Shown in pieces: positions 1 through 64,000 of a DNA stretch of 64,000 nt. The DNA lies in assembly GCA_031763025.1 (NCBI GenBank), contig JASSKH010000001.1, positions 13,481,659 through 13,545,658 on the forward strand, read 5' to 3'. Below the pieces are notes generated by a model. That model saw nothing but the letters and a program-made list of their open reading frames with translations, did not search any database and had not been told where the DNA came from. The position numbers and the translations under genes were made by a program. This stretch comes from Macrocystis pyrifera (Eukaryota > Sar > Phaeophyceae > Laminariales > Laminariaceae). Numbering within the stretch: position 1 is the first letter of the stretch; each line of letters opens with the position of its first letter.

Positions 1-344
1 CACACACGGGGGCACCCGCAGCAGCATGCTATTAGTACTAGCACTGGTAGCACTATTATTTGATAGTATGCTCCCCCCCGCACCAAAAATCTCAGATGAT
101 GCCATAAATGAAAGCTATCAGCACAAAATATCTAACGTAGGCCTGTATTCCATCCACGTATATTTCGATGTTAATATTATTATTATTGTTATTGGTACGG
201 TTTTGGGCACTATTTTTTACTATTAACATTATTACCATCCTCATTCTGTTTATTATTGTTAGTAGTAGTAGTAATAATAATAGTAGTAGTATTATTATGA
301 TTAATGCGGTTGTTATTATTGTAGTATTGTTACTATTTTATTGG

Positions 345-520
345 CCCTTTGTTTCTCCCTCCCCCTCGTATTGTAGTCGTAACTCAGATCAACCATTGGG
401 ACACACAGCAGGCTCTCCTCCCCCCCCCACCACCACCGTTCGTGCCTCCACTTTTTTCGCGAGAAAAACATATTATACCAGCCATTGCTTCCCTCGTCGA
501 CTGGCGTCTTGTAGTCCAAT
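345..520 (-). repeat. R200 dispersed repeat, copy 1
   Basis: Reverse complement of the R200 family: AACTCAGATCAACCATTGGG, then a C-rich stretch, TTTTTCGCGAGAAAAAC and CTCGTCGACTGGCGTCT. Lies just beyond the TLDc exon donor of gene A. Confidence 0.7.
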
Positions 521-541
521 TGATGCGGGTCCTACCCTTGC

Positions 542-3500
542 CTGTTGAAAGACATGCCGTCCTCTTCGCTGTTGTAGATCCTCATCCACGGACCCTGCAG
601 GGCCTTGGTCGAGAGCGCCAGCCCGAACAGCTCCGCCGGGTAGGTTTCGAGTAGGAAGGAGGGCTGCTGCGGCCGGGGGGGCGAGAACACGGCCAGCGAC
701 CGCGGCAGGCTCGCCGCCGAGCACGGCAGAGCTTCACGCAACAACAAGCACACACACATAAAATACAAACAAGGGAAGGGGAGGGGGGCAGGAGGAGGCG
801 CGGGGGGGGGGGGTGGCGGGTCAGAACGAGCGGGGCGGATAAGGTAATAGGGACGCAAGAGTCAGCAGGGGGGGGGGGGGGAGTGGGCGGAGGAGCAGGC
901 GTACTCCTTTGTTACTCGCCCTAGTCATATGACCATTGGCCACGCACCCCTTTCGAGACAGAGCTGGGGGGAGGGGGGTGGAAGGGGGGTAAAAAAAGGA
1001 ATACGGGCGGAGCGGGGGGGGGCTAGGTGCGAAGGTTGTGAAAGGTAAGAGACAACGACTATTCGCGCAATCATGTTCTCATTGAATCGCCGAGACGACC
1101 GATAAGTGGAGTAGAGCAGCTTATGGGAGCTGCACGAAAGCGAGGGGGGCACGGGGACAGGATGGGGGCGGGGGGCGGGGGGGTGTACTCATTATCATGC
1201 ATGGCCGTAGGGGTATGGCCATAGCCATAGACCCTCGCATCCCTACAATGCCGGGACGGAGCACGTCGGGTTTTCACCGACCAGGCAGACATTGCTTGCA
1301 ATGCACCAAGCGCGAAGCGAAACGTGAGGTGTTGGGCGAGTCGCATGAAGGTTGAGCTGCATCCTACAAAAAAAACCGCTTTAGAGGCGTATGTTCTAGC
1401 ATGTAGATGGCAGCATCAATGAATGGATCTAATTTCTTGTTTGGCCACTTCCAGAGACAGCAATGGGTTTACCATGTAACTGCCTCGTGGGTGCCTCACC
1501 ATATACTTAGCACACTACGTGATACGATAGACAGGATGGGGGGGGGGGGGAGGAGGAAACCCCGCACCTACGGCCCATCATCCGACCAGGCACCTATCAC
1601 TGCGCAAGAACGTGAAACGGAACGATGAACTAATAGACGCGGGTACCCTCGGCGAAGGGCGGTACGGAGACGGGGGGGGAGAGGGAGGAGGGGGGGGGCT
1701 ACAACTTAGGCTGGCCTTGCGGAAAGCACAGAAAACGAAGGGTGCTCCCAAAGAAATCTGGCCAGTCTACCCAAGGGGTTGGAAAGCACCACACAACGCC
1801 CCTGTCCCGGCATTGCAAGGATGCGAGGGTCTACCGTCATAGGACTACGGGCATGACATTAGTACCCCCCCCCCAATGAGTACACCCCCCCCCCTCCCCT
1901 CGGCCATGCATGAATATGCGTACCCCTCCGCGCCCCCCCGCCCCCCCCCCCCCCCCTCGCGCCCCCCCTAGCCACCCCACGCCCCTCCTCCCCTAAGGGA
2001 CCCACGAGGCAATCACATAGCATAGCCATTGGAACTGGCCACACCAGAAATTAAAGCAATTAATAGATGCTGTCATCCATATGCAAGAAAATCTGTCTCT
2101 AAAGTGGTTGTCAGTAGGATGCAGCTCGCCCTCCGTGTGACTCGCTCAACACCTCACGGCGCTTCGCGCTTGGTGCAAGCAATGTCTGCCTGGTCGGTGG
2201 AAACCCGACGCGCTCCGTCTCGGCATTGTAAGGATGGGGGGGGGTCATTGGTCATACCACTACGGCCATGCATCATACGAGTACACCCCACCCCCCGAAC
2301 CCCCTCGCGCCCTCTTTCCTAGCCCCCCAGGCCCCTCCGCCCCTCCCCTCCACCCTAGCTCTCGTAACTCCCCGCGTCCTCCATCTTGCAACATCCACTA
2401 CACACAGCTGCTACGTCCTCGTTTTTGACTCCAGCAATATTGACGTTGCGGCACCAAAAAGCATATTCTCCCACGTCCCCTGGTCCTTCTCTCTACCGCC
2501 CTCTCACCTTTGACTCCCTTAGCCTTGGCGTCGCCGTACAAGAAGCACCTGGTATGCATGAACGTGCTGAGGCAGTGGTGCAGAAGGGGTCCCCTCTCCG
2601 CCATCCACAGCTTCAGACCCTGGCTGGAAACACTTATCTCCCCTCCCCCGCCCCCGCCCCCGCCACCCCCACCGCCTCCGCCGCCTCCAAATCCAACTCC
2701 GCCCTGCGCGGGCCCTCTGCCCCCCTCCGACTCGAGGTGGTTCGCGACGCTCTTCGCCAACTTTTGACCGCAAAATTTCCCACCAAGACCGCCACCACCA
2801 CCACCAGCTCCGGACGCGGTTGTGGTTGCTGTTGTTGCTGCTGCTGCTGCATCATCGCCGTCGGCAGTGGTGTCATCTTCGTTTTCTTCGGGCGGGGGGG
2901 TTCGCCATGCCGCGACGCTGCAAAGATAAGCCACCTCGAACAGCCGCCCAAGCTTTCGATCGATACAGAGAGGGGGGAAAGAAAATAAGCGCGGAAAAGC
3001 GGGGGACGCAGGGAATAACATGGAGGAGGAGGCATGTGAAAACGGGGGGCGGGGGGGGGGGGGGGGGGGTACTCGATAGGAGAGATGTACTCGATCTCAT
3101 GCATGGTCGTAGTCGTATGACCGGGGGGGGCGGGTAACGTATCTGGATGCGCAGCTGTAGCGTGGTGCCCGGATACTTCGGAAGCAACACTAAAAGCGCG
3201 CAATCAAGAGGCAGGCCAACAACGAGAGAAAAAACACTTGTGAGAGCATCGATATCAACAACGAACAAACAAACAACAAACAACATCAACAACAAGAGCA
3301 ACAACAGCTAACCAAAAAGTCGCCACACGCACCACGGCCCTCAAACATACTATCATAAAACATGTCACAAAGTACCTCACTACATACCGCCCCGCCTTCC
3401 GCTATCACATCCGCACGACAAGGCCACCACCAGAGACCACCGGCGCTGTCACACGTCGACCGACTGGCACCGATTCGACTACGAATCCGACTACGAATCC

Positions 3501-5192
3501 GACTTCAACTCTGAGTCCGATTTCAATTCCGAATCCGACTCCGACCCCAAATCCGACTCTGAATCCCGAATCCGAATCCAACGCCGAACTCGAGTCTGAA
3601 TCCGGTTCCAAATCCGTCTCCATATCCAATTCCGAATCCCAATCCCAATCCGTCTCCGAATCCAAATCGGAATCGGATTCTCAACTGGACTCCGAATCCT
3701 AGTGCGAATTAAATCCCAAATCCACCCTGGATCCGACTTCGCGATGCACCTCCGGACTCGGCTCTCGATCCAGCACCAATCATAGTTCGAATCCGGCATT
3801 CCATCGTAATCCGATTCAGGCACTAATCCTAATCCGAACCAGAAGCCGAATCCAAATCCGACATCCATCCGAATCCGAATCCGAATCCAGAAGCCACCCT
3901 ACCCTAAATTCAGCACCCATCCGAATGGTGATGTGTTAGATCAAAATGGTAACAAGATACCAGGTACAGCACTATAAATAGGTTTCACGCGGGCCCACGC
4001 ACCCCACGCCTACTTATAATATGGTGTAAGCAGACCAAGCACAAAAGACAATTAACAACACAAAAACGCACAAAAAAGAAACGCCGTACCGCCTCTAGTA
4101 TTGCCGTGCACTTCGTATCATACGACTACTATATACTGTATTGTGGAAGCAGAACAAGTACGTATATACGAGGAAAGGCAATACAAGGCTAAAAAAAAAC
4201 ACAAAAAAAAAAAAAATGTACACCAAGAAAAAAATCGCGATCGAGGCACACACACGGGTCGCAGGCAGTGACATGTTTACGTACGTGCAGGTACGCGTGA
4301 CCAGTTTTCACCTTCGTCTCGTCCATGTCGGCCCCTCCGCCGTCGTTGCAGATGTCGAAGAGGGCCTGGACCATTCCCGCTCGACTGCTCCTACAAGAAG
4401 ACGCCACTGTTTGTTTTTGTTTTTTTTTCCAAGTTTGGTGTTGTTTTGTTTGTATTTTTTTGTGTGTGTGTTTCGTTTTTCGTGTGTGTTTGTTTGGTGT
4501 TATTTCGTTGCGTTTTTAGTTTTTGGTATTTTTTGTGTCGTGTTTTTGCACAATAAACACATTTTCAAAAAAGACATTATACGTACATAATTTTACAGGT
4601 ATTTTAGGTGTTCGGCATTTTTTGTTGGCACGTTGGATGGAGCGTTGTGGTATGTCAAAAAGGCGGGCGAGCGCGCGGGGAAGGAGGGGGGGAAGGGGGG
4701 GAAGGGGTGACCTCCGTGAGCGATCGTGAGGAGGCGGACGATCCAAAACAGAAAAGGGCGCAGTCCGCAGTGCTCCAAGTGCCGCAGCGAAATAGAAAGG
4801 GGTGGGGTGGGGAGGGGTAGGGGAGGGCGGGGAGGGGCGAGATGGGGGGGGGGCAAGGGTAGGTAGGTCTTCAACTTCCGCCGTTGTATTCAAACCGCAT
4901 AAAGTAGGAGAAGGGATATATATCACCCTCGTAGTCATCGAATTTACGATACTTTGCACCCCCTCTGCCCCCCGCTATCCCTCTCCCCCCCCCCCTCCCC
5001 TTGTCGCTGCCCCTCCCTTCCTCCCCCGCTCTGTCTCGAAAAGGACGCGTCGTCAATGGTTAAAGGAGTAAGGCGAGCAACCAGTGACTACGCCCCCCCC
5101 CCCCCCCGCTTCCCCCCCCCCCCCTTCTCCTTTCCCTCCCCCCGACCCCGTCCCCCTTCCCCCGTCCTCCTCCACGTCGTCGCCTCCCCCCG

Positions 5193-5246
<54 letters not shown>

Positions 5247-7343
5247 ACGTTCGTGAGTTTGGCGTGTACTCGCCCGATTCATCCCGACCGTACCCGAGAC
5301 TACATCAACGATAGCATCAACGAAAGTGACGGCCGCTTCGTCGCAGCTCGTATATATATATATATATATAGTGGCAGAAGGCAGTACACACGTGGCCGCT
5401 GTTTCTACAGCGAAAAAAGAAAACATTCAACGATACGCATGGTGCGTACAGAGAGAGGCCTAACGGCTCGAGCTCTTCACTGCCGGAGGTTCGTTTACGG
5501 GCAAAAATAACGAAATACTGCTGTACCTGGTATGTTGCTTTGCCTGGTTGCGTTTCGTTTCAAAGTAGGCCGGAAAACAACAGGTATACACAGATAGCGG
5601 GAGGGGGGGGGGGGGGGGGGGATATAGTATTTCATACCACTTAGGCTGTGAAAAGAACACAGATCACGTGTGGCGTTTGTGATTCGGGGAGAAAAATCGA
5701 AAATCACCCAAAATATTTTCGAGCAGAGTGGTGCATACCAGGTGAAATATGTAGTCCACGGTGGCAAACAACAAATTAGAAAAAAAAAAAAAAAAAAAAC
5801 GAAAAAAAATGCGAAAAAAAAATGCGAAAAACGAAAAACGAAATCAACGAGAGAGAAAAAAAAAAAACGAAACAAATTACTCCTACGCACCACAGGAAGC
5901 TATGCATACGAGCTGGTTCAGGCGAAACGCCCTCAATGCTGTGAGCCACGAACGCGCCGCTTGCAACATCTACGTACTCGAACGTCACGTACTCACCGGC
6001 ATCAAACTGACCGGCATGAACGGCGGAAAGAGGGGTGACATGCTTAAGAGCCGGGTTTTTTTTTTTTTTTAGCTAAAATCGTCGGGCTGGCCTTATATGG
6101 GGGCGAGAACGTACCCCGGCCAACAAGAGAGGCCAGCAACAACAGTCAGGCGTTCCGTAGGAAACAGCGTTTTTTTTTTTTTTTTCCTCGATATCGTTTT
6201 AATCCCCGGAGCGAGCCGGTTCAGGCCCACGCGCGTCTGTCAAACGAACGTTTCACGCAAAGTTTAAGAAGAATTGGCTACGTAGGACCAACTTCAAGTC
6301 CATGTTCAACACCGAAAAGTTGGATATATACCGAAACGAAGCAATTACGGGTAAACGCCGTGCAAGTCGCACTTGTTCTGCAAAAAAAGCCCAAATGTTC
6401 ACGCCGCTTTTGGGAGACACATCCTGAATTTTCGCGCACGTGTTCTGTGAGCCCCGGTGGAGCCGTTGACCAAGGGCGTTTCTTCTTTCTTGCTTTCTCT
6501 CTTTCTTTTTGCCGGGAAGTTGGCATATTCCCCCAAGACCAAAACATCCGAAAACAAGCTATTACGGGGGACCATATTAAATAGGACCTACGGTACACAC
6601 AAAAAACCTATATATTTCCCTATTTTTACTACCATTATTTGGTCCTATTTACTATGGTCCCCCCGTAAAAACAACCACATATCTGACGGGAAAAAAAAAC
6701 AGGCAAAAAAAAACAACAGCAGCAAACGTCCGGTAGTGAGGCAACAAGGGGTTACTACATGACGCGTGCGGAAATATGCAGAAGCTATCTCGCCAAAAAC
6801 GGCGTGTAACTCCCTACTCTCAAGTTTCTAGCTGGATACATACACATACACCTTGAACCAGCCTGCAAAACGAAACAAAACGTCAAAAGCGTACGTACGT
6901 AGTCTTGGGAGAAGCGAAGTGTTTACTGACAAAAAAATCAAGGGAAACACAACCGAGGGAACAAAATCAAGGAAGCAAAATCAAGCAAAAACGCGTAAAA
7001 ACCAAAAACACACAAAAAAAAAAAAACACACACACACACAAACATCAATGAAAAAAAACTCGCGCCGCCCCACCCACCTCCTTCGCGAAACCCTTCGAGC
7101 GTCAACATGTCCCCCTTGGACCCCGCCGAGACCTGCTTCTGGCACTCCAGGAAGAAAGCCAGTAGGCGCTCGGGGAACCAATCAACACCTTCCAGCGCAA
7201 AATGCCGCTTGAACTTAGCCGGGTCCACATGTTTTCCGCCTCCACCGCACAGACTCCTGCAGAGTGAGGGGGGGGGGGGGGGGAGGCAACGTGCACAACG
7301 GCATCACAAACTACCAGTAGCAGCAACAGCTGATGCAGCAGCA

Positions 7344-7379
<36 letters not shown>

Positions 7380-8917
7380 CCCAACTATTTGCTGTGTGTG
7401 CGGTTGTGCAGAGAGCGGCGCACAACGACGATTGACGAACAACGGCAACAGCAACACGCACTCATACTCCCACGTACGTACTGGTACATAGTGCAACTAT
7501 GGCCACAAATATAATCACCGTTTTTATTAGCTATTAATGCACAAACGATCATTATATAGTGGCAAGGGGTGGTATTACGGGGGACCATAGTAAATAGGAC
7601 CAAAATTTGTAGGTAGGAACAGGGAAATATATAGGTTTTTGTGTGTTGGCCGTAGGTCCTATTTACTATGGTCCCCCGTAATAGTGGTTTATGGATCTGA
7701 ATATTTCGTGGCCGAGTGACGGCATACGTAGACAGCAGCACTAGTACAGCAGCAGTACCGCGCCCTCGCGGCATGGTTGGTAAGTTTTATGAGTGTTGGT
7801 GCGTGTAGCTAACTTACTGTTGGCAAGCTATGACGGGTGATGGATGAGGTCGGTGGCCAATGCCTGATGGTTGGTGGGTTGTGGTTCGTGGTTGGTGATC
7901 GATGGTTTCGCGGTTGATAGTCGATGACTAATGGTCGATGGTCGATGGCTTGTGGGTGAGGGTCAGTGGTGTACGGTTGGTGGCTGATGGTTAGACGATT
8001 GTGGGTGATCGCTAGACGATGGCGATTGATGGATGATGGTTGGTGGTCGATGGTGCCGCCACGACGGGTGATGGCTATATGCCATGGATGGTTGATGTTC
8101 TATGGGTCACGGATACATGGTTGGTGGCTGGTGGTTGATGGGGGTTAGGGACCATGGTTGATGGATGGTGCCTGATGGCCGATGCTCACACGAAGATGGA
8201 TGAATGGTTAACCAGCAGTGGCTGATGGTTAATGGCTTGCGTCTGATGGGCGATGAATCACGGTTGATAGTGGATGGTTCATGGTTCATGGTTGGTGGTG
8301 GCTGATGGGTATCAAGGTTGCTGTTCTATGGTCAATGGTTGGTGGTTAATGGCTGGTGGATCATGCATGGTTGGTGGCCGATGGTTGATGGTTCATGTAT
8401 ATTGGATTATTAGACGCGGGTCAACGAGGGAAGAAGTGACTGACGTCTTCCCGCGACAGCGATAAAAGTGAAGGTACGAGCCGTAGTAGAGAGGGGGAAG
8501 GACAGCCTGCTATGTGCCCCAATGGTTGATCTGAGTTACGACTACTCATAGGAGGGAGAGAGAAAAGAAGGGCGAACAGAATAAATATATATATATAAAA
8601 ATATGTATACTTTTTAATAGTATATGCATGGTGTGCGTTGGCTGATGGTTGATGGGTGTAAGGATGGTGGACGATAGTTGTTTGATGGTTGATTGATGGC
8701 CGATGGTGTATCGACGATGGCTGATGGCTGATAGGTCAACGGTCGATGGTTAGACGATGATGGGTGATGGTTAGACGACGATGGATGATGGGCGGCGGTT
8801 GATGGTTGACGGTCAACGGTCTGTGAACGATGGACAGTGGATCATGGGCGACGTTTGATGTTTGATGGTCGATAGCGTATGGATGATGGATGGCGGATCA
8901 TGGTTGGTTGGGGAGCA

Positions 8918-8949
<32 letters not shown>

Positions 8950-10262
8950 AGGCCACCATGGATAGTAGTAGAGTGCCGTGCTTTGTGAGGATGCTTGGCT
9001 CTATAAATATATCCAACCGCGCCAAAGGACAAACGATGCGGACTGCCGGTTGCAAGGAGCTACGGCGATGCTGATGTCGCACCACGTATATGAGTTTCAA
9101 CCCCTTGCCGCCATTGCTACTTACAAGTAGCTGCTGCAATTACGCTGCTGTTGCTGCTGCTTTTTTAAGTGGCGTGCTATCATTGCTGCTGTAAAAGCTT
9201 CTGCTGTCGCTGCTGCCACGAAGACCGCTGCAGCTGCTATTGAGCCGCTGTTACCTACTGACGTATCTTGCCTACTGCTGTCTATTCTGCTACTCCTACT
9301 GCTCCTGCCGCTCCTATTGCTGCTGTTCCTGCTACGAGTACATGCTGCAGATACCATTGATAGTATTCGAAGTATATTGCTGCTGCCGCCGCTATCACTG
9401 CTGCTTCATTGAACCCAATTTTGTTGCCGCTGCTGCCCCTTCTCGTCAGTGATGCCGGATGACGTAACTACGTGCTTACGGCTGGGTAATTCTAGCCGTA
9501 AACATTTGGTCTGGGCTGCCGAAACTACGTAGCGCCTCATGTTCCCTAGGAATAAAAGCCATACATTTCTATAGGAAACCCCTGCATTTTTTGCTCCCCT
9601 CGCTGACCTAACCCCCCAAGACCTGCGAAAACGTCTCCTGGAGCTGCCGGCGGACGAGTACAGCAGTGTCGTCGCGGCGCTACAGCACGAAGCTGAACAA
9701 TAAATCATTTTGGGTTACAAAGCTCGCAAAAACACTTGCACACATTTGGGCGTGCCTTTCGGTCCCTTCTAATGTAATTTCATGTGGTTTTGTCTGGTCT
9801 CCAAAACGGGACTGAAGTACTAAAAGGGTTTAAGGCCCTCCTGTTCTTGCGGGAATTGCCCGAAAACAGCCCACTAATCTGATTTTTGCCGTAGCGCGCA
9901 AAAAGTGTGCTTTTTTTTCGGTAATCCGACATCACTCTATTCTGTGTTGTTACCGTAGTTGAGGTGCTGCCGCTGCTGCTCCTAGTGACGGTACTATCTG
10001 TCGCTGTCTCCCAGCAGCGCTCCTCAAATTGCAATCGAAGCGATGGCACGCACGCACCGGTTCAAGGACCGCAACGCGCCGCAAGCGGGAGGGAAAACAC
10101 GAGGCAATCGCCGCGGTGGAGCCCAAACGCGTCCCCGCGGAGGGGAGCTGACCACGTGCTCGACACTTCGCTTGAGGGTCACTGCTGCTGTGTGCGATAC
10201 GTCTCATCGGTAGGATGCTAGAGCTGCTACTACTGATAGAGCAATCGCCATGGTAAGCAGCT

Positions 10263-10295
<33 letters not shown>

Positions 10296-12302
10296 GCAGC
10301 AGCAGCAAACAACAGCGGCAGCAGCAGCAACAGCAACAGCAGCAGCAGCAGCAGCGTATCATACCGTACTTAGGTACAGGTCACCAAAACCGAAATACTT
10401 TGGGCGAGGCAGACAACCAGGGAGGGAAAACCTTGGCCCGTTAATACACCGACCGTCATATTATGAAGGCTCACTCACTTAGCTCGTGGGGGGGACGAGG
10501 GGGGGGACAAAAATAATAGACCCCCTTCAAACGAGTACTACTAACATTAACACGAGCATCTTCCTGGTACTCCTGGCACGCTGGTACATACTGGTACGTA
10601 TGATACGAGTGCAAAGTACGTACGAGTACGTATAAAATGATGCCTGGTATACCAGGTACGTACGTAACTGATTTGTATTCGGGTTTCTTTGGATTTATCA
10701 TTTGCCACCTCGAGTCTCGAGTCTCAAGTCTCGTGCCTCGAGCGACGGCGACGGGCGTCTCGAAACTACAGCAGCAGCAGCAGCAGCAGCAGTAAGCGAC
10801 GAGTAGGACACGAAGATAAAGCTAACTCACACCCGAGTAAAACGTAAGCTACTGATGGTATTCATAGTGCGAACTCACTTATAAAGTAGCTGCAGCTGAC
10901 CGAACTCGTCGAAGGAGAACGGACCGAGAGCGGCCGAGCCTTTTTTCTCCAGGGCTGCCTGCAGCTTTTCTTGCTGTTTTCGGGTCGACGAAGCATCATC
11001 GCCGTCAACACCATCGTCGTCGCCCTTGCTAGTAATGGACGAGCTGGAGCCTTTGGTCGATAGCACGGAGGCGGCGGAGGGCTTCCTGGCGAAAGACGCC
11101 TTCTTCGCGATAGATTTCCACATCGTCGTGCCCGCGTGCCAGCTTATTTGCCGAGGACGATGGGTGATAGAGCTTGCTGCTGGCTTGGTCGTTCGGGGGC
11201 GACTTTTGACGTGTTCTACTTGTATAAGTCGATGACTTGCTTGTTGATAAATCAATGAGTAGGCGATGATCGATGACTTCGTCCTTGTGGGTAGGTTGTG
11301 TTTTGATGACTTGTTGGCTGACTTTGACGATTGATGAATGACGTTTGATGATGACTTGTGTTGACCGTTCCGCTTTTTTTTGGTGATTGCTTTTGTTCTC
11401 GACGATACAGCACCCGACCGTCGGGAGGGGGGGGGCACCGCACAGACAGACAGCAGCTGCTAGCAGTTGAGCGCACGCGAGGGACACGGCGATGCTGCCC
11501 AAAATACGCCCTTCGTGCACCCGGAAATAGAGAGGCGCGGGGTTGCTTCTTTGTGTCGAGCTAGCTGCACATGAACGGTAGTTTAGATCACCAACACCCC
11601 TGCCGAGTATCGCCCGCGAATATCAGTACAAGAACCTTACGCAGCGACGGTCGCTCAGGGCCGATGGCCGATGACATGACCCAGCTGTCAAGGTCAAGAC
11701 TCGAGACCTCTAATGTTAATAGTTGATGTTTTGATCTTTCTGCGTGCGCCCATCGTTGTGTTTGAAACTTCAAAAGTTTGGAATTTTGATGGAGGGGAGG
11801 TTCTTCGCGTTTCATCGTTTCATCATGAATCTTCGTTTTCTTCGATACCATGTGTAGATGTATCTATCAGCTCATATGCAAGCACTGACAAGACAGAAGA
11901 GAATGATGAGAACACACGTTGGCTGTTGGTGCTGCTGCTGCTGTCCCACAGCAACACACCACCTGCCACACCATGCATGGAAGGCGTGCGTGCAGAGTCT
12001 TATAATCGTGGGAGAATCATAGCACAGGGGTCTGCAGCATGCATAACAAGCAGTATGTACGTACGCGCTACAGAAGTCAGTTTCGATCTATAAACTACAG
12101 CAGCAGTAGTGCCTGCTGTTTTTGATTGGCAGAGTTTTACTCACCCGAACAGCTGGTGCAGTTGGCCAAACTCGTCGAAAGAAAACGGTCCTAGCGCAGC
12201 CGAGCCGTTTCTCTCCACGCTGCCCATGCGCGATGGCTGCGTCCCATCCTGGCCTCCGGAAGACGAAGAAGAAGATCCCAGCGACGACCAAGGCGTGCCC
12301 AT
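542..12302 (-). CDS. Gene A: EF-hand-like / TLDc domain protein (MEAK7/RTC5 type), 3' part off the left edge
   Basis: Exons on the minus strand, 5' to 3': alternative first exons 12302-12145 and 11123-10879; 7256-7078; 4390-4312; about 2760-2690; 2623 (or 2619)-2549; 709 (or 731)-542. Both first exons end in phase 2 and fit the 7256 acceptor, giving LHQLFGSLCGGGGKHVDPA or the alternative LLYKSLCGGGG. Exon 7256 (KFKRHFALEGVDWFPE, then GDMLTLEGFRE) and exon 4390 (ALFDICNDGGGADMDETK) resemble degenerate EF-hands. The exon near 2.6 kb (GLKLWMAERGPLLHHCLS) matches the W-containing linker ahead of the TLDc domain in MEAK7. The last visible exon ends WMRIYNSEEDGMSFNR, the start of a TLDc domain; the rest lies outside the window. 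TLDc proteins act in lysosomal/TOR signalling, V-ATPase regulation and oxidative-stress resistance. MGTPW at the 12302 start could be N-myristoylated. The exon between 7.1 and 4.4 kb is not settled, because phases do not join directly, so at least one exon is missing here. Confidence 0.72.
903..965 (-). mobile_element. LINE 3' end
   Basis: GTACTCCTTTGTTACTCGCC and TTTCGAGACAGAGC, reverse of the LINE terminus. Confidence 0.55.
1163..1535 (-). mobile_element. SINE-like element (S1) with poly(C) tail
   Basis: Read on minus, it runs from CCTCGTGG-type 5' sequence through GGAAGTGGCC, GATGCAGCTC, GGTCGGTGAAAACCCGACGT and CCGTCCCGGCATTGTAGGGA to GCATGATAATGAGTAC and a C run. Confidence 0.78.
1778..1892 (+). 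mobile_element. SINE-like element (S2), 3' part
   Basis: GTCCCGGCATTGCAAGGATG to TTAGTAC plus C run, then a second AATGAGTACAC plus C run. Confidence 0.65.
1994..2296 (+). mobile_element. SINE-like element (S3)
   Basis: Starts near GGGACCCACGAGGCAATCAC and runs to ATACGAGTACACCCCACCCC. A G run has expanded within the GGGATGCGAGGG segment. Confidence 0.75.
3044..3122 (-). mobile_element. SINE-like element (S4), 3' end only
   Basis: G run, then GTACTCGATAGGAGAGATGT and CTCGATCTCATGCATGG, the reverse of the family 3' end. Confidence 0.65.
3475..3900. repeat. Degenerate GAATCC hexamer array
   Basis: About 425 bp of TCCGAATCCGA-type units. The open frames across it on both strands are low-complexity and not genes. 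Intron of gene A. Confidence 0.85.
5025..5110 (+). mobile_element. LINE 3' end
   Basis: TCTCGAAAAGGACGCGTCGT, GGCGAGCAACCAGTGACTAC, then C run. Confidence 0.6.
5891..6006 (-). other. Possible extra exon of gene A
   Basis: Open frame FDAGEYVTFEYVDVASGAF and onward, between a CAG acceptor and a GTGCGT donor. It looks protein-like and lies in the gap where gene A lacks an exon. Its entry phase does not fit the donor at 7078, and a strong GTGAGT lies inside it. Could be chance. Confidence 0.2.
6562..6668 (-). mobile_element. MITE-1 copy
   Basis: Palindromic element. Termini TTACGGGGGACCATA and CTATGGTCCCCCCGTAA. The interior matches the family in reverse. Confidence 0.85.
7574..7683 (+). mobile_element. 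MITE-1 copy, near-perfect inverted repeats
   Basis: TTACGGGGGACCATAGTAAA at the left, mirrored at the right, flanked by TA on both sides. Good reference copy for the TA target duplication. Confidence 0.9.
7800..8920. repeat. TGATGGT minisatellite, split by an R200 copy
   Basis: Degenerate units of TGGTTGATGG / TGGTCGATGG from about 7800 to 8408 and from about 8625 to 8910. The gap is R200 copy 2 plus an AT stretch. Confidence 0.85.
8409..8585 (+). repeat. R200 dispersed repeat, copy 2 (inside a minisatellite)
   Basis: TTAGACGCGGGTCAACGAGG at the start, CCCAATGGTTGATCTGAGTT in the middle, and a GA-rich end. It splits the TGATGGT minisatellite in two. Confidence 0.75.
9580..9702 (+). other. 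Possible terminal exon of an unidentified plus-strand gene or fragment
   Basis: Inside a gene A intron, on the opposite strand. The frame reads PLADLTPQDLRKRLLELPAD and continues EYSSVVAALQHEAEQ to a TAA. An AATAAA overlaps the stop region (AACAATAAATC). Codon choice resembles the real exons and an AG acceptor lies just upstream (CTATAG). I do not recognise the family and see no partner exons. It may be a retained fragment of a gene or a nested gene. Confidence 0.3.
9783..9838. mobile_element. P95 palindromic element, right half only
   Basis: TCCAAAACGGGACTGAAGTA and CTAAAAGGGTTT match the right arm of the family. Confidence 0.55.
10258..10360. repeat. CAG triplet array
   Basis: About 100 bp of CAGCAG with CAA interruptions. 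Other CAG/CTG runs occur at 7320-7380, 10770-10790, 24745-24800, 51297-51330 and 60157-60187. Confidence 0.85.
10879..11123 (-). CDS. Gene A alternative first exon 1b
   Basis: Starts MWKSIAKKASFARKPS, then a Ser/Asp-rich acidic stretch, and ends KKGSAALGPFSFDEFGQL-QLLY before an AAGTGAGT donor. The phase is the same as exon 1a, so either can splice to 7256. The open frame extends upstream of this ATG, so exon 1b could instead be an internal exon. Confidence 0.65.
12145..12302 (-). CDS. Gene A alternative first exon 1a
   Basis: Opens with an ATG giving MGTPWSSLG, followed by a Ser/Gly-rich stretch, and ends GSAALGPFSFDEFGQLHQLF before a GGTGAGTA donor. It ends in phase 2. Its last 22 residues are nearly the same as the end of exon 1b, 1.2 kb downstream in the gene. 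The N-terminal Gly is a possible myristoylation site. Confidence 0.7.
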
Positions 12303-13061
12303 GCTTCAAGGTATCCCCGCGCTCAGTCACTCTCAACCTTAAAACTCACAACGAGCTCGCGCCCCTGCACTTCTCGGCCCGTAGCCTCGCTGGGCTGGTG
12401 GCAGCAGCAAGCCGCCATTTCTCCAGATCTCCGTTTTTCTCAGCTAGATAGAACTAGAACGCCTTCCTGTATCATGGAAAACCTCTGATTTTCAATTTTC
12501 GCTTTTCTCCCCGCAAAATTATCCCGACGTCTGGAAGAAGTGACACGGGTGGAGCACCCTGGGTCCACTCCTCTCTACCCGTTTGCGTTGAATTGGCGGG
12601 TGTTCTCACGAGAAGCGCCCCCAGGAGAGGTTGGACATCGAGCCAGAAGAGGGAAAGCAGGGAGAGAGAGAGAGAAGAGGAGGACAACCTCACGGGCTCT
12701 CACAACTCAATCACTTCCTCGTCAACTCTCCACGACGGGACTGTCAGAGCTACTGTTGACTACGAGAGCAGAGCTGTGAGAGTGTTGTGAGAGCCGAGAG
12801 AGGGTACACTGCAGCATTGCAGGAGTGTTACAGCAGTCAGACTGATTACTGCAGCAGTAGTCTACAACAGCGCAGCAGTAGTACGTCCTGCGTCTCGGGT
12901 GAGTAGTTTATATTTGCATCGTTTTGTTGAGCAGTGACTCCCCTCTACAAGACCCAGAACAGAATCAGAATTTCCCTTCCAGACATCCAACACGAGCAGA
13001 GGAGTACGGCAGCAGCAGCAACAGCAACAGCAACAGCACGCGTAGTGCTTGTAGACCAAAG
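12303..13061. promoter_or_regulatory. Shared upstream region of head-to-head genes A and B
   Basis: About 760 bp separates the gene A start (exon 1a) from the gene B start. No repeat of the families listed here lies in it, unlike the introns around it. It is a candidate bidirectional promoter. I see no clear TATA box. An in-frame upstream ATG for gene B lies at 12924. Confidence 0.45.
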
Positions 13062-25509
<12,448 letters not shown>

Positions 25510-25537
25510 CAGGGGACAGGGGACAGGGGACGGGAGA

Positions 25538-25538
<1 letters not shown>

Positions 25539-25581
<43 letters not shown>

Positions 25582-25707
25582 TCGATAGGAGAGATGTACT
25601 CGATCTCATGCATGGCCGTAGTCGTACGACCATAGACCCTCGCATCCCTACAATGCCGGGACGGAGAATGTCGGGTTTTCACCGACCAGGCAGACATTGC
25701 TTGCAGA
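25539..25707 (-). mobile_element. SINE-like element (S6), 3' part, just past the gene B stop
   Basis: A G run of about 40 nt starts 30 bp after the stop codon, then the reverse of the family 3' half (TCTCATGCATGGCCGTAGTC). Likely in the 3' UTR of gene B. Confidence 0.75.
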
Positions 25708-25708
25708 C

Positions 25709-25957
25709 GGGGGGGGGGAGGGGGGGGGGAGGGGAGGGGGGCTACTCATGCCATGCATGGCCGTAGTCGCATAGCCACAGACCCTCGCATCCCTCGTGCC
25801 ATGCTGGGACGGAGCAACGCACCATGCGGCGAGAATCGTATCGGGTGCCGCTCGGCGGGTGGCATGAAGGGCAAAAAGCTGCATCCCCTACGGTCGTAAG
25901 AAATCGCACTTGTGAGGCGGACTTTCTTGCATGTGGACGACAGCGTCGAATGTGTTG
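25709..25957 (-). mobile_element. SINE-like element (S7)
   Basis: G-rich tail, CTACTCATGCCATGCATGGC, on to TTCTTGCATGTGGACGACAG. Abuts S6. Confidence 0.72.
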
Positions 25958-26064
25958 ATGCTGTTTTCAGGTGTTGCCGCTTCCAGACGTGGAGCGGGGG
26001 TCGCGCACTTTGAGGGCGGTGGGATGGATAGGTGGCGTGGGTGGGAATAGTGGATTGAGGTGGG

Positions 26065-26195
26065 GACGTGTACTCATGTTGATGCTTGCCTCGGCCATTT
26101 CGACCATTTGACCACGCATCCCTTTCGAGACGGAGCACCGTTCGTACTCCTACTCCTAAGCATAGAGACACGCCTCCGATATTTGGGGTGGGGGA
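26065..26195 (-). mobile_element. LINE 3' end
   Basis: GTGTACTCATGTTGATGCTT, CATCCCTTTCGAGACGGAGC, CGCCTCCGATATTTGG. Confidence 0.62.
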
Positions 26196-26639
26196 GCGGG
26201 GGGGTGGTGGGGGCGATTGTGTCAACGACGAGGGCGACATCTCATTTTCGTTGCAGCAGTCGCGGCTGGCTTCCGGTGCAATGGGCGAGCAGGAGGATAT
26301 TAATCGGTATTAACATAAGGCGGAATACCCAGGGTCTGGCTATTGCTGACAGCAATAGGCTGTTATGGTAGCCGTAAGCTTGCAGCAGTAGGTTGGGTCA
26401 ACAACATATTTCGGCTATTGTTGACAGCAGGCAGGCTAGCAGCAAAGTACGCTAGGCTAGCGGCAGTAGGTAGGGGGGCCTGCCCCCCCCGAAGCTTTGT
26501 ACAGGCGGCGAGTTACTCTCTCCTTCGGTACGTACGGTAGCAAGTATTTCCCGCCTGCAACATTCAGATTTTTTTCTACAGTGTTTTTTCTACAGCAGTG
26601 GTGGTGGTTAGTTTCTGTCGTTCCGGTCAGGCATTTTTT

Positions 26640-27430
26640 TGGTGGTGATGGGGGCTGTTTCCCGTCGGTAAGGCCGCACATTCGATTGTAGTGGGAGATA
26701 TATATTCCTATTTCCCGTCGGTACACGGTCAGGAAGGGCGGAGCTATAAACTTGGGCCTTTGGTAGCGATGGAAACTGTTTCCCGTCGGTAGCGTCCCAC
26801 TTTTGATGGTGGTACCAGGTATGAGATATCTCTCTTGTGTTTTCCGTGGTCAGAAAACCTGGCAGAGCAGAGCTTAAGGTTTTGGGTACTCGGTACGTAG
26901 TGGGAGCTGCTTTCCGTCGGTCAGGTCGCATCTTTGACAGCAGTGGTGGGAGATGGTCTCCCATGGGTAAAGTCGCACATTTTGTATAGCGGTAGGGTGC
27001 AAGGCCAAGAAGAGCAGAGGGCTACAGGTCAGGGATTTTGGTAGTGGTGGTGGTGGTGGTGGTGGTGGTGGGCGCCTTTTTTTCCGTCGGTACCGTCGGC
27101 TTACCGCTATTTGATGATGACAATAATTATTTTGGATGCGTCTGTACATATTTTCAGGAACAGCGCGGCCGCGGCCAGGCGTTTCTCGGTGGTTGGTGGT
27201 AGAAGCTGTTTCCGTCGACAAGGTCGCGCATTTGATACTCGCGGGAGCTTTTTTGTTATTATTTTTTTCTGTCGGTATAAGCCCAGGAAGAGCGCCGCGA
27301 AGGCCCGGCCGCCGCACTTCTGGTGTTAGTGGTGGGAGCTGTTTTCTGTCGGTAGGGTATTTCTGATGAGTGGTGGGAGCTGCTTTCTGTCGGTAGGGTA
27401 TTTCTGGCGAGTGGTGGGAACTATTTTCTA
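26640..27430. repeat. Degenerate GGGAGCTGTTTCCCGTCGGTA repeat
   Basis: At least eight spaced occurrences of TTTCCGTCGGTA-like cores, often followed by GTCGCACATTTG, at irregular 60-150 bp intervals. No coding signal. Intergenic. Confidence 0.6.
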
Positions 27431-28006
27431 TTTTTCGGCGGAAATGACACAACGCCACGCCAGTATAAACAGGCCTGTTTTATGATGTACCAGGGTACCA
27501 GATACCTGGTATAGGACTGGTAAAAAAAGGATGCCCAGGGCACTATTGTAGTACCCGCTCGAATTATATACATACAACTACGGTTATTTTGCGCCATTTT
27601 TTGTTGGATGCAAGGCAAAAAAAAAAACAATAACAAAAGGTTTCACTCCCGCCCTTTTTTATTTTGCAAAATTTTCGCCGATGAAAGAAAAAGTCAGTAA
27701 TAAAATGATACCTGGTAGATTACGTTATTGACCATTTTTCTGATGGACGAAAGAGGGCGAAATGCGAGTGTTTTGCCTTTTTTTTCTGTCAATTTTGCTG
27801 ACGAAAGGCCTAAAAGAGAGAAGAAGATTTTTTGGCCTCTTTTTTGCGGACGCAAAATCCATAATTTCACGCCAGCAGGAATTATGACTGCATTGTTCGT
27901 ACTTGGCTTGGTACCAGGTATACGGTTATTAATAGTACAATTCCCGAGATTCATTCTAGTCCCCTCTCTTTTCTTTTTCGTCACCAGAGGAGGTGAAGAC
28001 TTTTTA

Positions 28007-28111
28007 ATACGGGGGTCCATAGTTAACGGGACCAAATTTTGTTAGTAAAAATAGGCAAATATATAGGTTTTTACGTACACCATAGGTCCTGTTAACTATG
28101 GACCCCCGTAA
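28007..28111 (+). mobile_element. MITE-1 copy
   Basis: GGGGGTCCATAGTTAACGGG subtype. Mirrored right end GTTAACTATGGACCCCCGTA. Confidence 0.87.
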
Positions 28112-28187
28112 TAGTATTGAGATGAGACGTAGCGCAGCGGCAACGATGTGAGATGGTTGCCCTATACTGCCCTACTGCTTACGGTAG

Positions 28188-28375
28188 TGTTAGACGCGAG
28201 TCGACGAGGAGGGCAGAAATGGCTGATATATAAGATGTCTTCTCGCGATAAAAAATGAAGGCACGAGCCGCGGTGGTGGGGGGGCGGGGGGGAAGGAGAG
28301 CCTGCTGCTGTGTGACCCAATGGTTGATCTGAGTTGCGACTATTCACAGAAGGGCGGAGATATTGAACGGGACGG
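28188..28375 (+). repeat. R200 dispersed repeat, copy 4
   Basis: GTTAGACGCGAGTCGACGAG at the start, TCTCGCGATAAAAAATGAAG, a G-rich run, and ACCCAATGGTTGATCTGAGT. Intergenic. Confidence 0.75.
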
Positions 28376-29221
28376 AAACATGAAAAAAATATATGCCATG
28401 GTAACACGTAAAATCTAAAAAGTGTTACATACCTATTTATGGAGGTTGGACGCTCGGACGATGAAGTCGATCAGTTTTTTTTTTCAATATATTTTTCGTC
28501 CGAAGAGGGAACGCTTAATGCTGTAGTACGTACCAGGTACCCCAGGTACCTGGTACTTAATAATTGGGTCTTCTGGACCTGCTATGACCCAACACATCCG
28601 CTTCCGGTTCGTATAAGATGACATCCCTCCCGGTGACTTTGACGCCAGCCTACGTTCTACGGTACCTTGAATTCGCCTCTGGAACAATCAGGGCTGGTCG
28701 CGGGTCCTGGTCGGACCCGCGGGTCGGGTCAGGAGGTCTTCAACTTTTCATAGGTCGGGTCGGGTCTGGTTGGGTCAAGGAGGTCTTCGTAATCTCACGC
28801 GTCGGGTCGGGGTCGGATCATAGGTGACCCGACCCGATCCGGCATTGACCCGCGAGGTTTGACCCGACCTGTCAACAGCCCTGTGGAAACAAGTAGTGAT
28901 AGTAGGCTTTGTAGCGTGTCTCGGTGCAAGTGTTTCGCAGCGCTGCTTTCCATGTACGGCAGGCGCGACCGAGTGTATATCGCGTCAATCATCACCTCGT
29001 CGCCAATTGGCTGGAGAGTCGACGCGAGCTTTTGCCGTATGCTTCGTACATATACCGACAGAAACAAGAAAAAATATATATATTTCAACCATATAGGGAA
29101 CAACCGTGCGCGCCAAAATCTCTGTTTTTATCGCCTCGCTTACAGCCCACTTCACACCCTGATTTTCACTGCCTCGTAGCCATTCATTGTAGTAGAGCAG
29201 GGCAGACACAAGACACACATT

Positions 29222-29536
29222 CCTGATATACGTTGATCTGAACGATATACAGCTCCTATTTTTTTTTGCCGGGTGGTATCTGTTCGACGCAGCTCTTTTC
29301 CGCGGAGGATGTTTTGTTTTGGGCGGACGGCATCTGTACGTATGACAGTTTTTTTTTGCACAACAAGCAACCAATATTCCTGATATACGTTGATCTGAAC
29401 GATATACAGCTCCTGTTTTTTTTTTGCCGGGTGGTATCTGTTCGACGCAGCTCTTTTCCCGCGGAGGATGTTTTGTTTTGGGCGGACGGCATCTGTACGT
29501 ATGACAGGGTTTTCTTGCACTACAGGCAACCAATAT
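29222..29536. repeat. Tandem duplication of about 158 bp, two copies
   Basis: CCTGATATACGTTGATCTGA starts each copy, at 29222 and about 29379. Both contain CCGGGTGGTATCTGTTCGAC and GGCGGACGGCATCTGTACGT. They differ by T-run length and a few bases, so the duplication is young. Confidence 0.9.
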
Positions 29537-29599
29537 GGAGCAGCGTTACTACCGTCGTGAGGTTTTTTCATCCCAAACGTTTCTCACGGCGGACAGCTC

Positions 29600-29880
29600 A
29601 TGATCTGTTCCTGTAGATCATCTGCAGATCTTAACCTGCTGTTTCGAGATTCTGCGACGGAAATATTTGTGCAGTGCAGTACAGCAGTACAGTACAGAAT
29701 TCAACCCGGGAAACGTGACCTCAATATGTAGATCATGCAACAAGATGGAGCTCGTCATATGTGTGGATCACGCAGACAGATCATATAGATCAGGATGTAT
29801 ACACATCTGCTCTGCGCAATCTACTTTGAAGTAGATCACCAAAAGTGGGAATGATCTGTACATGATCTATACGTCCGATG
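29600..29880. repeat. GATC-unit repeat cluster
   Basis: Scattered GATCATCTGCAGATC and TAGATCATGC-type units, related to the cluster at 15.0 kb. Confidence 0.55.
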
Positions 29881-30188
29881 CGTAAAACATCATTTGAATC
29901 ATTTTATCACCCAGGAGTTATTCCTTGCCTGGGGAGAGCTATTGACCCCTCTTGGGCCTTAAGGGGAGAAACTAAAAACTAACTCTCTCGGCCGGGCCTT
30001 AAGGGGAAAACTGAAAACCCGACGATAAAAAAAGTGACTAGACTAAAAGTACAGCAACAGGCCCTTCTACGAACGTGTTCGCGATTCGGGGTCGGTACAA
30101 AAAATGGTGTCCCGTGCTATAATACACACAACGCAAGGAGCAACACCACACACACTTTGTTTGCACCCACTGTCATTGCGGGACCACT

Positions 30189-30295
30189 ACTACGGAGGGC
30201 CCTAGTAAATAGGACCTACCGTACACACTAAAACCTATACGTTTTTCCTATTTTTACTGACAATATCTGGTCCTATTTACTATGGTTCCCCGTAA
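30189..30295 (-). mobile_element. MITE-1 copy
   Basis: CTACGGAGGGCCCTAGTAAA at the left, TTTACTATGGTTCCCCGTAA at the right. A more decayed relative may follow at 30311-30420. Confidence 0.8.
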
Positions 30296-30429
30296 TACTA
30301 TTAATATTGGGTATTACGAGTGGAACATAGCAATCAAGACCAAATTTAACCATAAACTAGTAAAAATACTGAGACCCATACATGCAGGTTTTGGAGTACA
30401 AGATGGCTCCTGATTGTACTACAGCCAAG

Positions 30430-30460
<31 letters not shown>

Positions 30461-31079
30461 ATGTACTGCACGCCTTTTGTCGTGTTTTGAACCCTGTGTA
30501 CGTACGTAACGCGGTTGCTGTCTTTCAGTTTCTTCGTTAATCAGCTGGGTACAGGCGTAAAATGTAATCCCATGTACCCCGTACTATTGCTCGGCGCGCA
30601 CACCGCTCGCACACACACACATATATATACAGCAGTTGATATCATACCACCAAAAACATTATCACTGCAGTTTTGTAGGGTTGTGTACCTACGTGCTCAC
30701 ATATCTTGCGTGAAAAAAAAAAATGCGGCGTTTTAACATGTACCGCTCTGAACTGTCTCGATTTATCGCAAGAGGACCGTTTGGATTCACTAAATATTTG
30801 TAAAAAAAATATTGCAAACCTTGCAGGCCTTAAGTTTTTTTTCGGGACAAGAGCGGTGGCGGTGTGTTGTTATTATTGCAAGCACGCTCGTGTGTCGCCT
30901 CGCCATCATCGTCATCATCGTGATTTGCCATCGTCCCGGTCAAGCTGGGGGAAAAACAAATGCGCGTGTGCTCCTCAACGCTTTGCTCGCCCCCTTTGGC
31001 CACCACTACCGCTACCACTACCGCCGCCACTACCACCGCCAGCGCCACCGCCGCCGAGTTTCTGGTACAGCGCGTTGTT

Positions 31080-31345
31080 CACCTGCTCAGCGAAAAAAAC
31101 GAAAAAAACGAAAAAAAAAAAAAAAAAAAAACGAAAAACGAAAAACGAAAAAACAAAACGCGGAACAAAAACAAGGAAGAAGAAAAAAAAAAATAAGAAG
31201 CGAAACGTAAAGGTCTGATACCGCAGCGCACGGACGCGTTTGGGCATTGGTTGTTGCGTTTCGCGCGAGTGACGCACCCGAAAAGAAAGATGCGGAACAA
31301 AAAGACGAAAAAAAAAAAAAAAAAAAAAAATGCGAAAAATGAGCA
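31080..31345. repeat. (A)nCG-rich tract with a doubled flank
   Basis: AAAAAACGAAAAACG units, with two related segments, at 31214-31275 and 31357-31412, that share TACCG-AGCGC and TTTCGCGCGAGTGACGC / TTTTGCGCGTGACGC. Confidence 0.6.
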
Positions 31346-31484
31346 AAAACATTGTCACATACCGAAGCGCGGGCGTTTGGCATTTTGATCGTTGACTTTT
31401 GCGCGTGACGCGGAAGCGGAGGGGCCGGGCTAAGGCGATGGGCTAGGCTAGGCTATGGCTACGGCTGACGCCCCCCCCCACCTC

Positions 31485-31778
31485 CTGGAAGTGGCTACAC
31501 CGGAAATTATATCAACTCATTGAAGCTGTCATCCATATGCAAGTCCGCCTCACAAGCGGTTCTTGTAATAGTAGGATGCAGCTCACCCTCTATGCGACTC
31601 GCTCAACACCTTACGGCGCTTCGCGCTTGGTGCAAGCAACGTCTGCCCGGTCGGTGAAAACACGACACGCTCCGTCCCGGCATTGTAGGGATGCGAGGGT
31701 CTATGGTCATACGACTACGGCCATGCATGAGATCGAGTACATCTCTCCTATCGAGCACACCTCCCCCTCCCCCACCCC
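31485..31778 (+). mobile_element. SINE-like element (S8)
   Basis: CTGGAAGTGGCTACACCGGA to CTATCGAGCACACC and a C-rich tail. Confidence 0.8.
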
Positions 31779-32608
31779 GGCACGAAGCCAACCGCGTGCA
31801 GCAGCGGAAGTGTACTACAGTAGATAAAGTGCTCAGGTGAAAAAAAAAAAACCGGCGAGGAAGCTGGTTCTTCCTACTTCTGCAAGAGCCGACGAGCGAC
31901 TGGCTGCTCACGTATAGAGCGCTTCCCGTCTTGCTAGGCTTGAAAAAAAAAGTTCTTGAACCCGCCCCACACCAGTGCTTTGACCGAAAACCGACCTAGG
32001 CTAGGCTAGGCTAGGCTACGTTTAGGCGACGATAGTAGACAAGAAAGGAAAAACCGCCGTGAAGAAAGGCACGTATACTCTCGTGCAAAACCTCGTGCAT
32101 GCAAAGCAGCGGATGATGTCCTTTCCCCCCCCCCCCCCCCCAAAAAAAAAAAAAAAAAAAAAAAAAAAAACGCTTTCGTTTTGCGTTCTTTTTTACGAAT
32201 GGGTTAAATCCCTCATACAAACCAACCTCTCGGATCGTTCTGTATGGACACCGGATTCAAAACGCTAAACACACACGCGCAGAGGCTCAGCAGAAGAGAA
32301 GAGAGGTGGTGATGACAGATGACAAACCGTAGCCTCCGATAAAGCAACTAGCCTTGGGTAGCAGTACACCCCGGACATGCGACACGCGCTGGGTGCGGCC
32401 CGCTGCTGCCGCTGCTGCCGCTGCCTGTTGCAGCTAGGCGGGTTTTTAACGCTGTTTTTGTGTTCTGCGCATGTTGTCTCGTGTCTAGAAAGCACCAAAC
32501 GTCTGAAATATAAGGCCGGTTGAGACGCTCGTATTCAACCCAAAAGGTCCTTACATTTCCGTCCAGAGTGTGCGTGGGTTCGTCACACGCAGCAGCAAAA
32601 GATAGGTA

Positions 32609-32717
32609 TTACGGGAGACCATAGTGAACACGACCTAGCTAGGGTACACACAAAAACCTACATGTTTACCTAATTGTACTCACAATATGTTATCCTGTTT
32701 ACTATGGTCCCCCGTTA
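32609..32717 (-). mobile_element. MITE-1 copy
   Basis: TTACGGGAGACCATAGTGAA at the left, TTACTATGGTCCCCCGTTA at the right. Confidence 0.82.
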
Positions 32718-33631
32718 TAGATGGCGGACTACGAAGCGCAGGCCACGATAGACACAACTAGCCACAGCACCAGTACGGTCAGGGCAGATGGGTGTGTCAC
32801 ACACGCACGGTATTTATTGCCTGCTGGTGCTCATATGCGCCGCAGCGTTGTGACGTTGTGCTCTCTGCCTGTTGCCTGTTGCCTGTTGCCTGTTGCCTGC
32901 TGCCTGCTGTCTACCTGGCGCATATCCGTACGTCTGGGCTGTGTGCTCGTCAGAGGGAAAAAAAAAAAAAAAAAAGCGGACGGGGTTTTTACCGGTACGT
33001 ATGTACGTATGTACGTACAAAATAAGGCCTCTCGTACTGAAACCAGGGAGTTCGTCTTATCCACTCCCGCCGAAAAAACAGTTTGTGGGCTTGCCACGCG
33101 CGCCAGAGGGCACGGATCGCGCCCGGACCTCGACCTATGTGCCCGACCGGGTGTCGGGGCACTCAGCGTGTTGCCGAAAAGTGCTCGTAAGAAGAGAAAA
33201 GTTGGAAAAAGTACGAAAAAAAAAAAATCACAATTACACTTTGTAATATACCATACGGTATGCCATAGCGTTGCTTCACTTCACTGTCCTTTGCTTTGCT
33301 TCCAACCGCTTTCTGAGAAAAAAAACACACACACACACACACACACACCAACTTTCCATCCCTTCACCTTTGCTCTGCTTCCCTCCCCATTACTATATTC
33401 TTGAACAAAAAAAAATCACACTACTGTACGCATTTCTACACGAACAATTTTTAGGGGTACTCAAAATAAAACAAATCAGTAGGAACAAGCTTGTTGAGGT
33501 ACAGTACCTTAGTATGACAATGCCACCTACAGCTAACGATATGCCCTCCCGATATATATTCAGCGTATCCTCCAAAATAATGCTTGAAAAAAAAGACAAA
33601 AAAAACTTGAAAACCTCACAAAGCTTATATC

Positions 33632-36268
33632 CTACAGACCAATCCGCCTGATTTTCACAAGTTTTTTTACGTCACCAACCTTCTGCCAACGGAGGTTCTC
33701 CGTCCTCAACCGCTCAATCTCCACCTCCAACCGCGCCACTTTGGCAGCCCCCCCTCCCCCCCTTCCCCCCCCCCCGCCCCCTCCCTCCCCCCCATCCCCA
33801 CACCCTCCCCCCCCTCGCTTCCCTCCATCCTCGCCACGAACGCTCACTTCGAACCCACCCCCCACCCCTCGCCGCCCTCCCCTCCAGCGCTTCCAAGGCT
33901 GCCCTGATTCCCCGCGATCCCTCATCCCCCGCCGTCGCTGCCGCCGCCGCTGCTGCTGCTGTGGCCATAGCGTCCCCGGTCTCCCCCAAAATGACGCCTG
34001 ATAGTCGTCCGCGTGGACGGTGTATTCCTTGGAGTATAACTGGGGTGCAACCCGCCGAGAAATCGGACGCCACTCCGGAGGTGCTCAATTTTGCCTTCGT
34101 AGCAATCAGGAGAGGGGGGGGGGGGACGGGGACGGGGACGGGGAGGGGGGACGGGGAGGCGGGGGGGGGGGGGGGGGGGGTACTCATTTGTTGCTTGCCT
34201 TAGTCACTTGACCATTGACCACGCATCCCTTTCGAGACGGAGCACCTAATAACAACACCTCCAACATCCGGGCGCTCATTACGTCGTTTCCATATATTAT
34301 ATAGAAACTTTTTGCTAACCTTCTCTCCTTCTTGTTTAGCCGCTTGTGGCCACCATCTATCTCCTAAGACAGCGATCGTTTTCTCGCCGCTATCTATTGT
34401 ACCAGGCTCCTCCATGTCACATTCGTCTATTTCCCTTGTCTCCTCTTCTAGCACATCCCGTTCCTCCTTTTACACTTCACATTCTCTCACTATGTGAGTT
34501 CTACTCTCTATTGCTTCGCCACACGGACACATCTGTGCATCTACTTCCTCCTCCTCCTCCTCCTCCTCCTCCCCCCCGACGGGGAGAGGGGAGGGGGACG
34601 GGGGAGAGGGGGGGGGGGGGGGGGGGGGACGGGGCGGGACGTAAGTTGTTTGCGTTTACTGCGTGTGGGTCCTGAACTTGGGGCACACATGGGTGGGCCG
34701 AGGGTTAACAACACAGCGATTGGCTAGCTAGGTCTACAGTCTACAGTAGTCGACACTTCAAGCGCACGAACGTCTCGCGCTAGTACACGGACTTGCCTCG
34801 CCCGCACCGAAAATAGGCCGGAGGTCAAACCTGGGGCGGTGAAACGTATTAAACGATACGATAAGGTGCACACCTACATATGATTGGCATTTGATTGCGA
34901 ATGCACAAAAGAAACACGCACGAACAGCCGCCGAGGCTGATCTACTGTAGCTAAGCATAGAGAGTGGTGGCAAGCACAGTACACCCCACCATGTCCCGGA
35001 GGCAAAGGCAATTCGCTCGCACGTTGTGCGTCTAACCACCATGTCCCTGACGCAAAGACATTCACCCGCATGTCATGTCGCACGTCGAATAGAATTGCTC
35101 GTTCAGGTCGACTGGCGAACATACCACCATCACCCCCATCACCACCGACACCACCACTACTACCACCACCACTACCAACACTACCAACACCACCATCATC
35201 ACCGACATCAAAGAACCCCGCTTTCCACCACCAAATCCACCACTACCGCCTACACCAATACAATCACCTCATGACCACCATGATCATACGACTACGGCCA
35301 CGCATGACGTGAGTACATCCCCACCATCATCACCACCACCACCACCACCACCACCACCACCACCACCACCCCAACCCACCACCCCGCTAACCTTGGTGGC
35401 TGCTCTCATGAACTTGTCGAATGGGGCCAGCGGCACGGCGGGCCTTTTTCGCCCGCTTCCCGTCCGTACGGCCGCCAGCGCATCAGGCAGAGGAAGCAGG
35501 ATTACCTGCGACACCGTTCCTGCGTTAAGAATCACAACGCGGTAGGACGCGGAGGTGAGGGTGGAGGAGGGAGGGAGGGTGAGGGTTGGGGTTGGGGTGG
35601 GTGGGGAGGGTAAGGGCGGGGGTCGGGGGTGGGGGTGGAAGTGGGGGCGATAGCGGGGGGAGGGGATCTCCGGGGGGGGGTGGGGTGTACTCATTGTCAT
35701 GCACGGCCGTAGTCGTATGACCATAGACCCTCGCATCCCTACAATGCCGGGACGGAGCACGTCGGGTTTTCACCGACCAGGCAGACATTGTTTGCACCAA
35801 GCGCGAAGCGCCGTGAGGTGTTGGGCGAGTCGCATGAAGGGTGAGCTGCGTCCTACTAAGAACCGTTCTAGAGGCGAATTTTCTTGCATATGGATGACAG
35901 CATCAATGAATTGATTTAATTTCTGGTGTGGTCACTTCCAGAGACAGCAATGGGTTTACTATATAACTGCCTCGTGGGTGCCTCACCATATACACACTAC
36001 GTAATACGATCATCCCCCTTGTGCGGAGGGAAGGTTCTCCCCGCACAGAAATGATCTAAGTTGACCGCCAGCCGTGGCAATCGCCGAAAACAACAAACAA
36101 AAAAACGGTACCATCAAACACGACACAATCAGCGAAAACAAAAAAAACAATACAGCAAGGAAAAAAACAACCGAAACAACCAAGACCATAACAACCAACT
36201 CAACCAAAACAACCCCCCCCCCCCCCCCCCCCCCCCCCGCATCCCCTCCCCCGCACGCTAAACAACCC

Positions 36269-36311
<43 letters not shown>

Positions 36312-38148
36312 ACCTTCCGACCGCCTCCGTCTTCTGCAGGCACTGCCGGCTGGCCACGTGCCACGACCGCGCCGTGCCGTCCTCCGATCCCGACACCAGC
36401 ACCGACGAGTCCGCCGTTACCGACAGGCTGGTCACCGTCTTTTCATGGCCGTGAAGCTCTTGAAGACCCCCTCCCCCGTCGCCCCCCCCGCCTCCCCCCC
36501 GACTTCCCACCGCCTCCTCCACCGTCGCCACCACCACCGCCCCCAGATCGGGCTCCCGGTAGTCGCAGCCCCCACGAAGAATCATAGTCATCACCCTTTT
36601 TTCGTGTGTGGTGGACATGTGGAGGCGGGGGTGGGGAGGGGGGGGGGGTGAGAGGTATGTAAGGGGGCGGGAGTAAAAGGGGGAAGGGGGCACTTTTGGG
36701 TCAAAAACCGTTTCTGGATGACGGCCCTTCAACGGAGAAGCTACCGGCCGCTCTGGCCGGGAACGTAACGACCGCTCACGCGTTATTATACACACTTGAC
36801 CGTCCTTACATTTACGGCCAGAGAGGTACTATGGTTGGATTCCCGCCATGGGATATTTTCGTGTTCACCCCTTGATTTCTCTTTTTTTCCTCGACCAGGC
36901 TGATGTTGCTTGTGCCGAGGGGGGAGGGGGGTAATGGTGCGAGGTTTCATACGGTGCGCGCAACGAGAAAAAAAAAAAAAAAACGAAACGATGCTGCGAG
37001 GTACAAAGGTTGAGCAACGAGAACCTCTCTGTGCGCCAACCGGCAACGATTCAACCATCGGTCACGACGTGGCGCAATGCATCTCCTGCATCTGCATGCT
37101 CGTCGGTTCCTGCCTTACCCCCTTGCGAACCCCCCTCCCCTCCTCGCCCGCCCGCCGCGTAGCATTGCTGCCATGTCATCAAAATCATCACCACCGTCAC
37201 CATCACCAATATTTACGGGGGACCATAGTAAATAGGACCAAATATTGTTAGTAAAAATAGGTAAAAATATAGGTTTTATGTATACCATAGGTCCTATTAA
37301 CTATGGACCCCCGTAATACAAAAAACACCACTCATACCAGCCCTCAACCCCCCCCCAACCAACACCAACACCCACCCCTCCCCCACCTCCCCCCACCCCC
37401 TCTCCCCACCGCCACCGCCACCACCACCACCACCACCACCACCAACCCCCCTCCCCCCCCCCAATACACAACGCGAAAAACGCCTGCATATTTCAGCAAT
37501 ATGAACAGATGAATAGCCACCTCAAGCTCCGAGGACAGGCGGCCGCCGAGAGTCGAAGAAGACGTAGACGCTAGCGCTGCGTTGGAAGCCGTCGCCGCAA
37601 TTGCTGTCGCGCTGATGTCCAACTGCCCACGCGCCGCCGTGCAGGATGGGACACGGGGGGTGAGGGTTGGGGTGGGGGGCGAGGGGTGGGTGGGTTGGGG
37701 TGGTGGCAGTGGTGATGGGGGGGGCGGTGGGGTAGGCGAGTACGAGGCGCTCGGGGGTTGGGGGGGTTGGGAATACGGGTGGAAGTGGGGGTTGCGGTCG
37801 GAGGCGGGGGCGAGGACGGGGGGGGGGGGGGAGGGAGTGGGGGTCACATCGCGCGTTGAGGGGGGCTGGATATGCGAGTTGAGGTGACAGTAGGTTAAAC
37901 CGCATATACGCATAACTCTGAACGCCCTATCGCTACCGGCGGCGGGCAGAGGGGGCGAAAGGATAAAACGCCTCCCGGTACGTGTAGTATGAACAAACAA
38001 AAACACCTCGGTTCTCCTCCTCTCTCCTCCTCTCCTCCCCCCATGCACCCCTTCTCAATAAAAAAAGCCACAAAAGCCACAATCAACCCCCTCCATGTAC
38101 ACAACTTTTAACATCTTAAACATAAGAAAAGAAGAACGAATGCCCCTT

Positions 38149-38194
<46 letters not shown>

Positions 38195-39188
38195 TACATA
38201 TATTATATATGGGTTGGGTTGGCGTCGGTTGGCAACGACACTGTAAAACATGCCGCTCACTACGTGAGCTAGACATCCAGGGTACCGTTTTTTTTTTTTT
38301 TTTTTTTTTTTTGGCGGTCGCCCACAGCTGGTCGTCTAGTTAGATCATTTGTGCGAGGTAAAGAACCTTTACTCTGCACAAGGGAATTGATCGTATCACG
38401 TAGTGTTCAAGGTAAGACACCCAAGAGGCAGTTACACAGTACTCCCATTGCTGTCTCTGGAAGTGGCCACACCGGAAATTAAACTAACTCATTGAAGCTG
38501 TCATCCATATCCAAGTCCGCCTAACAAGCGGCTCTTAGTAGGATGCAGCTCACCCCTTCATGTGACTCGCCGGACACCCCACGGCGCTTCGCGCTTGGTG
38601 CAAGCAATATCTGCCTGGTCGGTGAAAACCCGACATGCTCCGTCCCGGCATTGTAGGGATGCGAGGGTCTATGGTCATACGACTACGGCCATGCATGAGA
38701 TCGAGTACATCTCTCCTATCGAGTACACCCCCCCCCCCCTCCCTACATCCCTCTCCGTCTCGAAGGGGATCGTGGTCAATGGTCAAATGCCCAAGGCAAG
38801 CAACAAATGAGTACGCCCCCGCCCCCCCCCCCTCCCCGAATCGCCTCAAAACCTCCTCCCGATTCCTTGCCCCAATCATCCCAACCGAACAACTAGCAGA
38901 CATGATGATTCACCCCTGAAACATAACTCTGCCCCCGCCGCCCTCCAATATACAACAAGACACCCCCACCCCCCCCGTCCCCGTTTCTCTCCCCCCAACC
39001 AGAGCACTATTCACCAAACCCCACTGCCCGCCCCAAACATAACCCCGCCCCCTCCGGTGGCGAACGAACCAAACAAAAAATACCGCCGCCCCGCCCCGCC
39101 CCCCGCCTCGCCCGTCCCCCTGCCCAGCCCCCCCCCAAACCAAACCAAACCACAAGAAACCCCCCAATCCCTAACAAAAAAGGAAACG

Positions 39189-39226
<38 letters not shown>

Positions 39227-39265
39227 TTCCCCCCCCCCTCCCCGCCCCTCAACCATTCCACAAAC

Positions 39266-39301
<36 letters not shown>

Positions 39302-42300
39302 TCCGGCCACCTGATAGATGACCCCGCCCCCGCCGGCAGCGAACAAAAACGTCTCGGCCGGGTCCGCGGTGATCGTCCTCAGGAAGACAGGACAAGTCGC
39401 CGACAGGAGGAGACGCCCCGATCCCGAGTCCCAGACGCGCGCCGTCCGGTCGAGCGAGCAGGTGTACACCCTCCCGCCGCCTTTGGCCGCGAAGATACCC
39501 GTCACCGGGAGGGAGTGCTGGGACGCCGTCCATGTGGTGGGGAAGGAGGAGTGGCGGCCGCCGCCGCTACTGCTACTGGTGCCGGCACCGCCACCCTGGG
39601 GTTTCAGTAAAAAACAGAGGCGTGCGTGCGTGCGCGCAAAAAAAGAAAAACGAAAAAAGGGAATACATACGGGTATATATGTTAATCGGAATGTATTTAA
39701 AGCAAACCACAGCACAATGGAGTAATAGATCGAAAAAAAAATAGGCCTTATGGACTCCCACTCCCGTCGTAGACAAAACACTTGGGAAATTAGAGCCAGA
39801 TGTTGGTTTCTGTATGTAACCGTAACAGTGCAGCACTAAAAACGGTTACTAATTAATTGAGCATCCCCTTTATGGTAGGCCTTAAGGGCTGCACTCCCAT
39901 TGTAGACACGAAACACTTGGAATTACAGTCATATTTTTGTTTCTGCACGTAGCTGTAAGGTAAGGTTCGCACCCTGATGGGTCAAGGGCGAATAAAAAAA
40001 ACGTTCAAGAAGATCAAGAAGAACCGACGACGGGAAATCACTGCTGTGGTAGGGTTGACATAAAAAAAAGAACACTGCTGTGGTAGTGTTGATATAAAAA
40101 AATAATAGTCTACAGCAGCTGTCGCTCGCTTGAAACCCGCGCATCGCTGCCACCGCCACCGCTTCTAGAGCTACCGCCAGCGCCGCCCTGAACTGAGGAG
40201 AGGTGCGGCAAGGCTAAACCCACAATACGAAAGCAACGACAACACCAACAACAACAATCAACACCAACGCCAACAACAACAACAACACCAACATCAACAA
40301 GAGGCGGCGGATCGCATTGTGATCAGATTAAAGACGACGCACACAGACACATCAAACACACACAAACTTTGGAGCACAACGAAGCACCATAATACACAGA
40401 CAAAACACCTCCAACCCTTCGGCACCGACACAACATCACAAAATCATGCACATACACACACATTCTGCGCGCACACGCAGATCGCCAACACCACCACCCA
40501 GCACTAAAAAAATATTTTTCAGTTCGGTACCTTGAACCCGGCGCCTCCTTCCGGGTCAACCGCGGCTAGCATGTTCCAGGCGGACACCATCGCGTCCTCC
40601 CCGCCGGAGTACAGAAAGCAGCCGTCGGGACTGAAGGCCAGCGCCGACACCGCCTACGGAGGAGGAACGAACCATGCGCAGTTGGTCGTGAAAAAAAACA
40701 ATCAAACGCAACACAACACAACACAACACAACACAACACAACACAACACAACACAACACAACACAACACAACACAACACAACACAACACAACACAACACA
40801 ACACGACACAACACAGCACAAATCAGCCCACCCGGCCCCGCCCCAACCCGCCCCAACCCATGCCACATCACACGAATACACACGCATGAAAACAAAACGA
40901 CACAGATTCGATACCGTTCATCATGGCCATGCCCCATCGCCATCGTCATCATCGTTCTCATAAAAATTATCATCATGTGCGGGGAACGACCCCTACCGTG
41001 CACGCCTTTCAAAATACTAGGAGACCTCATGACTGACCGACTTGACTGACCGGCTTGACTGACCGGCCCCGACATTAGATCTAGTATAATGAGGCCACAA
41101 GAGGCCTTGACGCGTCCGAAGTGACTCGTCTCCTACGTACGGCATGGATAGTACATTTGCCCGTCAGCCAACGCTTTTTACGCGCTCGAACTGTAGACTC
41201 TTATTCGCACCGTGCCCCTCCGAGCGCGCTAGACAGCTCTCGAAACACACGAGGCCTGTTCGTATAATAGTATAGCAAACAGTATAATTAGACCTTGCCC
41301 CAGCTTCGACAAAACAAGCTGAAATTTGTACCATAAAGGTTTTCGTATTTTTGCCTGTATGTATGTATACCAGGTATGTAAAGAAACAGAGAAGGGGGGG
41401 GGGGGGGTGTAATGAATCAATCACTTTCGCCAAAGAGAGACGGAACACATTTGATTGCAAACGCCTACCCTAAATAACCAGATACACCCAAAACACCAGC
41501 CGCCTAGGGAATTCTCGGAATGAAGACTTAAAGAGGACTTTAGTGTAGGCTACCAACCATGTCGTCGAGGCTGGACCAAGTTTCAGACACACAGAGCACA
41601 TCCCACTCCACTCCACTCCACCCCATCCCCCTCCCACCCCATCCAATCACATCTCCTCCCATCCCAGCCCGTCCCACCCCACCACGCCATCCAATCACAT
41701 CCCATATCATCCCATCCCATCCCATCCCATCCCATCCCATCCCATCCCATCCCATCCCATCCCATCCAATGACATGACATCTCATCCCATCCCGCCCCAG
41801 CCCATCCCATCACATCTTACCTTGTAGTGGGCATCCCAAGCGTGCAGCAGTGCGCCGCTCGCGACCTCCCAGAGGTACACTCTCCCCGACAACCCCCCCC
41901 CTGCACACAGCCACCCGTCGTCTGCGTGCATGCGTTCAAGCGGGGGGGGGGGGGCGACGATAAACGATTGGAAGACGAACCAAGAGGGGGAGGGGAGGGG
42001 TACTGATTACCATGCATGGCTATAGTCGAATGACCATAGACCCTCGCGTCCCTACAATGCCGGGACGGATCACGTCGGCTTTTCACCAACCAGACAGACA
42101 TTGCCTGCACCAAGCGCGAAATGCCGTGAGGTGTTGAGCGAGTCGCACCAAGGGCGAGCTGCATCTCACTGAGAACCGCTTTCGAGGCGGATTTTTTTGC
42201 ATACCTGGTATGGATGACGGCGTCAATGAAGGGGGGGAGGGGTGTAATGATGCTGTATACCTGGTATTTTGTAGCGATGCTGGGTCCAGCTGATAGCGAT

Positions 42301-45300
42301 GAGAGCCACGATGCTACCGCTGCGGCTGCTGCTGCTGCTACTGCTGCTGTACTGCTCGTGTTGCTGCTGCCTGCTACTAGTATTACCACTACTGCTGCTA
42401 CTACTACTACTACTATTAATACTACTGCTGCCTCCACTATTACTATTAAGGGTCATACTACTACGAGCGATGTATTGATACCACCACGATACTCTTAGTA
42501 CTACTAACCCCAACACCAACATCCCAACAATAACCAACACCAACACCAACACCGACACCATTATCACCTCCCCCACATCCACCCCCACCTCAACCACCAC
42601 CACCATCACCACCGGTAGACACAGGACCGGGTTACGACGCTCACCGGACACCGCGAGGGGGCCGAGCTTCTCGGGAGCGTGGCACTTGAGCCTCGGCTGC
42701 TCCGAGCCCCAGGCCCAGAAGTGCACCGCGGTTCCTTTCACCTGCCGCCAAACAAACATGCGAACGAATCCAGGAGTGCTTACGATACGACCCGGCTTCG
42801 ACAAAATGACTCATTAATGATGCCGGTATTATTTATTATTTATTTTCCATCCTATTCATCACCTTCGCCCTTATTTTTTTTTTTCCCCTATGAATAATCG
42901 TAACTCAGACCCGGGGTCAGATAGATACAAGTAGCAGCCTCTTATCCCCCCTCTCCCCACACTTCAGCCCTTTCGTTCTTCCCGCGTCGGCTCGCGTCGA
43001 AAATTGCGATGATAGTCGACACCACAGCAGTAGCTCCTCATTACACCTTCGTTCCCAAAAAAACAAAATCCTAATTTTACGGGGGTCCATAGTTAATAGG
43101 GCCTATAGTCTACATAAAAACATATATATACTTATTTTTATTAACAATATTTGGTCCTATTTACTATGGTCCCCCGTAATAGTCGTTCGCGCTTTTCTTC
43201 AAGGTAGTCAACACAATGTCAACCACTTGGTCGATCCTAGGCCAAGGTTCTCCACGACATGCAGCCCCCCAAGCCATCAACCAACCAACCAACAAACCCG
43301 CCAGCCAGTCAACCTACCAACCAATCAACCAACCAACCAACCAACCAACCAACCCGCCAGCCAGCCAACCAACCAAACAGCAAACCAAACAACAGGCCAA
43401 TGAACCCTTTCAAGACAGCAATCCCGTTTTGGGGACGGACCACCCAGAATTTGTTTGCCCTACCGGGGTCAACCAACCAACCAACCAATCGACCAACCAA
43501 CCAATCAACCAATCAACCAATCAATCAATCAACCAATCAACCAACCAACTACGGGGGTGCAAACGTTCTTCAGCGCACGACCTTTAACCAGAACGAAGGG
43601 AAGGTTGCCATCACCGGAAGGAACCGAACAACCAGCAGCATTAGCCATTTTAGTACTGCAGTCCCGTTCTGAGGACAAGTCACTTGGAATTAGACTGGGT
43701 TCGTCCCAAAAATTGGGACTGCAGTGCTAAAGGGGTTGAGGTTCTTATCGGAAAGATCTGGTCGAGAGATCCTTCTAAAAAATATATAGAAATGTTCGAC
43801 TTTTTATTTTTAGCACGTAGCAAGCACCCTTACCGGCATTGTCGAGAGAACAAAAAAAGGATCGTTGTTGAGAAACGATCGCACTTACCCCTGTGCGAAA
43901 GTCCAACGCCTCCTTACGAAAACCAACTAACTAGGGGTGAGGTGCGGAGAGCAGGACGGAGGTTGGAGGATGGAGGGGCGGAGGGAGCGTGGCTGGGGGG
44001 GGGGGGTGGCACGGCAAAAAAAAACAGAGGTGGTACCCCCGGCAGTCAGAGCAAGTGCTCTCAATATTAATACTGCTCCTGTACACTTGCATGTTGACAC
44101 GTGATCGTTCGTCTTTAAGCTACTGGTATGCACGATACCACGAGGTACTTTGTACATGGCAGACAGCAGTGCTCTACAGCGGTATGTATGTGCTCCTGCT
44201 TCTGCTGCTTCTTGTGGTTGCATGGTATAATAGGTGTTCCTGCTGCTGCTGCTGCTGCTGCTGCTCACTTGGGCTACTCTGCGTATCGTGAGACCTGAAT
44301 GCACGTGTACAGCTCTTGCTCTTCTAGTAGCTGCTCTATCCCTCAGTGCACTAGCTCTACGTACGTACAGTAGTTGCTCTTCGTAGCTCGACATGTTCTA
44401 TTGCCTGGCATACGTTTACGTTCGTACAGCAGTAGCTATGGTGCCAGCCCGTACATCCTCGATGTTTGACGCGCTTGTGCAACCTACGTACGTGCTACTT
44501 GTAGCGATCGTGCCCAAATGGCTTCAACAGTCAAGCGGCTGCTCTCGAGCTTGGGGTTAGCCTCTCCCGCCACGGCTTCCCCACCCAGCAAGCAGCAAAC
44601 AGCAAGCCCACCCTGCAGCAGCCCTTGGCATCCCCGGCGAAATAACAGAGCAGTGGTGTAGACTGGCTGTAGACTACTCGTTGTCGCGTATCAATGGTGA
44701 TCAAAACTACCTGTACAGCAGTCAGTAGTCAAGACACGCTGCTTGCTGCTGCTGCTGCCGGTGCTGCTGCTCGACAGCCGGGCTCTGGGGCCCAACACCG
44801 CCAACAGTCAACCCAGTCGGCGACTATCAGCATGATACGCACAAGCATCCAAGGACATTCGCTAACGGGACATGGATTGGAAAAGGGGAGAGATGGTGGG
44901 GAGGAGGATGCTCATCTCACATCCCACACACACCACCACCCACCACCCACCCACCACCCACCACCCAAGATAGTTGCACCTCTTGTCTTGCCCTGGCAGC
45001 TGGAGGATGCACTGTCGCCGAAACGAGCTTGCGGTTAAAAAAGGACGCAAACAAGTCTTGGTTATCTCCCCATGTTTGCGTGTAACGACGCAATGCTACT
45101 GTCATTGCTGCTGATTCTGCTACTGCTGCTGCTGAAACCTTAGACCCCTCCCGGAACAGGGACCTTCGACGAACACCTACCTGTGCACTGGCGACAAAGT
45201 CTCCGGCGATGAGAGCGGTGGATCCTGGCTGTGCAGAGCAGTTCTTGAGGCTCGTAATCTGGGTGCCCGTGAGAACGTCCACCACTGTGGCCAGGCCGTC

Positions 45301-45336
45301 ACCGCCGGCGGCCGTCAGCAGTGCCACCTCCCTCAT
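33632..45336 (-). CDS. Gene C: WD40 protein of the WDR18 / IPI3 family
   Basis: Exons, 5' to 3' on minus: 45336-45181, 42741-42645, 41921-41821, 40653-40531, 39595-39311, 36456-about 36314, 35519-35392, and C-terminal exon(s) within about 34090-33632. From the ATG ([20 protein letters not shown]) the first five exons join in phase. WD repeats: [112 protein letters not shown]. Then [16 protein letters not shown] and a C-terminal coiled coil ([19 protein letters not shown]). Order and spacing follow human WDR18, including the region after the last blade and the terminal coil. WDR18/Ipi3 is part of the Rix1/PELP1-TEX10 complex that matures pre-60S ribosomes in the nucleolus and nucleoplasm. A poly(G) run follows the 39311 donor and another the 36314 donor; the latter leaves that donor uncertain. 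The last exon boundary is also unsettled. Confidence 0.86.
34160..34570 (-). mobile_element. LINE 3' fragment, includes the zinc knuckle
   Basis: On minus, [18 protein letters not shown] gives a CxC...H...C knuckle. Next come [16 protein letters not shown] and [14 protein letters not shown], with the frame lost near the end. The 3' end AAATGAGTACC is followed by a C run (G run on plus at about 34162-34180). It has an in-frame stop after RECEV. A (GGA)n array lies at its 5' end. Confidence 0.75.
35672..36058 (-). mobile_element. SINE-like element (S9), longest form with 5' hairpin
   Basis: The minus-strand 5' end is GATCATTTCTGTGCGGGGAG and AACCTTCCCTCCGCACA, a hairpin, followed by GATCGTATTACGTAGTGT and the usual body to GTACAC plus C run. 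Lies in gene C. Confidence 0.82.
37213..37316 (+). mobile_element. MITE-1 copy
   Basis: TTACGGGGGACCATAGTAAA at the left, ACTATGGACCCCCGTAA at the right. The two arms are of different subtypes. Confidence 0.88.
38341..38739 (+). mobile_element. SINE-like element (S10), longest form with 5' hairpin
   Basis: Starts TAGATCATTTGTGCGAGGTA, hairpin arms GTGCGAGGTAAAG and CTTTACTCTGCAC, body, then CTATCGAGTACAC and C run. A LINE 3' end (38745) follows at once. Confidence 0.82.
38745..38835 (+). mobile_element. LINE 3' end
   Basis: CTCCGTCTCGAAGGGGATCG, GGCAAGCAACAAATGAGTAC, then C-rich tail. Directly after SINE-like S10. Confidence 0.68.
40709..40815. repeat. (ACACA)n pentamer microsatellite
   Basis: About 21 units of CACAA, just upstream (on minus) of gene C exon 40653. 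Confidence 0.95.
41590..41815. repeat. (CATCC)n pentamer array
   Basis: A perfect block at about 41705-41768 with degenerate flanks, ending at the gene C donor beside 41821. Confidence 0.92.
41984..42229 (-). mobile_element. SINE-like element (S11) carrying a TACCTGGTA insertion
   Basis: Reverse of the family. Where other copies read TTGCATATGGATGA this one reads TGCATACCTGGTATGGATGA. Confidence 0.8.
43077..43179 (-). mobile_element. MITE-1 copy
   Basis: TTACGGGGGTCCATAGTTAA at the left, TTTACTATGGTCCCCCGTAA at the right. Gene C, near exon 42741. Confidence 0.87.
43265..43550. repeat. (AACC)n / (AATC)n array
   Basis: Two blocks of CAACCAACC separated by a half P95 element. The open frames in it are low-complexity. 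Confidence 0.88.
43405..43455. mobile_element. P95 palindromic element, left half only
   Basis: CAGCAATCCCGTTTTGGGGA, cut off by the AACC-rich array. Confidence 0.5.
43645..43738. mobile_element. P95 palindromic element
   Basis: Arms TTAGTACTGCAGTCCCGTTC and TTGGGACTGCAGTGCTAA around CACTTGGAATTAGACTG. Confidence 0.75.
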
Positions 45337-45949
45337 GATCGATTCCGTTCCGTGCCAGTGCTCTTGTTCCCGCAACAAGTTAGTTGTGCGCGCGTCTGGC
45401 TGCCGTGCTGTGTGCTGCTCTGTGCGTCCTGTATCCAAAGAGCGAAGTTTACAAAAGGTTTCGTACAGTACTGGAGGCGAAAATATAAAGGGGAGAGGGC
45501 CCATATTCCTGTTTTTCGTGTTTTTAGTCGGTCGTTTTTTCACGTAAAACATAGTATGGACTGTCTCGTGCAAACCGCGCCGCATATCAACCAAACTCCC
45601 ACACGCACACACTCACACACAGGAAGGATCATAACAGTGTGTCCCCGACTGGGGTGCCGAGAGAAAAAAAAACGCACGACTCTGACGGACGCCTCTCCCT
45701 CGCGCGCCCTCGAGCGTCTGGTACGCGGCGTCGGCTCTGGCTGGCGGGGCGGGAAGATCTCTGCAGTGTGCGGCGTTGTCGTATCCTGTTTTCTTTCCTA
45801 CAAACAAACCTACGTTGGTTGGTTGTTGTGACTTTTATTGACAGGAAAAGACACAAAAATATCATCCATTTTGCGTATCGGACTGCCTGTGGCACCTCAA
45901 GAGTTACCACCACCACCTGGAGGAGGAGTGGCCGTGCATTATATCCATC
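45337..45949. promoter_or_regulatory. Shared upstream region of head-to-head genes C and D
   Basis: About 610 bp between the two start codons, with none of the repeat families described here. A candidate bidirectional promoter. The frame upstream of the gene D ATG is open back to an AG at 45843, so a 5' exon could lie further upstream and shrink or cross this space. Confidence 0.4.
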
Positions 45950-48900
45950 ATGGGATCTTTCGGGCTCCCGGCCATTAACGAGGAAGAGCTGGTGGCTGCC
46001 TCCGTGGTTTGCGTGCTGACCGGCGTCGCTCTGTGCTTCTTCTCTTACAGGTAAGCGAGAGACAACGGAGACAACCTGGAGGGGCGATGGGCCGAAAAAC
46101 TGCAAGAAGAAAACAGAAAACATGTTTATGTTTGTCTTGAGAAAACTATTGCATGAACGTTTTGGGGAGACAAACTACTTGGAATTAGTATAGTTTTTGC
46201 GTGGTGGTGAAAAAAAAAAGAGACCCTCGTTCGCTCGCGAGGAGGAGGTCGGTTCTCTGAACGAGTATGTACCAGATACAGTATAATGGTGCTTGCTGCT
46301 CACGCACGTCGATTTTCTGTTTCGACGGAAGCAAAGGAACGAAGAACCAGTCAGCGCGTCCATCCGCTCGTCTTGTATTCGTGTTCAAGGTACCTGGTAT
46401 ATCGCATGTCTGCCTCTTCTTCCCGTGTGTTTCGTCGTTTCCTTCGAGCGAAGTGACGTTCTCGGCTCTCTCTCTGTCTCTCTCGTGGAACGGTCATGTT
46501 CCCACCCGCCCACTACGTAGGCGCTTGGTGTGTGAAGAAAAGGAATTTGCCCTGCGAGGCGCCAGGGAGCATTCTGTCATACTACATCATGTATCATTCT
46601 ATCGTGCTGCTGCATGCACACAAACAGCAAGTTCGTTTGTGATCTACTTTACATGTGTCACGACTTGTGAACCACCAACCATGCACACTGATCCTGAATA
46701 TCAGTATGTTGTGTGACTTCACGTAGCCATCTATCTACGTGCTTACCTGCCAGGTATATATGCTCTCTCTGTTGCCCTCTATCTGTGATCGTCGTTTCTG
46801 CGTGTTGCCGCGCCCGATGATGGTCCATGTGATCCCCCCCCCCCCCCCGGCCGGGGGGAAAAAAACGTATTGTGTGCGAGCACCGAAATATTTGGAGGTG
46901 TTTCTATTGTTACGAGTCGGAACGGGCGCTCCGTCTCGGAAGGGACGCACGCGTGGTCAAAGGTCAAAGGATTAATACGAAGCACAGCGAGCAACAAAAA
47001 TGAGTTCGCCCCCCTTCCCGCTGCCTCCGAGCGAGGGCTCCTAGCCACGCACCACTGCGCAGCTATATGCATGATGCCTACCTCCGGTTGCAAGTCACAG
47101 CTATCTTCCAGCTATCAAAGTTCCTACGAAAGTACAGCAGTAGTACGTACCTCAGACCTGGTACACAACGGAATGAACGATGGCAGACCAAAAATGAGCA
47201 TCATGTATGATCCCACCAGAGTCCCCTTTTCAGTAGTATTTTATGAAATTTTGAAATAATCTTATTCTGTGCGAGAGAAATTGTACACTACTACCGTTTC
47301 ATGAGAGCGTCATGTGCGGGGCCGGCGAGCGACAACCCTGCGAGTAAGTAAGCAGCTTTTAGTGGCCCGCGCTTGGGACTCGCTTCGCGGGACTACTTAC
47401 TACTACTACTGCTGCTGACGAAAGAAGCATACGTACAGCAAACATATCGTACATGCATCTATTTACCCGGTGTATAGAGCAGTACTTACATTTATTTACA
47501 TGCAGACATCGAAATATCGAAAATACACAGAATTCTTGGCTCGGGACGGTTCACGAAGCCATGTCATGAATGTCGACTCCAAACTCTTCAGCACGTACAT
47601 CAGAGCTCCATAAATATTACACCCACCAGTACTTCCGCACCAGCCTGAGATAATAGTGCTCGGCAGATATTATTTACGTTACAATAATAATATTATTAAA
47701 TAATAGTATATACCAGGCAACCGTAGATTACATACGAAGTCTGTACGTACGTCCACACTCGTCAGCAGGAATTACTACTATTTGGGAATCGGCGCGCTCT
47801 ACACTACTCGTACATAGTATAATAGTGGCCCCTCATGTGCCAGCCGGAAATGCCGGCACTTCATGTAGCTATTGCTGTTACTATTGCTATTGCTATTGCT
47901 ATTGCTATTGCTATTGCTATTGCTATTGCTATTCGGCATATTGCCACTACAGCAGTATTAACTGTTAACACTGCTTGTTCACATCTGCGTTAAACGGGTT
48001 CACTGGCACTAAAGCGGGGCAACCGTTACTGCTCAACCTTCACCATAGACTATAGAAGGAGATCTCTTTTGTACCAGACATATATTTATTGCTGCTGTAC
48101 GTGTACATTAATAGTCTAACAATATCTTGCGACTGCTTCCACAGTTCTTATTACCAATTGGCGAGATGATGCGCCTATCTTATTTTGACAGCGAGCGCCA
48201 GAAGAAACAGGGACTTCCTTTCGAGTAACCCGGTGTCGGGATGTCGTAATGCGTGTATCGAAACTATTGATAAAATGATAGTGTTGGATATTGTGTCGAG
48301 ACCGTTCATATATCGAAAAATGCCGATATATCGGTATATCGTATCGAGCGTGTTCTGCCACTTGCGCCGTGACGCAGCCAAAAACAAAGAAACGAGGGCC
48401 CAAGTTGATGTTGTTCTTGTTGTTTCCCGCCAATGCGCGCACACAAGTTGACGACAGTAGAAAAATCTCCTGCTTTTCCGCGAGTTCCCGCATCAATAGC
48501 GACAGCGTCGTGCCAGGTATACTTACATGTTTACTGTAAATCTAGGCGAGCAGTACCATAAGACTGGCTTTCTTAGTTACTGAAGTACCTGGACCAGGAG
48601 ACCTATAAGATGATAAGAAACAGGAAAACTGGCCTATAGGCTGGATTTCTTATTTGAGAATATGGGTGCTTTATTTCCACGCTAAAATCAGTGTAATAGC
48701 GACCTGCAAATTTCCGTTTTTTTTGCTGCAAATTCGTACTACAGCAGCAAGCAGTAGTAGTTTCTTGCAACTTTATTTCGTCCCCATCAGTTTCGAAAAA
48801 ATCAGCCTTGAAAACTTGTCGGAGGTCGGAGGGGATGCCTTGCCGCTATTATTAACGATATATTGATTTATATCATATGTGAAGGTGTTACCTACTGAGC

Positions 48901-51294
48901 TTTAGGGGTAAAAGATCGATCGATCACCCACCCCAGGGCAACCCTTACAACACATGAAAAACAACACAACAGCTGTGAGATGATATTACGGGGGACCATA
49001 GTAAATAGGACCAAACATTGTTAGCAAAAATATGGAAATATATGGGTGTTTGTTTGCACCGTAGGTCCTATTAACTATGGTCCCCCGCTGTGAGATGGAG
49101 GATTTCGTCGAAGCTCATATTTACAAGCTGTGTGTGATGTTACGGAGGGCCATGGTAAATAGGACCAAATACTTGTAGTAAAAATATGGAAATATATGGG
49201 TGTTTGTGTGCACCGTAGGTAGTATTAACTATGTTCCCCCGTAATAGTTTGGATCGCGCGTACGTCGGGTTTGATGTTTTATATGGTCTCATTCATGCCG
49301 GGCATACAAGTCCGTATACGAGGAAGCCAAAATCTGAGGCTGCGGAATTCGAGAGGTGTATGTATAGAGCAGCAGTGCCGGTTGCCGCTATATCTCAAGC
49401 GTGTTACACGGCATGGTGATCACTCGTCATCACACACTTCAGGTTATACTGCTGTACAAGCACTATTAATAATCGTTTATTGTTGTTGCTGTTGTAGCTG
49501 TTGCCGCCACACACAGCCCTTCGTAGTCTACCACTCTGTACCGAAATATATGTACCTTTTGTATATTACTAATAATAGTCAATTAAACCGTTCCTTATAG
49601 TTCAAGACATATTGGTAGTCAGCATCCGCCGGGCCAGTTGAGCTTCCATCTCCTTCTCTCCACCATGCGGCCGCGATCACCTCGACTACAGCAGCAGCAG
49701 CAGCAGTAGCGTGTATCTTGCGAGTACTCCTATACCACAAGCACCACCGGCAGCAGGAGCAGCAGCAGCGGCAGTACCCTCTGGTCGTGGCGGTTGTGAG
49801 CTGTGACGGGTGCACAGCTGGCGTGCGGTGGGGCGGTACTACCACAGTAGTAATCTGTGTGTTTCTCGCGACCCGGCGGTGGCGATCGCTCGTGGCTGCT
49901 TCGTTGGGGAAACCGTCGACGACGAGTGTTTGTTCGTTGTGGTTGTTCCAGTACTCCGTATACTGCTACAAAAAAACATGGATGTGAAAGGCTGACGCGG
50001 AGTCGCGACGCCTGCCCCTCCCAGTTCATTGATTATCAGCTGTACATGGCCAACGGCCGCCTGTGTTCTGCTTGGAAGATACACCCAATATCAAAGTACC
50101 GTACTGCCTGTACACAGATCCTGCACAACCTGCACAACATACGTACATGATCTATATCTTAACGGCAGGTTAGGATCTAAAGAATGTAAATAAAGCAGAT
50201 AACGGCAGGTTGGTGAGATCTAAAGGATCTACATACAGCGGTAGACCGCGATCCGCCCGGCGCTTTGGTTTTTGGTGCGACCTGTGAGGCTCGTTGTTGT
50301 AACCGTTGTACCCGCTGAAACCGTCTGTAACTGTAACAAAGCGAAGTGACTGCGCGTTCGGCTACCACACCTGGTGCCTGCCTATGTATGCTGGTGTCAC
50401 TCTCGAGATATGAACGTATGAATCGCTGCTGTGTGGTTCTACGCTGACTCCTTCGCTCGTCGGCTGGCTGCCCAAAAGATTGTCACTGCTATGTAAAACC
50501 GCGTGTCCGGGGTACGTCAGTCAGTGTACACCAGTGACACAACAGCAGTAATAATATTACAGGGGACCAAGCAAACAGGACCTACGGTAACAAAAAAGCC
50601 TATTCCAGGTGTATTTTTCTATTTTTAACCAACAATATTTGGTTCTATTTACTATGGTCCCCCGTAATAGTAGCCGTGTTCGATTACGAAAGATAAACCG
50701 CTCACAAAGCTAAACACTGCAGTCGAGAAAGAACCATCTATAGAAAGCAGCAGACAGAGGCGGATTCGGGCGGGCTTGGTCATCCCCGAGGGGTGATTGA
50801 CGTTATAGTTGGAAGGTCGAATTGGGCCCAAGACGTATGCGCTTCTTTCGTTGGGTTATCAAGAGATAAAACCACCGAGCTGAGCAGTCAGCGCTGACTG
50901 CTGTGGTGGTGCGCTCTTTTTATGTGTGTTTCCTTCAGCTTCCGACCTTCTGGTCGACGAGTGTTATTTGTTGGTGGTTCTTCTCTCCACATTTTTGTCC
51001 CTTTCTCTCGAAAAGAAACGAACTCGGTGGGATGTTTGAACGCTGGCGTGTTTTTGTAGCTCAGTGGTTGAAAACAATGGTATATATATATGTATATATC
51101 TATATGTTCCCTTGGGCTGAGTTCGCCCTCACAACGGTTGATCAGAGCCTTTAGTCGGCGCTCTGACTGACTGCTGTATACAGCAGTAAACGAGCGCATA
51201 GCAAGCAGTGTACTACGCACACGGCGTTTTGCCAGGGGTATAGTAGGGCAATCCATCTGGTGCTACTGCTGGAGTGTGGCGAAATTGCTTTCCG

Positions 51295-51331
<37 letters not shown>

Positions 51332-53194
51332 CGCAGCCGCGTGTGCTCGAAAGCAAACAGAAACAACCCAACAGGGCAACAAAGCAACAGAGCAACGAAG
51401 CAACAGCACATCAGAGGGACTACTATTGAAGTAAGCAGCAGCAGCAGCAGCAGAGCAAAGCAAAGCGAGGGAGAAATAATAGAAGAGCGAAATCAACTAT
51501 TTACTGCCCAGGTATCAAGAAGAAAGCGGCCACCAAGATGAAGACAGTAATCCCAACAAAAAAGCGAAAGCAGGAACAGTCAGTTAGTAGTAAGGCGTCA
51601 AATAATGAAGGCAAGAAAGGAGAACGCTAGTTTAAAAACCGACAACTTTAACCATCGCAAGAGAACACGCGCAAAGAAAAAGGCAACTGATAAAAGAAAA
51701 ACCTTCGAGTAAGCAACAAGGCAGGGCAAGAACGAGCAACGAAAAAACCGCTGTTACGGGGGACCATAGTAAATAGGACCAAATATTGTTAGTAAAAATA
51801 GGTAAATATATAGTTTTTTTTTTATGTGTACACCATAGGTCCTATTAACTATGGTCCCCCGTAATATTACTCCCACAAAAATGAGGCAACATCCATTCCC
51901 AGAAAAGAACGCGCAGCAAAGCAAGCAGAAAGAACCTCCAGAGGAATCAACAAGGGCGGAGCAAGAATCATCTTGGACCGAAACCAACACCCCCCGTTTC
52001 CCGTGTCCCCTATCCCCCCTGTTCTGTATGCTCGGCGTTGGTGCATCGTCCCGCATCGAACTCCCCCCCGTGCACTTATGCTTGCCCTCTTTTTTCCAGG
52101 AGTCCAGTGGCGGTCGTTTCCAGCTTGGGGGGCCTTCTCTTCGGGCTTTTCTGCATCAATGAGATCGTGCCGCAGTTCGGTGAGAGATGATTCAAGATTA
52201 TATAGACCGCAGGAATATTCTCAGCGGTTTCCGCTACAGCAGTGCCAGTGGCAGCGGCAGCGGCAGCGGCGGTGTTGATTGGCGGAAACCGTTGAAACGG
52301 CGGAGTAGTAGTTGTGGCAGCAGTGGGGTTGCTGCCCGGTTTTTTCGATGTGCCGAGCCGAGATCGATTGTACTCACACTGGCACGTACGTATGTGAACG
52401 TGTTTTTGCAAGTCTTGTCTACGATGTTTCCTGACCCCTGCGTACTCCCCCCCCCCATACCCCACCCCCACCTCGCATCCCAACCGTCCCTCACGATCTG
52501 GTCAATAAGTAAACTGCGTAGCCAGGCCAGAGGAGCAAATCGAGGGAAAGCATTTCCCCCCCCCCCCCATCAATATGCAAGAAAATCCGCCTCAAAAGCG
52601 GTTCCTAGCAGGATGCACCTCACCCTTCATGCGACTCGCCCAACACCTCACGGTGCTTCGCGCTTGGTACAGGCAATGTCTGCCTGGTAGGTGAAAACCC
52701 CACATTTTCCGTCCCGGCATTGTAGGGATGCGAGAGTCATTGGTCATACGACTACGACCATGCATGATATGAGTACAGCCCCTCCCCCCCCGCGCCGTGC
52801 CGGACATACGACTACGGCCATGCATGACATGGGTGCACCCCCCCCCCCCAACCGAGAGTAGAACTCACATAGTAGGAGAATGTGAAATATACAAGGAGGA
52901 ACGGGATGTGTTAGAAGAGGAGATGAGGAAAATAGACGAATGTGACATGGAGGAGTTTGATACAATGAATAGCAGCGAGAAAACGATCGCTGTCCTAGGA
53001 GATAGATGGTGGCCACAGGAGGCCAAACAGGAAGGGGAAATGATTAGCAAAAAGTTTCTATGTAATGTATGGAAACAACGTAATGAGCGCCCAATTGTTG
53101 GAGGTGTCTCTATTAGGAGTAGGAACGGTGCTCCGTCTCGAAAGGGATGCATGGTCAATGGTCAAATGACTAAGGCAAGCAACAAATGAGTACG

Positions 53195-53232
<38 letters not shown>

Positions 53233-56200
53233 TAACACAGTGCTTGAATTTCAATTGCAAGTTTTTATTTCAATGTCCGTTTTCAACTTCGATTTCAAAG
53301 CTATATGTACATTATATTTCAAAATTCGACTACGATTCCATTTTTTTTTTATATACCTCAGTTTCAAATCCCAATTTCCAAGGTCGATTTCAACTTTGAA
53401 TAACAATTGAATTCAAGACCAACGAAAGAGGGACACACGATGTTTTGAAGTTTTGTTTCAAAACTATGGCTTTCAAGGAAACAGCTTTTAGCTGGAGGTA
53501 TTTCTCGTGCCGCCGCTGTGGGAAAAGAGGGGAACGAAAAATGTTTGATTTTTTTTTTCTTGTTGCTATTCCATGCACTTTTATCTGACTTATATCCGCA
53601 TGAGTCCAATGACTTGAAACATGGAAGGTGCTATGACAATATTACACCAACAATTAATGCGGTCCCCCTTTGAATGACTCTTCTGACTCCTTACCGACGT
53701 TTTGAAAAAGGGTGGCATTTACTCACGCGTGACCACTCGAATCTATTTATTTTTCGCTCGGCTGTGCGCGGCGCAATTTTTTTTCCGCTCTCGTCGTAAA
53801 TGGTCAACACGACGATACCAAATCAGCAGCTCATGCGACGATAGACCTTCGATCTCGACATAGACTCACCCCACGGCTTAACCCGCTCGGTGTCGGGCAA
53901 GGCCAACGAATGTGATTGGCGGCCTCGAAGACACCAGGTAGATCTGAGGTCTATAGAGGGGGCGAGCGAGCGAGCTTGACGGCGGCGTCTTACGTACGCT
54001 CTTCTCCCAAACCTGAAAAAAAAAAACACAAAAAAAACTCTACGTACCTGGTATTTTGTTCCGTCCGAGAGGGATCGAGAATTTTTATCCTGTCCGTCTT
54101 CTGCACACCAGCATCGGCCAAACGTTTTTTTTTTAAATCACATACTCCTGGCCAGCGCCCGCCACATGTCACCGGTCATTGTATGAACACTGCTGTGACC
54201 ATAGGGTCTGTATTCTACCTACAGCAGTACTGGTATATATACATATTTGTATACGTTTCCCCTTCAATACACCACGTGAAAAACAAAATTACCTACAGCA
54301 GTACGCGTACGTACGCGTCGCATTATTTTTATGCGCAAGATAAAAGCACCGCAAAGACTTTTTTTGTTTTTCTCCTTTCCGTAGTTTTTTTTTTTTTGAC
54401 AAGGCGACTATTAATAGTAGATATGTATGTAGTATGTTTCTCCTTGACTATTAGTGTTTATAGTAAAAAATGTTGAAAATATATATGTACCGATTTTATA
54501 TATATACATATATATATATGTACGTACGCACTCGTGCAGCTTTTTTCTCTTTGTTCTATTCCTCCTTTTCACGTGTGTGTTTTATTTTGAATTTTTGTTC
54601 ACAAGGCGATGACGGCATCCTGTGCCTCATGGCGGGCGCCTGGGTCTCCGCCATCGGCGCCGTCGTGGCCTGCACCGTCGCGGTCCTCCTCACCTGGGCC
54701 TCCGTGGGGACCTGCCTCGGCTGCCTCGCGGCCATCTTCCTCGTGCTGCTGGACGGAGGCGTGATTATCAGGGCGCAGGCGGAGATATGGGTGCTGTTCG
54801 GGGCGCTGATCGCTGCTGGCACCGCCTACTCCTGGTACCAGGTGGGATGTTGGGGGCGGGGTTGGGGTGTTGATGACCGTTGGCATCGCGAACCCCTTCT
54901 TCCAAGTGGGGTGGGAAGTGGGGGGTGGGGGTGGGGGGTGGGGGGTGACTCTACACACGTTAGGGGGCGAAACGTGTTCGCCCTAAGTGAGCAGGAGTTG
55001 GGATCTCCCCGAACGGTTATGCTGCGCGAATTGCCAAAATGCGCGCGCGAGAGGTCTCTCCTTTTCGAGCAGGAAACCCGTGCAGCTATGAGTAGCGTCA
55101 CCGCGGTGCTTGTCGGTCGGCTCGCGGACCACTCGGTAGGTCTCAGTCGTCTTCGGTTTCGCGCGCGGCTGCGCCTTCTTCGCCGGCGAACGCTTATGTG
55201 GGTTCATGAGGCGCAACAGTGGGAGAAGACGGCGTAGCAAATTCTATGAAGAGTTGGGATGCCCTACGTACACCGTAGCTGTGCGATCAGAGCTGCAGCA
55301 ATAGTTGTGCACCCAATTCGTACGCTACATACGGCACGTAGCTCCACGGCAACATTGCATGCCTCGCCCCATCTCAGCTGATACGCTTGGTAGGGAGTGG
55401 AGTCGAGTGGGGTGGGGTGGGATGGGATGGCGTTGGATGGTGAATTGGGGGCGGAGTGGAGTTGGGGGGGATGGAGTGAAGTTGGGTGGGATGGGGTAGT
55501 AGGGTCGGGGAGGAGTGGAGTTGGCATGGGGATGGATGGGGTGGGGGTGGGGGTGGGAGTGGGAGTGGGGGTGTGTGGTCGATCGAATTTTCAAACATAC
55601 AAAAAAAAACGCCCGATGCTTTCGCGGCAAAGTAAAAAAAATTATTACGGGTAGGGGTGGGTTTAGAGTTTCGTAATGTATAAAGTAGTGTTTCGAGGCA
55701 GTTTTCGATTTTTTTTTTTCCTTCGAACACTTGTGGAACCACACGTGGGCCACTCACCAAAAACCCCGATCTACACTTTGTCCCGGGTACAGCTTCATAC
55801 ACGGTGCGGTAAAAAATGCGGCTGGCTCATCCCCCGTGCCGTGCCATGATTGCTTTGCTTGTTCACTGATGATGTTGCTGTTACGGGAGACCATAGTAAA
55901 TAGGACCAAATACTGCTATTAATAGTAAATATAGGGAAACTTATAGGTTTTTGTGTGTACCGTAGGTCCTCGTATTTACTACGGTCCCCCGTAATAGTGT
56001 ACCGTAGGTCCTCGTATTTACTGCGGTCCCCCGTAATAGTGCACCGTAGGTCCTATCTACGACGGTCCCCCGCAATAGTTTGCTTGCTGTCTTTGTTACA
56101 ATTTCGCTGTTTATTAAGCCCTACTTTTAGAACTGCAGTGCGGTTTTGGAGACAATCCGCTCAAATTCTTGACTTAAGTTTGTCACCCAAACGGGGCTGA

Positions 56201-56397
56201 CTGCGGTTTGTCCTGAAAGGGTTTCACATTGTTTTGGCGTGCTCTTTAGCTTACGGGGGACCATAGTAAATAGGACCAAATATTGTTAGTAAAAATAGGT
56301 AAATATATAGGTTTTTATTTATACCATAGGTCCTATTAACTATGGACCCCCGTAATAGTTTTCTTTCGCGTGTGCGTGTGTGTTCTCTGTGTGTGTG

Positions 56398-56428
<31 letters not shown>

Positions 56429-59400
56429 TTTGTCCTACGTATCCACAACGAACGGCTGAAGGTCAGCATGATCGCGATAACGCCTCTCTTACGTTGCTGA
56501 CGTACGTGCGTATCGACTCGTCCAGAAAATGTACGGATCTCTTGCATGTTAATATTGTATCCCAAGGGCAAACATTATATTGCGAGACGACAGAGTGGTA
56601 ATTATGTCACGCTGCTGGGTTGATTTTTTTTTTCGTGCGTTTGTTCGTGTTTTTCTTGTTCGGTGGTCTGTATTGCGTCCAACATCAAGCAGTTGAAGCC
56701 CAGCATGATCATCATGACGTCGTCGGCGGGTGCTCTGCTCATGGCCTGCGGGACAGACCTCGCCCTCGACCGGAGCATGATCAAGGCGGTGGGACACATC
56801 CTGCAGATGAGGCAAGTTGTCCTGCCCGGCCGTCCACAATCTTCAGCGCCGACTTCGATGAGGGAAGGGTACTATTACGGGGGACCATAGTAAATAGGAC
56901 CATTTTTTTTAGTAAAAATGGGAAAATATATAGGTTTTTGTCTGTACCGTAGGTCCTATTTACTATGACCCTCCGTATTATCACGAGGGACCAAAGTAAT
57001 TGATCAGGACCAAATATGCGTATTACGGGGGTCCATAGTTAACGGGACCTAATTTTGTTAGTAAAAAAATAGGTAAATATATTCCAGGTGTTACGGGGGT
57101 CCATAGTTAACAGGACCAAATATTGTTAGTAAAAATACCTAAATATATAGGTTTTTATGTATGCCATAGGTCCTGTTAACTATAGACCCCCGTAATAGTT
57201 TTTTTATGCATACCATAGGTCCTATTAACTATGGACCCCCGTAATAGTAAAAACACTGTAATATATAGGTTTTTGTGTGTATGATTGATCCTGATCACTA
57301 TTAATTTTGTCCTCTGTAGTACAAAACAGTTTTTGTGTTACAAATACGTGGCAGGTTACTGCTTGCATTGTTGCAGCGGCACGGGTACTGCGGCTGGTAC
57401 GAACGAGCACCTCTCGGGGCTTGTTGCGCGCACGACGTTCCGTGTTGGTTCACGAGTGGTCTTCTCTTGATGTTTTTGTTGTTGTTGGTTTTTTGTTTTT
57501 GTTTTTGCTTTTGTTTTTGTTTTTGTTTTTCTCTTGTGTGTTTTGCATCCGAACGAGCGACGGTCCCGGTTTTTGTTCTTGTTTTTTTTTTTTTTTTTTT
57601 TTTTTTTGGTGCTATTTGGTCTTGACTCTTCCTCTCGCTTGTAGAGTCGTTGTTGATGGAGCGAACAAATGGCTGATACAAGCTTTTTTCTCGCGACAAA
57701 CACGGAGGCACGAACGGTGGTGGTGGAGGGGAGGAGAGCCTGCTGCTGTGTGACCCAATGGTTGATCTGAGTTACATCCATAGTAAGAGGGGGAGAGAGA
57801 AAAAAAAAAAAGGGGCGACGATGATAAACGGGAAGAGCAAAAAAAAAACACACACACACACACACACACACCTAAAGTTTCTAAAGGTCCTCACGTGACC
57901 TTAAAGGGAGCTCCGTACCTCAACCCAAAAACTGATTATGAGAAAAAAAAGGAAATACGGGGCAGACCGACGAACAGCCCCAGAGCCTGTTGTAATAGGT
58001 GTATCACCAGAGTAAGTTTTGTGACGCAGTATGCCAACAATAATGCGTCAAGGGGTCCGGTCGGTGGGAGATAGTCTGGCCAAAACGTCCTATTACGGGG
58101 GTCCATAGTTAATAGGACCTATGGTATACATAAAAACCTATCTGTTTACCTATTTTTTACTAACGATATTTGGTCCTATTTACTATGGACCCCCGTAATA
58201 GTTCCTCTACGAGTGTAGCAGCACGCGTCGATTGGCGGTGGTAATGGTGGTGGTGGTGGTGGTGGTGGTGGTGGTGGTGGTGGTGGTGGTGGTGGCAATG
58301 GTGGTGATGCTATCATATTAATGTTGGTTGGCGCGGGGCTGTTGTACGAAGTTTTAGCATGCTTTTCTTTGTTCCTGTGTCACGGATCTTGTTCTCGCTC
58401 CCTGGTCTTGTTGTTCTCCCTGCTGCTGGTGCTGTTGCTGCTGGTGCTGCTGGTGCTGCTGGTTAGTGGTGGTGGTGGTGGTGGTGGTGCAGGGTGGTGT
58501 GGGGGGGTGAGGGTGGTTGCTCTATCGTAAAACGATGATGCTGATGATGTATGCCATCTGTGTCCACGTCCACTCTTGAGTTGGTTGCTCATTTTTTCCG
58601 TCGTTTTTTCTTGCTTGCTCTTGCTTGCTCGTAGCTGTCGCTTGTTGTTGCTCTCGTTGCTCTTGCTGCTCCCTGTTCCCCTTTGCTCTTTGCTCTTGCT
58701 TCTTCTTCTGTTTTGTTTTGCGTTTTTTTGGCTCGGGCTGTTGACTTTACCTACGCTGTCCGTCGCTCCTGTGTCTTCATCCATCGTTTCCTCATTTTTG
58801 TTTTATTTTTTTTTATCGTGCTCAGCTTCGTTGCTTATCTTAACCCGTTCGCTACGCCATTCTCTTCGATTCTCTTCTCTTTTCTTCTTCTCGCTCTCTT
58901 CATTGGCTTCCGTCACCCAAATCGCCTCATTCAGCTGGGTGGAAACGAGACACTGCGCCTGGGGGGAGTGCCGGATGCCGATGTTGCTGGTCGAATGGGC
59001 CGTGCTTACCGTCATTGGCGTCGCCGTACAGGCAAGATGCTTAGAGACCGCGGTTTGACGCCCTTGACTGACCGCTCGCACGCACTTAAACTAGCATGTT
59101 CAGGTAATAGGCATCGCCGTACGGGCAAGACGCCATGATAGAAGACCGCGGTTTGACGCCCTTGGCTGACCGTCCCCATACTCTACAAGTAGTTGATTGT
59201 CCATGTTGGTGGTTGTTATCGGGGCGGCGTGGGGGAGCGGCAGGAGGAGGGGGGGTGGGGGGGGGGTACTCATTTGTTGCTTGCCTTAGTCATTTGACCA
59301 TTGACCGCGCATCCCTTTCGAGACGGAGGGTGGGGTCGGGATGGTGGTGGTGGTGGTGATGGTAAGGCAGGGTGAGACCGGCGGGGTGGCGGGAGGGGTC

Positions 59401-59899
59401 GACGAGTACGTGGGGGGGGGGAGTGCACTCGATAACATGCATGGCCGTAGTTGTATGACCATAAAAGCCACAAGAGAGCGAGGGGCGTCAGGCGTGCAGT
59501 GGGCGGATGGACTGGGGCATGTTTCCACCCCGGCACTTACTACTATTGTAGTAGCCCCACCGACCCTCACCCCCATGCTCGCCGAGGGACTTTTTTCTTC
59601 TGCACCGTCTTCCGGAGAACCAGTAAGAACCCCACCTACGGTTGTAAGAACCCCACCTACGGTTGTACGAAACTCCATACTGCATACAATCACAGGAGGT
59701 GGATGCTGTCAATATAGAGCTATTATTTTTTCCGAAAGCACTCAACCGCCTTCGACCTGGCGTACAACTCCCGCCGCACCTGTACCTTCAGCCTTTTCCG
59801 TGGTATCAAGGTAGTGAGCAGCGACCCTGACCTAGTGTCCCTCCCCCTTCTCCCCGCTTCCCACCCCTCCCGCTCCTCTCTCCATCCACCGTCCTGCCA

Positions 59900-59943
<44 letters not shown>

Positions 59944-60154
59944 TCTGTTCCGCCCACCACCCTCTGTTCCGTGTGGTCACTGCCCTACCAAAACGAAAAA
60001 CTAAAAACAAAAACCCAAAACCCAAACACCGAAAAAAAACATGTTGCTGCTTCTAACACTGCCCTTGAATAACAAACGAATCGAAATTAAAAAAAAAAAA
60101 TGACGTCAAAACTAAAAACTATAAACGGAAAACGGAAAACGAAAAACACTGCTA

Positions 60155-60186
<32 letters not shown>

Positions 60187-60769
60187 GGCTGCCACGTACC
60201 TACATATATACGATACGATACGATACGATACGATACGATACGATACACAGGGCCATGCTTCGGGCGTCCTGTCTCCTCTGGCCTTCTTCCAGCGCCTGGG
60301 GCTCCTCGGAAGCGTCAATCCCTACACCCGTGTCGGCGGCGCGGGCGGAAGCACGGCTTTCGCTGGTGCTGGTGCTGGTGCTGGCGCACCATCCTCTGCT
60401 CCCGCCGCGGGAGGCGCCGTGGGCGGCCGCGGGCTGGGTGGTGGTGGCATGGGGGACATTAACGCGGGTAGCGGCAGCGGGATGGCGGCGGCGATGGCGC
60501 TGGCGGCGGCGGCGGCGGGAGGAGTCAACGCCAGGGTGGCGGGGAAGAGGAAGACGTGGACGTACTCGGAGAACCACAACACGTGGAACTATTTCGATAT
60601 GGAGGCGTTGCCTAATGTCTTCTGCGCCAACAAGTGAGGGAGGGGGCGGGGGGGCGGGGTCTACGGTGATGCATCCAACGTACGATTGGGTTTCAAGTTT
60701 GGGTCGAACATGGCGCATGTCTGTACACTTGCGACTAGGTTGAAGTTCATGTGCGGCTCTAGGCTCTAT

Positions 60770-60842
<73 letters not shown>

Positions 60843-63032
60843 GGGAGGGGGCGGGAGAGGCCGGGGCGTGTTCATCTGTTGCTTGCCTTGGTAATTTCAC
60901 CATATACCACTCACTCCTTTCGAGACGAAGCGCTGCTTTCTACCCCTAATAGAGACGCCTCAAAACATGTTGGTGCTCATTACGTTGTTTCCTTATATGG
61001 GGGGAGGGGGGGGGTGTGTACTCGATAGGAGAGATGTACTCGATCTCATGCATGGCCGTAGTCGTATGACCATAGACCCTCGCATCCCTACAATGCCGGG
61101 ACGGAGCATGTCGGGTTTTCACCGACCAGGCAGGCATTGCTTGCACCAAGCGCGAAGCGCCGTGAGGTGTCCGGCGAGTCGCATGAAGGGTGAGCTGCAT
61201 CCCACTAAGAACCGCTTGTGAGGCGGACTTGCATATGGATGAGTTAGTTTAATTTCCGGTGTAGCTATGGGGGGAGGGGGGGGGGCGTGATGAAGGGCCG
61301 CCCGCTGCTGTCACTGCCACCGCGCGCTGCTGCTCTTGCTACTCTTACTGCTCTTGCCGCAATGCACTACCGATACTGCACTTTCTGTTGCTGCTGCCGC
61401 TGTTGACGCTACTACCGCTACTGCTGCTGCTGCTATTGTTGCTGCTATTGTTGCTGTTGTTACCGATGCCGCTCCTACTGCTGCTGCTGCTGCTGCGACT
61501 ATCGCTGCTACTGCCGCTACTGCCACCACTGTTACTGTTGTGTACTAGGGACGCGATTTTCATTGCTGCGGAGGCCCTGGCCAACACCTTCGGGTTCCAA
61601 GACGATAACGTGAGGAACCAGGTTGAGCACCTCCTGACCCTGCTGGCCAACCACCGCCGATACGCCAACGAGATGCCCGCCCTGTCCTTCGGGTGAGTGG
61701 TTCAACAGCAATAACCGCCAGCAACAGCAACAGCAACAGCAACAGTGACTACAGCAGTACCAAGAGTAAGCATAACAGTAAGCATGGCAATGACAATGTC
61801 CTTACTGCTAACAATATCTATAGCGTCAACAATAGCAGCATCAATAACGGTAGCAGTAACAACAGCGATAACAATAGCAATAACGCATACAACAGCATGA
61901 AAAACAACGACAACAGCAGTAACAATAACAGTAGCAATGATAATCACAGCAGCAACGACAAACAACAACCTTGATCGCTGTCGTCGTCGTTTGCCGTCGC
62001 TGCTGCGCTGTCGTTGCTGCTTGTTGCGTTTTTTGTTGTGTGTACATATTTGCCTATTTTTTGTCGTTTTTGTCGATTGTTTTCTGTTCACCGAAAAAAA
62101 AATATGCCAGAACTTGCCTGTCGTCGCCGTTGCCGTATTGCCCATTGCGAAACTGTTGCACTCCTTGGATAGATCAGACAGATCAGGCAGATCATGATCT
62201 ATCTGCAGATAGATAGATCATGATCTAGATGATCTAGTTCCTCACCTACCGTTGTGAGAGGTTGGCTGTGCAGGATCTGCCTTATAGGGCAGATCATCCA
62301 ATCCAGGGAACACGCGCTGCTGCAGATCATGCAGATTATTGATCGGCTCCCACCCGGCAACATCATGAACTATTAATAGATCATACATACAAGATCGGGA
62401 ATTGATCTATCCGTATGCCTTGAAAGATCTAGATCATCTCTTGGAAATGAATGGTCTGTCGATGATCTGTCTCCGAGGTGTGACCTGTTGTCGTCGCCTT
62501 TGTCGCTGTCGCCTGTTGAACAGTTGTTCGGCATACGCGAGTATTTCTGGTATACCTCACTGCATTGCTTGCGTGTGATACCTACGCGATGTGTCTATGT
62601 TGCTCCTCGTATTTGTTTTTTTGTTTGTTTTGGCTTTTGTCGTGTTTGTTTGTTTTTTTTGTAAAATTTATTGTACCGCTGTTGACCTCTTGCCTTCCTC
62701 GCTTTCCTTGTCCCTGCCTCGCCTTGCCTTGCCTTGCCTTGCCTTGCCTTGCCTTGCCTTGCCTTCCCTTGCCTTGTCCTTGCCTTGCCTTGCCTTGCCT
62801 TGCCTTGCCTTGCCTTGCCTCGCCTCGCCTCGCCTCGCCTCGCCTTGCCATGCCTTGCTCTCTTTTCAGAGAGGGCTCTCTCCCGCCGAAGTCCGCCGTG
62901 CACAGCCTCCACCGCAAGCTCTTCCTCAACTACAGGGACTGGTGCGAGTCCATGCGGGTCGCCCCGAACTTCATGCCCCTCCCTCTCCCTCAAACACTCG
63001 ACACGTACGGCAGCGGCACCGACAAGGCCGAG
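45950..63032 (+). CDS. Gene D: TMEM198-like (DUF4203) domain fused to 1,3-beta-glucan synthase N-terminus, 3' part off the right edge
   Basis: Exons: 45950-46050, 52100-52179, 54606-54841, 56693-56811, 58935-59031, 59739-59810, 60251-60633, 61549-61692, 62870-63032, continuing beyond the window. Every junction keeps phase (2/1, 1/2, 0, 2/1, 0, 0, 2/1, 2/1). The first six exons match TMEM198: VVCVLTGVALCFFSYR, VAVVSSLGGLLFGLFCIN, a long multi-helix exon (AIGAVVACTVAVLLTWASVG; IFLVLLDGGVIIRAQAEIWV), LKPSMIIMTSSAGALLMACG, MPMLLVEWAVLTVIGVAVQ, then a basic NSRRTCTFSLFRGIK like the TMEM198 tail. Next come a Gly/Ala linker, TWTYSENHNTWNYFDM, and the FKS1/callose-synthase N-terminal region: FGFQDDNVRNQVEHLLTLLA and KSAVHSLHRKLFLNYRDWC. 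The GT48 catalytic domain should lie downstream. Glucan synthase makes 1,3-beta-glucan from UDP-glucose at a membrane. Two donors are GC. The start could be an upstream exon joined at 45844. Confidence 0.84.
46880..47016 (+). mobile_element. LINE 3' end
   Basis: GAAATATTTGGAGGTGTTTC, CTCCGTCTCGGAAGGGACGC, GCAACAAAAATGAGTTCGCC. Confidence 0.62.
47876..47935. repeat. (TTGCTA)n hexamer array
   Basis: About nine units of ATTGCT. Confidence 0.93.
48986..49088 (+). mobile_element. MITE-1 copy, first of a close pair
   Basis: Interior TATATGGGTGTTTGTTTGCA is shared with the copy at 49140 and not with most others. Confidence 0.85.
49140..49244 (+). mobile_element. MITE-1 copy, second of a close pair
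   Basis: Shares the GGGTGTTTGTGTGCACC interior with the copy at 48986, 52 bp away, so probably a local duplicate. Confidence 0.83.
50138..50245. repeat. Short GATCTA / AACGGCAGGTT direct repeat
   Basis: TAACGGCAGGTTAGGATCTAAAG and a second TAACGGCAGGTTGGTGAGATC about 40 bp on, related to the GATC-unit family. Confidence 0.5.
50557..50667 (-). mobile_element. MITE-1 copy with a small CCAGG insertion
   Basis: Diverged left end TTACAGGGGACCAAGCAAAC. The interior CCTATATATTT of other copies reads CCTATTCCAGGTGTATTT here. Confidence 0.82.
51754..51864 (+). mobile_element. MITE-1 copy
   Basis: TTACGGGGGACCATAGTAAA at the left, TTAACTATGGTCCCCCGTAA at the right. Just upstream of gene D exon 52100. 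Confidence 0.88.
52560..52790 (+). mobile_element. SINE-like element (S12)
   Basis: CATCAATATGCAAGAAAATC to GCATGATATGAGTACAG and a C run. A second family 3' end (GGCCATGCATGACATGGGTG) follows at 52801-52846. Confidence 0.77.
52850..53231 (+). mobile_element. LINE 3' fragment with poly(C) tail
   Basis: The open frame (SRTHIVGECEIYKEERD, then [16 protein letters not shown] and KKFLCNVWKQRNERP) ends KASNK-TGA. The TGA lies in AACAAATGAGTACG, directly before a C run of about 36 nt, so there is almost no 3' UTR. The HIVxEC part is the end of the C-terminal zinc knuckle of non-LTR reverse transcriptases. Truncated at the 5' end. Confidence 0.75.
55380..55575. repeat. G-rich GGGGTGGGAT degenerate array
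   Basis: G-rich on plus with units GGTGGGATGGG and GTGGGGGTGG. Many G-tracts of three or more could form quadruplexes in the gene D transcript. Confidence 0.75.
55881..55994 (+). mobile_element. MITE-1 copy followed by extra right arms
   Basis: A full copy, then two more right-arm units at about 55999-56036 and 56041-56078, each ending GGTCCCCCG(T/C)AATAGT. Confidence 0.82.
56119..56223. mobile_element. P95 palindromic element, diverged
   Basis: Arms TTTAGAACTGCAGTGCGGTT and CCCAAACGGGGCTGACTGCG. Confidence 0.65.
56251..56355 (+). mobile_element. MITE-1 copy
   Basis: TTACGGGGGACCATAGTAAA at the left, TTAACTATGGACCCCCGTAA at the right. Confidence 0.88.
56875..56979 (+). mobile_element. MITE-1 copy just after gene D exon 56693
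   Basis: Starts 64 bp after the GC donor at 56812. Right end TTTACTATGACCCTCCGTA. Confidence 0.85.
57023..57244 (+). mobile_element. Middle MITE-1 copy, host of a further copy
   Basis: Left arm TTACGGGGGTCCATAGTTAA to about 57090; right arm from 57196 ends GGACCCCCGTAA. Sits at a TA inside the older element. Confidence 0.8.
57091..57195 (+). mobile_element. Innermost MITE-1 copy
   Basis: Complete element with TTACGGGGGTCCATAGTTAA at the left and GACCCCCGTAA at the right, inside the copy at 57023-57244. Confidence 0.83.
57640..57835 (+). repeat. R200 dispersed repeat, copy 5
   Basis: TTTTTTCTCGCGACAAACAC, GGTGGTGGTGGAGGGGAGG, and GACCCAATGGTTGATCTGAG, followed by a GA/A-rich end. Lies in a gene D intron. 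A short trace of the same family is at about 42870-42912 (minus). Confidence 0.7.
58093..58198 (-). mobile_element. MITE-1 copy
   Basis: TA-flanked, TTACGGGGGTCCATAGTTAA at the left, TTACTATGGACCCCCGTAA at the right. Confidence 0.89.
58233..58300. repeat. (GGT)n microsatellite
   Basis: About 20 units, gene D intron. Confidence 0.93.
59258..59330 (-). mobile_element. LINE 3' end
   Basis: G run, GTACTCATTTGTTGCTTGCC, CGCATCCCTTTCGAGACGGA. Confidence 0.65.
59415..59470 (-). mobile_element. SINE-like element (S13), 3' end only
   Basis: G run, GTGCACTCGATAACATGCAT, GGCCGTAGTTGTATGACC. Confidence 0.6.
60205..60247. repeat. (CGATA)n array at a splice acceptor
   Basis: About eight units, ending 2-3 nt before the AG of the gene D linker exon. 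Confidence 0.9.
60251..60633 (+). CDS. Gene D linker exon
   Basis: Joins the membrane domain to the glucan-synthase domain. The AG at 60250 gives ASGVLSPLAFFQRLGLLGSV; an alternative AG at 60292 starts at RLGLLGS in the same frame (42 nt shorter). It has a Gly/Ala-rich middle, then KRKTWTYSENHNTWNYFDM. The donor AAGTGAGG leaves phase 2. The (CGATA)n array sits right at the first acceptor. Confidence 0.75.
60770..61000 (-). mobile_element. LINE 3' end with a 70-nt homopolymer tail
   Basis: A G run of about 70 nt (60771-60840), then GTGTTCATCTGTTGCTTGCC, CTCCTTTCGAGACGAAGCGC, AATAGAGACGCCTCAAAACA. Confidence 0.68.
61005..61270 (-). mobile_element. SINE-like element (S14)
   Basis: G run, GTACTCGATAGGAGAGATGT, body, ending at CCGGTGTAGC. 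Gene D intron. Confidence 0.8.
62165..62480. repeat. GATC-unit repeat cluster
   Basis: GATCAGACAGATCAGGCAGA, TCATGATCTATCTGCAGATA and further units, in a gene D intron. Confidence 0.65.
62720..62858. repeat. (CCTTG)n turning into (CCTCG)n
   Basis: Pentamer array of about 27 units, ending about 10 bp before gene D exon 62870. It may act as the polypyrimidine region. Confidence 0.93.
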
Positions 63033-63078
63033 GTATCAAATCATACACATCCATCCGTCCAAAACCTCACGCGAATCT

Positions 63079-63080
<2 letters not shown>

Positions 63081-63131
<51 letters not shown>

Positions 63132-63246
63132 ACTCGATAGGAGAGATGTACTCGATCTCATGCATGGCCGTAGTCGTATGACCATAGACCCTCGCATCCC
63201 TACAATGCCGGGACGGAGCATGTCGGGTTTTCACCCGACCAGGCAG
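63081..63246 (-). mobile_element. SINE-like element (S15), 3' part with 50-nt tail
   Basis: A G run of about 50 nt, then GTACTCGATAGGAGAGATGT to TCGGGTTTTCACCCGACCAG. Starts about 50 bp after the gene D donor at 63032. Confidence 0.77.
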
Positions 63247-63307
63247 GGGGAAGGGGGGGGGGTCTTGGGGTTAGCGTAACAGCAGTCATGTATGACCTTT
63301 TTTTCCA

Positions 63308-63520
63308 CCCATTTTGGACCGCAGTCAATCCCGTTTTGGGGAGGAACAACTCTAATTCTAAGTAGTTTGTCCCCCAACATGGGACTGACTGCGGTACTAC
63401 TACTACGGGGGGCCACAGTAAATAGGACCTACGGTACTCACAAAAACCTACATATTTGCCGTTTTTTACTGACAATATTTGGTCCTATTTACTATGGCCC
63501 ACCGCAACGAAAGGGTTAAT
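63308..63520. mobile_element. P95 palindromic element interrupted by MITE-1
   Basis: Arms GACCGCAGTCAATCCCGTTT and CATGGGACTGACTGCGGTA; the terminal AAAGGGTT lies beyond the MITE-1 copy. Confidence 0.65.
63403..63507 (-). mobile_element. MITE-1 copy inside a P95 element
   Basis: CTACGGGGGGCCACAGTAAA at the left, TTACTATGGCCCACCGCAA at the right. The P95 sequence GACTGCGGTACTA stops at its left edge and AAAGGGTTAA resumes at its right. Confidence 0.82.
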
Positions 63521-63617
63521 ATTATTTATTTTTTTTCCCACCAGAACCGTAGACATCCTTCGTGGCGCCATATAAATGCCGTAGTATGATGCGCGCGCAA
63601 TGGACGCACAGACTACT

Positions 63618-63727
63618 ATTGCGGGGGGCCATAGTAAATAGGACCAAATTTTAAAAAAAAAAAACTACATATTTCCTCTCTTTTTACTTACAACATATTT
63701 GGTCCTATTTCTTATCGCCCCCCGTAA
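63618..63727. mobile_element. MITE-1 copy
   Basis: ATTGCGGGGGGCCATAGTAA at the left, CCCCCCGTAA at the right. The interior has the GACCAAAT block at both ends, as if the arms had recombined. Confidence 0.8.
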
Positions 63728-63738
63728 TATTGACTGTT

Positions 63739-63844
63739 ATTAAGGGGGACCATAGCAAACAGGACCTTTTTTTTCTAGCAAAAATAGGTAAATATATAGG
63801 TTTTCATGTATGCCATAGGTCCTATTAACCGTGGACCCCGGTAA
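63739..63844 (+). mobile_element. MITE-1 copy
   Basis: ATTAAGGGGGACCATAGCAA at the left, CCGTGGACCCCGGTAA at the right. Only about 12 bp from the previous copy. Confidence 0.82.
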
Positions 63845-64000
63845 TAGCATCAACACTTGAGTTTCGACGAAATATTGGATCTCAACAGCTCACGTGTTTT
63901 TGTTTTTTGTTTTTTGTTTTTGTTTTGTTTTTGAGTGAATGTACAGCGGCAGTGCTGCTACAGTAGTAGTATGTGTGTTCTCTCACGCTGCCAACGATCG

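Follow-up and report, generated by a model that had tools for sequence, protein, structure and literature searches.

Eight exons on the forward strand of a 64,000-nucleotide stretch of Macrocystis pyrifera DNA, hereafter the window, encode a TM7S3/TM198 membrane domain and, downstream of it, what is likely the N-terminal region of a GT48 1,3-beta-glucan synthase. Joined together, the exons (E1 to E8, Table 1) form one open frame with no stops, 425 codons long when E4 ends at 56788 and 434 when it ends at 56815, and all eight have GT/AG sites. We lean slightly towards reading them as the 5′ part of a single TM198-GT48 fusion gene, which is the most economical, though not a proven, model of E1 to E8.

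Table 1 Positions in the window of the eight exons and of the repeat copy that follows E4
Feature	Position	Strand	Description
Exon E1	45950-46050	+	Beginning of the TM198-like domain (start codon, N-terminus, TM helix 1); donor CAG/GTAAGC
Exon E2	52100-52179	+	TM helix 2
Exon E3	54606-54841	+	TM helices 3-5, read by eye
Exon E4	56693 to 56788, 56811 or 56815	+	TM helix 6
MITE-like repeat copy	56871-56964	+	Just after E4; contains the E4 read-through stop
Candidate linking exon E5	59739-59810	+	24 codons, basic, phase 0 at both borders; coding-like
Exon E6	60251-60633	+	Gly/Ala-rich linker, then start of GT48-like N-terminal region; may begin at 60293
Exon E7	61549-61692	+	GT48/FKS-like FGFQDDNVRNQVEHLLTLLAN stretch
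Exon E8	62870-63032	+	GT48-like N-terminal region continued (KLFLNYRDWC); ends on possible donor

Exons E1 to E4 encode a TM7S3/TM198 domain

In a Pfam profile search, joined E1-E4 matched PF13886 (TM7S3_TM198) at 33.9 bits (E 3.2e-8) with E4 taken to 56788 and at 34.3 bits (E 2.4e-8) with E4 taken to the last full codon before 56811, against a curated cut-off of 29.2 bits. None of nine shuffled versions of E1-E4 (five shuffled within 12-residue blocks, which keeps the hydropathy pattern, and four within exons) matched any Pfam family at E up to 1, and PDB sequences, searched by phmmer with the TM198 part as query, gave chance-level matches only. E3 had the top coding score among the seven scored exons (E2-E8). 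Hydropathy values of the TM198 part were read by eye as six helices, which we take to stand in TMEM198 order.

The alignment spans positions 2-155 or 2-156 of the 199 in PF13886, and across models the match ends between 155 and 163, or at 169 with E5 attached at 56788. The initial annotation had matched six exons to the whole TMEM198/DUF4203 fold, basic tail included; four were found, and the profile match stops before helix 7. Since helix 7 was not found, the whole fold is not confirmed and the domain is filed as TM198-like and incomplete. E1-E4 thus resemble TMEM198 and TM7SF3 in scoring above the cut-off over positions 2-156, but differ from them in the missing seventh helix and in apparently running on into a glucan synthase.

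Three donors could close E4, scored here with a generic consensus that was typed by hand and not trained on Macrocystis pyrifera. E5 fits in phase with one of the two better ones, GCG/GTGGGA at 56789 (score 5.4), while the other, GAG/GCAAGT at 56812 (4.7), loses the frame with E5 at 59739 and gives two stops; CAA/GTTGTC at 56816 also fits E5 in phase but is very weak (-2.4). The proposal that the exons follow with matching phases and need no stop or start codon between them therefore stands for the 56789 donor or the weak 56816 donor, and fails for the GCAAGT donor. Without splicing, E4 reads on to a stop at 56888-56890.

A hydrophobic, TM-helix-like frame lies on the plus strand of the E4-E5 intron (58827-58938), in a T/C-rich stretch with a good acceptor (6.8). 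One gene could run from E4 to E6 through other exons than E5, for example a helix-7 exon from 58826 spliced off the GC donor; this frame matches the phase of that GCAAGT donor and would carry the alignment to position 192 of 199 in PF13886. Adding the exon lowered the profile score from 34.3 to 32.7 bits, and models with this stretch scored 32.3 and 32.7 bits compared with 33.9-38.3 for all models without it. The stretch scores below zero for coding and has a GC3 of 0.50; the phase-0 donors that would lead from it to E5 score -2.5 and -3.1. The frame is probably non-coding, the helix-7 exon was rejected, and a path of this kind seems very unlikely to us.

Exons E6 to E8 likely encode a GT48 N-terminal region

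E6, E7 and E8 join in phase. E7 shares the stretch FGFQ-x-D-x-x-x-N-x-x-x-H-x-x-x-LL with the N-terminal region of GSC2, which we take to be a fungal FKS1 homologue; the E7 motif presumably has the plant-type GT48 form, and NYxxWC, to which NYRDWC in E8 may be compared, is in our understanding a GT48 feature of the continuation. The closest known GT48 1,3-beta-glucan (callose) synthases are FKS1/GSC2, plant callose synthases and stramenopile laminarin-type synthases. When a long query was searched against PDB, the only matches at E up to 1 were two GSC2 sequences (residues 190-226, E 0.38). A trimmed query again placed GSC2 first, over 36 residues and at an E of 0.11 that is not significant alone, followed by interleukin-1 alpha at E of about 1. 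A further PDB search, seeded with an alignment containing a GSC2 row, was circular and is not counted as evidence. Some 40 residues carry the GT48 assignment, and no Pfam model scored above its cut-off for E6-E8, those listed (TBX2-3_RD and CSF-1) having E-values of 0.09-0.8. The motif in E7 and GSC2 as best PDB match, the latter at E-values of only 0.38 and 0.11, point weakly to the FKS1 N-terminal region named in the initial annotation; judged by sequence resemblance, E6-E8 are likely a GT48 N-terminal region.

Because E8 has no stop and ends on a possible donor, the gene should extend past the window. Exons for FKS1_dom1 (PF14288) and for the catalytic Glucan_synthase domain (PF02364) would fall beyond 64000, outside it. 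From other GT48 synthases a fused protein would differ in its extra N-terminal multi-helix module, with the catalytic domain lying outside the window.

A profile scan of viral contigs for relatives gave 27 stretches that matched a pattern, none of them confirmed. The DNA pattern for FGFQxDNxxNQ occurred in five stretches of genome contigs and three of viral contigs, and all eight, once translated, were unrelated by eye. The searched collections consist of prokaryotes and viruses, in which few or no GT48 proteins are expected, so this absence of relatives says little.

A candidate exon, E5, may link the two parts

E5 has a GC3 of 0.79, compared with 0.87 in the trained exons. Of 2000 dinucleotide shuffles, 11 equalled or bettered its coding score, as did 2.3% of 2000 stop-free intron windows; the scoring model was trained on 277 codons of the E-exons themselves (near-identical sets across scans). 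No rival on acceptor, donor and coding score together was found on the plus strand of eight intron and gap stretches at a protein entropy above 3.4, the thresholds of the scan being E5's own values; with the entropy filter off, GTG-repeat pseudo-exons outscored E5 (24.0 vs 13.9). A longer E5 starting at 59720 was rejected: its frame is open with the GC donor, but the acceptor scores -7.3 and the added codons are not coding-like.

Attaching E5 raised the PF13886 score to 37.1 bits with E4 ending at 56788 and to 38.3 bits with E4 ending at 56815. Nine shuffled E5 tails on the 56788 model scored 35.4-40.1 bits, four of them reaching 37.1 and two exceeding 38.3. The gain is no greater than that from shuffled tails, E5 therefore has no homology support from this profile, and we do not regard it as a piece of the TM198 fold.

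One gene or two

E5 and E6 meet in phase 0 and are separated by 440 bases. The acceptor before 60251 is weak (-3.5). A stronger one (7.0) precedes 60293, likewise in phase 0, and E6 may in fact begin there. Its frame runs open from 60125, with the first in-frame ATG at 60449. Within it, 60251-60346 is coding-like, its score being reached by 39 of 2000 shuffles and by 0.8% of stop-free intron windows, and the 126 bases upstream of E6 have a coding score of -44 bits. If the stretch ahead of 60449 is coding, the lack of an ATG there calls for an exon further upstream, and among coding-like candidates E5 lies nearest. Since E5 and 60251-60346 are both coding-like, join in phase 0, lack an in-frame ATG and lie 440 bases apart, the fusion is the most economical model.

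The same stretch of DNA also fits two neighbouring genes on one strand, a TM198-like gene ending at 56888 (via E4) or at 60054 (via E5) and a separate GT48 gene whose start is the ATG at 60449 or lies in a small, unseen exon somewhere from 56.9 to 60.2 kb. We consider this arrangement a serious possibility, somewhat less probable than the fusion. An end through E4 would use the open read-through, but the stop at 56888 sits in the MITE-like copy and the protein would be left without helix 7. An end through E5 finds support in the E5 frame, which is open from 59718, without an ATG, on to a stop at 60054-60056, and in a coding-segment scan that runs from 59745 to 59984 (24.8 bits), past the E5 donor, with the next segment, that of E6, starting only at 60401. 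The read-through itself (59811-60053) scores -11.3 bits, a value reached by only 4% of stop-free intron windows of that length but also by 520 of 2000 shuffles, and it would cross a 39-base C run (59904-59942).

For the start of a separate GT48 gene, the ATG at 60449 lies in frame ahead of the GT48 motif, and 60251-60448 as a whole is indistinguishable from its own shuffles (753 of 2000 as high), which we put down to its being mostly Gly/Ala-rich linker. From 60347 to 60550 the coding score was 19.7 on the minus strand vs 10.6 on the plus strand. Phase-0 ATG-to-GT candidates for a first exon number 165 in 56816-59810 and four in 59811-60250. All four in the gap encode low-complexity, Pro-, Cys- or Lys-rich peptides and were rejected, and the coding-like 60251-60346, in need of an upstream exon, likewise argues against a start at 60449.

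Spacing bears on both models. In Ectocarpus, the average 3′UTR is given as 845 bp, and short intergenic regions are also reported (PMC6337836). The E5-E6 gap is shorter than that average, which we count in favour of the fusion; the short intergenic regions speak for two genes, and if the TM198 gene ends at E4, the space to E6 is more than 3 kb.

Repeats, homopolymers and other genes in the window

A very abundant MITE-like repeat of about 90-115 bases (for example 56251-56365) has the inverted ends TACGGGGG(A/T)CCATAGT(A/T)AA, for which the 64 kb hold 37 matches with up to two mismatches vs a mean of 0 in 100 shuffles. A second family, ATGCATGGCCGTAGTCGTATGACCAT, has 15 matches with up to three mismatches (again vs a mean of 0 in 100 shuffles), with copies for example at 61048-61073, 63160-63185 and 38671-38696. 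Three of its copies come shortly after long G runs (3051-3069, 25539-25578 and 63081-63130), as if the element ended in a homopolymer.

Homopolymers of G or C include 60770-60841 (72 bases), 5194-5246 (53), 63081-63130 (50) and 59904-59942 (39), along with four others of 40-45 bases, and may reflect either real expansion or an effect of assembly. Assemblies can break at such runs, here of up to 72 bases, and at repeats, of which there are many around the exons; the two domains could in principle have been brought together by mis-assembly or in a decayed copy. Against this, the eight exons can be read in one stop-free frame and have GT/AG sites, and we consider such an artefact extremely improbable.

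On the minus strand, 39269-40653 contains parts of two WD40 exons that, when joined, aligned end to end with WD repeat-containing protein 18 (PDB 8fl2; E 6.2e-19, residues 2-121 to 124-242). Other WD40 repeat proteins rank above 8fl2 by E-value (2ymu, 5.3e-34) but have shorter best stretches, and the locus is probably a WDR18/Ipi3-like gene, as judged from these alignments. A plus-strand ORF at 25267-25473 has a partial PUB-domain-like match (PF09409, E 0.00042) whose 20.6 bits fall short of the curated cut-off (34.3). Neither the Rfam nor the tRNA scan of the whole window gave a match.

Comparison with known systems

The initial annotation knew of no described TMEM198-GT48 fusion. This agrees with the open-licence PMC literature, in which we found no link of TMEM198 to callose synthase or glucan and nothing on DUF4203; a literature search on composite genes in brown algae gave nothing relevant. 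GT48 fused to another multi-helix domain has already been published for oomycetes, and a TM198 partner, if real, would be new. According to PMC11302233, one group of 1,3-beta-glucan synthases in oomycetes has an MFS sugar transporter domain at the C-terminus, which the authors call unique to oomycete synthases and for which they suggest a role in extrusion. A beta-glucan synthase-transporter fusion is described across Pseudofungi in PMC5795050, whose authors do not exclude an operon-like arrangement. Like these proteins of Saprolegnia, Phytophthora and Hyphochytrium (PMC11302233, PMC5795050), the M. pyrifera model pairs GT48 with a second multi-helix membrane domain. Unlike them, as far as these sources describe theirs, it has a TM198-like domain at the N-terminus and not an MFS sugar transporter at the C-terminus, the 3′ part of the gene lying outside the window.

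Two further reports concern the partners separately. For the diatom Phaeodactylum, a GT48 is described whose part in making storage beta-glucan has been shown functionally (PMC7965971). TMEM198 is presented, with reference to Liang et al., as a scaffold in the membrane by which CK1 is recruited to LRP6, probably via transmembrane contacts (PMC3278829).

Possible role of a TM198-GT48 protein

If E1-E8 belong to one gene, the predicted protein would run from a TM198-like module of at least six helices through a short basic segment (E5) and a Gly/Ala-rich linker into the GT48 cytosolic N-terminal region, with the catalytic part encoded outside the window. We infer the join, the topology and the entire regulatory role. 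With six helices, both ends of the module would lie on the same side of the membrane.

By analogy with TMEM198, which brings the kinase CK1 to a partner in the membrane, the module may anchor and position the synthase and act as a scaffold for a regulator. During glucan synthesis from UDP-glucose and extrusion, the N-terminus of the synthase would be kept at the membrane, where a kinase or targeting partner could be brought in and phosphorylation or access controlled. Such positioning or scaffolding is the most likely role if this is one protein. Alternatively, the extra helices could sit beside the glucan channel, akin to the extrusion role proposed for the oomycete MFS domain.

To our knowledge, the placement and regulation of callose and laminarin synthases in algae are poorly understood, and we know of almost no described role for TMEM198-like proteins outside animals. 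It is possible, but doubtful, that the locus represents a lineage-wide class of GT48 enzymes with an N-terminal TM198-like module in their membrane machinery, serving as kinase scaffold or as helices beside the glucan channel. Next to the oomycete MFS fusions, this would be the second case in which a glucan synthase has become coupled, independently, to a multi-helix partner. With a natural fusion, TM198-like proteins and beta-glucan synthesis would be linked in one protein, which would suggest that proteins of the TM198 type also take part in beta-glucan synthesis in other settings.
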